Source of the DNA: Amoeboaphelidium occidentale
Taxonomy: Eukaryota; Aphelidiomycota; Aphelidea
NCBI GenBank assembly: GCA_023515795.1
Contig: JALGPX010000002.1
Location: 47,337-111,336, forward strand
Length of the DNA: 64,000 nucleotides
Direction: 5' to 3'
The position numbers were made by a program, and so were the translations under genes. Below the pieces are notes generated by a model. It was given only the letters and a program-made list of their open reading frames with translations, was not told where the DNA came from and did no database searches. Each line of letters starts with the position of its first letter. The stretch's first letter is position 1. Shown piece after piece: positions 1-64,000 of this stretch.

Positions 1-494
1 GTTGTCCCATGAGTGCGCGGCCTAGTCAGAGATGAGCTGAACCTCAGAGAGTTCCTGCAGCGTCTAAGCAGTAAATTTTGCATTGACATCGTCATCGTTT
101 CGTTGAGAATCAGGCAATTCTAAAACAGCAATTTAATGAAGCAGGCAATGCTTTAGGTTTCCAAATGACTTAGCATCAAAGTCTTTACAGATGCGAGATA
201 AGTGAGGAAGTTACGGTTTCACGATCGTCAAAGGTTGCTTGCAGGTGAAAGGATCTCTGACCAGGCCCTGATCACTGTAACCAGCATCAGAGGTAACAGA
301 AACTTACTTGGTACCAAAAAAAGATATTACTTCTAGCATCCTCCTTTGAACGTGAAACACCTAGAAAGACCCTCTCCTAGTTTTGCGTTTCTCAGTATTA
401 ATTCGCATTCCGCTGTGTCCAGTTGAAACAGCGACAGTGGCGCAGTCCCGAGGAATCACACTCATTTCCCCTTCACGATAAACTCCGTAGCAGA
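1..494. other. Left-edge non-coding stretch upstream of INTS6
   Basis: No reading frame of note, tRNA-like B box or recognisable protein segment is seen on either strand. It probably holds the 5' flank of the INTS6-like gene and perhaps an unidentifiable tail of a neighbour cut by the window edge. The short frames at 361-588 (-) and 423-494 (+) are not supported by any protein similarity. Confidence 0.4.
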
Positions 495-3400
495 ATGACG
501 ATTGTCCTGTTCGTTTTGGATAATACATCGCCGACCATGTCGCTGTACTTTCCGCATGGGAAGCATTTTGAGTATACAAATGCTTCATCGCCGCATACTT
601 CCAGAATTAAATACACACGCTTTCATGCTGCGATTCACTCTGTTCAGTCGATAGTTAACGAATTCAGCTCACGAAAAGAGGAAATTAATTTTGCTCTGTT
701 TCCTACGTCGGAGGCAGAGACTGCTGAAGGTTTTTTGGGGCTTTGAAGGTTTCTAAATTTTAACGTATTCAGGTGGCTTCATTTACGCTGCTGATTCTAG
801 ACAGTTTCTGGATTCCGTTGCTACGACTGTTCGATATGTGCCGAACGCCGTTGCTCGTAATATCTAATGATGTTATTTATAACTGTGGCTAAATTGTGTA
901 GAGGGCGAGAAGAAGGCGTCAGTGCTCCAAACAATAACGAAAGCGCATGGATTCCTGAAGGCTTACAATTATCCTGTTCTAACAAATTTTGGTTGCGGGT
1001 TTTATCCTCCTATGGCCGAGCCCATGTTTGTATTTGTGTTGACCTCTGAGCAGTTCATCACGGAAACACAGTTCAAGACGGACTTCTTGTGGAACCTTCA
1101 AACAAGCATTTTCTTGTTTGTTGAAGAGCGCTTCATACATCCTGTTGGGCACAATTCATTACTAAGTCTTATGAAACAGTATAGCACGGAAATCAGCAGT
1201 GTTCTATTCGAATGCTCGACAATATTTGAGCTGCAAGCTGCTTTAGAATCATCTTTAGGTCCAAGAAAGTTCACATTCACACGTGAGACAAGATACCGTT
1301 TAACATATACTCATAATCAGTCTGCTTTGCCATTGAAACAGAAGGTGGTTTACTCGCCTACTTCAGTTCGCTTTGCTTGTAAGTTTGAGCATGCTGTGAA
1401 TGCAAACGTTATACCAGCTGATATTGTACATAATTCGCCGTGTAACTACAAGAACATTAACAAGATACGGAGCAATGCTTCTTCAACGGCTCACATACAA
1501 AAAATTTATGAGTATGTCGAAAGAAATGTTTCTGAATTGGGATCATGGCCTATTCCAATGAAGGACACATTGAACGAAAATGAGTTTTCTCCTACTGTTG
1601 AAGCATCTGTATCTTGTCCTCATATTTATTTTGTGGAAGGGCAAGATGTTAAATGGCCTCCAAAGCCTCAGCCGCCGTATGCAAGGTACACTCTTGATCC
1701 ACAGCAAACAAGTGGGATTTACGAGGAGCTGAATGAGATTTGTAAAAGAACAAACTACAAGATTTTCATTTGTTATGGGTCTAAATCCGATTATGAGAAC
1801 AATAGGCCTTTTGGATACATCAAGAAAAGTTCTGCATCTGAAACGCCGTATTATTGGTTATATGTTCTACCATACAACTTTCCAACACTTTTCTGGCTAC
1901 TAGATCACTACAACCGCCAGCAACAACCTTCATTCTACAAGCTAACATTACAGAGCGTTAAAGAAGAGGAGGACTTGATAGAGCAATACGTTAAAAGCTT
2001 GCCGCCATACTATATCAGCCCCATGAAGGAATTGATACCCAAATTCACAAGTCCTGCTTTATGTCACAAAATGTTACAGGCTTTAGCTATGCATCCTTAT
2101 CCCATGGGATACTTTGATGTTATAAAAATGCCATTGTTTAATCATGTTGCTAAACAGATGAAGAATTTGTTCCTTCAGTTCAGGAAATCTTGGGAGGACG
2201 CTGTTAGAGTTGGTTTAGTTACTACGAATTCCTCAGAAACGGTTCCTGACAATAGTGAGCTTAGTATTTCGGTCAAGGAGATAACATCCCGATTTGGAAA
2301 AGTCGTTGTTGGTAATGCTTTTGATGTTCCAAGGGAAATGCTTGTAATGCAGTGGAATTTGAGGCTGAAGAAATTGTATAATTTCGAGTATCCAAAGAAT
2401 GAAATTGATGCCAACCGTGTTTCATTATCCGACTACAACTCGATAAAGATGCCGCAGTCTGTAGAAACGATTTTAAACGGCTGGGGTATCATGCCAAGAA
2501 AGACCGAAAACGCTGCCAAACCCGATTATGAAAAGCAAGTTGATGATAATAAGAAATTTCTTCAACCCCGCTCGGAGTTACAAGAGCAGCTCGATGGTAA
2601 ACATGCTGTATCGATTAAACAGATGAGCGATTACAATGAAAAGCGAAATGAACTTAAAAGAACAAGTCTCCGTCCATTGGATGAGAATATGGAAGCTATT
2701 CTGGATAAGATGTGTTTTGGTAATCCGTACAGATTTTCCAGTAAAATGAGCGAAAATAATAAGCAGGATTTTGGTGGAGATGTCAACCCTGGCGATTTTG
2801 TCGATTCTGGATCCGAATCCAATTATGGGAGCCGATGGAGAATTCATGCTCCTTCAAAACAGAAGATTGAAAACAAAATTAAAAGAATATCGGATTTGAA
2901 TGTATCTCGGGTGTTAATTGAACGAATGACTCTTGTTGCTTTTGATGAAAGATTGTTAAACGAAGAGTATGACAGAAATGAATGCTTGAATGAAGTAAAA
3001 ACTCAGCAACTTTTACCAGCAATCGAAGAGTATGAAAAGAAGAATAAGAAAAAGGCTCATCCTAAAGTCTCCAAGAAGCCTCCAACAATTACTTTACCAA
3101 GCCGTGAGGAGAAAATACAAGCGAATAATGAGGCTAAAATGTCTGAGAGTCCTACATCTATAACAGAAGATGACTCTAACAGCGTAGCAGATTCGGAATC
3201 TTCGAGCAAAAGTTCTTTGAGTGAAGATACACATGTGAATGGAGGAAAGCCAGTTGATAAAGAAAAATCAGCGTCAAAGGAACAGAAATCAGCAAAAGTT
3301 GGGGAACCTACAAAAGAAAGAAGGCCATCGTTGAAAGATAAAATTGCACTCGTAAAAAGTGCCCCCGATCTTCCAAAAGTCGGTTTGGCTCAGCCACCAA

Positions 3401-4722
3401 AGATTGTTCCAACTGTTAAGCCAGCTATCAAAAGTCTTTCCTCATCACTGCAAACTTTACCACCTTGGGAGGAGGATGAGGAGAATCAATACAGCCCAGA
3501 AGAAAAGCCTATGTCCATCGCACCCTTGATTACTAAAATTCCAAATCCAACTCTGAGTATTGAAGGACCACAAGATCCAAGAAGGATGCAATCAAACGCT
3601 GCAAGTATGAAACCATCCGAATTAATTGCTCAAGAGCTACCGCCAATATTTTCTGCCAATGGATCAAGTTTTGCTGAAATTAAGGTACCTAAAAGTATTC
3701 TGAAGCCCACGGTTCCTCATATTAACCAGCACGAGCTGATTTCGAAAATGGATCAAATTAGCAGCAAAAAGTCGATTTTTCTATCTTCTAAAAGCATACT
3801 TGATCATAAAGAAGAAGACATTACGGAATCGGCAAGTGCAAAAAAATCCTCACTAGCTCGTGTTCCATCGAAAAATAATGCCAACGTCGTCGACCTTCTT
3901 GCGGAAAGCGACAGTGACGACAATGAAGAAGAAGAAATTAGGCTTCCAAGAAGAAAGACTTTCAAGAGTTCATTTCAGCCTGAACCTTCTTTTAATACGG
4001 TAGAGAAGGATAATGATACTGAAGAAGATATTTTACCGCTTAAGAAAAAGCAGAAGAGCCACAGTTCAGTTTCCAACACAGTTGAGATGGCAGTAATGAA
4101 ACGAATTCAAAGGAGAACGATACCTGATACATCAAGCTCATCAAGTGAATCCAGCTCAAGCGATGAGGAACCCTTAATTGAGGTATACAAGAAATTCAAT
4201 GCGCAAAACTCAGCAGCGAGACCAACTTTAAAAGCATTGCCGGCGATAGAAAGGAAATCGGTGTCTCACGCTAGGGCAGAAGTCCCAAATGTACCTGCAC
4301 AACCTATTCCGAGCTTGGCACCATCAAAACCAGAGACTGTTTCACGTGGATCCTTTAATCTTGCTACTAGAACTGTTCAAAAAAATGTAGTCCAAGAAAA
4401 ATTGTTTATTTCTAGCACTGACATAAAAGACTTAAGAGCATCAGCTGTGAAGTCATCAAGTGCACGGTCGCAAGAAACAGGTGTTGTCTTGTCGGAGTCT
4501 AAAGTTGCGATGAAGATTAACTCGATATCTCCGCTGTTTCGTATGCCTATTAATGAAAAAAGACTTAAGGAGCTTTCATCGATAGTTGAACTGCAACTTC
4601 ATACAATAAGTTCTGAGGGCGAAAAACTTTTGTTTCTTCAGGGCCTTATTGGTGAGGCAAAGTTGCATTCGCAGTTGAGCTTAGTTGATGTTCTGGAGAT
4701 GAAACTGAAGGATTTCTTTTAA
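495..4722 (+). CDS. INTS6: Integrator complex subunit 6-like protein
   Basis: Spliced model 495-729, 773-856, 902-4722 (introns of 43 and 45 nt; 1379 aa). The N-terminus MTIVLFVLDNTSP is the first strand of a VWA domain; the MIDAS motif is degenerate (DNTSP where metazoan INTS6 has DTSAS). The second exon and start of the third continue the VWA fold. About residues 330-480 carry the diagnostic INTS6 core, including RPFGYIKKS, VLPYNFPTLFWLLD and YVKSLPPYYISPMKELI. A long charged, Ser-rich disordered region follows, and the last ~60 residues form the helical INTS6/SAGE1-type C-terminal domain. In other eukaryotes INTS6 belongs to Integrator, which cleaves snRNA and attenuates nascent transcripts, and recruits PP2A. 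The start is the first Met that opens the VWA strand. Family assignment is firm; function in this organism is inferred. Confidence 0.87.
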
Positions 4723-4868
4723 GCGTTTTTACAGCGGCTAGAGATCAAATTGTCTTCTTCCCGTGCACGCAGCTCAAATCCAGAACATGTGATTGATGAT
4801 TCGCCAACGCCGCCGTATAAAAATAAACGACTTGCTGCAAAACCTTTTTGCGACTTCACAAGGACTAA

Positions 4869-7800
4869 ATGGACTTTGTATTTATTCCGATACCTTGTTA
4901 CATTCAAGAGCAGACATCTGGATCTGTTGTTCAGATAGATGATCGTGTTTCATTGATCACATCTTTGGTAAAGGTCGGGGACGAAGCCAAGAACAGATTC
5001 AAAGTCCAAGTAGACGTTTTTCCTATGGATGAGAGTGATCCAGTCATCGCTAAGCAAATTGCAGCAGTTTGTATTCATGGGCCATTGAAACAAGTCCAAG
5101 CGGCACGATTATGGTTGATGAACCATCTTTTGAAACAGGTTTACTTTCAGGAACTAGACTTATCATTAGGAAATGCTTCCAGTACGTTGCAACTCATATC
5201 ATTTATTCCAAACTGGAACTTTTGCCTTGAAAGATTACGTGAGAGATCGTTTATTAGAGATCGAAGAGGTTTCAAATGTTCAAACACGGATTACGATCAA
5301 GAACTCAAAGTTTTGCCTCCCACCGGTAACCCTCCTTGACGGGCCTACTGATGCTATTATCGAACTGTATGGGTCTTACCACGGAATACAGAAGGCAAAG
5401 ATAAAAATCTTTGAACTCTTGGCCGAGCTAAAAGACATGGCAATCGAGAGATATCCCGTTAATGTCAAAACTATTCCACTTTTATCTGGAAGAGGAAAGC
5501 ACAGATTCTTCGATCTAATGGCTGCAGAACATGTTTCAATCTTTACTCTTGATCCTTGCCCTGATATTTCTGTTTTGGATACCAAAGAAAGCGATCCTAG
5601 TCTCGAAAACTCGAACATCCTTCTTATCGGTAAGGATAATTCATCTGTTAAAGCTACATGGAGCAAAATTGATCAGTTATTTAAGGCGAAAGGATCAACC
5701 ATGAAGAGCAAATCAGTTCCGATTGACCTCAAGAAGCTTCAACTTCTTGTCCAAGAAAACCACAACACCTTGAAGGATATCCTTATTTTAAATGCGACTC
5801 ACATGAAAATCAGCATGCTTGACTCTGACAGGTCTAAAGGTCCTGAATTAGTTAAGATGACTATAAGCGGAGAATTGGATAGTTGTATAGAGAATACGAT
5901 CAAAGAAATTGTCGATCTTTGCACTAAGTTCTTTTACTTGCGTATAAGTTTATCCAACTCTCTTGTTACAGAGTTGAGCAAGCAAAATGTATCAAAGGCA
6001 GCTTTCGTGAAAAGATTTTCTAGAATGGTTCAAAGGACAGGTTGCGAAATTAATGTTGTTGGGAGTGTAATTGTTTTGACTGGCTCAGCGGACGCAGTGA
6101 CAGAAGCAGGACGAATGATAAAAGAAGTTGAGGATTTGCAGCATCTCATCAAAGAAGTAAGATTTTCGGTGGAACTTGCAAGTCTTTACAAAGATTTCAT
6201 CACTGGAAAGAAGAATGGCAAAATTACAAAGATTACCAAGGGCGCTGGCGTCAACATTACATTCGACGAGACAATGCCTCACCAATTAATAATGGACATT
6301 TTTAGTCCAGTTTATGGTAAAGCGTTAGATGGATTTCAACAAATGATACAAGAGTTGCCAGCAGAAATGAAGTTTTACGTTTCAGATACTCACCACAAGA
6401 GAATAATTGGTGTTGGAGGCAAGAATATCCAGTCTATCATGAAAGTTTACGGCGTTTATGTTAAGTTTATGAGTAATGAAGAGTTTGGTAGTGTTGGCGG
6501 AAAGTGTTACTTTGACAACAATGTGCTGGCTAGAACGCCAGCAAAGAACAGTGCGAATCTCAAGAGTTTATATCATGCCGTTATGGATCTTATTGATGTA
6601 GAGGACAGAAACAAAGTTATCAAGACTATTGACGTCAATTTGTTTTCACATCGTATCCTGTATAACAAACGAACTGAGATTGAAGATTCTTCCTCTGCAA
6701 GACTTTCTTTTCCTGATCTCTCAAGCGGCCTACAGACAATTACTATAGAAGGACCTGAAAAATCAACCATGGCAGCCACCAAAATAGTGAATTCAACCAT
6801 TAACGTCTCTGCTGGAATAATCTTCATCTCAGAAAAATCTGACATCACAGTGCTGAAAGGTTACAACGCTTTAGTATCTATACTAGATACTAATGCTGTC
6901 AAGCTACACAGCAGCGCTTTGATAAAAGATAAGCTCAAAATACTCACCGTTACCATGAGTCAATCAACATTCTTGTCCCACTTTGAGACAGTTAAAACTA
7001 AAATTTTGGATATGTTCAAGAACAATGGCATCGAAGTCCATTCATTGAAGGAAGCTCCTGTTGAGATTGCTTACCACGAAAAGTCAAAGTCTGCGGAAGA
7101 TTCAGGTAATGATGCTGAGACTTCCAACGCTAAAAACGACTCTCAAATGTTTCAAAGCATGTCCTCAATATCACTTGTCGATAAACTATCTGGTGCAGCA
7201 GATTCGAAATTTACAGGCTCTGCTCCGAACTTGAGATCTCTTTTACCGGAAAGCCAGACTCCAGAAAAGAAGTTTCACCCAGCAATCGGCAATAATGGGA
7301 CCAGAACGTCATCTACAAGCTTATCAAAAGCTGAAGGGTTTACAGCCGCCGTGGACCAAATTACTTCAAGTATTCCACCGCTTATCAATCAAGCGCCGGG
7401 ATCTTCAGCTTTGCCAAACACTGGAGTTGCAACAAAGAAAGTAAGCGTTTCAATGATGAATCCTTATAGGCGTACAACTCTGAATGGCCAAGGATTTTCT
7501 GATCAAATGTTTTCGGATGGCTCAACAGTCGTTCCTAGTGATTCAGATATCACTCAATACTCTTCTGATTACCAAGATGATAGCGACCAACAATCCAAAA
7601 AGGGAACTCAAGGCGACACCCTTAACAGAAAAATGACTCCACCAAGGATTAGCACTCAAATCGACGATGAGACCATTATCCATCAAGAAACTGTCGTGAC
7701 AGAGACTCAGGTTAGTGCTGAATTCGTTTCCTCCGTCATTAAGAACATACTCCCAATGGACTCAAATAACAGTAAGAAATTTAAAAGAAAAGACTTAAAT

Positions 7801-8545
7801 TATTAGGACTTGATTTGCTCTTGGACTCCCTGGACCTAGGAAAATACAAACAAACATTCCTGGATAACGATGTCGATTTCGAAATGTTTATGAAGTTGAA
7901 AGAAGAAGACTTCAAAGAGCTTGGTTTGTCGTTAGGTGCTAGAAAGAAGCTAGTGACTGCGATGGAAGAGGTGAAAGCAAGGCGAGACCAAGACGTTTCT
8001 TATCGATCATCAACTACAAACCCTCCAGAAACAAAAGTTATCCTTCCAACAGTTTCGGCACCAGTATCTCCTGCAACCTGGTATAATAAGAACGATTGGA
8101 ATACAGCAAATACCCAAGGTAAATCTTTCTGTGCAAATACTAAATTTAAGGTTCGTTCGGTTATAATGGAGGATCATTTTCAAACGGCTTTGCCTTGGGG
8201 CCCGGAGCATCAAAATCGATACCTTCCAGTCCTACAACTTTGGCACCTACTTCAAATCCATTTTCGATCAACGTCGCGCAAAACGCATCCAATACTTCTG
8301 TTGGACAAGTCTCACCGAACAAAACAAGCGGATTTGCACCTGCGTTACTAAGCCCTCTAACCTCAAGGCCATTCTTCCCAGCTGGCTTAGGAATACCAAA
8401 ACCACATAGTTTTTCTAGTTCCAATACACCGTTGATGCAAAAAAGTTTGACAACAGAAGATCAAGCAGGTAAGCAATCACAAGGAAGACCACGAATCCAT
8501 ACAGACCCTTCGTTGTATGATACCAAAGGAAACAATACCAAATAG
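4869..8545 (+). CDS. Multi-KH plus SAM domain RNA-binding protein (Bicaudal-C-like)
   Basis: Spliced model 4869-5181, 5234-7771, 7807-8118, 8151-8545 (introns 52, 35 and 32 nt; 1185 aa). Several KH-type segments run through residues ~30-620; the clearest has HHKRIIGVGGKNIQSIMKVY, the GXXG loop being GGKN. A Ser-rich linker follows, then a SAM domain at ~955-1020 (LDSLDLGKYKQTFLDNDVDF, then LGLSLGARKKL). The tail is Ser/Pro/Asn-rich. KH repeats followed by SAM is the Bicaudal-C/BICC1 arrangement; such proteins bind mRNA 3' regions and polymerise through SAM in the cytoplasm. The ATG at 4869 is the first in frame after an upstream stop. The first intron (52 nt, AAAG acceptor) is the least certain splice. 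A fungal vigilin-like relative with SAM is an alternative label. Confidence 0.75.
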
Positions 8546-8580
8546 AAAATTCCAACTGAAATACCCAGATTTTATTCAAA

Positions 8581-10904
8581 TCAGATGCTGAACAAAAGCT
8601 CAGTGTACTTAGGGAACGGCCAACTCTTGTCTGGGATAATTTGTTCCAAACGATCAACAATATCACGCAATTCGCGCATGACAGGCAACAACTTTTCAGC
8701 AGCCAAAGTATCAGCGCCGTCGTGCGTACCAACGACAACATCAATTGCTTCGCCCAACTTCTCAGCAGATCCTTGCAAAGTAACAGTCAAATCACCCAAA
8801 GTTTTAAGGACGTTCTTCTCAGGATCAGCACTAACTCCAGCATTCTTCAAGTTGTTTGAAGACTCGGCCAAAAACTTACGGTATTCAAATGCAGTTGGAA
8901 TGATGCTGGTCAAAACAATAGATTTCAAAGTGTTTGCTTCAATCAACAATTCCTTAGAATACTTCTCTGTAAGAACATGATAACGGGCATCCAACTCAGC
9001 TTCACTGAAAACTTCAGTAGTCTTGGTCAACATAGTCTTGTGCTTTTCATCCAATAAAGCCTTGAAAGCTTCAGTCGAGTTCTTGAAGTTCGGAAGTCCA
9101 CGCTTAGCAGCTTCAGCATGCCATTCTGCAGAGTAACCATCACCCTCGAAACGGATGTTCTTGGTCTTCTTGATGAATTCCTTCAATACAGCAAAAACTT
9201 CATCAGTGGTTGGATCGCGCTTTCCACCGGTCTTAGTTTCAATTGCAGCAGTAATTTCCTTCATCGAAGCAGCAGCTGCAGCGTTCAACAAAGCAACAGG
9301 GAAAGAAGGACTCTGCTTTGCACCAACAGCACGGAATTCAAACTTGTTTCCGGTAAAGGCAAAAGGAGAGGTTCTGTTTCTGTCGGTCAAATCACGAGCA
9401 ATCTCAGGAAGAGTCTTGACCTTAACATCCAAAACGGTACCGCCAACCTTAATTGAGGTGATATGAGGCTGAACCTTCTTTTGAACTTCACGTCCTTCTT
9501 CGACAGCGTTCAAAACTTCATTCAAATGATCACCCATGAAAACAGAGATGATGCTAGGTGGAGCTTCATTTCCACCCAAACGATGATCGTTGCTAGCAGA
9601 AGCAATACCGCATCTCAACAATGCACTGTGTTTGTAAACTGCATTGATGGTTGCAACCAAGAAGGTCATGAAGACAGGGTTGGCCTCAGGCTTGCTTGTA
9701 GGATCCAACAAATTAATACCGGTATCAGTGGACATGGACCAGTTGCAATGTTTGCCGCTTCCGTTAATTCCATGGAAAGGCTTCTCGTGGAACAATGCCT
9801 TCAACTTGTGACGATGAGCAACTTTGTGCAAAGTAATCATAGTCAACAAATTGTGGTCAACTGCCAACGGAGCTTCTTCAAAGATAGGAGCCTAAAAGTG
9901 AGAAACGTCAAGAAACAAAGTTTACCATTTCAAATTGAGCAGGAGCAACTTCATTGTGACGAGTTTTAATTGGAACACCCAATTTAAACAATTCAAGTTC
10001 TGTTTCAGACAAAGCAGCCAACACTCTTGAAGGGATCGAACCAAAGTAATGATCTTCCAATTGCTGATGCTTAGGAGGGATAGAACCCAGAAGAGTTCTT
10101 CCAGCAATCTTCAAATCAGGACGCAAAGCGTATAAGCCACGGTCCAACAAGAAGAATTCTTGTTCAGTTCCCAAAGTAGCAGCAACTCTGGTGACGTCCT
10201 TGTGACCCAAAAGATGCATCAATTTTGTAGCAGACTGGTTGACAGCTTCAACAGAACGCAACAAGATGGTTTTTTCATCCAAAGCTTCACCATTGTAACC
10301 AATGAAAACAGAAGGAATGTACAAGATCTTGGTACCGTTTGGTCCTTCTTGCAAGAACAACGGAGAAGTTGTATCCCAAACTGTGTAACCACGAGCTTCA
10401 AATGTAGCACGGACACCACCATTAGGGAAACTGGAAGCATCAGGCTCAGCTTGCATCAATTGGGTTCCGGAGAATTGGTCAACAGGAACAGTTTCTTCAC
10501 CAAATGGACCATTGACACTTTTCAAGCTCATAAAAGTATCATGCTTTTCAGCGGTGGTATCAGTCTGAGGTTGAAACCAGTGAGTAAAGTGTGTTGCACC
10601 ATTATCGGTAGCCCAAACTTTGACGGCATGGGCAATCGCATCGCCTGAGAGAGTCAGAACTTGTCAAAACTGAAAACTTACCAGTTGGCTTATCCAAAGA
10701 CTTGTGGCCACGCATTTGACGAATGAAGTCAGCAAAGACGGGCTTAGGCAAATGGGACTGCATCTTCTTGAGGGTGAACACATTCTCTGCAAAGATTTCG
10801 GAGACAGTTAATTGTCTCTTGGAGATCGGATCAACTGGGTAAGTTGTTGCTCTGGATGGCCTGACGACCTGCTCTAGGACACTGTTAATTCTGGCGTTCT
10901 GCAT
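8581..10904 (-). CDS. glnN-like: Glutamine synthetase type III
   Basis: Spliced on the minus strand as 10904-10682, 10644-9926, 9891-8581 (introns 37 and 34 nt; 750 aa). It carries GSIII-specific blocks: [104 protein letters not shown] and [20 protein letters not shown]. These cover the ammonium, glutamate and ATP sites of the ATP-dependent glutamate-to-glutamine reaction. Its ~750 residues fit GSIII and not the ~360-residue GSII usual in fungi. Both introns look like those of neighbouring genes, so it is a native nuclear gene and not contaminating bacterial DNA. It converges with the KH-SAM gene, 35 nt between the stops. Confidence 0.95.
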
Positions 10905-11302
10905 TTTGACTTTAATTCAGTTTAAGGGCAGAAACACTCTGGAAAAAATATGATGCTTCTGTTTGGGCCTGAAAGTTTGTCATCGCTCGCCATGGATAAT
11001 CGATCACACTTCTGGTGGCGCGGAGCTTGGCGAAATTCAACATGAACGCGAAAAGTTCAACCTTCCACTACTGGATTTTAAGGCAAGTTCGTGATAAGGT
11101 CGGAATTATATTGGGTAGCATCTGACACGAAGCTTGTGACACTGAGCTTATTTAAGTTAAGAGAAAGTAAAGGTTTGATATGGTTCCGGCACTTAAATAT
11201 TTACGTTCTAAAGTCGCATTCATTCGTAATATCGTTGTAAAGTGGTGCTGCTGCTATTAATAGCTCAATCAATTTCTTTGCTGTGTGATTCTACCGAAAC
11301 TG
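10905..11302. promoter_or_regulatory. Divergent intergenic region, GSIII (-) and receptor kinase (+)
   Basis: About 400 nt between two divergent start codons. It has AT-rich patches (for example around 11188-11200) but no open frame and no RNA gene that I can recognise. It must contain both promoters; no specific operator can be claimed. Confidence 0.45.
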
Positions 11303-13367
11303 ATGATAAGAGCACGCTTCATAGTGGGTGCTTCGGCTTTGTTGGTGCAGCAATGCTTTGCCGCAATACCTTCAATGACACCGGATGCTACAGGTACAAT
11401 TGAAACTGATCGATCGTGGACTAATCTTGCGTAGTTGGGCCAACTCCTTTACCGCCTGATGATGCGATCATACAAGCAAGACAAGCAAACGAATGTAACT
11501 TATCTGGAGTTGATACTGAATCTTGATGTCTGTAGTCTTTAGTATGATGAACAATGTTGGATCTGCGGTGCCAGGAACCTTGTTCGTGATGCTTGCGACT
11601 TTCTTCATCTGTTATATGGTGAACTTCATGCTGAACAGGCAGTTCGTGAGAAGAGAAGCACACAAGTACTCCTCGTTGTCTCAATCTGGACAACCAACGA
11701 CGCTAAGTACTGCACCATTATCAGCTGATTCCACAACTGCTCGCTCTGGCGCCACGACCATGCTGGATACTGCACTGCCAAGTAGTACACCTGCAGGACC
11801 AAATGGAAGTGATAGTAAGCATTATATCAAGACTAAAACTGCCACTTCTACAAGTTCTGGAGCTAAAACAACCACTGCTGCTGGTGTAACAACCAGCAAG
11901 TTTAACATCACACTTGAAGGTGCTGGTGTTGGCTTCGTGGAATCAGAGCAGTCTGCAAACGAGGAAGCTATTGAAAAAATTCATGATGAGCATGCAACAT
12001 GGCATATGGCTGGAACTCCTGTGTTCTCTTTGCCAGGTTTCTTGTTGATGGATTTCTCTGCAGATTTGAGACTAAGAGGAAAAATCGCTGAGGGTGGCGG
12101 TGGTGTCATTTATAAGGGAGAGATTGTGAACGAGGAGTTTGTGAAGCGTTTTGATACAAAGCAAGCCGTGGTTAAAGTGCTTAAACGTAAGTTTTCAACT
12201 ACATGGAGTCTTTTAATGTGTAGCTTTACCATCCATGCCTTTCGCTGAACTGAAAACAACTGTGTATCAAGAAATCGCAGTCATGCAAGCTCTAAGTCAT
12301 CATCCAAACGTCATCACTTTAATCGGATTCACTGAGGAACCGCTATCAATTATTATGAAACTCTACGACAGAAATTTGTTCAATTTAGTAATGGCCTATC
12401 CAGAATATGCCTTGAATTCTTCCGAGTATGAGACGATGAAACAGATGGTCAAAACTGAGACTAAATTGAAGAAGGGTTTGCTAGTGAAAGGATTTGAGAT
12501 TCTTCCAGAGATTGCTCTTCATTTGGCTTACGGTATGGCAGCTGGTATGGCTGAAATGCATTTATTGGGTATTTTGCACAGAGATTTAAAGAGTGCAAAC
12601 GTCCTGTTGGAATACAGAGCTGGATCTAACGCGCCAAAGTCAGCATGGATGAACAACCCTGCATTATCTTCTATTGCCGCCAAAGTTTCTGGATTGATGG
12701 GTCAGAACTCTCTAGCTGGCGGCGTTGGATGGGGATTTGATTCTCAAGGACGACCATGTAAAACTTTCTTTAAGCTGTTGGTCTAATTTTCTTAGTTTGC
12801 CCTGTGAATCCTGTTATTTGTGATTTTGGTTTGGCAAAGTTCATTAAGAAACCTGGAGAATTCGACTTGTCTTCCGTGTCAGTCAAGGGCATGAAGGATA
12901 TTTCTGCTGTAGGTATTTCATACAGATATGCTGCTCCAGAAGCCTTCAACAGAATGTACCAAAAGCAAGGTTTGGTCGATGAAGCAAAGCCTGTTGATGT
13001 GTATGCTTACGCTGTTATGGTCTGGGAATTGTTAGAAAGAAAAGTACCATTCCACAAATCATCAAACAGAGAAGTAGAAGGAAAAGTAAAGATGGGAGAA
13101 AGACCATTTATTTCTCCTCAGTACAAAGATCCAAGCAAACCTTTTGAAAATAACAAGCACTACTCTGTGCTTCTCAAAGTAATTGAAGCAACTTGGAAAC
13201 AAGATCCTCGTGAAAGGCCAAGTTTTGAAGAGTTGAAGCAAAAATTAAAAGCTTTCTGGCTAGGTGCTCCAGAGGTTAGGGATGCAGAAAGTGCAAAGAC
13301 ACCACGAATGGATGGCTTACCACCTACTGAATCCCCCTTCTACACGAATAATGTCCAAAACAAATAA
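11303..13367 (+). CDS. Single-pass receptor-like Ser/Thr kinase (TKL type)
   Basis: Exons 11303-11393, 11435-11494, 11536-12186, 12224-12757, 12796-13367 (introns 41, 41, 37 and 38 nt; 635 aa). The product starts with a signal peptide (MIRARFIVGASALLVQQCFA), has only ~40 extracellular residues, one membrane span (~64-83, GTLFVMLATFFICYMVNFML), a Thr/Ser/Ala-rich juxtamembrane linker, then a kinase domain from ~228. The Gly loop is KIAEGGGGVIYKG, the ATP lysine lies in AVVKVLK, the catalytic loop is HRDLKSANVLLE and the metal loop CDFGLAKF. About 55 extra residues separate the catalytic loop from DFG. The YAAPEAF and DVYAYAVMVWELL motifs fit tyrosine-kinase-like Ser/Thr kinases. Its small ectodomain suggests signalling with a partner. 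Ligand and pathway are unknown. The stop overlaps an AATAAA. Confidence 0.85.
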
Positions 13368-13421
13368 AAATAAACGCAAAACGTTAATCAATGCGTGAAG
13401 ATAATCAGATGATGTTCTATT

Positions 13422-14903
13422 TTAGACTTGGTTGTAAAATGCTTCTGCTCCGTTTCTTCCAACATTGACATATGCTTTAGTTGCATTCTTTAGTTTGGCA
13501 TCATATTCATTAATGGCTCTATGAACAGCACTTTTTAGAATGGTGTCAAAGAATTGCGGATAGGTAATGTTTGCTAAAGCGGCAGTCTTTGGTAAATGAC
13601 CATCCCAGCACCAACCACAGTTTGGATTAGCCTCCAGTAAACGAGGATTTCCTTGCGCATCCAAACGCCAGTCGAAACGAGCATAGTCTCTGCAGTCGAT
13701 TCTTTTGAACAATCTGCAAGACCATTCGCTCATTTTAGCCTGAACTTCCGGTGATAGAGTAGTAGGCCTGGTTTTTATCTTGTAATATGGAGAAGATTCG
13801 TCCCACTAAACAGGCATAAGTCTTTTGTCTAAAGGAAAAACTAACCTTGCTCTCGAAACCGCAAATCTTTGGCAAATCATCAGGTAATTCTGAATAATCT
13901 TCTTCAGTAATTGGAAGAGTAGAAGGCCCCATTACTCCTTTCTCGTTTAGTCTCTCCATCACGCCAACATTTATATCGCGACCATCAAGGAACTCTTGCA
14001 ACAGAATAGGACATTCAAGATGGAACACTTCTCTTATCATCTTGACTGCTTCCTTGATTTCAGCCTCGTTTTTGCAGACGCTTTTAGATGTTATTCCGAA
14101 AGAACCATCACTTGAATTAGGCTTCACCATAACTGGATAAGCTAATCCGAACTTGGCAGCATCAAGCACAGTATCATCAGCCAAATAAATAGATTTTGGA
14201 ACTGGAACACCAATAGACTCTGCCACTTTGATCACTGCTTGCTTATCATAAGTGATACCAATAGTCTTCGGTCCTGTTCCTGTGTATGGGATTTCAAACA
14301 TCTCAAGCAACGCGGTCACATGCAACTCCATGCGAGAATTATTCATCCAACCTTCATCACAGAGCTAATCTTTAGAATCACTTAAGAAACAATTACCTGC
14401 AATACCAAATCAACTTTGCCTTCATCTTTGAGTCTTTTGAGGTCAGCCATCAAAGTGTCATGATTGCAGCACCAAGAGAAGTTGTACTGTTTCAATGTAT
14501 CCAGAGCTTCCTTGGCTCTTTTTATAGTGTAAAAGTCATCTTCATCCCATTTACCACCTGGCAGAATATCATTCGGCTTCGTTGGATCGCCATGAATGAT
14601 CACAACGTTCAGAGGTTGAGCAGTAGAGTACTCTCTCAAGCGTTGAAGCAGCAAACCAGTTTTTGTGCCCAAAATAGCAGCATTAAGAGATGAGCTCATG
14701 TGATCAAAACCCTCATTAACAGTATCCCTATTTGATGATGTTTCAGAGGCAGCATTTTCAGATGATGGCGCTGTCAAGGTTGAAACAGATGGTGATATTT
14801 CTGTTGAGCCAAGCTGAGCGCCAAGATCATGGACACTGCCACGAGTTGCGCCATTTAAAGCTGGTAATGCAGCGGCATTGTTCTTGTTGGAAGTAGAACT
14901 CAT
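13422..14903 (-). CDS. D-alanine-D-alanine ligase-like ATP-grasp protein
   Basis: Exons 14903-14397, 14364-13846, 13805-13422 on the minus strand (introns 32 and 40 nt; 469 aa). A Ser/Ala-rich N-terminal ~85 residues precedes the ligase fold. Visible motifs: VVIIHGDPTKPND, LCDEGWMNNSRMELHVTALL, IPYTGTGPKTIGITYDKQ, YPVMVKPNSSDGSFGIT, ILLQEFLDGRDINVGVM and DYARFDWRLDAQGNPRLLEA. The last holds the acidic/Asn metal-binding end of ATP-grasp (LLEANPN). Bacterial Ddl joins two D-Ala for peptidoglycan; a wall-less-peptidoglycan eukaryote would use a different acid/amine pair, so the substrate is unknown. The extra N-terminal region and in-family introns mark it as a resident eukaryotic gene. A TATAAATA-like element lies ~150 nt upstream. 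Confidence 0.8.
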
Positions 14904-15293
14904 AATTGCGAATCAATTGGAAAAGGATTTGAAGAAACTGAGTTTCAAAAAACTTGGCGCCTTCTCACGAGGCTGTTTCAATGATATTTTTATCCAATCG
15001 TCATCTTTTAAAATCATTCTTTCCGCAGAAGCTATCGGATTCGCTGGTATATTTATAGAACCGACTTTTCGCTGACAAACTTGAGTTTCGAAGTGCCTAA
15101 GAGTGGAGGTTGATGTCGAGGGGTTCCGTAAAAACTTGGCGATTTTCTTGTTTCAACAAGTTTAGAATAGATAGAAACGTAAGGGTTACGCAACATGGCT
15201 TCTCCTGATCCCGTCCTGTGGCAAAAGCTTTTCTACAAATGTATAGGTACCATCAGTTCTATTTAGACAATCATACCACCATAAATTAGAGGA
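14904..15293. other. Intergenic region between two minus-strand genes
   Basis: This stretch separates the ATP-grasp start from the GRAM-VASt stop. It holds a TATA-like element (15050-15057, minus) and a 23-codon plus-strand frame at 15195-15266 without support. Nothing else is recognised. Confidence 0.4.
15050..15057 (-). promoter_or_regulatory. TATA-like element upstream of ATP-grasp gene
   Basis: The minus strand reads TATAAATA about 150 nt upstream of the ATG at 14903. The same octamer occurs upstream of two other genes in the window, at 38170-38177 and 39704-39711. Confidence 0.4.
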
Positions 15294-18254
15294 CTAGAAG
15301 TCGCGGCTTTCATTATCAATGGGAGGGTTTCCATGCGCGTTTGCTATCTCCAAAAACTCATCAACTAGACGTTGGACCGCGATATCAATAGCTTCGATCT
15401 CATCCTTAATTTTCTGAGCCTTTTGTAGCTCGGTCTTCATTTTACTTTTAAATTGTTTCTTGTAGAAGTCTGTGCGTGCCAAAATTTTCTCCTCCTTTTC
15501 TGACAGAGGTTCATTTTCTATAGACCACCATTCTGGAGCGACCGGCATTGATGGTGTTGGGTTATTGGAGTGAATGTTTGAGGAAATAGATTCATACTTG
15601 CTGCCCAGTGACCAAACTTGAAGATATAGCAGACCAGCAAATATTAAAAACAGAAAAGATATCCATGGCGACCACTCAAGGATGAACTCCGATAATTCAT
15701 TAAAAGCTTCTCGAATGGCGGACTTTTTGGTAACAACTGCTGACACTTTTTGTGAATCGCTTTTAGAAGATTCTCCCGTGTTCTTTGCAGAGAGTTTCAA
15801 GCTTTCTGCAAATGCCTTGCAGTCATTCATCAAAACCTGTTCAAAGAGACTCCAATGCGATTTAGAGCTCTCATAGAGAACCTTTTCTATCGGAGCTTTG
15901 AACAAAGAATTGGCTTGTTTGCCCATATCAATCTCCCAGCCAACCAGTAATCTACATTCGTTGTCGCTGACTCTCATTAAGCACTGAGACGTCAAAACAT
16001 TGATAAGACTTCCTATTATTGGAACAGATGTGCATTCCCTCACACAGATGTACTGTGTCGCGTCTTTCTTTGTGTAATTCTGAGAAACTGTGCATCGAAC
16101 AGAATTATATAGCGGAGGGATTCTTAAAGGATAATTATACTCCAGCTTTCTTGCCTCTGTGACTTTAAACTCCTTCTCTGTCTTTTCCCAATTTGACACT
16201 TTAACAGACTCCATCCCTCTTGATGTGAATATTTTCTCAAAAAATGCGGGGGAACCATACAAAAACCCAGCAAGTGTCACCAAAGATACAGGAAACACTT
16301 TATCCACAAGAATTATGCTACAATGATCATGACAGTCACAAAATGAAGCAGGCTTCTGCTTTTTAGGAGCCAAAGCCTCTGAAGATCTCTTTTTTGACGA
16401 CTTTCTAGAACTACCCACAATGTCACCGAGTTTCAAAGCTTTAGAACTTTTGTTTCTCTTGAGTATTTTTTCAATGTTCGACATTTTATACTTGCCTGAC
16501 TGTCTGCTACTTGGCCTTGACCTCAGATACTCGGCTGAGCTTTCAGCTGCAGACTCATCATCTTGCACATAACCATCAGTGGAGGATTCATCATCATCTC
16601 CTTTCTTTAGCATCTTCTCAACGTTAGGTTTGTAAGCCTTTTTCTTTGGCTTCTTTCCAAAAACAGCACTGTCAGATAAAGAGCCAGGAACATCCTCTCC
16701 GTTGCCTTTAGTTGGCATCATCGGTGGCCTGCCTGAATTTGTAAATCTACGCTGATTCTCCACAGGCGATAACATTCCATTTGGAGGGACTGGTGATGTA
16801 GCTCTGAGAGGCTTGTAAGGTTTGCTTTCAGAACCAACAACATCGTTAGATTCTGAAAATGAGTTAGGGTCCATACTACCTTCATCAGAAAATGTATCAT
16901 TATTGTCAGATAAAACATTAGAATTAGATTTATCAGCTGAAGACGGTTTCGATGGTGAAAATGGAATCCCATCAATATCATCGCCCATAGCATGTCTCCA
17001 CAATTTTACTAAAGCGATGTACGCAGGTTCCCTGTACATAAAAGATGTAAACAAGTATTTGGAGTGCAGTGTTGTGATGTGAATTGCATTCGGTATAACA
17101 TATGCTGTCATCCGTCGTTCAATAGCCAAAACATCAGTGAGACTTATAACCAAATTTGTGACCCAGCCGAAGATGTTGGAGTTAAAACACATATGACCTC
17201 TTGAAATGTACAATCTTCCTTGTACGATAATATCTTTCTGAAGAGCGCATGAAAAATCTTCAATAAGTGGGTCATCCTCAGGAACAGACCTAAATAAGGC
17301 GTGAAACTCTTGGTTTCGACGATCTGATGCCAATTGCAATGAAGTGAATTCAACAGATGGCAGATACTGACTTTGAGCAGACGTTGAAACATTTGATAAG
17401 CTCCTATTCGTTCTTTTAAAAGGATATTGAGCGGACTGCGTGCCTTCTTCTATGTTTAAACCCTTTTCCATTTTCCCAGTAGCCGCAAGCTGACGCGAAA
17501 GGGCTGAAGTATCAATAAGAAGTTCTCGATTAGGTGCTGCCTTAGTGGGAGATCCTGAAGGCGTTAAAACTGGAGTTTTAAGACCATCACTGTCGTTATC
17601 AGAGTTGCAAATATTCACGATGCCTTCATGTGAGGCAGCTTTTCGTTGCAAACCTGCACCAGAGGGCATCACACCATCCGCTGATTTTGCAGTTTTAAAC
17701 GAAGACATCGATGTACTTTGAACTATGCGCTTCATGCTTGTAGTCGGAGATGCATCTTTGCTCACGAGACTTCTGCTGTGCCGTACCTGTTCCGTCGCAG
17801 CATCATCAAAAGAGGGTTTCTTGGACAAAGGCTTCTGTGACAACTTTGGTGACGACCCTTTCACTGCAGCGGATTCCAAAGTCTCCATTAAAATCTTTGT
17901 TGAAGAAGCAGAAGCATTTTGCAGAATCGTGGAATGCGGTTCAGCATGCGTATTGACCGAAACGTGTGGTTCAACCGAAGAGGAAAGAAACCCTGAGGCA
18001 GAAGGCAATGAACTTGGCATTGTAAAGCTTCTCAAAGAATCTGGGCTCCTTCTTAAAACATGTTTTCTTGTTGGCTCTGACTTGTCAGTTGCGCCAGAAG
18101 CTTCTGTAATTGAAGGATTGTACATAACCAACGGAGATGATGACGTAGACACAACGTTAGAGTAGCTGACCATGTTCGATAACTTTTCAGAGGTCATGGC
18201 CTCTTCCGGCTTCTGTAGAGGTGGCGTATCAAGTTTATTTTCTTCGGTGTTCAT
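15294..18254 (-). CDS. GRAM-VASt sterol-transfer membrane protein (Lam/Ysp/GRAMD1 family)
   Basis: 986 aa from the ATG at 18254 (the longer frame to 18299 starts only with TTG). A Ser-rich disordered N-terminal third is followed by a GRAM domain at ~315-425 (RNQEFHALFRSVPEDDPLIE, then YISRGHMCFNSNIFGW). Then come a Ser/Lys-rich linker, a VASt (StART-like) domain at ~660-830 (DKVFPVSLVTLAGFLYGS, LRIPPLYNSVRCTVSQNY), one membrane span at ~880 (WISFLFLIFAGLLYLQVWSL) and a C-terminal coiled coil. Family members sit in the ER at membrane contact sites and move sterol from the plasma membrane. The architecture matches yeast Lam proteins and animal Asters closely. It follows the TULIP-like gene by 41 nt on the same strand; both may handle lipids. 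Confidence 0.9.
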   Translation of the reverse strand: MNTEENKLDTPPLQKPEEAMTSEKLSNMVSYSNVVSTSSSPLVMYNPSITEASGATDKSEPTRKHVLRRSPDSLRSFTMPSSLPSASGFLSSSVEPHVSVNTHAEPHSTILQNASASSTKILMETLESAAVKGSSPKLSQKPLSKKPSFDDAATEQVRHSRSLVSKDASPTTSMKRIVQSTSMSSFKTAKSADGVMPSGAGLQRKAASHEGIVNICNSDNDSDGLKTPVLTPSGSPTKAAPNRELLIDTSALSRQLAATGKMEKGLNIEEGTQSAQYPFKRTNRSLSNVSTSAQSQYLPSVEFTSLQLASDRRNQEFHALFRSVPEDDPLIEDFSCALQKDIIVQGRLYISRGHMCFNSNIFGWVTNLVISLTDVLAIERRMTAYVIPNAIHITTLHSKYLFTSFMYREPAYIALVKLWRHAMGDDIDGIPFSPSKPSSADKSNSNVLSDNNDTFSDEGSMDPNSFSESNDVVGSESKPYKPLRATSPVPPNGMLSPVENQRRFTNSGRPPMMPTKGNGEDVPGSLSDSAVFGKKPKKKAYKPNVEKMLKKGDDDESSTDGYVQDDESAAESSAEYLRSRPSSRQSGKYKMSNIEKILKRNKSSKALKLGDIVGSSRKSSKKRSSEALAPKKQKPASFCDCHDHCSIILVDKVFPVSLVTLAGFLYGSPAFFEKIFTSRGMESVKVSNWEKTEKEFKVTEARKLEYNYPLRIPPLYNSVRCTVSQNYTKKDATQYICVRECTSVPIIGSLINVLTSQCLMRVSDNECRLLVGWEIDMGKQANSLFKAPIEKVLYESSKSHWSLFEQVLMNDCKAFAESLKLSAKNTGESSKSDSQKVSAVVTKKSAIREAFNELSEFILEWSPWISFLFLIFAGLLYLQVWSLGSKYESISSNIHSNNPTPSMPVAPEWWSIENEPLSEKEEKILARTDFYKKQFKSKMKTELQKAQKIKDEIEAIDIAVQRLVDEFLEIANAHGNPPIDNESRDF

Positions 18255-18295
18255 CGTTAGAAGCGCTGCAACAAGAAACTTCACAAAAAGCGCGG

Positions 18296-19591
18296 TCAAG
18301 CAGATTCGCTGCCTGTCGACCCGTCCGAAATATCAGACTCCTCTTCTGCCTCTTCTGAACCATTTGAAACAAGTTTTCTTTTAGCATTTAGCCACTTCTT
18401 GTATCGTTTGTTCATTTTAGTTCTCTTTGTTTCATCAAAGTTCTCCATTGAAAATGATATAACCAAGTTCTTCGCATCAATACGCCAACCTAAATCTTTG
18501 ATAGCAATATAAGGGATGATTCCGTGATCTTCTCCGCGAAACATCAATTGCGTTAAATCGTTGCGAAGATTAGTTTCAAACTGTCTCATTACAAGCTGTA
18601 TTTGGAAAGCGATCTCTTCGTGAATTGCATCAGAAATTGCGTTAGCAAATGCCCACGTGAAACGATCACAAACAAAGTTCCCAATGTTTGATAGAAATCC
18701 TTGAGATTTGCCATACTCATCCATGAACCTGATTTTTATATCACCAAAGAAGCCACCTGACTTACCATCGTCAATAATCGGTACTACTATTGGCTTTCCT
18801 GTTTTCTTATCATACGAGAAGTGCATGGGGAATATCATGACCGAGTTTCTGGATCTTATCCATGCATGACCAACTCTGTTCATGAACTTGTACCGAGTAG
18901 TGAATTGGACGTTCAAACCGCGCAAAGCCACAATGAGCTTACCGTCTTCAATAAAAATGGTTTGCTTGTAATGCGTCATAACTTCTTCCAACTGATCCTT
19001 GCTAAATCGTGCTTGAATTGAACCTGGCAGCTCTTTCGAGATAAGACAACCATCACTTTGAGAATCAGCTTGTGCTTGATCACTAAAGCTTCCGTTTGCA
19101 TGTTCGCGGCTCGGCTCGATTCTGATATTATCAGTACTGTTTTCGTGATAATAATAGTGATATGGGCCATACCTTTCCTCTTCTGGGAATGCCTTCATAG
19201 CGCCCCTATATGCAGATTGTTTCAATGGCGCAAACACTGCGTCCTGAACTTGCAATGTGTCCAGTCTCAAGATAGACTTGACAGCTTGCTTGTTTCTTGT
19301 TCTTTTCACGTATCTGTTGAAGTCGAAACCAGGAATTACACGGTCTTTGAATCTCAAAGCAAGATCTTCAATGCGATAACTTGTCAGAAGTTCAGCCAAA
19401 AACTTTTCGCTCTTGATTAACTGGAATCCCACGTTGGTTCTGATGTGAGGAGGTGTAGACCAAATGAATGCGATCGGTGAAGGGTTTGTTTCATTCAACC
19501 TCTCGAACAAGAATTGCTCTCTAGCAGAGAACTTTTCCATAGTAATGCATAACGCGCAAGAAATAATAAATGCAAGTACAATTAATTTCAT
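18296..19591 (-). CDS. Secreted protein, probable TULIP (BPI/LBP-like) lipid binder
   Basis: 431 aa with a clear signal peptide (MKLIVLAFIISCALCITMEK). I recognise no named family. The second half (IQARFSKDQLEEVMTHYKQT, then FTTRYKFMNRVGHAWIRSRN, then a Gly/Lys/Pro turn and a long amphipathic helix near FANAISDAIHEEIAFQIQ) has the alternating strand-long-helix layout of TULIP/BPI barrels. Possible N-glycosylation sites (NETN, NSTD, NGSF) agree with secretion. The tail is acidic and Ser-rich. It is divergent from another secreted protein of similar layout at 19710, sharing a 118-nt promoter. The lipid-binding role is inference from fold-like patterns only. Confidence 0.55.
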   Translation of the reverse strand: MKLIVLAFIISCALCITMEKFSAREQFLFERLNETNPSPIAFIWSTPPHIRTNVGFQLIKSEKFLAELLTSYRIEDLALRFKDRVIPGFDFNRYVKRTRNKQAVKSILRLDTLQVQDAVFAPLKQSAYRGAMKAFPEEERYGPYHYYYHENSTDNIRIEPSREHANGSFSDQAQADSQSDGCLISKELPGSIQARFSKDQLEEVMTHYKQTIFIEDGKLIVALRGLNVQFTTRYKFMNRVGHAWIRSRNSVMIFPMHFSYDKKTGKPIVVPIIDDGKSGGFFGDIKIRFMDEYGKSQGFLSNIGNFVCDRFTWAFANAISDAIHEEIAFQIQLVMRQFETNLRNDLTQLMFRGEDHGIIPYIAIKDLGWRIDAKNLVISFSMENFDETKRTKMNKRYKKWLNAKRKLVSNGSEEAEEESDISDGSTGSESA

Positions 19592-19709
19592 TTAAAGTAG
19601 TTTTTGACAAAAAGATCAAACTGCATGACATGACATATAAGTTCTATAAGGGGTGCAATCACATGGGTAGAATAAGGAGGAAAACCAGATTTTATTCATT
19701 TTGTAAAGT

Positions 19710-20807
19710 ATGCATCTTGTTCAATTATTTTACGTGCTACTCTCTTGCTTAATGCTGGCTATCAAGGCTGATGATGTATACAGAATGAAATATGATCCTG
19801 CTGACTTAATCAGCTCAAAACCAACGTTTCAATTCGTTGCACACAAAGAAGGTTTCATAAATCCATCTAAAGACTTCTTTATCGACTGGCTTTTTTCAAG
19901 GGTTCAACCTGACGTTCCTGGGACTGAGAGGTGGCGATCTTTGGTTGATCGATTCTTGACGCCAAAATTCCCGTACAAACTCGACTATGGCATAAGTGTC
20001 AAAGACATCAATATTCATGAATTCGAGCGCCCAGATATGGAAGATTTTAATGTCGAGCTACGTGCGGTAAGCATTGGTATTATTGCGAAAGCTGCTCTGA
20101 ACGTCACGGTATATTTGGACATTGAAGGAGAGAAGAACACCTCAAGTTTCAATGTTGCATGCAAAAAACTTGAAGCTGATGTAGATATCAAAACAACATA
20201 TCCGGAGAAAACAACATCCTTCAAGAACCCTATAACAAACGCAACAGATTTGAGACAATGCGCAACACCTCAGATTGATGTCAACATCAAGAAATTTGAC
20301 TGCGGCCCTAATGGAGGTTACTTCAAATATTCCGGCAGTCCATTCTTCAGCAGAGGAAGTACATGGACTAATCGCGCGTTCACACTACTAGGAAATCCGA
20401 AGGTACTTGGCTGGGCTCAAATGTCTCTCAGGAACATGATTCAGTCATACTCAAAGCAGATGAATAACTTTATTATGAAGCGATCTAATGATCTATTGGT
20501 ACAATTGGATCGTGTCGCAGAAATTAATGGTGTTGATTTGGACTTGGCCAAAGGGTTCTGTCAGAGGAATGTCCATCTCGTTTTGGAGCAGTATTCTCAG
20601 AGAATTCTTTACCATGCAGAAGGCGCTACTTACGAAAGTTGGCGCCCTGTTGTTGGTAGTGAAGAATACAAGAAGCGTTTTGACTCCACAATTCATTCCA
20701 CGTGGTATGTGCCACCAGAGACAAGAAAAGAACCTGTGCCTTTCTGGACAAAAGTTCAAAACGGCTGGAAAAGCTTTACTTCTTGGATATCAAGTTGGTT
20801 TCAATAA
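19710..20807 (+). CDS. Secreted protein, possible second TULIP-like member
   Basis: 365 aa; signal peptide MHLVQLFYVLLSCLMLAIKA. The middle (YGISVKDINIHEFERPDMED, then alternating strands with NVTVYLDIEG, then CKKLEADVDIK) reads like an extended beta barrel; a helix-rich C-terminal half with NMIQSYSKQMNNFIMKRSND follows. Three N-glycosylation sequons (NVTV, NTSS, NATD) are visible. Trp-rich C-terminus (FTSWISSWFQ) could contact membranes. The divergent arrangement with the gene at 18296-19591 and the common secretion suggest joint expression. No named family is recognised; TULIP/SMP-like is a hypothesis. The stop lies 9 nt from that of the convergent MTFP1 gene. Confidence 0.5.
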   Translation: MHLVQLFYVLLSCLMLAIKADDVYRMKYDPADLISSKPTFQFVAHKEGFINPSKDFFIDWLFSRVQPDVPGTERWRSLVDRFLTPKFPYKLDYGISVKDINIHEFERPDMEDFNVELRAVSIGIIAKAALNVTVYLDIEGEKNTSSFNVACKKLEADVDIKTTYPEKTTSFKNPITNATDLRQCATPQIDVNIKKFDCGPNGGYFKYSGSPFFSRGSTWTNRAFTLLGNPKVLGWAQMSLRNMIQSYSKQMNNFIMKRSNDLLVQLDRVAEINGVDLDLAKGFCQRNVHLVLEQYSQRILYHAEGATYESWRPVVGSEEYKKRFDSTIHSTWYVPPETRKEPVPFWTKVQNGWKSFTSWISSWFQ

Positions 20808-20816
20808 GGCATTAAT

Positions 20817-21347
20817 TTATTTCTTTTCTTCTGAATTAAATAGAGTTATTCTATCAAACACAGCATCAACTGCATGCTCAATAGGATGATCGAAAAGGAA
20901 AGGCAAGGCAGGCACCAAAGCTAAACCAGCCATAGTTGGTCCCCATTTCTGAAATTTCCCTATTCTTTGTGTTATTTTCTGAAACAGGTGAACTTGAGTG
21001 TGAATCGTTATAGCAGGAAGTATCATAGAAGCAAGACTTTGAAAGATACCACGCTTGACGACAGTCTCTGTAACTTTTGAAGGAGAATCCCCATTCTGAT
21101 AAGACTTGTAACCCTCGGTGGAAACATCGTAGAGAACGTAGCCCCATGATAATGCATATGCGGCGTTAACGACACGCTTTTGAACAACAGGGCGGAATGC
21201 TTCACCAAAATCCGAGGAATAAGCCAAATATCGCTTAGCTGAGAAGAGAATAGTTTTGACTCTCGCGCTGTACCCAATGTATCTAATTGCGGAGTCCGTT
21301 GTGGAATGTTCCTCGCTTTTCTCGTGCTCAAGAGGTTCAACGGTCAT
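20817..21347 (-). CDS. MTFP1: Mitochondrial fission process protein 1 (MTP18)
   Basis: 176 aa. Diagnostic family segments are IRYIGYSARVK, YLAYSSDFGEAFRPVVQKRV, VNAAYALSWGYVLYDVSTEG and ILPAITIHTQVHLFQKI. Four hydrophobic helices are expected in the inner mitochondrial membrane; the animal protein promotes fission downstream of PI3K signalling, while the fungal role is little known. Length matches the family (~160-200). It is the last member of a minus-strand chain that starts with GPC1; 46 nt separate it from the CRIB-like gene upstream. Confidence 0.93.
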   Translation of the reverse strand: MTVEPLEHEKSEEHSTTDSAIRYIGYSARVKTILFSAKRYLAYSSDFGEAFRPVVQKRVVNAAYALSWGYVLYDVSTEGYKSYQNGDSPSKVTETVVKRGIFQSLASMILPAITIHTQVHLFQKITQRIGKFQKWGPTMAGLALVPALPFLFDHPIEHAVDAVFDRITLFNSEEKK

Positions 21348-21393
21348 TTATCAGAGACAAAGTAGCAAAAGTTTTATTGCGCAGAGCTCCAGC

Positions 21394-22260
21394 TCAATTT
21401 TTGTACTTCTTAATGAGGGACTTATACCTTTCGACTCTCGCTTTCTGGTCAACTTCCTTGTCTTCTTTTGAGCCTTTGATTTTGGATCGAATGTTCAAAG
21501 AGACTCTTCTATACAAGTTTCCAATAGCAGAACCAACAGAACCGAGTTTCATATTACTACCACTGGTCTTGGTACTTGCTGTATCAGAATCGACATTTTT
21601 CTTACTGAAGAAACGGTTATCTTTAACGTATGATGATGAAGATCTTGATAAGTTAGTGTTTGAACTATTCAAACTATCTGTAGAGTAATCTTTCGTGATA
21701 TTTCCGAGATTATTCAATGGTTTAGCCTTATGCAAGGCGGTACCGTTTCCACTGACATGTTTGACTTCGCCAATTGGACCGGAAATAACGAACTCGACTT
21801 TTGGGTGCCGTGGAGGTCTTACAGGCCTCTGAGACTGCGGTTCATCTCTGCACTCTGTGAACATAAACGATGCCCTGCTCTTATTCGCTACTTTCTTTGC
21901 AGACATGCTCTTTGAGTTGATATCTTGCGCATCTCGATTATCATTAATTTTCCTTGATACAGTTGATGCAGGTGGTAATTCGATTGTAATTGGAACAGGA
22001 TCATCTCCAGCTTTAATCTTACTAACTGTTCTTGTGACTATATCGGTCTTTTTTGGACGATCTTCGTGTATATCTGTTGCATCAACACCAAGATCATTCA
22101 TCAATGCTACCAAGTAATCCTCTGACAATTCCTCATTTATTAATGGATCTAACAATTCATTAGATTCCTCAAGATCAAAGTTACTTTCAGCTTTCAGTGC
22201 CTTTGATGGATTACAAGAGAGCATTTCCTTATGTTGAGAATGTGAGAAAGAAAGCACCAT
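21394..22260 (-). CDS. Disordered protein with a CRIB-like motif
   Basis: 288 aa, mostly Ser/Asn/Lys-rich and without a folded domain that I can name. The segment KVEFVISGPIGEVKHVSGNG (~158-177) resembles the Cdc42/Rac-binding CRIB signature: Ile-Ser, Pro and the first His are present, while the second His-Val-Gly part is weak. The C-terminus (SAIGNLYRRVSLNIRSKIKG, then Lys/Arg-rich helix) could bind acidic membranes. The ATG lies only 10 nt after the stop of VMS1 on the same strand. It does not carry VMS1's missing ankyrin or VCP-interacting parts, so I treat it as a separate gene. A Rho-GTPase effector role is a hypothesis. Confidence 0.5.
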   Translation of the reverse strand: MVLSFSHSQHKEMLSCNPSKALKAESNFDLEESNELLDPLINEELSEDYLVALMNDLGVDATDIHEDRPKKTDIVTRTVSKIKAGDDPVPITIELPPASTVSRKINDNRDAQDINSKSMSAKKVANKSRASFMFTECRDEPQSQRPVRPPRHPKVEFVISGPIGEVKHVSGNGTALHKAKPLNNLGNITKDYSTDSLNSSNTNLSRSSSSYVKDNRFFSKKNVDSDTASTKTSGSNMKLGSVGSAIGNLYRRVSLNIRSKIKGSKEDKEVDQKARVERYKSLIKKYKN

Positions 22261-22270
22261 AGCAACGGTG

Positions 22271-23191
22271 TTAATCGTCTTTCACGGAAACAGTGACAGA
22301 AGTCAACTTTGCGTAAATTTTAAGCACCGCGTCATAATTGGGTCTCTTTGGAGGGAAAGGAATAACTCTTACTCGTTGATCTGCAGCTTCGAAGGTTCTA
22401 GTAGAGTGAATGGTCTGTCTGTTGAAACCAGGCGCGCTCATCCAAATCAACGAGGAATTATCAATATACTTCTGCCATGACTTCAGCAACTGGGTGACTT
22501 CTTCATCAAGCTTCTTTTCATTCTGTCTTCGTATTGAGGAACCGGCGCTTTTGATGGACTTCGCCTTATCTTTCGACCTCTGAGAACCTCCCTGCTTCTT
22601 TCTGACAGTATACTTATGCAAAGTCTTGTGCACTTCGACTTTGGAGCCATTCAAATTATTAAAGACACAACCAGCAAAGTGACCACCAGACATCAAAAGA
22701 AAAGTCCAGTAAGGTTTAGAGGTTCGAGTGTTGTCTAGTAATTTTAAAAGCCTCAACGCACTAGGAACTTTTGTCTCTTCGTACTTTTCTATCTTTGCAG
22801 GCGGATAAAGAATACATTTGTAAACGTAGAAGCTGGTGGTTTTGGTTTCGTTTAAGAACTTGATGACATGAACATCCAATTCCTCTTGATTATCTGCGCC
22901 ATCACCGTCCTGTTCACTATCGTATTCGCTATCATCGGACACATCTGATACTTCTGTGGCGTCCTGCTTTCTTTTGATTCCATCAGCGTGTTCAGGCGAC
23001 TTGTAATGATTTCTTTGCTCTTCCAGAGTATCGAAGCTCAATTCACAAATCGCGCATGATCTTGTCCCACTCACAATAGCCGGAGTACTCTCACGTTCCG
23101 GAGGGGCATCAGCGATTTCCGCTATGGCCTTTTCCTGTTGTAAAATATGAATTATGTTCGGCGGAAGTTTAAACAAGTGATATGCGCTCAT
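22271..23191 (-). CDS. VMS1: VMS1/ANKZF1-family peptidyl-tRNA hydrolase (short form)
   Basis: 306 aa. A C2H2 zinc finger (CAICELSFDTLEEQRNHYKS) is followed by the VLRF1 release-factor-like domain: LLMSGGHFAGCVFN, KTLHKYTVRKKQGGSQRSKD with the catalytic-loop Gln in GGSQ, and WMSAPGFNRQTI. The family releases stalled nascent chains from tRNA on 60S subunits during ribosome quality control. The protein stops just after RVRVIPFPPKRP and the following helix, so the ankyrin repeats and Cdc48-binding VIM helix present in yeast and animal relatives (~600-700 aa) are missing. Stop and next ATG are 10 nt apart. Either a native minimal version or an unrecognised downstream exon. Confidence 0.88.
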   Translation of the reverse strand: MSAYHLFKLPPNIIHILQQEKAIAEIADAPPERESTPAIVSGTRSCAICELSFDTLEEQRNHYKSPEHADGIKRKQDATEVSDVSDDSEYDSEQDGDGADNQEELDVHVIKFLNETKTTSFYVYKCILYPPAKIEKYEETKVPSALRLLKLLDNTRTSKPYWTFLLMSGGHFAGCVFNNLNGSKVEVHKTLHKYTVRKKQGGSQRSKDKAKSIKSAGSSIRRQNEKKLDEEVTQLLKSWQKYIDNSSLIWMSAPGFNRQTIHSTRTFEAADQRVRVIPFPPKRPNYDAVLKIYAKLTSVTVSVKDD

Positions 23192-23227
23192 GATGATTCC
23201 ACAAAGAAAATCTGTATCATGATAGTT

Positions 23228-24959
23228 CTATTCGCCTTTTGGCTGAGAGTACCACCAAAGTTTAACAGTAAAATCGTCTGAACAACTTATCCATTTTGAT
23301 GTCGTGGGGTTGTAAGCTGCTTCATAAACCGTGCCTTCATGCCCTTTCAATTTCTGCAGATGTTCTCCTTGCATGTTCCAAATGTACACCATTCCATCTT
23401 CACTACCAGAAAATATCATGGAAGGTGAAGCAAACCCTGCTTTAATGAAATTCTTGCTAGTGTTCTGATGACCTTTAAACCGCCTGATGGGTCTAATCAT
23501 TCTTATGTCCCATAATCGACAAGAATTGTCTTTCGAAGAGCTTAAAAGCTGCGAGCCTTGATAGTTCATTTCCACGCTGGTGACCTCGCCCAAATGCGAT
23601 GATATAGTCTTTACACACAGTCCTGAACTGATATCCCAGAATTTAATAGTGGAATCTTTTGATCCCGTTATGATCAAATTGCCATATGGATTAAATATGC
23701 ATGATGAGATTGAAAGCGAGTGACCAGAAAATGTTTTCAATACAGTCTCTTTTTGAATATCATAAAAGCGTACAATTTTGTCATATCCAGCAGAGGCCAT
23801 GTGCAGATTTCCTGGATGAAACCTAACAGAATAAACATCTCCAGTAGCATCATCAAAAGTTGATACACAAGTAGTTTTGTGATGTTTCAAATCCCATACT
23901 TTGACTGATGTGTCTCCACTAGCTGTAGCTGCAAGGGAACCATTAGAAGTAGATGCAACACTCCAAATTCTTGACGTATGGCCTTCTAAGATACTTGTAC
24001 ATTGACCACTTTCTACGTTCCAAATGCGAGCAGTATTATCACTAGAACCACTTATAAAATACTCGCCACCTTCAATCCAAGCAACAGTCTTGATATTCCC
24101 TTGATGCCCTATAAAGGTTTTCTGACAAGTATTAGGAACCACAAAACTCTGATAATCTTGAAGTAAAGTTGTAATTTTCGGCGCCAAAGAAGGCTGATAA
24201 CGATTAGCTTCAACTTGATACGCTACAGCTTGCTGTAGCAAGTGAAGTAAACGCTTTGGTGGGACATGCGCAATACCTTGATCAGACAAAGTATCCAGTT
24301 GCATCATATTCTGAAGCTGTTCGGCTAGCTTTTCTCTGGAAGGAACAACACCTTCCCAATTCTTGAAACTCGCAACTTCGTTAATTGACTTTGACGTGAG
24401 CAAGTAACATAAATCCCTGAACTCGTTCGGTATCGTCTCGAAATGTTCCAAAGGCTTAAGTTTCCTTGTGAGCAGCGTAAATGCCTTTTGTAGTTCGTGA
24501 TGCTCAACGTATTCCATAAATTGCTGTTTGTAACAGGCGTACAGGAAACTCTTTTGGTTCCGTAAGAATGATTTACTGCTCAGCCTGTCAATTTCCTGCC
24601 ATTCTCCTTCCAGAATGATCTTGCGCAACCGTTTGATCTCCTGCTGTAAATCTTCTTGCTCATGCCACTTAACATTAGCTTCATCATGCAGCACCAAGCG
24701 AGATGCATCGTATCCCTCGTCATGAAGGTACTGAAGTATCATTCTCATTATATCTTCTTTAATGTTGGGGTCCTCAGTGTTTAGCAATGCATCAGATGGC
24801 TTGACAACCACAGACGGACTTTCTTTGTAAGTTAATTCAGATCTTCAGAAAGTAAGTTGTGGGCAATTTTTAAAGGAATGCGCACCTGTTCGATGTGTCC
24901 GTTTGGGCCGATGTGCTTTTCCTAGCGACCGGCTGTGCAATTTCGTCAGCATTTATCAT
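23228..24959 (-). CDS. LisH-CTLH WD40-repeat protein (SMU1-like)
   Basis: Model 24959-24886 and 24842-23228 (intron 43 nt; 562 aa). No ATG exists at the start of the long frame, so a first exon beginning MINADEIAQPVARK was placed; an alternative acceptor at 24819 would also keep frame. Residues ~50-170 form LisH/CTLH-type helices (MRMILQYLHDEGYDASRL), then HVPPKRLLHLLQQAVAYQ, very like the VPPSRLMALLGQALKWQ of splicing factor SMU1. Seven WD40 blades follow (SGSSDNTARIWNVESGQ, ATASGDTSVKVWDLKHHK, TGSKDSTIKFWDISSG and others). SMU1 acts in the spliceosomal B complex; WDR26-type E3 scaffolds are the alternative. The ATG is 21 nt from the GPC1 stop. Confidence 0.75.
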
Positions 24960-24980
24960 TGTCGGAATCAAAGAAAATTT

Positions 24981-26258
24981 CTATTTCTCTTTAGACGTTT
25001 CAACACTTGAAACCTCCTGCTTCTCTTCTTTTTGTTTCTGTGGTGACTTTGTGTTCTTACCAGAGAATACTTCCAGGTAATAACAACCACCGTTCCAAAT
25101 GCACGCTGTCAGCAGAAACACAATATAAGCTGCATGTAAATAGAAGTATCTGTAAAATAGAGTAACAGGGGCAATACTTACAAGACAGTAAAGCCATTGC
25201 CAGAACATAAACATGAAGATCCTTATCATGACGTTATTAGAGCTGAAGATTGGAATATTGCATAGTCGATACATCAATGAAGGTTTCTGTTGATTCTTCT
25301 TATCATCAAGTAACCAACTGTATGATGTCATACGCAGACCAGCGGCAACTTTGCTTCCCTTCAATGTGTTAATTCCCAGAAAGTACAAAGTCTGCCATGT
25401 CATGTAGAATGCTAAAGCATAAAACAGAGATTCAAAGTAATTCATTTCATGCTGTTTTCCCAGAGGATTTCTACCGTGAGTCAAATGATCATACAAATAA
25501 TAATTAATTAGTCCACGATTATGGTAATCTCCTGCATCATCGTCGAGATCATTAGAAGTGTCGCACATCCATCGCATGTTGAACATTAGCACAGGAGGAG
25601 CCAAATGGATAAAGACAGTTATGACTTTGTCCAATGAATGAAAAACCATAGAATTCCTCCACGCCAGTATAGCCCATGCTATTGGTCCGTTGTTCAATGA
25701 GAACACTGCAATGTACAAACTCTTGGTCTGCGGAAACACCCAGAGCCATAGTAAAGTAAGAAAGTTAAGAAAGTAGCAGAGATCAAAGCAGAAGTAGTGC
25801 CACTGAATGGCTTTGTAACTGAACCAACGAACAGTGAAGAGTATCACAGCGAGCAAAGTGTACCAATGCGGGAATAGATCAGGCATCTTTCCAACTACAA
25901 AAGCACCAGACCATAAACAAGTAACGCCAAAAACAAAAGTAAATTTCTCCAGTGTCCGCACAGTTTCCTGTTGTGATAGTTTTGTCATAACTCTCTGCTT
26001 ATGAGTTCGAAGTCTAGCCCTCAAGTTCTCCGCCGATAGTGCCAATGGATGCATGACCAAGTCGAACATTGAATAATCCATCTCATCAGGCCAATTCATT
26101 TCTTCGTACATTTCATCCTGCCAGGCGGGGTCATCCGGTAACATTCTAGAGAGTCTTTGGTCGGTTATCAGAAGTTTCAACACACAAAAACTTGCGAGTA
26201 GCGCGAGTTTCGGCTTGTCACAAGAATAGGAGCGAGCAGTTGAGAAATGGCAGCACAT
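24981..26258 (-). CDS. GPC1: Glycerophosphocholine acyltransferase (GPC1 family)
   Basis: 425 aa if started at 26258, 387 aa if started at the ATG at 26144 (MLPDDPAWQDEMYEE), which begins the acidic region typical of the family. About eight membrane spans are seen. Conserved blocks include FPHWYTLLAVILFTVRWFSY, IQWHYFCFDLCYFLNFL, NNGPIAWAILAWRNSMVFHS, the HxxP-containing IHLAPPVLMFNMRW, and FYALAFYMTWQTLYF. The yeast enzyme acylates glycero-3-phosphocholine with acyl-CoA to give lyso-PC for phosphatidylcholine remodelling. It heads a compact minus-strand chain, with the bZIP gene diverging upstream. Family identification is strong; the start choice is not. Confidence 0.9.
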   Translation of the reverse strand: MCCHFSTARSYSCDKPKLALLASFCVLKLLITDQRLSRMLPDDPAWQDEMYEEMNWPDEMDYSMFDLVMHPLALSAENLRARLRTHKQRVMTKLSQQETVRTLEKFTFVFGVTCLWSGAFVVGKMPDLFPHWYTLLAVILFTVRWFSYKAIQWHYFCFDLCYFLNFLTLLWLWVFPQTKSLYIAVFSLNNGPIAWAILAWRNSMVFHSLDKVITVFIHLAPPVLMFNMRWMCDTSNDLDDDAGDYHNRGLINYYLYDHLTHGRNPLGKQHEMNYFESLFYALAFYMTWQTLYFLGINTLKGSKVAAGLRMTSYSWLLDDKKNQQKPSLMYRLCNIPIFSSNNVMIRIFMFMFWQWLYCLVSIAPVTLFYRYFYLHAAYIVFLLTACIWNGGCYYLEVFSGKNTKSPQKQKEEKQEVSSVETSKEK

Positions 26259-26806
26259 GAAATTTCAATGGATCTCAGCTAAGCGACCGAGAGGTGTTTT
26301 AGAAAAGCATAGCTTGTCAAGGCATGGTTGGTCCCGATGACCATGAAGCGTAAGAGCACGATGCCTTGGTAGCATAGGGAATCGAAGTGCCTAATTGGAA
26401 AACACTTACTAACAAGTCCTAATACCATAAACGTTGAAACTGTGTTACGTCACAGCAATACAACCCACAGAACTGGTAAACTATACGGTTGATCTGATCA
26501 GGAACTTATACAGATACAAGATACTGCCAAGATACACTATAGATAAATTTTCCTGTTTGTTTGGCGCCACATTGAGTGCCCCGCAATAAGGAGAATCTGT
26601 CGATAGTTTCTGACGTCATCGATTAGCATGCGACAAGCAAAAAACTTTTCGCTCCTTTGCACCACAAGAACCGACGAATCGTTTTGATTCTTGTCATCGA
26701 AATCACTACTTAAAAAAGATTCAAGTCTTTCTCTGTTAAAGAAACTTACTCTATCATTCTACCATTTATTACTATTGCTGTTATTCTTAGTATTTCATAA
26801 AGCGGA
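26259..26806. promoter_or_regulatory. Divergent intergenic region, GPC1 (-) and bZIP (+)
   Basis: About 550 nt, the widest clear divergent promoter in the left half. It contains TGACGTCA at 26612-26619, a perfect palindromic CRE, about 190 nt upstream of the bZIP ATG. A bZIP factor of the ATF/CREB type could bind its own promoter there. No ORF or RNA gene is seen. Confidence 0.5.
26612..26619. promoter_or_regulatory. Palindromic CRE (TGACGTCA)
   Basis: The eight bases TGACGTCA stand in the sequence tctgacgtcatcg in the bZIP upstream region. This is the optimal ATF/CREB bZIP target, and the gene immediately downstream encodes a bZIP protein with an ATF-like basic region, so autoregulation is a reasonable guess. 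Confidence 0.5.
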
Positions 26807-28205
26807 ATGACGGGAAATTATGACTTGAACAGTTCTGCTGCGAAAAGGACAACAAGCACAACTGCGGTAACTGATGAGGCGGCCTACCAAGCGAGACCTC
26901 GGCCTTTGGATCAGCCTCAACATCAACATCAACAGCAGCAGCTCTTACCACCGCTGCCCTTCAAGAAGGCTGACCTGATCGATGTCAACTTTATAGATTT
27001 GAAAAACTCGCCTCCTGCTTTACTCTCGCTAATGGACAAACATGATACAAGCAACAGTGGAACGACTGCATCGAGTGGAAGTAACCATGTTGGATATGTT
27101 GATATCACTACTGCTGGGGGTGCTGCAGGTGGATCAGACCAAATGCGAAAGAATAGTCTGCTACTGAAGGAAGCGAATCCTTTTGAACAGAGCTTTCTTA
27201 ATGCAACTTCAAGGCCAGGCACTATGGCCAACAACTCTATAACTTCTTTATCGGAGACTACCAGAGTGCCGTACATTATGACTGCGGCCTTGGATTCTAC
27301 TGGGAAGCCTTTGCCGAGTATTATGGCTGGATTCTCTCGGAATAGAAGTGGGATAACGCCGTCAGGGAATGAGAGCTTTGGATATCCTGTTCAGTCTCAT
27401 GGGTTGGCTTACAATGGAGGAGCTGCGGGTTCTTTTATTCCTACAGGGGGTTCTGGTGTATACATGCCTGTTGTTGCTACTCCTTCCTTCTTTAACCAGC
27501 TTACACCAGGCACAGCTCTTAATGGTAATCTCGCAAGTCCAGACCATGCAATTGCTACGATAAACACTACTGCACAAAATATAGCCAATTTCGGTGGTAT
27601 TCCAATGTACAATCAAGCTCAAGGAACACGCTATGGCCAACAAGATCTACAACAGTCACAAGAACAACAGCCGCCTTCATCAGCTCCCGTAGTTGCATCT
27701 TATGGATTATCTTCTACAAACTTCAACTTGGGTGGACCACTTTCTGCTCCTACAGTGAAACCGCAAGTATCTCATTCAGGCTTCGATGAGCAGAGCCTCC
27801 CTGGTACTTCGAGCTCCGAAGCAGAATACACTAAAAAGTCTGCAAAGAAAAAACGCCCGTCTAAAGCCAGTTCTGTCATCTCAAGCAATGACGATGTTGA
27901 TGATAAGTAAGGATTCCGCTTTTCGTTCTTTTTGCTAAACATTTTAGAAAATTATCTCTCTTGGAAAGGAACAGACTTGCGGCTCAAAAGTGCAGAGAGA
28001 AAAAGAAGAAGTATCTCGATGATTTGGAAAAGAATTACGAAAAGCATTTGGCGGAGAATGTCGAACTTGAAGTTCAGCTGGAACAGTTACAAAAGAAGAT
28101 TGGAAACCTGAGGAAGGCTTTGCAATCTTGCAGAGTAAGTTTCTATGTTTGATCTAGTGCTTATTTTCGTCTGTATAGGAATCCAAGCTGAATGCAAAAT
28201 CGTAA
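26807..28205 (+). CDS. bZIP transcription factor, ATF/CREB type
   Basis: Exons 26807-27906, 27948-28134, 28179-28205 (introns 41 and 44 nt; 437 aa). The first ~365 residues are low complexity, with a Gln/His run (QPQHQHQQQQ), Gly/Ser/Asn-rich stretches and a conserved-looking FKKADLIDVNFIDLKNSP segment. A Lys-rich stretch (KKSAKKKRPSK) leads to the basic region LERNRLAAQKCREKKKKYLD and a leucine zipper continuing to the C-terminus. The first intron splits the gene just before the basic region, and the second leaves only nine codons in the last exon. The basic-region pattern (N-x-x-A-A-x-x-C-R) is that of ATF/CREB/Atf1 factors. Stress or cAMP signalling roles are inferred from the family. Confidence 0.88.
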
Positions 28206-28397
28206 ACTTATTAATTCAACATTTTGGTCTCATGTGGCATCTTCATAAGTACAGCATTTTGGTTTTTTTGTTAATCTCCCATACGTAGCACACTTCACTA
28301 AAGTATAATCTATCTCCAGTTTTTCCAGAATGCGCGATTTTCTGTTGCTTGACTGATTGGCAGTTGTTTCAATTCAACTCTTGTCATCAATATCATC

Positions 28398-29393
28398 ATG
28401 GACGAATTTAATGATATCTTTAGCAACTTTCAGACTAGTAACTGCCTTACCTCTATGTTTCGTTGATCTAACCTATTAGACATGAAGTATGCCGCAAGCT
28501 CCAAGGATTATAAAGGATCTTGTGCGCAATGCAATCAACCAGTGATCGGACAAGAGGACTGTCTTAGAGCCATGAACAAACTATATCACAAGGATCACTT
28601 TCTATGTGATGGATGTCAGAAATCTATTCCTTTAAAGGCAGACTTTCTTATCCATCCACCATCTCAGAAGGCTTATCATGCAGATTGCTACGAGAAGGAG
28701 TTCTATGAAGAGTGTCAGGCTTGTCACAAGATGATCAGTGATACTAAAGTGATACATGCTTTTGGTAAAGACACCAGACAGCATTCATATCATGAAGGTT
28801 GCTTTGTATGCGGGATCGAATTCGCTGAAACAGAGCAAGGACAGAGTGGTACGGCCACAGTTGCTGATGATAGTTCTGCCAAAAGACCAGAAGGCTGTGG
28901 TACTGCAATCGGAAAGCAGGATGCAAATAACCAGAAGTACCTGATTATGAACTCCAGAGTTTACTGCGAGACGTGCTTTGAGAACAATTTCGTTCCTCAG
29001 TGCACAGACTGCTCAAGAAAGATCAAAGATAGTCTTTCACCTCATGTAGAGAATCTTGATGATCAAGGAAATGTCAAGAAGATCAGATATTTTGCGTATG
29101 AGGGAAAACCGTACTGTTCTGAGTGCTACGAGCAGAAATATGTGCCAACATGTCACAAATGTCAGAAAAAGATAAAGCGCGAAGATTCTCCAGATGGTTC
29201 TTACGTATCGGCAAATGCTGCAAAATATCACAAGAAATGCTTTGGTTGCTATGAATGCGGAAAACTGTTTGAAGATAACAAGGCTTTGATACACGGCAAT
29301 GAACTATACTGTCGAGAACATTACGATGCTCGTTCAAAACAAGGCAAGCAAGCTTTTGCAGAAAAAGATCAAGCAACAGCTGTATTGCTCTGA
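28398..29393 (+). CDS. Protein of four tandem LIM domains
   Basis: Exons 28398-28437 and 28480-29393 (intron 42 nt with a CTAAC branch-like site; 317 aa). The first exon supplies MDEFNDIFSNFQT. Four LIM zinc-binding units follow, starting CAQCNQPVIGQEDCLRAMN, CQACHKMISDTKVIHAFGKD, CTDCSRKIKDSL and CHKCQKKIKRED; each has the second CxxC/CxxC-D/H half (for example YCETCFENNF, YCSECYEQKY, YCREHYDAR). The second LIM carries a ~35-residue insertion. LIM-only proteins like this are adaptors at actin and polarity sites (paxillin/PINCH-like). It ends 17 nt before the gamma-carbonic anhydrase ATG. Confidence 0.88.
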
Positions 29394-29410
29394 GAATTCA
29401 GTTTCGGATA

Positions 29411-29998
29411 ATGCTCTTGGTTTTCAATAGAACAACTTTCGAGATGCTCAGAATTATTCAAAAGCGAAATTTCTCGTTACCATCGCCCTCTGAAGCGCTA
29501 AAAAGTCATCTTTCTAAGACCCCTCAAGTGAGTCGATGCGCTTATGTAGCTAAGAATGCATCAGTTATCGGGAACGTTCTTTGCGGTAACAATTCGTCGA
29601 TATGGTTTCAGGCAGTGTTAAGAGGCGATATCAATCAAATTAAAGTTGGTGACAACAGCAATATACAAGATGGAGTCGTAGTCCATGTAACGCGAAAGTA
29701 CCGAACCGATATCGGCGATGGTGTTAGTGTTGGTCATAATGCTGTGCTTCATGGGTGCAAAATCGGTCATGATTGTCTAATAGGAATGGGCGCAATTTTA
29801 TTGGATGGATGTTCAATTGGCAATGAGTGTTTGGTTGCTGCTGGCAGTGTTGTTCCTCCAGGAAAAGTGTTTGAAGATGGTAACCTTATAATGGGATCGC
29901 CAGCCGTTGCTAAAAGAAAGCTGAAACTAGAGGAACTTTATGAAATCAAAGAGAATGCGACAAGGTATGTTGAGTATGCAAAGAATTACAATAGATGA
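29411..29998 (+). CDS. Gamma-class carbonic anhydrase-like protein, probably mitochondrial
   Basis: 195 aa. A left-handed beta-helix of hexapeptide repeats runs from GNVLCGNNSSIWFQAVLRGD to the C-terminal helix. The three histidines that bind the metal in gamma-CAs are in place: VVVHVTRK, then VGHNAVLHG. The N-terminus (MLLVFNRTTFEMLRIIQKRNFSLP) is a possible mitochondrial presequence, with a second in-frame Met at 29444. In plants and many protists such proteins build a matrix-facing module of respiratory complex I; in bacteria they may be true carbonic anhydrases. Function here is not settled. It follows the LIM gene by 17 nt and converges with the coiled-coil gene 6 nt away. Confidence 0.88.
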   Translation: MLLVFNRTTFEMLRIIQKRNFSLPSPSEALKSHLSKTPQVSRCAYVAKNASVIGNVLCGNNSSIWFQAVLRGDINQIKVGDNSNIQDGVVVHVTRKYRTDIGDGVSVGHNAVLHGCKIGHDCLIGMGAILLDGCSIGNECLVAAGSVVPPGKVFEDGNLIMGSPAVAKRKLKLEELYEIKENATRYVEYAKNYNR

Positions 29999-30004
29999 AT
30001 TTAA

Positions 30005-31714
30005 TTACTGCATTTGACACGAATCCTTCTTTGTTTGCAAATCTGACCGAGCATTTGATGATGCGGAGCTTGATGATGTGATCTGAGGATCGCTTGTATT
30101 ATTCCTAGACCTAAGCCAGGCCCCCGCTGATGTCAAAGATCTTCTTAAAGATGTAGGAGAATTCTGTGGAGAGTATCTTTGCTTTAGTCTTGAATTTAGC
30201 TCAGTTTTTGATATCTCGTCCATTTTAAGGAAATATGCAGTTTCAATTTCATTAATTCGTTTCCTCAATGATATTATTTCTTGTAATATTGAGCATGTCA
30301 CCGAATACAGAATTCCAAAAGGCTCGGATAATAGCAGGCTGTTTGGAGGAAAGTTCTCGCCATAATTTTCCACATCCTTTTGAATATGTTCCAGGATACT
30401 GTTTGATATCTGAGATAAACTGGGTAAATCAAAAGTTTTCCGAAGTCTTCGATTTAAAGCAAGAGTATTCGTGCTTGAAATTCTCTGAAGAGCATGAGAA
30501 ATAAGGCTTGCCAACATTTTAACTTGACCCGAGAGGGACGCAGGAGAATGCTCTGTTGGATCTGATAGTGTGCGTTGAGGTTTAGCCAGAGAGCTTGTCG
30601 ACACTGTACTGTTATCTGTAAAGGATGTATCAGCAGCAAAAATCTGCTCATTCAATCTGCTACTTGATGGCAGCTTCTTCAATGAAAGATCCTTCTTAGA
30701 AGCAGGCAGAGGTGTAGTAGGCGTTGCACTTCTTGTTTTGTAGCTATTTTTTACGGAGGCTTCAATAGTTGTAGCCAATTCTCCAAACAAAGACATTCGG
30801 CCAGGAGTATTAAACAGCGCTTCTGCATGTGGAGAAACAGCATCGTTTATGTCAACAGGATCAGAGTGGTCCATCAATGACCTATTCCTAATATCCTGCA
30901 GTTCTTCTCTAGACTCATTAAGTAATCTTTTGGCTTCATCTAATTCCGTGGCAGTCTTCATATTAACATCCTGCATTTCCTTCACAATTTCAACTAAGCT
31001 GTCACTCTCCTGGAGTTGCTTCTTAAGACTTTCGTTTTCCTGTTGCAATTTAATTATCACATCTGCATCATAATCAGCTTGTTTGGCCAAACGTTCCCTG
31101 TCGGATCGAAGTTTCTCAACTTCCTGCTCAGGAACGTATTTCGTTCTAATCGCTATACTTTCATTTTCCAGCTCATCAATGCGGCTCTGAAGCTTCTGCA
31201 ATTTACGCTCTAACGCCCATTCATTCTCTCTGCTCTTCTGGAGTTCCATTTCCAAGTCACGCTCACGATCAGCCTTTGAGCCATGCGCATTGGCTGCAGA
31301 GGCAGAGGGCACCCGAGACTGTACACTTTTCAACTCAGCTATCTCGATCTGTAAAGTGTGTATCGTTTCCTCTGCTTTGACGTATTCGTTCTGTAATTGT
31401 TCCGTACGATTTCTCCAGAACAGAGCAACACGGCGTGTTTCGTCCCTTTCCTCTTCAAACTCTTCAATTCTGCTCTGCGCCTGCTGCTTGAAGGTTTCCA
31501 TATCAGCCTGAAGTTTCTGGTGTTCTTTGGAAAGCTGGCGATATTGGCTTAGCACAGATTGTCCAATTTCTGCAGAGGTTTGCAGCTGCATTTTTAATTC
31601 TTCTGCAGTTTCCTTCGCATTTAAGTCATTCGTAGATTCCATCTGAGGCATCAGCCACACAGCAAAAGGGTTCAGAGATTTGTTAGAAAGCCAGTCGGAA
31701 GGGCTGTTAGACAT
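30005..31714 (-). CDS. Coiled-coil protein with CC1-box-like dynein-adaptor motif
   Basis: 569 aa. A short N-terminus is followed by near-continuous coiled coil from ~35 to ~275, then a Ser/Thr-rich linker, a helical region (~390-500) and a basic Ser-rich tail. The coil starts with SAEIGQSVLSQYRQLSKEHQ, close to the CC1 box (AAxxGxxLL) by which BICD, HAP/TRAK and Spindly bind the dynein light intermediate chain; here the first Ala is Ser. No other domain is recognised. It could be a cargo or cortical dynein adaptor, or an unrelated structural coil. The stop lies 6 nt from the convergent gamma-CA stop. Confidence 0.55.
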   Translation of the reverse strand: MSNSPSDWLSNKSLNPFAVWLMPQMESTNDLNAKETAEELKMQLQTSAEIGQSVLSQYRQLSKEHQKLQADMETFKQQAQSRIEEFEEERDETRRVALFWRNRTEQLQNEYVKAEETIHTLQIEIAELKSVQSRVPSASAANAHGSKADRERDLEMELQKSRENEWALERKLQKLQSRIDELENESIAIRTKYVPEQEVEKLRSDRERLAKQADYDADVIIKLQQENESLKKQLQESDSLVEIVKEMQDVNMKTATELDEAKRLLNESREELQDIRNRSLMDHSDPVDINDAVSPHAEALFNTPGRMSLFGELATTIEASVKNSYKTRSATPTTPLPASKKDLSLKKLPSSSRLNEQIFAADTSFTDNSTVSTSSLAKPQRTLSDPTEHSPASLSGQVKMLASLISHALQRISSTNTLALNRRLRKTFDLPSLSQISNSILEHIQKDVENYGENFPPNSLLLSEPFGILYSVTCSILQEIISLRKRINEIETAYFLKMDEISKTELNSRLKQRYSPQNSPTSLRRSLTSAGAWLRSRNNTSDPQITSSSSASSNARSDLQTKKDSCQMQ

Positions 31715-31868
31715 AACCAGAAGAAAAATAAGAAGTTGGCTGTGGCGCGTGAGCGAGTGGCGGTAGTGCTAAAAGCAGGGCAGGAGTATTTTTAAACTAA
31801 AAGGTCTTTTCTAGAACTACTTAGTTCTATCTGTTCCCCTCTTGAACACTTTGTGACAAGTGATCGGA

Positions 31869-33050
31869 ATGGAAGCACGGCCAGTCGCAGTTCTCGCGCT
31901 ATTCCTGTTGGTGCCTTCTGTCACGCTGTTAACTGGTCTTATTAATCCACACCAGGAACTCGAAAATGCGCAGGATAATTCTCTGGTTGGCTTTTATGTT
32001 TGTGGAAGTTTTGGGTTTGCGTTTGTAGTTTTGACTGTTGTTTCGTTGTACGTGAGGCTAAGCGGACGGAGCGCAGTCAAGTTTGGGCCTTTATGGCTTC
32101 ATAGGAAGAAAGCTAGGAATAATTTACCAGGAACGTCTGCTGAAGGCCTGAATGATGAAAACGCTCAGCGTTTAGAAGTGCAAATCACAGATGCAGTCTC
32201 TGAAGCAGAAGAAATGAAGATCAAGAAGCGTGTGCTTAATTGGCATATTGCATCATTGGTTTCATGTATATTTCTGTTTGCGTTCAGTTTGGCAACTTAT
32301 CTGGTTGTGCTGCTAACGGCCACAAACAGGGCCGTGATTGCAGAAGAGATGATTAACCTTGGGGTATCCACTGTTTTCGTCTTGGTGTCCTGCATTTTAC
32401 TCGTAATCGACGTCAAGTGTTGCTGGCAAGCTGTGAAAGATCCGAGTAAAAACATTGACGATGTTACTAACAAATGGAACCATGATCAAAGAAACTTTGT
32501 TAGATTGCTTCTGACTTTCCTTACAACGTCAGTTATTGCTATTTACATATTTTCTGCAGTAGAAGGATGGTCACACAGAACCAGTTCTTATTTTCTGGTG
32601 ATCTCATTCTCGACTGTTGGTTATGGTAACGTGGTGCCAACTACAATAGCTGGTAAATATCTCTTGATACTGTTTGGGCTGTTTTCGATCGGTTTACTAG
32701 CCTCTATTTTAGGCTTTATTGGCAAGTTTGTAGTCAAGGGTGCGTCAAGGTTGGCAAGCTCATTATTTAAGCATTCTGAAACGGAACCAAATGAAGATTA
32801 CATCAAGAGAGTAACAGGAAGTATTGTTATTGCTATTGCTCTGGTAGTATGGTTTGTTGGTGCGGCTGCATTCTCTGCTTTGGAAAGTTGGTCTTACACG
32901 GATTCTCTGTACTTTTGCTTTGTTACACTCTCGACAATAGGATACGGCGACTTTGTTCCTCAGACTCCTGGTGGACTGATTCTGGTGAATTATTACGTAT
33001 TTTTGGGTATTGGTATATTCGCTTCTCTACTGAACTTGAACTCAATTTGA
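31869..33050 (+). CDS. TOK-type outward K+ channel (8 spans, 2 pores)
   Basis: 393 aa from the ATG at 31869. Five hydrophobic spans precede the first pore (SFSTVGYGNVVP), two spans separate it from the second (TLSTIGYGDFVPQ), and one span ends the protein. This 8-TM/2-pore layout is particular to fungal TOK1 outward rectifiers of the plasma membrane or vacuole. Both selectivity filters are intact (TVGYGN, TIGYGD). The protein stops immediately after the last span (LLNLNSI), so it lacks the long cytoplasmic tail of yeast TOK1 (691 aa). It converges with the septin gene, 30 nt between the stops. Confidence 0.9.
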   Translation: MEARPVAVLALFLLVPSVTLLTGLINPHQELENAQDNSLVGFYVCGSFGFAFVVLTVVSLYVRLSGRSAVKFGPLWLHRKKARNNLPGTSAEGLNDENAQRLEVQITDAVSEAEEMKIKKRVLNWHIASLVSCIFLFAFSLATYLVVLLTATNRAVIAEEMINLGVSTVFVLVSCILLVIDVKCCWQAVKDPSKNIDDVTNKWNHDQRNFVRLLLTFLTTSVIAIYIFSAVEGWSHRTSSYFLVISFSTVGYGNVVPTTIAGKYLLILFGLFSIGLLASILGFIGKFVVKGASRLASSLFKHSETEPNEDYIKRVTGSIVIAIALVVWFVGAAAFSALESWSYTDSLYFCFVTLSTIGYGDFVPQTPGGLILVNYYVFLGIGIFASLLNLNSI

Positions 33051-33080
33051 GATCAAGCATCGAAAGATTTATTCAGTCCA

Positions 33081-34149
33081 TCATCCTTGCTGTGCCTTGC
33101 TTGCTTCTTTGAGAGCCATAAGCTGCTTCGTTCTGAAATGTTCATAGTGGATTTGTGCAGTTGTTTCGACTAATTGCTGAAGATGTGTTCTAATTAGAAA
33201 GTTTCTTAAGTGAATAAATTCGCAGTGGACAGGATCTTCAATGTTCACAACACCGAAACGAGTCTTTCTTCCTCGAACAGGTTTTCCATCAACTTGAATA
33301 ACCTTCTCAGAGCCACAAACTGCGAAAGGGATCAATTTCCTAATAGATTCATTCAGAGCATGATCTTCAGGATCATCATCTGCGTCAATAACTTCGAATG
33401 GAAAGAAGTTGATCTGATGGTATTGAAGTTCCTCCTTAATTCTTCTCTTGAAATCTGCCCTTTCCTCCAAAGTCAGACTGTCAGACTTTGCAATGACAGG
33501 AATAACGTTTGCGATTTCTCCAATCTTCTTCATAACGACAATATCTAAAGGTTTCAAAGCGTGCCCTGTCGGTGCAATGAAGTACAAAACAGCATGAACT
33601 CTGCTATCAGGAATCTTAACGTCTCTGGTAGGAGATAATTCTCTTCTTAAAAACATTGCGAACTGATCCTTGATATATCTCGTAATTGGTTCCCAACTAA
33701 AAGATCAGACAGCGCCCATAATAAAGTTGTACCAGAATTCGTTATTAACATGATCGCCATAGCCGGGAGCATCGATAATGTTCAGCTTCATCTTAACACC
33801 ATTCTCCTCGACGGCTAAAGTTCAGAGGTCAGCTTTCAAAATGTTGTGGAGTACCAAAGCTTTTTGTGTAGATTTCCGTCTGGTTTCGTCCCTGCTCTTC
33901 TGCTTCAAGTGGCTTAGGGTTACCATGGCTATCGACCAGATGTGTTGAGAAGAGTGTATTGACAAAGGTAGACTTGCCCAAACCGCTTTCGCCTACGACC
34001 ATAATGTTAAAGTGGAAACCCTTCTTCAGAAGCTTCTTTTCGATTTGCTTGGTCAGAGTGTCAAAGCCGACATACCCAGCTGGAATTGCCTGAAGAATAA
34101 GTGGTTTCTATTGGACGCTTTGAAGGATTACTCGTTGTGTTTCAGCCAT
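33081..34149 (-). CDS. Septin
   Basis: Exons 34149-34132, 34089-33855, 33814-33733, 33696-33081 on the minus strand (introns 42, 40 and 36 nt; 316 aa). The first exon has only six codons (MAETQR). GTPase motifs are all visible: P-loop GESGLGKST, switch DAPGYGD, and AKSD for base recognition. Septin-specific pieces include YVGFDTLTKQIEKKLLKKGF, NNEFCWEPITRYIKDQF and VRGRKTRFGVVNIED of the unique element. The usual C-terminal coiled coil is absent; the protein ends soon after HLQQLVETTAQIHYEHFRTK, as in Cdc10-type septins. It should polymerise into cortical filaments at division or polarity sites. Confidence 0.95.
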
Positions 34150-34249
34150 TTTGGGAGACTTGATGCGCAAGAAAAGTTTTTGGGAGCTTGGTTCCTGTTT
34201 CAACTACAGATTTAACCGTCTGGACTTTAAAAGCTAACGAAAGAAACTT

Positions 34250-37200
34250 CTATTTATCGGTCTGTAGTGTTTTCTTAACTGTTCGGTTCATTTGCTCCAG
34301 ATGCTCCACGCTTTTGAAATGGAACGATTCAAATTCTGATTCCTGCTGTATTAATTTGGATCTTGGATTTGTTGCTTTCCAGTCCATTTCAGCATCTGCC
34401 TTGATTCCTGTTAGCACCGAATCTTCTCTTACTAGCTTGCTTGGCTTCGACGTGGCAATGTATGATTTTTCCCGAAGATCTTTCAAGTTATCTGAGCTCT
34501 CGAGCGGATCTCCAAATGCTAAATTGTCTTCAGATCCTTCATTAAATGAAGATCTTGGTTGGAAGTAGCTGGTATCAATTTCTGATGATATGTTAGGAAT
34601 AAATGGAGGCGTGTTTTTAGCAATATCATCAAAGTTGAATGATTCATAAAATGGGTGTATTTTGATATCTACAGGTTACTAAGCTGTATAAAGTGTGAAG
34701 TTACCTTGTGGTGTAGGTCTTGCTTTAGGGCTATAGTCCAGAAGTCTGTTAATAATGTCAATCGCATGGCGTGATACTCCTTCTTCCTCAGGGAAGAACA
34801 ATGGATTCCTACTAAGAATATTTGCAAATATTTGCTCTGGAGTATCATCGTTAAAAGGAGGTACACCGTAAAGAAACTCATATATACAAACACCCAATGC
34901 CCACCAATCTACTGCTGCAGTATGTCCAACTCCAAGCAACAATTCTGGCGCTAAATAATCAGGTGTTCCCAAAGCATTCTTTGCCTCATTTACTTCGTCA
35001 TTATTTGCTGGCAATGCGTGAATGTTATTACGCATATTTGGATCTAATCTTGACGTCTTTCTTCTTCTCATTATTGTTGTAGCGCCTCCCTGAGTCTCGG
35101 CAACGTTAATTCTCGCCAGCCCGAAATCGGTCAGTTTCAAGTGTCCTTCTCTAGTTATAAGCATATTATCTGGTTTGATGTCTCTATGAATGATTCCATT
35201 CTGGTGAAGGTATTCTAGTGCTAAGGTTGCCTCCCCAGAGTATATTCTAGTCATGTTTTCGTTAAATGTACCCATTATTCTCAATAAAGAACCTAGATCT
35301 CCACCAACAACATACTCCATGACGAGATACAGGTAATTTTTAGATTGAAAAGCATAGTATAATTTTACGATGAATGGAGTATTGGATAAGGCCAAAACCT
35401 TTCGTTCAGCAATAACACTGGTGACCATATTTTTCCTGACCATGTCTTCTTTCTTCAAAATCTTGATTGCGTAGAGATCTTTCGTAGTTTTCTTCGAAGC
35501 CAAATATACTTTTCCATAAGCTCCTTTACTAATCGGTTTGATAATTTCAAAATCTTGAATGTTTGGAACTTTGAATCGTCTACCATCACCTCTTCCATCA
35601 GATCCAACACTTTGAAGACTCGAGTTTCTCCTTCTATTGTTCTTCAACAGAGCAGTGAAAATTGACATGACTTTCTTTCTAGCTCCTGAAACAGCTCCGC
35701 CATCTTGACTTCCAGATCTAGACCTTGAAGTGGCAGAAGAGCTATCTGTGCTTCCTTTTCGATAAAACTTGGTCTTTTTGTAGAGTGGCAAAGCTTTATC
35801 TTTGTACTGCACAGAGAGTTTGTGTTTCTGGTCAACCAAATCTTTCAGCAATTTTACGTCGAGCGACCTGCTATCAGACAAATGTCCCTTGAACATATCA
35901 TCGAGTCTTTGTGAATATTTGCCAAGTCTGGCACATGCATCTTTATCAGCTTCATTTGTATCCAGTGTGTTTTTTATGATATGAAGCAATTGAGCGTATT
36001 GTTTCGAATCCTAAAGCTTTAACCAAAACATCGTGATAACTTACACTTGCATCATTGTCAGGTGGTGCAATACCATGCCACGTCTTTTTCAATTTTCTAT
36101 CCACTTCTTCTCTGTTCATTTCTATCTCGTATGAAACTGAACAATATTCCGAATGCGCTTCGATGTCATCTGAAGGAACAGAATTCTCGCATATACGACA
36201 AACAACCATCGGTGCAGACGGTGTTGATAAAGTGCTCATAGAACCAGCAACACTGCTGGAAGAACTAGAATCAATCGACTTAGGACTTCGCAAAGCCTTG
36301 TGCAATGTATTGAACAATTTAGGAAATATTCCTGGTGTTTCATAAACTGCTGAAGGAGATTTCATCATACTACACGTTAATCAAAATGAGCAAGTTTACC
36401 TTCCGCTATCCGGAGAATCAGCAACTGCATTGATTTTCCTACCAATTGGTAGCGATCTGCGAAAGTTTGCTGCTTGTGAAGGTGCTGGTGCAGGACGTTC
36501 GTCGTAGTTCAAAGATTCAACAGAGAAATTCTGGCTTGATATTTCCTTAAATCTTGATTCTTCTTTTTGAGAGGATAGTCTTCTACTGGTATTCTTTTTG
36601 TTTATGCGTTGCTGTAGTAATTTTGTAAGTGGTCTTGTCGATGGTGGTGAAGCAGGAGCTGACGTCAACTCTACACTCTTGTCCAAGTCTAACGCCCTAG
36701 AATTCTCAGTGCTTGCCTCATAATCACTTTTTGTAGCTTCTGCACTCTTATCATAATCCAAAGATTCCGTTGAAGAAGCGCCACTAAGCGCGTCAGTTAT
36801 TCTTGCAGAAGAAGGTTCCATTTCATCAATACCGGCTCTTTTATCGCTACCTGCGTATTCATTCTGAAATTCTGTGAGTCTGGCTATTGGAGAGAATATT
36901 ATGATCAACTCGGTTATCACATCCTCAATGCGTGGATCGCCTACTGCCAAATGTCTTTGTTCAATCAACATTGTTTGAGATTCTTCAATAATCTTTCGAG
37001 CATTATTATTCTCTGATAAAACTGAAGCAGGCGTGAACAAGATCTTTTTGACAAGTTCCGCTATTCTACGTACAAAAACCAAATGACTGGATGCTACAAA
37101 ATTAGCAATCAAACAAACGTGAATTTACAAGAGTGAAACAGTGGCCAACTACTCGAATGAGGCAATGATTTTCTTTGAGCCTTTTCTCCTTTCAATAGGA

Positions 37201-38131
37201 ACGGAATATTTAAGTCTTTGAATAAAGGATCCATCAACAATTCTCTCAAATTCTTATCAACGTTCTGCTTCAAAGCGCGCAACTCATCAGACATCATGGT
37301 CTGTAAATTCAAAAGCTGATTAGGATCAGATACAGGCATTATTGTTGAACCATAAGGATTAAGCTCCTCATTATGGAACAACACGCTCCATGAAGAACCA
37401 TGATTGTCGGGATCGGCTTGTTTGTGTACAGGAGACTTCTTTTCCTGTATGTTACCAGCAGAAGAGGGTCTTGTGACATTAATATTACTTTCCAAAAGAC
37501 TAAGCATATGTCCCAAAATCCCACTATCTTTACGGCTAGCACTCTCAGCTGTCCTATCGTTTGAACCATTTTTGTAAGACTTATCGTCTTGAATATCCGG
37601 CGTTGACCTGGTGAAGTGTATCTTTTCTTGTAGAGAGAAAGATCTCTTTAACCCCTGAGATATTTTCGTCTCTCCGAATATTACGGCACTCTGTGACACG
37701 CTTCCAGCATGAGCTGACTTTGATTGTGGACTCAGTTGAGTCGAAGCATCCTCTCCTGGTAGAACTAATGATCTAGTCGTGGCCATCTTTGACTGTTTCA
37801 AGTACCAGTCCATATCCAAAGCGCTAGGTCTTATTGGGCTCGATAATTCTTGCGTCAGAACTCTGCTATTACTTTTACCCCTCGATGTCCCAATTGAGAG
37901 CGTAGGCAATGAAACATTCAAGCTCTTTCCAGTACGCTGTTTATGAATCTTTTTTGGTGATGCTGGAGGACTTTCTGTTGCTTGACTCCTAAACAATTGT
38001 TCTCTTGCGCTGGTAGCACTCGTTGAAAGTGTTGGTGTTGATGCGCGTGAATGATCATGATCAGAGTCAGAGCTTGGTGCGGTACTACTCCTGTCCTTCT
38101 TTGTTAAACTCTTTCTCTTGTGAGGCCACAT
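34250..38131 (-). CDS. Rim15/Cek1/Greatwall-like AGC protein kinase
   Basis: Exons 38131-37129, 37093-36400, 36369-36045, 36010-34705, 34668-34250 (introns 35, 30, 34 and 36 nt; 1248 aa). A Ser-rich N-terminal half is followed by a conserved helical part ([20 protein letters not shown]), a C2HC zinc finger ([20 protein letters not shown]) typical of Rim15/Cek1, a second helical piece, and the kinase domain from ~830: [49 protein letters not shown]. The AGC tail has [13 protein letters not shown]. Rim15 drives quiescence and inhibits PP2A-B55 through endosulfine. The insert between DFG and APE is only ~45 residues, much shorter than in yeast Rim15, and no PAS or response-regulator domain is seen. 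The start at 38131 is the first in-frame ATG. Confidence 0.85.
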
Positions 38132-38169
38132 CCTTTCTTGCTTATCTGACAAAAAACCTTTGTGTTAGA

Positions 38170-38177
38170 TATTTATA
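38170..38177 (-). promoter_or_regulatory. TATAAATA element upstream of Rim15-like gene
   Basis: The minus strand reads TATAAATA about 40 nt before the ATG at 38131. The short distance supports both the chosen start and a very short 5' leader. Confidence 0.45.
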
Positions 38178-38358
38178 GAATCACCACAGCAACTGCTACA
38201 ACCAGTATTACATTCAAGACCAACGAAACATGCAAAACGAGTACTTCCGCCCAATTAAAAACCATTCAGTGAACTTCCAAGTGCAATTCACATGATGATC
38301 ATATTCCGTTGCTCTGGTCGGAACAATTTCTTCAAGGTTGTTTCTCAACTGATTCGAC

Positions 38359-39670
38359 ATGCCTGAGAATAACGGCACACCGAATGATGCCCCTGTTGCG
38401 AAAACTAGAAAGCCAGCAAGTATGATATTAATGATCCCTTTAGCTCATCATTGCAATTGTAGATACGGCTTTTAAGCAGCAGAGACTGAAGGCATGGCAA
38501 CCGATCTTGACCCCAAGAACTGTTTTGCCAACATTCTTCCTAATTGGAGTCATATTTGTTCCTCTTGGCGGTGTATTTCTATCTGTTTCTAATCAAGTAC
38601 TTTGTATTTTAAATGTCATCTAAGACTCTGTTTAGGTCCAAGAGCTTTCGTTCGATTACACAATGTGTTCAAGTGCACCTGCCACTCTGACAAACGTCCA
38701 AGGCATGGATCCCATTCAGGCTTGGTCTTTTGATTCCTCTTCAAGAACATGCACAGTTCAATTTAAAGTTGATCAGACTGTGAAGGCACCAGTCTATCTG
38801 TACTACCGACTATCAAATTTCTATCAGAATCATCGAAGATACGTAAAGAGCTTAAGCGCTAAGCAATTAAAAGGCGATGCAATTTACAATAAGGATGATC
38901 TTCAAGATTGCGCACCTTTGAATGGCGCTGATTCTGGTCTGATTTATTATCCTTGTGGTTTGATCGCAAACAGCTTGTTCAATGGTATAGTTTTCCGGAG
39001 ATTTTTAGTTTTAACTTTTTCAAGACACTATTGGAAGGCCTAGCAACGACTGGACTACTTTTTCAATCCAAGACAGCTCCAGCAGAAATTACAACTTTGT
39101 CGCAAAAGACATCACATGGCCGTCTGATGCAGCAAAGTATGGTCCTACATCGTATGATCCTGCAAGGGTTTCTCCACCAAAGGACTGGATCGGCGGAACT
39201 TATCGCAACAAAACAATTAAGGAAACCTGGGCTGCTAGTGGATTCATCTTTAATCCATCAGATGATCAGCAATTCCAAGTTTGGATGAGAACAGCTGGAT
39301 TGCCAAACTTCAGGAAGCTATACGCGAAAAACTCAGATGCAGATTTGGCTGCTGGTACTTACACAATGAGAATCGTTGACAACTTTCCTGTTGACTCGTT
39401 TGGCGGAACGAAGGGCATTGTTATATCTGAGAGCTCGTGGTTAGGAGGAAAGAATCCTTTCTTAGGAATTATGTATTTGGTTGTTGGATTAGTTTGTATC
39501 ATTTTGGGTGCTGCGTTCTTGGCGAAGCATTTGGTATCACCAAGGTAAATTTCAATCACGACTTTGTACTCACGTCTTTTTGTAGGAAATTGGGTGACCA
39601 TAGTTATCTTTCTTGGAATCAAGCACAGGCTACAGCTCCTTCTCCTGTACCAGCTGAACAGACAAAGTAG
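38359..39670 (+). CDS. CDC50: CDC50/LEM3 P4-ATPase flippase subunit
   Basis: Exons 38359-38419, 38463-38596, 38636-38984, 39025-39544, 39586-39670 (introns 43, 39, 40 and 41 nt; 382 aa). All family hallmarks appear once spliced: [20 protein letters not shown], first span [54 protein letters not shown], second span [19 protein letters not shown], and the C-terminal [16 protein letters not shown]50 proteins chaperone and activate P4-ATPases that flip phospholipids at the Golgi, endosome and plasma membrane. The acceptor at 39024 was chosen because it alone restores the NDTI motif and frame. It is divergent from the Rim15-like kinase, 227 nt between ATGs. Confidence 0.96.
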
Positions 39671-39703
39671 AAAGAATAAAAATTGTTGCGTCGTCTTGCG
39701 TGA

Positions 39704-39711
39704 TATAAATA
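39704..39711 (+). promoter_or_regulatory. TATAAATA element upstream of rhomboid gene
   Basis: TATAAATA stands 29 nt before the ATG at 39740, and 34 nt after the CDC50 stop, so the promoter overlaps the 3' flank of the preceding gene. Confidence 0.5.
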
Positions 39712-39739
39712 GCTTGGTTTTTGGTTTCAACTTCACAAC

Positions 39740-41292
39740 ATGGCACAAAACCATCATCATAACTTATTCAGTAGCGATGAGGAAGACGATGATTTTCAAT
39801 GGAAAGATCATTCGTTCTTTCCTACAATAGAGCGGGTCAATGTGGATGATCAAGCTTATGAATTGGATGAGTTTGGATTACCACTCAGAAAAGGAGTGTT
39901 TCAAACAGGGCAACCACAACAGGAGTTCATTCAAACAAGTCCTGTAATGCAGAATGGTAACAGAAGATCTCGAAACACAGAATCTGCAATCGGTAGTGGC
40001 GCGACAAGATCTGCTGTCACAAGAAAGAGATCGCGTCAGAAGCATGAGGTCGACGATGAAGTCATGCTTCATGATAACAGCAATAACACTACTTACTATG
40101 GCTATGAAAAATATGATCCAAATGTTTCATCAGACGCAGAGATAGCTAGACACTTACAAGACGAGGAATATCAGGCTAAAATGCTACCTCCTGCGCCTCG
40201 AGACGGTCGAGCAGGAGCAACAGGGAGAAACGTCAGAGCAGATCCCTCCAAACGTAAAAGCAGGATGGAAATAGTTGACGATAGGTTAAGAGATCCCCGA
40301 GTACGGAAGCAATTGAAGAAGTTCAGGAAACAGCCTGCATATTTCGTATGGATAATCTCTTTAGCGCAAATAATCATGGCAATAGCTTTATTTCCTATAA
40401 ATGCTAACCTAACTGGCTCTATTATTGAAACAGACCCGTTTAATTTTATGATAGGACCAAGCGCTTTGGTAATTCTTGTAGAGTTTTGTCATCTTACTGT
40501 TTAGACTTTAATTAGAACTGGCGCGAGGTTCGTACCTTGTATGAAGAACGAGACAGAGTTTCAAAACGCTGTGATAAGATGTCCATCAGGATTCTCGGCT
40601 AATAATCAGTGCACAATACAAGATCTTTGTGGTGGACCACCTGATCAATGGTAAGCACGTTCTCATAGTAATATTAACTTTTAAGGTGGCGATTTATTGT
40701 GCCAATATTTCTACATGGTGGATTGTTGCACTTGGCTATAAACTTGTCGTTTCAGTTGACCACTGTTCGGCAAATGGAGAATGATTTCGGTTGGTGGCGA
40801 ATCGCTGGTATTTACTTTTTAAGTGGCATTTTTGGTTTCATATTTGGCGGTAACTTTGCAGCCGCATCAGTTCCTTCGGTGGGATGCAGCGGTGCTTTAT
40901 TTGGTTTCATTTCTTGCCTTATGATAGACTTGATTCAGAATTGGTACATTATCGTTGACCCATGGAAGCAACTTATCAAATTTATCGTGATGATATTTCT
41001 GTCCTTCTTAATGGGTGTTCTTCCTGGTGTAGATAATTTCTCGCATATTGGTGGATTCTTTATGGGCATTTTCGCGTGCTTGTTGTTCATGCCAACTATT
41101 CACTTCAACAAATGGGACAGGAGGCGCAAACGAATAATGCGCATAATTGCAATACCCATCATTATCATTCTCTACACGGTATTATTGGTTACATTTTATC
41201 GAAACACAGCCGATGATGTTTGTCCATGGTGCAAGTATATCAGCTGTTTCGGAATCAAAGCATTATGTGATTTCCAGAATCTGCAGCCATAA
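39740..41292 (+). CDS. Rhomboid-family intramembrane serine protease
   Basis: Exons 39740-40468, 40505-40650, 40686-41292 (introns 36 and 35 nt; 493 aa). A ~200-residue charged cytosolic N-terminus precedes the first span. The luminal loop reads IGPSAL, then TLIRTGARFVPCMK, as in animal and fungal rhomboids. The core has FLHGGLLHLAINL, the catalytic serine in VGCSGALFG and the catalytic histidine in FSHIGGFFMG, so the Ser-His dyad is intact. Seven spans are visible. Rhomboids cleave transmembrane segments of substrate proteins in the secretory pathway; the substrate is unknown. A C-terminal Cys-rich end (CPWCKYISCFGIKALC) follows the last span. Confidence 0.92.
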
Positions 41293-41448
41293 AACGAGAT
41301 CTGGGTCTCAAGTAATAAAAATAATCTCATATTGAAATCCTTTTATAAGTAAAAGCTGGAGGTATTTAGGGAATATCTTGCAAAATGATGAAACCCCTGT
41401 CACTTTCCATTTTTTTTTGTCAAACATCACCTCTTCTGCAAAATCATC

Positions 41449-42100
41449 ATGGACCAACCAGTAGACCACGGAAGAGATCCTTGGTACATTTCATCGCATA
41501 TCAATTACTTTTACTAATAATTTCGCGTAGCCCTTGGCGTATATTGGATGATATCGGAGGAGCTTTTGCTATGGGCGCAATCGGAGGAAGCATTTGGCAC
41601 TCAGTCAAAGGAGCGAAGAATTCACCTAAAGGCGAAAGATTCATTGGCGCATTAACAGCGGTCAAATCGCGTGCTCCCGTTCTCGGCGGCAACTTTGCTG
41701 TCTGGGGTGGTATGTTCTCCGCATTCGATTGTGCTATTGCTGCTCAAAGAAAGAAGGACGATCCATGGAATTCTATATTATCTGGTGCTCTTACTGGAGG
41801 CTGTTTAGCTATAAGGGGTATATTTAAGATATGATCATTGGCTTACTCTTTATAGGCGGCGTTAGGACAGCTGCAAGTTCTGCTCTATTCGGTGGCGTCA
41901 TTCTAGCATTTATTGAAGGAATTGGTATCGCAATGACTAAACTCACTAGTGCACAGTACAAGCCTGTTAAGCCTATGGAACCTCCTATGCCAGTTGCACC
42001 TGTTCAAGTTGCACCTCAGACACTAACTAATCTATCATCGTCTGAACCTGAAGAAGGAACTTGGGGTGAACCAGAGACGAGTGAAGGCCATTCGCTTTAA
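41449..42100 (+). CDS. TIM17: Mitochondrial import inner membrane translocase subunit TIM17
   Basis: Exons 41449-41483, 41531-41817, 41856-42100 (introns 47 and 38 nt; 188 aa). The first exon gives [11 protein letters not shown], joined to [69 protein letters not shown] and [19 protein letters not shown], which match TIM17 almost residue for residue. The four spans line the TIM23 presequence channel. The C-terminal ~45 residues are Pro-rich and acidic, as usual for the family. Frame and splice sites are well fixed by conservation. Confidence 0.97.
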
Positions 42101-42240
42101 AGTGGTGGAAAGAGATAAGAATAATAAACAGCTGTAGTTCTGCACTAAAGTATCACGTCTTGCGTCATTTTGCTAACTTGATGTTTGATCCAGTCGCGCT
42201 TGTTTCCATTTCTGCACACGAATAGTAACAAGTGTCCAGC

Positions 42241-42247
42241 TATAAAT
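42241..42247 (+). promoter_or_regulatory. TATA element upstream of AN1 zinc-finger gene
   Basis: TATAAAT lies about 40 nt before the ATG at 42288 in an otherwise featureless 187-nt gap. Confidence 0.45.
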
Positions 42248-42287
42248 CCAGTCGCTTTTTTAGTATTCTTTACACCTCAAATTAAGT

Positions 42288-42518
42288 ATGGAAGCTCAAA
42301 AGAAACGTGCTTGTGCGAAGGAAGGTTGTTCTGATAAACCTGTTCGCATAGTTGGTCACTGCAAGTTTTGCGAGAAAGACTACTGTGGCAAGCACCGCCA
42401 AGTCGAAACCCATCAATGCCCCAACATTGATGCATGTCGCCAACAACACTTTGAGAAGAATTCTGCTAAGCTGATGGGCGAGAAGACTATTACAAGCAAG
42501 TTCCAGCAAGCAATGTAG
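42288..42518 (+). CDS. Small AN1-type zinc-finger protein
   Basis: 76 aa, intronless. A single AN1 finger runs over most of the protein: CAKEGCSDKP, CKFCEKDYCGKHRQVETHQC, then PNIDAC. The Cys/His spacing (C-x4-C, C-x2-C, C-x4-C... H..H-x-C) is complete. The C-terminal half is a helical stretch ending KFQQAM. Minimal proteins of this size occur across fungi and protists; related larger proteins act in ubiquitin/Cdc48 and stress responses, but no role can be assigned here. Confidence 0.92.
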   Translation: MEAQKKRACAKEGCSDKPVRIVGHCKFCEKDYCGKHRQVETHQCPNIDACRQQHFEKNSAKLMGEKTITSKFQQAM

Positions 42519-42610
42519 ATGATCTATGCTGAGGTTACAATAGAAATAGAAATCGTTTTAAATTTCATATTTTTCACAAGTTCAAACAACGCCATCGCTG
42601 CGACAAGAAC

Positions 42611-43606
42611 ATGACGTCCAAAGGTGAAGAAAAGAAAGAGACAAAAGTTGTGGACAACGACCCTTACGGAATTAAAAGATTTCTTTCTGGAGGCATCGGT
42701 GGAATGTGGTAAGTTCTGCCCTGACTTTTCTGTATTGACGATTTGCTTGAAGTCTTGTGGCTGTAGGTCATCCTTTTGACACAACCAAAGTCAAATTACA
42801 GACTTCTAATGAATACAAGGGAACTATGGATGTTGTAAGGGCAACTTTTGCGAAGGAAGGCATTCGGGGATTTTATCGTGGCATGTTGACTCCTTTGGTA
42901 TTTGTGACGCCCATGTACGCTGTGTGCTTCTGGTTAGTTTGACATTATCGGAGATTTCGAGTTAACTTTTCAAAGGGGATACGATTTAGGACAGAAGGTT
43001 ATTCGATATGGACAGAAGGTTCCTTCCGGAGAACCTTTAAATTTGGCGCAGGTTTCTATTGCCGGTGGTTTCAGTGCAATTCCCACAACAGCCTTAATGA
43101 CTCCGATCGAACGTGTCAAAGTTCTGCTGCAAACTCAGAAGCCAGATCCTGTCACAGGCAAGCTGCCTTTCAAAGGTCCTATGGATGTCGTTGGTAGTTT
43201 ATGGAAGACTGGTGGTTTGAGAAGCATTTACAAAGGTACTGTAGCAACTTTAGTTCGAGATGTTCCTGGAAGTGTTGCTTACTTTGGTATGTATGAGTAT
43301 GTAAAAAAGAAGTTTAGCAAACCTGGTGAACTTAACAAGGCTGCGGTCTTGTTTGCTGGTGGAATGGCTGGTGTTGCCAACTGGACTGTAGCTATTCCTC
43401 CTGATGTCCTCAAGTCTCGTTTACAAGCTGCACCAGAAGGTACTTACAAAGGTCTTGGTGATGTATTCGTTAAGATGATGGCTAATGAAGGTCCAGCTGC
43501 TCTGTTCAAAGGTATTGGACCGATTATGCTTCGTGCTTTCCCTGCCAATGCTGCAACTTTCTTTGGTGCTGAACTGTCTTACAAGTTCCTGGACAGTGTC
43601 ATGTAA
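42611..43606 (+). CDS. CRC1: Mitochondrial carnitine/acylcarnitine carrier
   Basis: Exons 42611-42708, 42753-42932, 42976-43606 (introns 44 and 43 nt; 302 aa). Three carrier repeats have the PxD/E-x-x-K/R signatures: [27 protein letters not shown] and [13 protein letters not shown]. The second and third repeats ([54 protein letters not shown]) are those of SLC25A20/Crc1, which exchanges acylcarnitine for carnitine across the inner membrane. It implies carnitine-linked acyl transport to mitochondria. The acceptor at 42752 restores [13 protein letters not shown]. Confidence 0.9.
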
Positions 43607-43736
43607 GGCCTTTCGTAAGGAATAGAAACAGCTATGTGATCATGTGAAACCGTTGCGCCATTTTCTGTCTGCGCAACGATCTGCAGCACGTTTTCACAGA
43701 AGAAAAGTTTCTCAGAATAACTCGCTTTTCACAGGA

Positions 43737-44691
43737 ATGTTACTTAACGTGTTGATACTAAACTTATTGGCTCTTGGCATTAACTGCTGGGGATTCCTTG
43801 GTATGATATGCCATGTGATCAGGTGATATCTAATCATGTGTAGGTCATCAGATCACAGCAGCTGTAGCTCAGCATTACCTCAAGCCGTCTGTTCAGGATG
43901 ATATTGTGAAGCTTCTCAGGGGGAAGACAATTGTTGAAGTCGCAACATGGGCAGACACGATCAAGCGCGATCGCAAATACTCCTTCTCCAGGACTTTGCA
44001 TTACTCTAATCCAAAGACAAATGAGCCGTATACTTGTGGCTATGACTACAGAAGAGATTGTCCTGATGCCAAGTGTGTTGTTGGTGCTATTCACAACTAC
44101 ACTGATCGTGCAGTTACTGATAGTGCAAGAGCTGACCGCGAAGATGCTCTAAAGTTTCTTGTTCATTACATTGGCGATATTCATCAGCCACTTCATTTGT
44201 CTGGCAGAGAACGCGGTGGTAATAATGCGCGCTGTACATTCTTTGGAGCTAAAGCGAATCTGCATTTTGTTTGGGACTCCATGCTATTGGAAAAGCGTTA
44301 TAAGACGGATTTTGGGAAGGATTTCGATTCTTTTGTTGAGTATCTAATTGAACAGATTGAAGGGGACTGGCAAGATGATGCAGACTTATGGACAAGCTGC
44401 AGTAAATCTGAATCTTTTGGGTTTGTGCAACAAGCAGCTGATGAGGTTTCTCGTGTATTTAATTTGAAGGAAAGTGATGCTACAGCTGCTAAGAAAAAGA
44501 AGTTCCAATTGTGTCCTGAGTTATGGGCAAAGCAGTCGAATAAGTTGGACTGCACTAATGTATGGCGTGGCTTTGAAGAAGATATGGACATTGGTGAAGA
44601 GTATTATAATGACAATATTGAAGCTGTTGAAAGGCAGTTGGCTGCAGGCGGTGTTCGTCTAGCTTACGTGCTTAATTCTATATTTGCGTAA
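43737..44691 (+). CDS. Secreted S1/P1 nuclease
   Basis: Exons 43737-43800 and 43844-44691 (intron 43 nt; 303 aa). Signal peptide MLLNVLILNLLALGIN is followed by C and the mature WGFLGHQITAAVAQHYLKP; in the family the N-terminal Trp itself binds zinc. The remaining trinuclear zinc ligands are present: VATWADTIK, LHYSN, DALKFLVHYIGDIHQPLH and LHFVWD. These enzymes degrade single-stranded nucleic acids and remove 3' phosphates, usually for phosphate or nucleoside scavenging outside the cell or in lysosome-like vacuoles. Length (~300) is normal. Confidence 0.95.
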
Positions 44692-44792
44692 TTGCGTATT
44701 GTTAGAATAGAAAAAGGGTTAAATGTGAGAGTGACAAGATCGTTGTTTCGGAGCATCAGGAACTTTGTTTCAGAGGTGATCAAATCAGTATC

Positions 44793-45570
44793 ATGAGCGA
44801 TCCCAAAGATTCAGGATGTGAAGTAATATCATAATAATGACATTGACTGTTTGTAGATGATGGATACTTTTGCCATAGTGTTACAAGGATTTCTTGCCAT
44901 TATTGCTCTGAGCACATTGTATTTTAAAAGATATAAGGAAAAGCCAAAGAGACCATTTAATATATGGCTGTTTGATGCAGCAAAGCAAGCATCTGGAGCC
45001 TTTGTTGTTCACATGCTCAATGTGCTAATATCATACATATTTGGGGGAGTATCAGAGCACACAAAGAATCCTTGTGTATTCTACTTTATCAATGTTCTAT
45101 TGGATACAACTGTGGCTGTATTCATACTATTCTTCTTCTTAAGGCTCATGGACAGAATTGTTTCTTACTATGATGTATCAGGTCATTCTAGCTAGATAAT
45201 GATTATGATTAACATTCTAGACATGCAAAGTGGTGTTTACGGACAACCACCTCAGTTACGAATATGGCTGAAACAAACCTGTGGATTCATAGCTTGCCTA
45301 TTCGCTACAAAAATCGTAGTGATCATCTTGTTACAGTTCGATTTTCTCACAGCTATCGGAGCATTCTTCGTTCTTCCCATCACAGACCCTCGCGCACAAT
45401 TAGTCGTGGTGATGCTTCTGTTTCCTTTAGTCATGAACATATTTCAATTCTGGTTGGTGGATAGTTACATTAGAAATAAGTTGCATGATGTACCCAGAGA
45501 CAATTCATCATCATCAGAAGTCTATGAAGCACTTCGAAGCGCAGACGAAGAAGAAGCAATACGGCTGTGA
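44793..45570 (+). CDS. STIMATE/TMEM110-like ER membrane protein
   Basis: Exons 44793-44822, 44857-45181, 45221-45570 (introns 34 and 39 nt; 234 aa). Splicing joins MSDPKDSGCE to MMDTFAIVLQGFLAIIALST, then KRPFNIWLFDAAKQASGAFV, CVFYFINVLLDTTVAVF, and LKQTCGFIACLFATKIVV. This matches animal STIMATE, a multi-span ER protein that supports STIM-ORAI junctions, and fungal vacuolar relatives. Four or five spans are seen. The second donor (GTCATT) is the only non-GTA/GTT/GTG donor used in the window, but its acceptor and frame fit well. Confidence 0.88.
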
Positions 45571-45661
45571 ATAAAATAAGTTCTTGCGGAGTAGAAAGAT
45601 CTTTGATTTAGATTTCGGTTGTTCGTCCTTTTGATCATTCCACGTATTTGCGCGAACAGCC

Positions 45662-46675
45662 ATGCCAATAACCAACGTGTTAGAGTCAGCTCAGTTCATC
45701 AACAAAAACAGTGTAGACGTGAGCGTACCCGAAGAAGGGGTCAAGAAAGCTGCGAAATTTATGAGTAAACTTATGAAGGACGCAAATTATTCGTGTAAGC
45801 AATGGAAGGATCATCCATTGCACCCAAAGGAAGAGAATGAAGAGGTACTCAAATGGATATTCCTAATTGATTTGTTAAACTTCTCATTCTACTCGAATTT
45901 AAGTGAGGCAGACAGATACGCTGTGGAATACAAAGGCCAGAGATGGACAGGATATTCTGCATTATGCGCCGCTGTTAATCGCGCTCTGGACGAGGGCATT
46001 CCCTTCACTGAACCAAAATTCTTTGCTGTAATATCAGAGCAGCAGTTGAGACATATTTTTAGAGGTGTTCCGGAAGCTAAGGAAGAGTTACCTTTGCTTA
46101 ACGAAAGACTTCGTGTTATGCATGAAGCTGGTGCCATTCTTTTGGAAAAGTTTAATGGTTCTTATGAAACTCTCATTAATATGGCTGATAAGAGTGTCAT
46201 GACTTTGCTCAAGCTGGTCGTTAGCAACTTTGAATGCTTCAGAGATGAGTGCATGGTCAAAGATAGAACAGTTTCGTTCTACAAGCGGGCGCAGATCCTC
46301 ATTGCGGACACATGGGCCTGTTTTCAAGGAACTTCATATGGCGAGTTTAGAGATATCGAGTGCTTGACAATGTTTGCAGATTACCGTGTCCCTCAAGCAT
46401 TATGCGCTGTTGGGATCCTACAATACTCTGATACTTTGAAAGCTCGCTTAAAAGACTCAAGCCATGAATTTAAATCAGGTTCTCGAGAAGAAGTTGAGAT
46501 AAGAGGAAACTCTATTTACGCAGTTGAACTTTTGAGACAAGAAATTAAAAGACTGGAGCCTGACATGCAAATTAACTCCGTACTGCTCGATTTTGCTTTG
46601 TATGACTACGCTAAAGCACGATCTGAGGAGCTCAAGGATATTCCGATACACAAAGTACGCAGTGTCAACTACTGA
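45662..46675 (+). CDS. QNG1: Queuosine 5'-phosphate N-glycosylase (Qng1, DUF2419)
   Basis: 337 aa, intronless. Family blocks visible: VLKWIFLIDLLNFSFYSN, YKGQRWTGYSALCAAVNRAL, FRDECMVKDRTVSFYKRAQI, LIADTWACFQG and LTMFADYRVPQALCAVGILQ. The enzyme frees queuine from queuosine 5'-phosphate so that eukaryotes can re-use the base for tRNA G34 modification. Its presence implies salvage from food, host or turnover of bacterial material and predicts a eukaryotic TGT elsewhere. Length is normal for the family. Confidence 0.95.
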   Translation: MPITNVLESAQFINKNSVDVSVPEEGVKKAAKFMSKLMKDANYSCKQWKDHPLHPKEENEEVLKWIFLIDLLNFSFYSNLSEADRYAVEYKGQRWTGYSALCAAVNRALDEGIPFTEPKFFAVISEQQLRHIFRGVPEAKEELPLLNERLRVMHEAGAILLEKFNGSYETLINMADKSVMTLLKLVVSNFECFRDECMVKDRTVSFYKRAQILIADTWACFQGTSYGEFRDIECLTMFADYRVPQALCAVGILQYSDTLKARLKDSSHEFKSGSREEVEIRGNSIYAVELLRQEIKRLEPDMQINSVLLDFALYDYAKARSEELKDIPIHKVRSVNY

Positions 46676-46845
46676 TTGCTCATTGGTTGGCGTCTTCTGG
46701 ACAATCAATCAGTAGCTGAGTTATGATTCGTCCTTTTCTCTTGGTTCAATCCGTGTTCATTGGTTACTGATAACGCACAGCCGAAATCAAACACGATAAA
46801 AAGAAGGGATAGATTGTGCATGTTTAATCACCCATTAGAATAGAA

Positions 46846-49140
46846 ATGATGCACAAACTGCACAAGGTCATACTATTAAGCATTCTCAACATTGGATGTT
46901 CTTTAACTCAAATCACACATACTGGCACCGCGACTGGAACTGTTACAGGTATTAATGGCGCTGGTACATTCACAGGAACCGGTACTGCAACCGGAACAGG
47001 CTTAAGTCCTGTTTATTCTGGCACATACACATCCACTGGCACTGTTACTGGGGTTGCACCTGTTGCGAATTGTGATGTTGCTTATGTGGAAGACACAATT
47101 TATGAAGATGATGTGTGTGTTGAAGATACTTATGATTACGTTGTCGAAGACATTCCTCTTACTCCTGGTTACATTTCAGATCCTTTACAAACTCAATCTA
47201 CAATTTTATACTTGCTACAAGAACTTATAATCAGACGCGACAAATTGGTTGATGCATATTTGAATATTGGTGGCGATCCTACAGTTTTGCAAGGCATGTA
47301 CGGCATTGGAACTGAATGCAATTTGTTCCCTTATGAAGATTATGCTGTTGCTGGTCCTGTTGTTTGCGACGAAGGCAGTCTTGTTCCTGATGTTATTGTC
47401 GATAATGTTCAAGTTGTTCCTGAAGTTGTCTATGATGATTTCTATGCTGTTCCTGATGTGGCATACACAGATTACGCTGTTCCTCTACTTGCTCCAATTG
47501 ATGAAGTTGTTTCTTACGATACTGTTTATGATGTTCCTATTGCTGTTCCACAAGTCTGCGAAGATGTTATTGAAGACACAATAATTCAAGAAGATCCTAA
47601 TTTTGTGGCTTTCAATGATGGAAATGGAATCTATTTGGGAGACGGAAATGCAAATGAAGACGACTTGTTCCAAATCGGCGATAATACCTGCATTTGCATG
47701 AGCGAAGAGGTGATGCAGAACTTTATTGCTTCTGATGTATATTCAACTTTGTCTGATCGTGGAATCACTGGTAATCCTCTCCTTTCTCTAGCTGGCGGCC
47801 AACAAGTCAATTTGAACGGTGATTGCAACGGTTTCTTCAACCTTGGAAGTCAAGAATGTATCTGCTATGGTAATGATGTGCTCACCAACTTACCAGCTCC
47901 TGTTGAAGAGTGCGAATTCAGATTCGACTATCCAAACATTCAGACTCCAAGAAAGCCTTCTCTTCCTGCTCCAGTTTCTCCTCCTAAAGAAGAAGTTTGT
48001 GAAAAGCCAACTGAAAAGTATGTTCAGGGCCCTGCTCCTGCTCCTGCTCCAGTACCATCTCCAAAAGAGGAAGTTTGCGAAGAGCCTGTTCAAAAGCCTG
48101 TCAAAACTCCTGTCAAACATCCAAAGCAACCTGTTCAAGAGAAACCAAAGCAACCTGTCCCAGTTTATCCAAAAGCCCCTTCTCCAGCCCCAGCTCCAAA
48201 GAAAGACATTCCTTGCGAAGAAGAGAAGAAGAAGCCTTTGATGAAGAAAAAGAAGGTCTTGATCCCAAAGAAAACTGCTCCAGCTCCAGCCCCACAGGAA
48301 ACTCAACCAACAAAAGATGCTACGACCCCAGCACCTAAACCATCTCAACCTAAGGTCAAAAAGGAATTAGTTCCAAAGAAGCCAACTCCAGCAGAAGAAT
48401 GCGTAGTACCAAAGGAACCTCAAGCAAATCCAGGTTCAAAGAAGCCAACACCAATGAAGAAAAAGAAGGTGGCAATTCCAAAACCTGCTCCTACAGAATG
48501 TGTTGAAAAAGAAGCTCCTGTCAAGCCTGGCCCAGCTCCAACCAAGATGAAAAAGAAGATTGCTGCACCAAAGCCAGATAATAAGCCTTCGAAGCCTTCA
48601 AAGCCTGTTGAGACTCCTTGCACTATACGCGATTTGAAGAAGAAAGGTCAAGAAAACACTGCAAAGAAAGCAGCACCTGCTCCAGCACCAGTTCAGCCTG
48701 TTCCTTCAAGAAAAAGCGTCGCACCTCCTATTGTGAAGAAGAAGCCAGAAGAAGTTTGTGTTGAGACTCCAGCTGTTCCTTCTCGTCCAGGAAATACTCC
48801 ATCAAAGCCTGTCGCAACTCCTTCTTACCCAAAACCTGGATCTGGCGTTCCAAGCAAGCCTCCAGCAAAGAAGGAAGAAGTTTGCGTAGACAAACCAAAG
48901 ACTCCAGCACCTGTCTATCCAAAACCAGGACCTGATGTTCCTAGCAAGCCACCAGGAAAAGCCGAAGAGAAATGCGAAGATCCATCAAAGACACCGACCT
49001 CTCAACCTCCAAAGTCACCAACCTCTACATCTCCAGAGTCACCAGGAAAACCTGAAGACAAGCCATGCGATGCAGACTCAATTCAAAAGGAAGCTATTCA
49101 ACTTTTCATGAAGGAGAAGGCTACCTCTACAAAACATTAA
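46846..49140 (+). CDS. Large secreted Thr/Gly then Pro/Lys/Cys-rich wall-like protein
   Basis: 764 aa, no intron. Signal peptide MMHKLHKVILLSILNIGCSL, then a Thr-Gly dipeptide tract (~25-65), an acidic Cys/Tyr/Val-rich stretch (CDVAYVEDTIYEDDVCVEDT onwards) to ~250, a region with CICMSEEVMQNF and ECICYGNDVL (~280-350), and from ~375 to the end a long Pro/Lys/Ala-rich tail with regularly placed Cys in EEVCE-type motifs and K-rich patches (LMKKKKVLIPKK). No known family is recognised. The composition suggests a cross-linked extracellular, cyst or spore wall component. The DCD-Tyr module is also found in the gene at 54730-57924. AATAAA follows the stop closely. Confidence 0.7.
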   Translation: MMHKLHKVILLSILNIGCSLTQITHTGTATGTVTGINGAGTFTGTGTATGTGLSPVYSGTYTSTGTVTGVAPVANCDVAYVEDTIYEDDVCVEDTYDYVVEDIPLTPGYISDPLQTQSTILYLLQELIIRRDKLVDAYLNIGGDPTVLQGMYGIGTECNLFPYEDYAVAGPVVCDEGSLVPDVIVDNVQVVPEVVYDDFYAVPDVAYTDYAVPLLAPIDEVVSYDTVYDVPIAVPQVCEDVIEDTIIQEDPNFVAFNDGNGIYLGDGNANEDDLFQIGDNTCICMSEEVMQNFIASDVYSTLSDRGITGNPLLSLAGGQQVNLNGDCNGFFNLGSQECICYGNDVLTNLPAPVEECEFRFDYPNIQTPRKPSLPAPVSPPKEEVCEKPTEKYVQGPAPAPAPVPSPKEEVCEEPVQKPVKTPVKHPKQPVQEKPKQPVPVYPKAPSPAPAPKKDIPCEEEKKKPLMKKKKVLIPKKTAPAPAPQETQPTKDATTPAPKPSQPKVKKELVPKKPTPAEECVVPKEPQANPGSKKPTPMKKKKVAIPKPAPTECVEKEAPVKPGPAPTKMKKKIAAPKPDNKPSKPSKPVETPCTIRDLKKKGQENTAKKAAPAPAPVQPVPSRKSVAPPIVKKKPEEVCVETPAVPSRPGNTPSKPVATPSYPKPGSGVPSKPPAKKEEVCVDKPKTPAPVYPKPGPDVPSKPPGKAEEKCEDPSKTPTSQPPKSPTSTSPESPGKPEDKPCDADSIQKEAIQLFMKEKATSTKH
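46915..47060 (+). repeat. Thr-Gly dipeptide-encoding repeat
   Basis: The coding sequence repeats ACTGGNACN-type units giving a Thr-Gly tract (TGTATGTVTG, GTGTATGTG, STGTVTG). A short version (VTGTATGST) is encoded near 55150-55180 on the minus strand in the third gene of this cluster. Confidence 0.7.
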
Positions 49141-49219
49141 TAGGAATTTACAAAGTCAAATTACGGATCCAAAAATAAATCTTAATTAAATTTAACTTCA
49201 AATCGTTCTACTTAGCAAA

Positions 49220-49912
49220 ATGTATGACTGGGGTGCAGTGTTAGAAGAAGATCTGGTGTATACTGTAAGACCCAGCTTCGAGAATCCTCTGCATATGATC
49301 ATACAGCAAAGTTCCGATGATGGAAATGTCAAGATCGCTACATGCTTCCATAAAGATCGAAGCATCATAATTTCTGATGCATTTGGGAGGTTCAGTGACT
49401 CTATTGATGGCGAATCTACTTTGGCTAAATTGGATACAAGTTCTACAGACGGTACCAAGATTAAGTCGCAGGTGTGTGATAATATCAAGATCCAAGTCAA
49501 TATGGTATCAAGCACTGGCCCAGAACTTCTATTAGAATCTCCTCAAGACGAAGAACCACGCTTTCCTATTAAAGTCAGGAAATCATCATTCTTGTCGAGA
49601 AATGTGTTCGCAAAACCTTGTACAGATGATCAAGCATCGGATAATGTCATGTTCCAGATTTCTGGAGGAAGGTCAGGTAATTTAAGGATCAAGAAAGGAA
49701 CTCCGATGAAGCTCATCCCTGCGATATTTGCTTCGTGGAGATTGTACCTCAGATGTCTCAGAATCTTTGTGATGTCTTTGTTCATAATTGATGCGATTCT
49801 CATAGCGAGTCTTTTGTACGCGACTTATCTCACTGGTAATCAGCTTTTCTTTGGCGTTCTGGTTGCTGTGCACTTCGTATATGTATGTGTTGCGTTCTTA
49901 CTTCTAGTTTAG
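49220..49912 (+). CDS. Putative membrane protein of unknown family
   Basis: 230 aa, intronless. The first ~165 residues are soluble with mixed strands and several Ser/Asp-rich loops (ESPQDEEPRFPIKVRKSSFL); the last ~55 hold two closely spaced membrane spans (RIFVMSLFIIDAILIASLLY and FFGVLVAVHFVYVCVAFLLL) and the protein ends in the second. No signal peptide and no recognised domain. It sits between two large secreted wall-like genes on the same strand, 79 nt after the first, so co-regulation with them is possible but unproven. Confidence 0.55.
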   Translation: MYDWGAVLEEDLVYTVRPSFENPLHMIIQQSSDDGNVKIATCFHKDRSIIISDAFGRFSDSIDGESTLAKLDTSSTDGTKIKSQVCDNIKIQVNMVSSTGPELLLESPQDEEPRFPIKVRKSSFLSRNVFAKPCTDDQASDNVMFQISGGRSGNLRIKKGTPMKLIPAIFASWRLYLRCLRIFVMSLFIIDAILIASLLYATYLTGNQLFFGVLVAVHFVYVCVAFLLLV

Positions 49913-49934
49913 CTTCATGAAGCTGAAAGATTTC

Positions 49935-49940
49935 AATAAA
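49935..49940 (+). terminator. AATAAA poly(A) signal
   Basis: AATAAA 22 nt after the stop of the small membrane protein gene, in the usual position for a short 3' UTR in this window. Confidence 0.5.
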
Positions 49941-50176
49941 CATCAATGGGCCATACCACTAATTTTCATGAATTGCATTAAGTATTCACTTGTTTAGACA
50001 AGCCTATGCGTTAGTTATAGTCTAGGCTCCCGTTGTATGCTCACGAAATCGGTCTGTAGCCGTTGATTGGTTCTTGTTTCAAGTTTCAACCATTACCCTA
50101 GTAAGATAATGGAAGTTCATAATGGGCTGTTCGATGGACTAAAGATTCTTTTTCAAAACATAATACACCAAGTAGA

Positions 50177-53100
50177 ATGCTATCCGAGCTCGTAAAGAAG
50201 CCGCGTAGCTACCTCAGTATCTTACTGCTTGCTGGATACGTAACGTGCCAAGTGCCAGCGTATGGACAGCCACTTGCTCAACTGGTCCCGGCTCCTTCTA
50301 ATCCTGCATTACCAATTGGATCTACACTTCAAAATTATCCACCTGTTGGCGCACCACAGCAGCCTGGTGCCGTTGCTCAACAGCCTGAAACGCCAAAATG
50401 CGATCAGTNNNNNNNNNNNNNNNNNCAGCCACTTGCTCAACTGGTCCCGGCTCCTTCTAATCCTGCATTACCAATTGGATCTACACATCAAAATTATCCA
50501 CCTGTTGGCGCACCACAGCAGCCTGGTGCCGTTGCTCAACAGCCTGAAACGCCAAAATGCGATCAGTGTGGTTCTCTCATATGCAGTTGTTATCCAGTTG
50601 AAAACCTTCCTCAAAATCTTACTAAACCAGTACCTCAAGTACCAGTTGTTCCTCCACAGGGTGCAATTGACGACAAGACTCCTATAAGTCCTCCACTTAC
50701 AAATTTAGACACGCCTGAACGCCCACAAACTCCCCAAGTTCCTCCACAGGTTCCTACTTATCCTCCATCTCAACCTTTGGTTCCAAATACAGTGCCTGCT
50801 TGCTCACAACTTACTCCAGAATGCAACACTTGCATGTTGGGTGGTGATTGCTCGAGATGCGATATTAGAGTTGTCGCAGCTGCATTGAAACAATGTTGTG
50901 GTGCAGTTGCAGTTCCTGTTGTACCTCCAGCTGGAACTCAAGACCAGAAACATCCTACCATTCCTTCACCAGTTATTTCAATTGTTCCAGTTGTGAGCGT
51001 TCCTCCAGCTGGAATCAAGGAAGTTGTTCAGAGTCCTGTGTTCGTTCCGGTCCCAGTTTACGTTCCGCAACCAGTCTTCAAGCCTCCATCTCAGCCTGTT
51101 CCACAACCGCAGCCGCAACCGCAGCCGCAACTGCAACCTGTCCCTCCACAAGCACAATTGCAGGTTCCTCCTCCTCCTGTTCAACCACCACCTCCACCTC
51201 CTGCTCCTATTGTTCCAATTAATCCACAGGGCGTCGACGAAATCACTCCACAACAGCCAGCTCAAACATGTGCGGTCCCGCAGCAAGTCATCCCGCCTGT
51301 TTATCCTGCTATCCCTCAAGGTGTTAATGAAATCAAATCTCCTGTTCCGAACTTTGTCAATCAACAAAGACGGGATATCCAACCTTCTCCTATTGTTCCA
51401 AGCACTTGCACAGCTTGCTTGCTTCCACCATGCATAGGGCAGTCAGTTGCCAATGGAGCAATGCCTGCAGGCTCCTCCAATGTTACAGGAAGATGTTTGA
51501 GAGACCCTGATGAAGTTGAACGTTTGAACTCTGCAAATCCTAAATGTCCTCAGATGTGCTACTCCGTTCCAGTTCCTCCTCAAGGCGCTCAAGATGTTAA
51601 GCCTCCAGCAGTGCAATCTCCACAAGTACCTCAGCCTCAACCACAACCGCATCAGCCTCAGCCACAACCTCAACCTCAGCCTCAACCTGTTGTTCAGATT
51701 CCATCACCGCAAGTTATTACTCATACGGTTGTACAACAGCATGTCGTACCTGTGATCCAGACTCCTGTGGCTCCGGTTTACCCAGCTATTAACATCACAC
51801 TGCCAGTTCAGCCTCCGAGTGGAAATCAAGAGGAGTGCAACAAAACGGTTCCTATGAAGCCTCCTGTCTACCCTGCTGTACCAGGTCAACCAATCCAGGT
51901 GCCTCATGCTACTCCTGTTTATCCTCAAATGCCTTCACAAGATCAATTTATTCCAGGTACCCAGCAACCTTCTGGTCCGAAAGAAAATGTTCCTGTTTAT
52001 CCTTTGCCTCCAGTACAACATCCTGCTCCGAAGCATCCATCCGGTGTTTCTGACGAGACTTGCACTGCTCTAGTGAATGGCACAAACAATGTTCCACAGC
52101 ATCCTCAAGCTCCACAGCCTATTGGTCCTCAACCGCCATCAAGTAATAACGATGCACCCCAACCAATTGGTCCAAATCCAAAACAACCTGAAGCACCACA
52201 GCAACCAATAGTTCCATCTCCAGGCGGTAACCCAGTTGTGCATCCACCAACTACGGGTACAGTTCCTCCTCCTGTGGTTGCAGAGAAGCCATGCAATGAT
52301 TCAATCCATGCTCCTCCTAACGTTCCTAAGTTGCCTCAGCTACCTCCAACTCAGCCACAAATCCCTCCAACCCAACCACAAGTGCCTCCAACCCAACCAC
52401 AGGTACCTCCTCCAGGCTCTATCCCTCATCCACCGTCTTCCAACATCGATACTCCTCCTTTGCACTGCAACACTACATCGCCAACAAACAACACAGTTCA
52501 CCCGCCAGCTCAACCTCCAGCTAATCCACCTTCCCCGAACATTGATGTGCCAGTTACACCACCATCACATCCAACTAATCCAGTCACCAACACTACTGTT
52601 CCTCCAACCACTGGGGCTAACGAAACTTGCTCAGATGTGAAGACACCTCATGCTGGNCGTCTTCCAACATCGATACTCCTCCTTTGCACTGCAACACTAC
52701 ATCGCCAACAAACAACACAGTTCACCCGCCAGCTCAACCACCAGCTCAACCTCCAGCTAATCCACCTTCCCCGAACATTGATGTGCCAGTTACACCACCA
52801 TCACATCCAACTAATTCAGTCACCAACACTACTGTTCCTCCAACCACTGGGGCTAACGAAACTTGCTCAGATGTGAAGACACCTCATGCTGGTTGTATTC
52901 CTGGAGTTAATTGTCCACCTGATTTACAGACTCCTCCTCCAGCACACAATATCACTGCTCCTCCTGCGAAGAACATTACCGATAATGTTCCAGATCCTAA
53001 AAAGCCTGAAGAATGCCATAAGGAAGGTACCAACACTACTGAACCTGCTCCAGAATCTCCAAAAGAACAGAAGAAAGTACCGAAAGTAACTCCAACGCCT

Positions 53101-54333
53101 TCAAAGAAGAACGAGACGGAACCTGAACTTCCAGATGAGCCTATCAAAGAAGCTCCAACTCCTACATCGAAGAATTCCACAAAAACGAAGACAAAGATAA
53201 CAGCTTCATCCGCAAAGGCTTTCCCTACTCCAACTGAGGCTAAAGATGTTCCAAAAGACAAAGAACCAGACTTATCCAAGGATCCAGAAAATGTCACAAA
53301 GAAAGATAACTCCACCAAAGTTACCACGAAAAAGACAAAAATCTCAAAGAAGCCTACTCCTTCAGTAACGAAGACGAAGATTCAGGAAACTGATGCACCA
53401 TCCAAAGATAAACCAGAGCCAGAGAAGCCTAAGGAACCATCGATGGAGAAGAAGGACGAAGATAAGCCAAAAGACGAGAAGAAAGAGGACAAGCCAAAGG
53501 AACCATCGATGGAGAAGAAGGACGAAGATAAGCCAAAGGAACCAACAGAGAAGAAGAAAGACGAAGACCAGCCAACAAAGACTCCAGAGAAAGAAACACC
53601 TCTTTCACCAGTTCCATCAACTCCAACACAAGGATCTAATGAAACATGCACAAAGGAAATGATTGTTGAATGCTCTAAAGCTTGCAGTCCATTTGATAGC
53701 CAATGTTTCTTGAGTTGCTGCGATACTTGTGTTCCAAGCAAATCCTGCACGCCTGAGATTGTCGCCAACTGTTCAATGGCTTGTGCCAATGCCGAGGACA
53801 AGTTATCCGCTGACAAGTGTTATGAAGAGTGCGCGAAAGGCTGTGGTGAGTTGATAAAGATCCCACTAGAGGATGAACCATGCGTTGAAGAACCTCCTGT
53901 CACTCCATCAACCGACAGCTGTCATCACGAGTATTTATCTTTGTGTTCTAAGGGCTGCAAGAAGGATGATTTGGCATGTTTCTTAGAATGCGCTAAACCT
54001 TGCCATTACGAGTCAAATCCTGCCTGCTCAGCTGAAGTCATTTCTCAATGCACACAGAGATGTGCTTGCGAGGCTCCTGGTGATCTAAAATGCATCAAGC
54101 AATGTGTTCTTGGCTGCAAAGAATTGGACTTTGATATTCAAGTCACTGACACGGGGTCGGTTCACAGTTCCCAACCACTCGTGGAGAGTATAACGGAGAA
54201 ATTTGTTGCAAACCCGGAGAAATGCACTACATGCGAAACAAAGCCAGCAAAGAAGAACAAGAAGAAACTTCCAGTTCTGCCTCCAACAGCATCTTGCACG
54301 AAATGTGAGGAAAAGAAGATCAAGACCAAATAA
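50177..54333 (+). CDS. Giant secreted Pro-rich protein with four C-terminal 6-Cys repeats
   Basis: One gene of roughly 1250 aa once two assembly duplications are allowed for. The N-terminus has a signal-like span (YLSILLLAGYVTCQVPAYG). A very long Pro/Gln/Val-rich stalk follows, punctuated by short Cys motifs (CDQCGSLICSC, CNTCMLGGDCSRC, CTACLLPPC) and by recurring P-x-G-x-x-(D/E) steps, some ending in ETC. Then a Lys/Glu/Pro-rich charged segment (~53000-53600) and, at 53647-54117, four tandem C-X7-C-X3-C-Xn-C-X3-C-X3-C modules, then a short basic tail (CTTCETKPAKKNKKKL, CTKCEEKKIKTK). No family recognised. The frame changes from 50177-52656 to 52658-54333 only because a 223-nt segment is duplicated around an N. 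Probable extracellular, wall or adhesion structure. Confidence 0.65.
50267..50567. repeat. Assembly gap (17 N) between two near-identical 142-nt copies
   Basis: Bases 50409-50425 are N. The 142 nt before them (50267-50408) and the 142 nt after (50426-50567) differ at one base (tctacacttc versus tctacacatc). Such end-overlap around a gap is what a scaffolder leaves when it fails to merge overlapping contigs. Confidence 0.85.
52434..52892. repeat. Assembly join (single N) between 223- and 235-nt copies
   Basis: A lone N at 52657 separates copies 52434-52656 and 52658-52892. The second has 12 extra bases (one more Pro-Ala-Gln-Pro unit) and one C/T change. Removing 224 nt shifts frame by two, exactly the difference between the two open frames, so the join explains the frame break. 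Confidence 0.85.
53647..54117 (+). repeat. Four tandem six-cysteine modules
   Basis: Modules at 53647-53730, 53746-53844, 53920-54003 and 54025-54117 each read C-X7-C-[ST]XX-C-Xn-C-XXX-C-XXX-C with n of 6, 11, 6 and 9. The first X7 has a conserved Glu at position 3 (TKEMIVE, TPEIVAN, HHEYLSL, SAEVISQ). CxxxC pairs facing each other on two helices suggest a disulfide-pinned helical hairpin. The DNA copies have diverged, so this is old protein-level repetition. Confidence 0.85.
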
Positions 54334-54729
54334 TTTACACCTTAGACCCTGACTTACAATCTATTTCGACCACTTAACGTTTTAACAATAAAGTTGCATA
54401 AGAAATTAGTTATCAGATCCATGAAAAGATTGTTCCAGAAAAAAACTGTTGCGCTTTTCTAGCAAAACTTAAACGATATCAATCGAGGGATGACATATGC
54501 GTGTTTCGTGTAGATTAAATCTTGGTGCACAAATTCTTGTGAAACGAGTCTTGCTACAGAAAGGAAGAGTGAATTTCCACCAAGATAAATTTTTCCATGT
54601 AACCATATCGAAGGAATTCGAGTGAACCACACAAGTAACAACATATAGCTATCATAAAGATAATTTGAAATTTCTAAGTTTTACGAGAATTTATTGAGTT
54701 AAGATATCTGTGCTTTCTCGAAGTGATCA
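54334..54729. other. Convergent intergenic region
   Basis: About 400 nt between two stop codons. It holds an AATAAA (54387-54392) for the plus-strand gene and otherwise AT-rich sequence; the 61-codon minus frame inside (54459-54644) has no supporting feature. Confidence 0.45.
54387..54392 (+). terminator. AATAAA poly(A) signal
   Basis: AATAAA 53 nt downstream of the stop of the giant Pro-rich gene. Confidence 0.45.
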
Positions 54730-57700
54730 CTAGCATATTGCTGCATTTCTTGGAGCTCCGTGAACTGGAGCAGTTTTCTTGGCTGGATAAACAATCTTAC
54801 CACCCTTCTTTGGCATTTTCTTTGCCTTGTTAGTATTCACCAAGTTTTGCAATGGACTTTTCGGAACATTTTTTGCATGCTTAGGTTTCGGATCTTCGCA
54901 TTTCTTTGTAGTTTTAGCCTTAATGAGGTTGAGGAGATTTTGTTTTGCAGCACATTTAGCACAATCTGACTTACCCTTTTGTTCTTTGTTTCCAAATCCT
55001 AATCTCTTCTTGATCAAGTCCAACAGAGATGATGATTGTGAGTTGCATGAGCATGACTCTTTTTGGCTTGTAGCAGCAAGTTTGTCTGTAAGGGAAGTAG
55101 AAGATCCAGAGGCGGTAGTAGTAGAAGTTGCAAGGCGATTCAATAATGAAGTGCTTCCTGTTGCTGTACCTGTGACAGAACTAGTTCCAACGGCAACAGA
55201 GCCGGGGCTTATGACAGGAGTGACGGGCGCAGAAACGACAGCAGGAGCAACAACACCAACAGCAGGAATGTCTTGATCATAATAAACATACTCATACTGA
55301 GGATCGCAAACATCACCGCCGGCATAGGTAGATCCCCCGTATGCAATATCAGCGGTAACTGGCACTGCACAATCATCAGCAGTATCAGCAATGATAGAGC
55401 GCCCGCCGATCATGTCGCCGCCATACATGTCACCACCACCATACATATCACCGCCCATAGAGCCATATTCTGCTCCAGCATAGCTTGATCCCATGTAAGA
55501 AGATGACCCCATGTAAGATGATGATCCCATATAGGACGAAGATCCCATATATCCTGAAGCGCCGCAACTATAACCACTGTCGTACCCATAACTACCAAGT
55601 CCTCCGCCATAACTAGCGGAATACCCGCCGTAGAGGCCTCCAACGTAATCTGGACCGTAAATGGTACTTTGGTAACCAAGCATTGGACTAACATCGTATG
55701 TGTTGATGTAATCGACATAGGTAGCTGGAATAGCTGGAACAGCAGCGATAGCACCAACAGTGCCGACTGCTCCAACTGCTCCAACAGTACCGCCAGTGGA
55801 AACGGTGCTCTGGGAACCCGAGATGCCCTTGGTCAAAGCCAACTTCAACAAGTCATCCAAATCACAGTTATCATCTTTCTTTTCTTTCTTGCAGTCATCG
55901 CCGCTCTGGCCACCGTTTCCGCCATTTCCGTCATTTGGATTCTGTGAGGAGTCCTTTGGATATGGTGCTGGGTGAACATTTTGATCTCCATCGGTATTCT
56001 TTGGCATTTTCGAAGGAGTTTCATGACCTTTCTTTGGATACTGTGAACCATCTTGTGGATACGAAGGAAATTTCTTTGGATACTTTGGACCATTCGGTTG
56101 AGTAGAGTCTGAAGGTGTAGGGTAAACATCAGCGGGAGCTTTTGGAGTATCTCCACTGCTTGATTCTGTTGGAACAGGATAAGTACCATTAGAATCAGGT
56201 GGAGTGGTTTCAGTTGGACCAGAACCAGAGCCGGAACCAGGATTGAGATTGTAAGGAGAATTCGGAGTTGGATATAATCCTGAGTCGTTTGGTTCCGCAG
56301 TTGTAGGATATATACCAGAAGGCTCTGTAGCAGTAGGATTTGGTGGGTAAATATCTCCTGGTGGCATCTTTGGACCCTTTGGTGTTTTCGGGGAATTGTC
56401 GCCATTTTTTGGAAAGCCGCCATCATTCGGAGGATTGCCATCTTTCTTGCCAGGTCGATTTCCATCATTAGGAGGGCTACCACCTTTTGGAAGAGGGTAA
56501 ATGTCATCATCATTAGGAGATTTTCCATTTCCAGGAGGATTTCCGCCTTTTGGTGGAGAGTCTCCATCCTTCTTAGGTGGACTTCCACCAGATGGAGGAC
56601 TATCGCCCTTCTTCGGTGGATTCTTGTCATTGTTTGGTGGATTCTTGTCATTCTTTGGTGGGTTCTTATCATTCTTTGGAGGATTTTTATCGTTCGGTCC
56701 AGGGCTTCCATCATCTTTAGGATTCTTGCCACCAGGAGGATTATTGTTACCCGGTGGATTATTGTTCTTACCAGGAGGAGAATCACCGCCTTTACCAGGA
56801 CCATTAGGAGATTTGTCGTCGTCATTAGGAGGTGTTTTGGGATTCTTGTCATCAGGACCATCATTTTCACCAGGAGATTTAGGATTCTTTGGTTCATCAG
56901 GCTTACCGGGCTTATCTCCATCGTTTTTAGGATTTTTATCATCATCAGTCGGAAGTTTCTTCTTCTTCTTGGTAGTTTTAGTGACAACTTTTTTCTTGTT
57001 GTTAGTATCATTTTTCTTGTTGGTAGTAGCAGCTCCAGCACTTGATGAAGACGCAGCTGCTTTCTTGGTTTCTTTCTTTGTGACAGAATCAGGTGTAGAA
57101 GTTGAATTGCTCTTACGGCCTGAACGCTCATCGGAAGAGTCAGATTCTTCTTTCGCCTTTTCTTTGTCCTTGCTGGAACTTGAAGTATCAGATTTCGCAT
57201 CGTTCGATTCCGGTGATGGAACAGGTGACGGTTTTGTCTCAATATTGTAAATCGGGGTAGTTTCTTTCTTTTCGGGAGTTTCATTGGACTTTTTTGAATC
57301 GGCCTCGGACTTGTTATCAGGCTTGTCTGATGGAGTAGAAGCGCGACCACTTTCTTTTGATTTTGTAGATTTGCGTGCTGGTTTTGATGTCTTCAGAATG
57401 CTATCAACCACAGAAGTATTATTCCTATCTTTTGAAAGTTCCAAGTAAGCTGCACTAACAGCTGAGCGAATGGTTGGCTCGAGATCTTTTCCTTCACGAG
57501 TTGAGCGAGCAACAGGATCAACAAAGGATGTCAGAATGGAGGAATTAGTACCGGTAACTCCACGAATAGCAGCATTCACGGCCTCCAATATGGTGCTATT
57601 GTTCTTCGATTTTGAGGCAGACTTAAGAATGATTTCCGCAGTTCTGTTGAAATCCATCTTTGCTAGCTCTGCATTCTTTTGTGCACCAACAGCATCTCCA

Positions 57701-57924
57701 GCCAATATCGAATTGATCAAGTAACGTAGCTGTTCATTTGAGACCTTAGAAGGTGCAGCAGATTTCTTCAACTCAGCATCATTACGTTTGTGTATATCAG
57801 TATTCCATTCACGAGCTGCATACAATGTTAGAAAGGGTTGAAACGGTGTGGATTCCTTACCTTGTCCATATGGAGCAAAAGCTGTGCATATAACGAGCAT
57901 ACACGCTACAGCTCTGAAAAGCAT
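54730..57924 (-). CDS. Giant secreted Gly/Pro/Asn/Lys-rich wall-like protein
   Basis: 1064 aa, no intron. Signal peptide MLFRAVACMLVICTAFAPYG; a helical, possibly folded N-terminal ~180 residues (SNEQLRYLINSILAGDAVGA, repeated NNSTILEAVNAAIRGV-like helices with N-glycosylation sequons); a Lys/Ser/Glu linker; a ~400-residue Pro/Gly/Asp/Asn/Lys tract with tandem NDKNPPK units; a Tyr/Gly/Ser tract with four YMGSSS repeats; an acidic Cys/Tyr module (DVCDPQYEYVYYDQDIPAV); a Thr-Gly piece; and a C-terminal part with Cys pairs (CSCNSQ, CAKCAAK) and Lys-rich ends. No known family. The module and Thr-Gly piece are shared with the gene at 46846, so the two are likely related. Probably extracellular and cross-linked through Tyr or Cys. 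Confidence 0.7.
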   Translation of the reverse strand: MLFRAVACMLVICTAFAPYGQGKESTPFQPFLTLYAAREWNTDIHKRNDAELKKSAAPSKVSNEQLRYLINSILAGDAVGAQKNAELAKMDFNRTAEIILKSASKSKNNSTILEAVNAAIRGVTGTNSSILTSFVDPVARSTREGKDLEPTIRSAVSAAYLELSKDRNNTSVVDSILKTSKPARKSTKSKESGRASTPSDKPDNKSEADSKKSNETPEKKETTPIYNIETKPSPVPSPESNDAKSDTSSSSKDKEKAKEESDSSDERSGRKSNSTSTPDSVTKKETKKAAASSSSAGAATTNKKNDTNNKKKVVTKTTKKKKKLPTDDDKNPKNDGDKPGKPDEPKNPKSPGENDGPDDKNPKTPPNDDDKSPNGPGKGGDSPPGKNNNPPGNNNPPGGKNPKDDGSPGPNDKNPPKNDKNPPKNDKNPPNNDKNPPKKGDSPPSGGSPPKKDGDSPPKGGNPPGNGKSPNDDDIYPLPKGGSPPNDGNRPGKKDGNPPNDGGFPKNGDNSPKTPKGPKMPPGDIYPPNPTATEPSGIYPTTAEPNDSGLYPTPNSPYNLNPGSGSGSGPTETTPPDSNGTYPVPTESSSGDTPKAPADVYPTPSDSTQPNGPKYPKKFPSYPQDGSQYPKKGHETPSKMPKNTDGDQNVHPAPYPKDSSQNPNDGNGGNGGQSGDDCKKEKKDDNCDLDDLLKLALTKGISGSQSTVSTGGTVGAVGAVGTVGAIAAVPAIPATYVDYINTYDVSPMLGYQSTIYGPDYVGGLYGGYSASYGGGLGSYGYDSGYSCGASGYMGSSSYMGSSSYMGSSSYMGSSYAGAEYGSMGGDMYGGGDMYGGDMIGGRSIIADTADDCAVPVTADIAYGGSTYAGGDVCDPQYEYVYYDQDIPAVGVVAPAVVSAPVTPVISPGSVAVGTSSVTGTATGSTSLLNRLATSTTTASGSSTSLTDKLAATSQKESCSCNSQSSSLLDLIKKRLGFGNKEQKGKSDCAKCAAKQNLLNLIKAKTTKKCEDPKPKHAKNVPKSPLQNLVNTNKAKKMPKKGGKIVYPAKKTAPVHGAPRNAAIC
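55487..55560 (-). repeat. YMGSSS tandem repeat
   Basis: Four consecutive ~18-nt units encode YMGSSS, YMGSSS, YMGSSS and YMGSSY on the minus strand, following a GYG-rich stretch. Confidence 0.8.
56611..56697 (-). repeat. 21-nt tandem repeat encoding NDKNPPK
   Basis: Four near-identical 21-nt units encode (P)KNDKNPP-type heptads within a longer Pro/Asp/Asn/Lys tract. The units are similar at DNA level, so recent expansion or contraction is likely. Confidence 0.8.
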
Positions 57925-58474
57925 AGCGGTAGTAGATTATGGAAAACGAAAAAACTATACACGAACAATGGAATACTTATACGAGACGGTAATGCGTAAT
58001 GGGAACCTCCATTATCGAGATCGTTGAATCCAATCAAACGTCGCCAAACCTCCGGCACTAAACCAACCAGGATCAAGCAACATTGTTAGTGTAATGGAGC
58101 ATTTAGTGCAGGGGAAATATCGCAAATTATCGCTAGCCTGGAGCATCTGGTGCAATAGCTTGATTACGACTTGTTTTGCGTTCAATGAGGTCTAACTATG
58201 TGTTGCATCGTTAGATTCAAGACTCAACTTCATCGATAATCTGGTCAACGAAACTCTTTAAGGGTTTCTTACGAGTTTCAGAGGTCGTCATTATGCAGGC
58301 CTGGAATGAACATCGTTGCCTTTAAGTTACAGCGTGTGGAAGACAAATAAGAACACAAGATGAAACCCAACGCTATCATAAATCGATCCCCCTAGATAGC
58401 CCTCCATTATTCCGCCTTTAGCATCGCATTAAACGGTCAGGAAAGACCTATCCTTCTTTTTTCTTGAAAGCTCG
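57925..58474. promoter_or_regulatory. Divergent intergenic region, wall-like gene (-) and prefoldin 4 (+)
   Basis: 550 nt, the largest gap in the window. A 24-codon minus-strand frame at 58217-58291 is present but unsupported. No tRNA, snRNA or repeat is recognised. The minus-strand part should carry the promoter of the wall-like gene. Confidence 0.4.
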
Positions 58475-58948
58475 ATGGACGCCGTGAAACTTATGAAACC
58501 TGGCGAGGACGCCGATATTGAAGTGGGCTGGGAGGACCAGAATAAAATCAACAAGTTTTCCAACTTGAATGTGCGCATGTCTGAACTTGAAGAGCGCGTT
58601 GTTCATCTCAAGCGGGCCATTGAGGAAATACAAGACGCAGAAAACGAACTTGAACTTGTATTGAGCGATGATGAATTGGAGGATGAATTCGCTGATGTTG
58701 CCCTCGAAGAGAAGAAGAATGGCAGAAAAGCTTTTAATGTCGGCGTGCCATTGCTAATTGGAGACTGTTTCGTGAATTTTGATCTTGAGGGCGCTAAGGA
58801 ACGCCTCAGCCAAATGAAGGCCGAAAAGAATAATAACATGGATGCCCTCAAGAAAGAAATGGGTTCTATTGATAAGGAAATGGGAGAATTGAAGTCATCC
58901 TTGTACAAGCGGTTCGGCAACTCCATTCAGCTGGAACGTGAGCTTTGA
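58475..58948 (+). CDS. PFD4: Prefoldin subunit 4
   Basis: 157 aa, intronless. Beta-type prefoldin: N-terminal helix with WEDQNKINKFSNLNVRMSEL, a central beta-hairpin part (VPLLIGDCFVNFDLEGAKER) and a C-terminal helix ending LYKRFGNSIQLEREL. These are the hallmarks of PFDN4/Gim3. The hexamer passes nascent actin and tubulin to CCT. A Lys-rich loop of about 15 residues precedes the hairpin and is longer than in animals. AATAAA follows 9 nt after the stop; the WDR7 stop is 33 nt away. Confidence 0.93.
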   Translation: MDAVKLMKPGEDADIEVGWEDQNKINKFSNLNVRMSELEERVVHLKRAIEEIQDAENELELVLSDDELEDEFADVALEEKKNGRKAFNVGVPLLIGDCFVNFDLEGAKERLSQMKAEKNNNMDALKKEMGSIDKEMGELKSSLYKRFGNSIQLEREL

Positions 58949-58957
58949 TATCCGCAA

Positions 58958-58963
58958 AATAAA
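58958..58963 (+). terminator. AATAAA poly(A) signal of prefoldin 4
   Basis: AATAAA 9 nt after the TGA. The convergent WDR7 stop lies 18 nt further on, so 3' UTRs must overlap. Confidence 0.5.
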
Positions 58964-58981
58964 GCATGCATGTAAATTTCA

Positions 58982-61900
58982 TTAGAAATTAAACGTCAAA
59001 GAAGGAAGAGGTTCAGTTCTTTTGAGCGTCACTGTACGATCTCCAAGCCATTCAAACCTCACCTCTTGCAAGATTGAAATCGCAGACTGGTAACTCAGTC
59101 GTCGCTTCCCAAAGAAATCATTCTGTTCGCCGTGTACACCGTCTACTTGAAAAGTCCTAAATAGTCTTAAAGAACCTGTGGCTCCGGCAGCTAATGTTCC
59201 AAGAAAGCCTTCAGAGCGATTATCTGAGCTTGATGAATGCCTTGTAACAGCATGAAAGGATGAAGATAATGCAGAGAAAATATTCGAATAAGGATGCCAC
59301 ACCTTCACACAACGTTCTTCAATAGAGTACGAAACCAACAAAAGCTCGTAATCTTTGGTGTTTTTCTTTGGAGAGGAAGCTATTTCGGTATTCAAAGATG
59401 ATGCAGGCTTGTTGAATGACACAGCATTAATGCTATGAGTTCCATGAGCATCGAGTATCTGGACCCTTGTCGCTGTCTTTAGGTCCCAAAATATGATTTG
59501 TCCGCCAGGATGACCATTGTGACTTGAAATGTTTGATTTGCCGACGTTTGCATTATCGCTCGCAGTTGCTATTGCAAGCCTTTGTGATAGTGCATGAAAG
59601 GAAATGGTGGGATAGATTCTAACAAATTCGTGAATGATATTTGTTACCACAGGGGAAATTCTTTCTCTAACTGTAAATGGAATGTTGGGATCCAAACAAC
59701 CTTTGATTATGGCCTCTAAAATACCAGGAAGGTAATGCGGAAAGAAGCTTATTGGTCTCTAACAATTAAGGCATTAAACAATAATGCGGTATTACCTGTT
59801 TTGCTACCATTAAGACACCAGCTCTTAACAGTATTTTTGTCCGTTCCCAATCCGAGTCTTTCATACCTGCGTTTAACAGTTCCGTTGAAAGTAGATTAAC
59901 ATAAGTTGTAGGGTCAGTCTGACAGATTGATATCACAGCTTGTCTACACGCAAATACCATTTGTCGTCTCTCAACAGCAAACTTTTCTTCTGGTTCATCG
60001 GGATAACTATTATAAGTGAATACGGATCTGAACGAAGATTTCTTTCTGAATGCAGCCAAATGCTTCTTCCATTCCTCCAACACTAGATTTTCAGCTTTTC
60101 CAACTGTTCGCTCAGGATCAAACATGAACTCAAATATATCTTTTTCATGCAATTGAACCTTCTGTTTATCTGCAATGTGTTCAGAACTTGAATCTCTTGT
60201 TTCTTTTGATGAGCTTATCGCAGCATGACTCCACAATTTCCGCATGACATATACCTGCAAAGGCAATGCTGCTGTGGGTGTATTAGATGGTATTGCTAAA
60301 GTAGGAGCAGGTTTTGATAAGTGAGGAATTTTTAAGTCCAAAACCGTAAGGCCTTGAAATGCCGGAGAAAAGCAATCCCAGTTGTTAGCAAGAATTTCAG
60401 CAGCAAGTAGTTTTAAAGTGTTCAGAACAGAAGCACTATCTGTTCCTGGGTCCGGTGTTGAGAGAAGCAGAGCCAGTGAAAGCAAAAGCTCGCGAATGAG
60501 TTTTGGACCGATCATAATAGGACCAGCACCATTTTTGATTTCTAACTGAACTGTTCCTTCATTAAGATCGACAGTTGGACCTTTCACAGATCCAACGGGA
60601 GGTATTAAAGTGGACAGAAGTATGCAAGACCGAATAGTTTGGTCATGAAACTGCGCAGAAGCAAAATCTCTGTTGATCGTTGGTAAAGTTTTCATCCACC
60701 TGTCGATAAAAACCTTCAAGTCTGACAATTGAATGCGTCTGATAAAGCTAGAAATCAGTATTCGAGCTGATATTTGTGCCTCTGCCTCAGAATCATGATA
60801 GAAATGTGCGAATAACGACAATGCAGGCGCAACTGCTTGTTCAACTTTGGAGAGGTCATCGAATAAGTCTGTACTAATATATGCAATCCAATTAAGATTG
60901 ACTTGTTCAGAAAGGGAATCAAAGCGCATCAGCTTCTTGAACAATATCATTAAAGCCATAAGCATGCTTGCGGTTTGTTGTTTTGAAATGGACCACATGA
61001 AAAGTCTACGCTTCTTAAGATCATCCACGAGTTTAAAGTATGTAATATCGTTCAACATCAAACCCAATGAGCAATCAATAGACTTGATACCTATAGAGTG
61101 AACGCTATCGTCCAATTCTTTGCGAAGTTCCAATGGAGCTAACGCGGAAAGTAGCCCCTTGAGAAGATCAGTTGTAGTTGAGCCAAGAGGACTATTGCAG
61201 ACATCCGTGTTATGTTTCAGCTTTTTTAAATCAATCTCAGCATTCATAACTACATTATTTAGCTCACAACTGAGAACATCTTTCGTTTGTTGTTTCTCAT
61301 CAATGCTTACTAAAGTAGCCTGTATGGAATCTACTGGTTTACGCAGCTGCCATTCTTTCAAGTCTTTCTTTTCAAAAACGCATTCTCCGCCATTCCTTCT
61401 CAAAAGCCATCCCGCAAAAGTTTTTAGTCCCATTAGATAAACGTAAACTCCTTCAGAGTCTTCGGCAGTGGGCACAAACAGAACAACCTTGATGATAGAA
61501 TCATTTTGATCTAAGCCAGATAAAAACCATCCAATTCGCCCTTGCTCCCAACTTAAAATAGACAAGCTAGAGCCATTAGAGGTTAGAACATAAAGCGATC
61601 GAAATAGGGTGGCCACAATACTAGATATTACAGAATGCTCGTCTATAGACCCTCGCCTTTGTTTCAAAGGATGCTTCTTTGTGTATCTAAAATTAGGAGC
61701 CCAAGTAGAAAATTTCGAAATGGTGCCGTCTGGTACCGATAAGTTGTCCTTGCTATTGGTCTCCTTCATTATTTTGGCCGAAACTGTTCCAACAGATTTC
61801 TTCGTGCTATCTTGTTCATTCATCACTTTTTTATACTCTGAATGCACAGGTTCGTGTAAACTCTTGAGACTGAAAGGATGTGCATGAAATACTCGTAATG

Positions 61901-63080
61901 GAATTGAAGAATGAATATCCCACCAAACAACAACTCCATCTTCCGAAGAAGAGAATATCCAATTTAATTGATACAAAGAGTTTGTGTCAGAGTTTGAAGA
62001 TGCAGCTGAGTTGACAAAATAAGGTGGTGCGACAATACTTGTGACTTTTGTTCTATGATAATTCAGCAACAGGCTCTGCTCAGAAGGAAAGAATAATGAA
62101 GTTAAAGGATAAACATAAATGAAGCCATTCCGAAACCCTTTTACGATAAATCTGTCTTGAACTGGACAAATGACGGTGACATCTTGTTGTGCATCGGCAT
62201 GAAATGAATAAAAACTAGGAGCGTGTTTCCCTTGTTTGAACATGACCAACTGAGAAGGCCCCTTCAGAATTATTTCCATAGAGCATTGAACAATTGAGAA
62301 GCCGCTGCAATCGTTTGAAGAAGTTCCGTTGATCTCAGTTTCATAATTGTACAAAACAGACTTGAAATCCGTTGAATACACGGAGAATCCCTTTGAGTGA
62401 GCCACAACTATTGCACTCAGACTAAGGAAAGCTGCCTTTTCAAGTTCATGGTCGTTATCATGCCTTGCCAATACAAAATGTTCTTTGGTTTCCAAGTTGA
62501 CAAGAATAATAATCAAAGACCTTTTTGTCGTCACTAATAGCTGCAGAACATTCGTGAACTTGTTGCAGCAAACATACTTAATATCCCCCATAGTTAGATC
62601 TTTATCAGTAACAAAAGGTGCCAAGCTTATGTTTAATGACCAACCGGAAGCATGATATACATAAATGTTCGTTGTCCCATACAGAACAAGCTCCGTATTC
62701 TTAACAGCGAATCCAGAAATAACCTCCGGTGTAGGCCCAAGTTCTCTAGTAATATTCAGTTGCGAATTAAGAACAATATTTTCAGGAACCAACAATATCA
62801 TGTCGCTAACTTCGCCTGACGGAAGTAGCGCTTTATCTGATGAATGCTTTAATGAGTTCACAGGCTGATTGTTCAGGGTCAGAGTTTCCAATAAGTGTTC
62901 CTTGTCTGATAGTAAAAGCTTTTGTCCTCGAGAATCCTCAAAAGCGTGCAGCCTTTTCCGCGAGTGTATCAGCTGTGTCCGATATAAAACATTGTGCTCG
63001 TCCAAATTAAAAAAGAATTCATCGCATATGTCCTGTGGCAGAGTGTATTTCGTTGTTAAAAATGACAAGTTGAGTTTCAT
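58982..63080 (-). CDS. WDR7: WDR7/rabconnectin-3 beta-like WD40 protein
   Basis: Exons 63080-59796 and 59758-58982 (intron 37 nt; 1353 aa). The N-terminal half forms degenerate beta-propeller blades (FVKGFRNGFIYVYP-like, NWIFSSSEDGVVVWWDIHSS, IPLRVFHAHPFSLKSL); a helical middle is followed by a C-terminal set of blades: RIYPTISFHALSQRLAIAT, GGQIIFWDLKTATRVQILDA, ERCVKVWHPYS, ending FEWLGDRTVTLKRTEPLPSL. This order and the C-terminal sequence match WDR7, the partner of DMXL/Rav1 in V-ATPase assembly and vesicle acidification. The start is the first ATG of the frame; a 5' exon cannot be excluded. Confidence 0.85.
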
Positions 63081-63229
63081 TTGTATCTGCTTCCTCTGTA
63101 GAGCGAATGAATCTCGCTTGAAAAAAACTTGACGACAGAAGGAAACTGTTTCAACATCGTTGCCGTGCAAATTACTTCAGTTGCGCTTTTATTTAATACT
63201 TTTATTGCTATGATATCTGTTCAATTAGA

Positions 63230-64000
63230 TCATAGCTCGCCATCTTCGTCTGTAAGAACTTCACCCTCTTCTGGAGTATCAGGTCGAGCTAAAGGACTTT
63301 GAACAGACATATCAGCTTTAAGGGTATCAAGTTCTCTAATGCTAGAAGTTGCAGATGTTGGTAAACTAATTCTTCCTATTCGCTCTGGATTAATAGGTGT
63401 CACAGATACATATGATCGATGTGCCTGCAGTTCTGCTTCGTATTCTTTACGTTTAGCTTCACATAAAGCAGCAGCTTCTAGTCGACCGAAATCTCGCAGT
63501 TTCAGTACTTCACTACAACCATCTTTAATCTGTCGAGCCAGACCCTCAAATTCTCTACCAGCCCATCGTTCTACAAACACACAAATGACTTCCATCCATT
63601 TTAACTTGTCCTTATTAAATTCTGACGCTCGCCAGTGTATTCCTGTTAGGTACGCGCAAACACCTGCGATAATCACTGCTGGATACAATAAAACACAAAA
63701 AGACTTTGCAACATCCAAGGACCATGCGAGCATTATCGAATGAATATGAGGGCACTCGGCTTTTGCAATTATACCATGATCAGCTAGAGCTTTCACAAGA
63801 TTATCCAAATACATGTAAGGCGTAACATCCGGAGAAAAGTCAAAACATAGCATTTCCACCAGCGCATCTTCTACCGCGATGATTCTCGACGACCAGCGTG
63901 AAAACAGCGACTGAGTTAACTCTGCTTTTGATGCGTGCTTGGAAACCACAGCGATGAGATCCCTCGGCTTCCGGAAAGTCTCTTCCAACTTACAAGTTAG
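63230..64000 (-). CDS. Cyclin K/L/T-like protein, N-terminus beyond the window
   Basis: 256 codons are visible and the frame stays open to the right edge. It enters with LTCKLEETFRKPRDLIAVVS, the end of the first cyclin-box helices in transcriptional cyclins (ACKVEETPKKLRDII type). The second cyclin fold follows (IIAVEDALVEMLCFDFSPDV, AWSLDVAKSFCVLLYPAVII), and the C-terminus is acidic (TPEEGEVLTDEDGEL). Such cyclins pair with CDK9/12/11-type kinases acting on RNA polymerase II or splicing. Which of K, L, T or Ctk2 it is cannot be settled from this part. Confidence 0.8.
   Translation of the reverse strand, partial: LTCKLEETFRKPRDLIAVVSKHASKAELTQSLFSRWSSRIIAVEDALVEMLCFDFSPDVTPYMYLDNLVKALADHGIIAKAECPHIHSIMLAWSLDVAKSFCVLLYPAVIIAGVCAYLTGIHWRASEFNKDKLKWMEVICVFVERWAGREFEGLARQIKDGCSEVLKLRDFGRLEAAALCEAKRKEYEAELQAHRSYVSVTPINPERIGRISLPTSATSSIRELDTLKADMSVQSPLARPDTPEEGEVLTDEDGEL

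What the first reader, a model, noticed from the sequence alone, without database searches (positions are those of the whole stretch)
46846..57924. Block of three giant secreted low-complexity proteins: candidate wall or matrix system
Three intronless genes of 764, about 1250 and 1064 residues, all with signal peptides, occupy 11 kb in a genome where nearly everything else is housekeeping and compact. They are rich in Pro, Thr, Gly, Lys, Tyr and spaced Cys, and I recognise no named family. A small two-span membrane protein lies among them. The clustering suggests one extracellular structure (cyst, spore or cell wall, or an adhesive layer) built from co-expressed parts.
Basis: partly seen in the sequence, partly recalled or inferred. 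Interest (0 to 1): 0.78.

Follow-up and report, generated by a model that had tools for sequence, protein, structure and literature searches.

The report
Three orphan secreted, cross-linkable wall proteins
A small flagellated fungus-like organism carries, side by side, three very large, probably secreted proteins without detected relatives that look like ingredients of a hardened outer layer, perhaps glued together by oxidised tyrosines and disulfide bonds.

Summary
In detail: three long intronless ORFs (764, about 1,250, 1,064 residues) with signal-peptide-like starts lie in 11 kb. The middle one is broken in the assembly at two N gaps flanked by near-identical repeats. None matches Pfam; database searches of parts of two of them found no homologue; none has a detected paralogue in its 11.3 Mb genome. 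That genome is fungal by eEF2 and chitin synthases and probably flagellate (IFT46); the species was not identified. (1) In their Pro-rich parts all three have Tyr followed by Pro more often than composition gives. (2) All three lean, moderately, towards the codons of highly expressed genes; the small membrane protein between them does not. (3) The genome has about ten tyrosinase genes; the four read have secretion-like starts, and beside one an adjoining tail carries repeated Val/Ile-Tyr-Pro. Best explanation: a secreted protein matrix (wall of a cyst, spore, sporangium or infection tube) hardened by tyrosine oxidation and disulfides. Secretion, expression, cross-linking and location are inferred, not shown. 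Rivals: a polar-tube-like sheath, an adhesive coat, or unrelated low-complexity neighbours in a genome whose tyrosinases only make melanin.

The parts
46846..49140 (+). g1, 764 aa: hydrophobic start; acidic Tyr/Cys half (residues about 20-360, pI 4.05); basic Pro/Lys half (361-764, pI 9.67) with ten evenly spaced, acid-tagged Cys and four Tyr-Pro
   Evidence: no Pfam; only itself in the genome
49220..49912 (+). 230-aa ORF with two C-terminal membrane spans; probably a bystander
   Evidence: codon rank 11-44 of 100
50177..52656 (+). g2, 5' piece: hydrophobic start, Pro/Gln/Val repeats with PPxGxx[DE] units, Tyr-Pro, Cys clusters
50409..50425 (.). 17-N assembly gap between near-identical 142-bp flanks (50267-50408 and 50426-50567)
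52657..52657 (.). single-N gap with frame break, between flanks 94.5% alike (52434-52656 and 52658-52892)
52660..54333 (+). g2, 3' piece: Pro/Thr then Lys/Glu-rich, ending in Cys modules; no Tyr-Pro
53647..54117 (+). four modules C-x7-C-x3-C-x(6-11)-C-x3-C-x3-C
   Evidence: modelled as helical hairpins at low confidence, pLDDT 60
54730..57924 (-). g3, 1,064 aa: hydrophobic start, then charge blocks
57355..57858 (-). g3 residues about 23-190: basic, predicted helical but unreliable (pLDDT 47.5)
55855..57354 (-). g3 residues about 191-690: Pro/Lys/Gly/Asn/Asp spacer with ten Tyr-Pro
55075..55854 (-). g3 residues about 691-950: acidic Gly/Ser/Tyr-rich block (pI 4.05)
54733..55074 (-). g3 residues about 951-1064: basic tail (pI 10.07) with CxC, CxxC and a C-terminal Cys

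Best explanation
The three genes encode secreted structural proteins of one extracellular layer of a flagellated fungus-like organism, most likely the wall of a cyst, resting spore, sporangium or infection tube. Each combines Pro-rich extended spacers, blocks of opposite charge and reactive residues. After secretion they associate, partly by charge, and are locked in two ways: disulfides (lone Cys of g1, Cys modules of g2) and oxidation of Tyr in Tyr-Pro sites by secreted tyrosinases to quinones that couple to Lys, Cys or Tyr. Shown: ORFs, composition, motif enrichment, no detected paralogue, moderate codon bias, tyrosinase genes. Inferred: secretion, joint high expression, assembly, both kinds of cross-link, location.
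For: Tyr-Pro in the Pro-rich parts: 4 of 5 Tyr (g1), 9 of 12 (g2 5' piece), 10 of 12 (g3); block shuffles reach this in 34, 1 and 0 of 2,000. Outside the cluster 55 of 1,501 Tyr precede Pro. Codon ranks after correction for amino acids: g1 97, g2 pieces 89-92, g3 87-94 of 100 background ORFs. Even, acid-tagged Cys in g1 (spacing as even in 2 of 10,000). Opposite charge blocks. Four six-Cys modules in g2. Twelve tyrosinase matches at ten places; four read, all with hydrophobic starts and the domain at E<=4e-32; an ORF adjoining one of them carries four [VI]YP. 3 of the 4 signal-plus-Pro-rich ORFs in the sample lie here.
Against: No expression, proteomic or chemical data. No homologue, so no conservation test. 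No trained signal-peptide predictor. The codon bias is moderate (0.09-0.20 against 0.52-0.72 for eEF2 and RPLP0) and g3 falls just under the 90th percentile with eEF2 alone. g2's 3' piece has no Tyr-Pro; the acid tag on Cys is not significant in g2 or g3. No shared upstream word. Two of the four tyrosinases have low codon rank (4-17 of 100). The tail Tyr-Pro beside the tyrosinase lies beyond an assembly gap and was not tested against shuffles. Tyrosinases of chytrids have been tied to melanin (PMC3569864 passages).
Confidence: 0.6

Rival explanations
1. Infection-tube sheath proteins that work like microsporidian polar tube proteins: Pro-rich and Lys-rich, Cys-linked secreted proteins encoded together and assembled into a tube for host entry.
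For: PTP1 is Pro-rich (32%) with 13 Cys, PTP2 basic and Lys-rich with 8 conserved Cys, PTP3 over 1,100 aa, and ptp1-ptp2 are clustered (PMC10229552 passages). g1-g3 show similar make-up, size and clustering. Aphelid cysts deliver the parasite through an infection tube (PMC6299283 passages).
Against: IFT46 is present, while filament-bearing relatives lack flagella (PMC5701793 passages). No Pfam match. PTP3 is reported devoid or nearly devoid of Cys, g3 has 13. The host life style is unknown.
Confidence: 0.15
2. A non-covalent adhesive or mucin-like surface coat, or secreted host-contact proteins, rather than a hardened wall.
For: Pro/Thr/Ser/Gly-rich composition and 12-23 N-glycosylation sequons in g3 and the g2 pieces; no membrane anchor evident in g1 or g2 3'.
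Against: Even acid-tagged Cys, Cys modules and Tyr-Pro excess suggest cross-linking; only 12-19% Ser+Thr, low for a mucin.
Confidence: 0.15
3. Unrelated low-complexity secreted proteins that happen to be neighbours, in a genome whose tyrosinases only make melanin.
For: No alignable homology beyond borderline shuffles, no common upstream word, g2 and g3 convergent, no relatives; chytrid tyrosinases are linked by authors to melanin.
Against: The same Tyr-Pro excess in all three, a codon bias shared by all three and rarity of such ORFs in the sample (4 of 103).
Confidence: 0.1

Closest known systems
Microsporidian polar tube proteins PTP1, PTP2, PTP3
   Same: Clustered secreted Pro-rich and Lys-rich proteins with many Cys, plus one over 1,000 aa (PMC10229552 passages).
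   Different: No homology detected; this genome has IFT46, and g3 has 13 Cys where PTP3 has none or two; PTP1 is about 400 aa in Anncaliia.
Quinone-tanned shells (trematode eggshell, squid beak)
   Same: Secreted Tyr-bearing proteins; DOPA oxidised to quinone reacts with Lys or His; tyrosinase involved (PMC11727788 passages).
   Different: Trematode vitelline proteins have 12-15% Tyr; here Tyr is 0.5-4% but placed before Pro. No DOPA has been measured here.
Coccidian oocyst wall proteins (GAM56/82, OWP)
   Same: Tyr-rich and Cys-rich precursors hardened by dityrosine and disulfides (PMC10729351 passages).
   Different: Organism fungal by eEF2 with no AP2 match; no homology found.
Plant extensins
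   Same: Pro-rich secreted wall proteins cross-linked through Tyr (PMC4769139 passages).
   Different: No Ser-Pro3+ repeat in any of the proteins; few Tyr-x-Tyr.
Chytrid CBM18 tyrosinase-like proteins
   Same: Tyrosinase family in zoosporic fungi (PMC3569864, PMC5364385, PMC12204190 passages).
   Different: No chitin-binding domain was reported by Pfam in the four tyrosinases read here; some have Pro/Thr/Ser-rich tails instead.

Membership tests
Microsporidian polar tube proteins | secreted Pro-rich, Cys-bearing proteins encoded in a cluster | tested here: met
   against PMC10229552 passages; signal by hydropathy only; not specific
Microsporidian polar tube proteins | sequence homology to a PTP | tested here: inconclusive
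   0 Pfam families at E<=0.1; I did not check that Pfam holds PTP models, and PTPs are known to escape HMMs
Microsporidian polar tube proteins | host lineage has a polar filament and no flagellum | tested here: not met
   IFT46 present, one gene, indirect; PMC5701793 passages
Plant extensins | repeated Ser-Pro3-5 | tested here: not met
   0 in all pieces
Plant extensins | Tyr-x-Tyr cross-link motifs | tested here: inconclusive
   1 in g1, 3 in g3, 0 in g2
Coccidian oocyst wall proteins | apicomplexan organism | tested here: not met
   no AP2 match; eEF2 nearest to fungal chains
Quinone-tanned protein shells | phenoloxidase (tyrosinase) made by the same organism and secreted | tested here: met
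   12 matches at ten places; four read, hydrophobic starts; secretion inferred
Quinone-tanned protein shells | DOPA or quinone cross-links in the product | not testable with these tools
   needs amino-acid analysis of isolated walls

The most novel reading that the evidence does not exclude
A fungus-like zoosporic organism builds a protein wall by quinone tanning: three dedicated giant proteins carry Tyr-Pro cross-link sites, and secreted tyrosinases, at least one of which may bear the same [VI]YP motif in its own tail, couple them (and perhaps themselves) into the wall. As far as I recall, tanned protein walls are known from flukes, insects and molluscs, not as a wall principle of fungi beside chitin.
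Probability: 0.25. Interest if true: 0.75.

Novelty: new variant of a known kind. Interest (0 to 1): 0.5.

Why it matters
Structural proteins of zoosporic fungi and their relatives are hard to find because they evolve too fast for homology searches. A motif and an enzyme family that go with them would give a way to find such walls without homology, and a testable chemistry for how a compact fungal genome makes a tough cyst, spore or tube.

Tried and rejected
Apicomplexan origin (my first guess): rejected; no AP2 match, eEF2 nearest to fungal PDB chains (only one row is named yeast, the other fungal names are recalled), three strong chitin synthase matches (that Pfam model also rings in 4 of 14 control bacteria/archaea, so only the strong ones count).

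Sanchytrids and the aphelids tabulated in PMC10608142: assembly size, contig number or GC do not fit. The Q_salvage tree groups the window only with an unnamed 94% sequence, inside fungi with weak support. Species not identified; the SSU rRNA search did not complete. TLC transporter: no match, but the control was silent, so absence is not shown.

The two-span membrane protein as a partner: no support (codon rank 11-44 of 100). Shared upstream word: no common 7-mer or 8-mer in 170, 264 and 300 bp. Rfam 44000-60000: 0 matches at gathering score.

Literature: search listings. Searches listed 2 and 1 papers, none by title or abstract on tyrosinase-hardened walls of zoosporic fungi; the library holds open-licence papers only. 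Papers were seen as passages only; none was read whole.
Full report
WHAT IS THERE. Three long ORFs without introns: g1 46846-49140 (+, 764 aa), g2 50177-54333 (+) and g3 54730-57924 (-, 1,064 aa), with a 230-aa ORF at 49220-49912 between g1 and g2. g2 is interrupted by the assembly: 17 N at 50409-50425 and one N at 52657, each between near-identical flanks (142 bp at 99.3%; 235 bp at 94.5%), with a frame break at the second. A gap followed by repeated sequence is also seen at the tyrosinase locus L038.

HOST GENOME. The window lies in an 11.31 Mb, 204-contig genome. Signs of fungal kinship: eEF2 (711 residues of it) scores 1,256-1,269 bits with six PDB chains that include yeast eEF2, against 1,145 for the next (apart from the one named yeast the organisms are recalled); three chitin synthase matches above 750 bits; and Q_salvage, whose best named relatives are early-branching fungi and animals at about 45-53% identity, placed inside fungi with weak support. 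IFT46 is present, so a flagellated stage is likely. No AP2 match; no TLC transporter match, with a silent control. The species was not identified; assembly statistics fit neither the sanchytrids (PMC8371127 passages) nor the aphelids tabulated in PMC10608142.

RARITY. I listed 103 non-overlapping ORFs of at least 250 aa in 264 kb: this window plus twenty 10-kb stretches (three on the same contig, nine on six contigs I knew from the chitin synthase search, eight taken by contig number, so not a random sample). Four combine a hydrophobic start with more than 10% Pro; three are g1, g2 and g3, the fourth is a single-span protein in L022. Three of four within four consecutive ORFs arises in 658 of 200,000 random placements, a post hoc figure.

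ORPHANS WITHOUT DETECTED PARALOGUES. No Pfam family at E<=0.1. In 5.8 billion proteins, g3 residues 1-200 and g2 3' piece residues 320-557 found no relative at E<=1; g1 was not searched there. In the own genome g1, g3 and both g2 pieces find only themselves (the second row is the repeat at the gap); the tool scores only its best candidates. They are not demonstrably related to one another.

DESIGN. g1 has an acidic half (pI 4.05) and a basic Pro/Lys half (pI 9.67). g3 runs basic (9.82), Pro-rich (8.55), acidic Gly/Ser/Tyr-rich (4.05), basic (10.07). g2 begins with Pro/Gln repeats holding PPxGxx[DE] units (5 seen, 0.10 expected), continues Lys/Glu-rich, and ends in four modules C-x7-C-x3-C-x(6-11)-C-x3-C-x3-C with seven invariant columns, modelled as helical hairpins at low confidence. 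In g1's basic half ten Cys are evenly spaced (CV 0.26; as even in 2 of 10,000 random placements) and lie behind acidic residues (10 matches, 2.3 expected, 0 of 2,000 shuffles). That acid tag is not significant in g2 (198 of 2,000 in the 5' piece, 1,152 in the 3' piece) or g3 (829 of 2,000).

THE SHARED MOTIF. In the Pro-rich parts Tyr is followed by Pro in 4 of 5 (g1 residues 361-764), 9 of 12 (g2 5' piece) and 10 of 12 cases (g3 residues 191-690). Shuffles within 60-residue blocks, which keep local composition, give means of 1.35, 3.08 and 2.52 and reach the observed value in 34, 1 and 0 of 2,000. One of g2's nine is a copy in the gap flank; the part of the g2 3' piece tested has no Tyr. Outside the cluster 55 of 1,501 Tyr precede Pro; by number of Tyr-Pro, g3 (11) and g2 (9) rank first and second of 103 ORFs and g1 (4) ties for third with a 1,891-aa protein.

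EXPRESSION LEVEL, BY CODONS. With eEF2, eEF2 plus glutamine synthetase, RPLP0, or eEF2 plus RPLP0 as reference, and corrected for amino-acid content, g1 ranks 97, the g2 pieces 89-92 and g3 87-94 of 100 background ORFs, the 230-aa neighbour 11-44 (uncorrected ranks). The bias is moderate: 0.09-0.20 per codon against 0.52-0.72 for eEF2 and RPLP0. It suggests, but does not show, that all three are made in quantity and that the membrane protein is a bystander.

AN ENZYME THAT FITS. The genome has 12 tyrosinase matches at ten places, three on C11 and two on C177. I read four of the ten (L035-L038): each has a hydrophobic N-terminus and the tyrosinase domain (E<=4e-32), with the copper-binding His pattern as I recall it. 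L037's protein has a Pro/Thr-rich tail with Cys. At L038 an ORF (2412-3527, open at the end of the locus) follows an assembly gap, begins with sequence like the end of the tyrosinase ORF and is probably the same gene; it carries [VI]YPTQ three times and IYPN once. I did not test that against shuffles. Codon ranks of the four are 4-12, 14-17, 58-69 and 85-87 of 100, so not all look highly expressed. In chytrids, tyrosinase domains joined to CBM18 are known and were tied to melanin (PMC3569864, PMC5364385, PMC12204190 passages), so melanin may be their only role here too.

MECHANISM. I propose secretion, association through opposite charges and Pro-rich spacers, disulfide bonding, and oxidation of Tyr in Tyr-Pro sites with coupling to Lys, Cys or Tyr, giving a tough layer beside chitin. 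Quinone tanning is described for trematode eggshells and squid beak (PMC11727788 passages), dityrosine plus disulfide hardening for coccidian oocysts (PMC10729351 passages). Neither link is shown here. I put 0.6 on a cross-linked structural matrix in general and less (0.25, the novel case) on the full tanning scheme.

COMPARISON. In make-up it is nearest to polar tube proteins (PMC10229552 passages) and in proposed chemistry to tanned shells. It is filed under neither: the genome appears flagellate whereas filament-bearing relatives lack flagella (PMC5701793 passages), extensin Ser-Pro3+ repeats are absent, and no homology was found. Aphelids make chitinous infecting cysts with an infection tube (PMC6299283 passages), the sort of structure that could hold such proteins, but the life style of this organism is unknown.

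VERDICT. Observation confirmed; interpretation partly supported and sharpened. New variant of a known kind; interest 0.5.

Noticed in passing
G000 contigs C131, C177, C11, C48, C172, C114, C97 (loci L035-L038 read): Ten places with tyrosinase domains in an 11.3 Mb genome, three on C11 and two on C177, some with Pro/Thr/Ser-rich tails.
   Followed up: partly
50409-50425 and 52657; L038 near 2412: Assembly gaps flanked by repeated sequence, probably unmerged overlaps or haplotypes; they break g2 and perhaps a tyrosinase gene.
   Followed up: partly
18296-19591 (-) and 19710-20807 (+): Divergent pair of ORFs with hydrophobic starts and no Pfam match at E<=0.001.
   Followed up: no
8581-9840 (-): Class III-type glutamine synthetase ORF with the highest codon score of 100 background ORFs; only the part matching residues 315-728 of 3o6x lies in this ORF.
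   Followed up: no
L020:4352-5545 (+): Cys-rich (7%) secreted-looking ORF with an EGF match, a membrane span and an SH3 domain.
   Followed up: no
L022:6628-8484 (-): Hydrophobic start, Pro/Ser-rich ectodomain and one membrane span; the only other signal-plus-Pro-rich ORF in the 264-kb sample.
   Followed up: no
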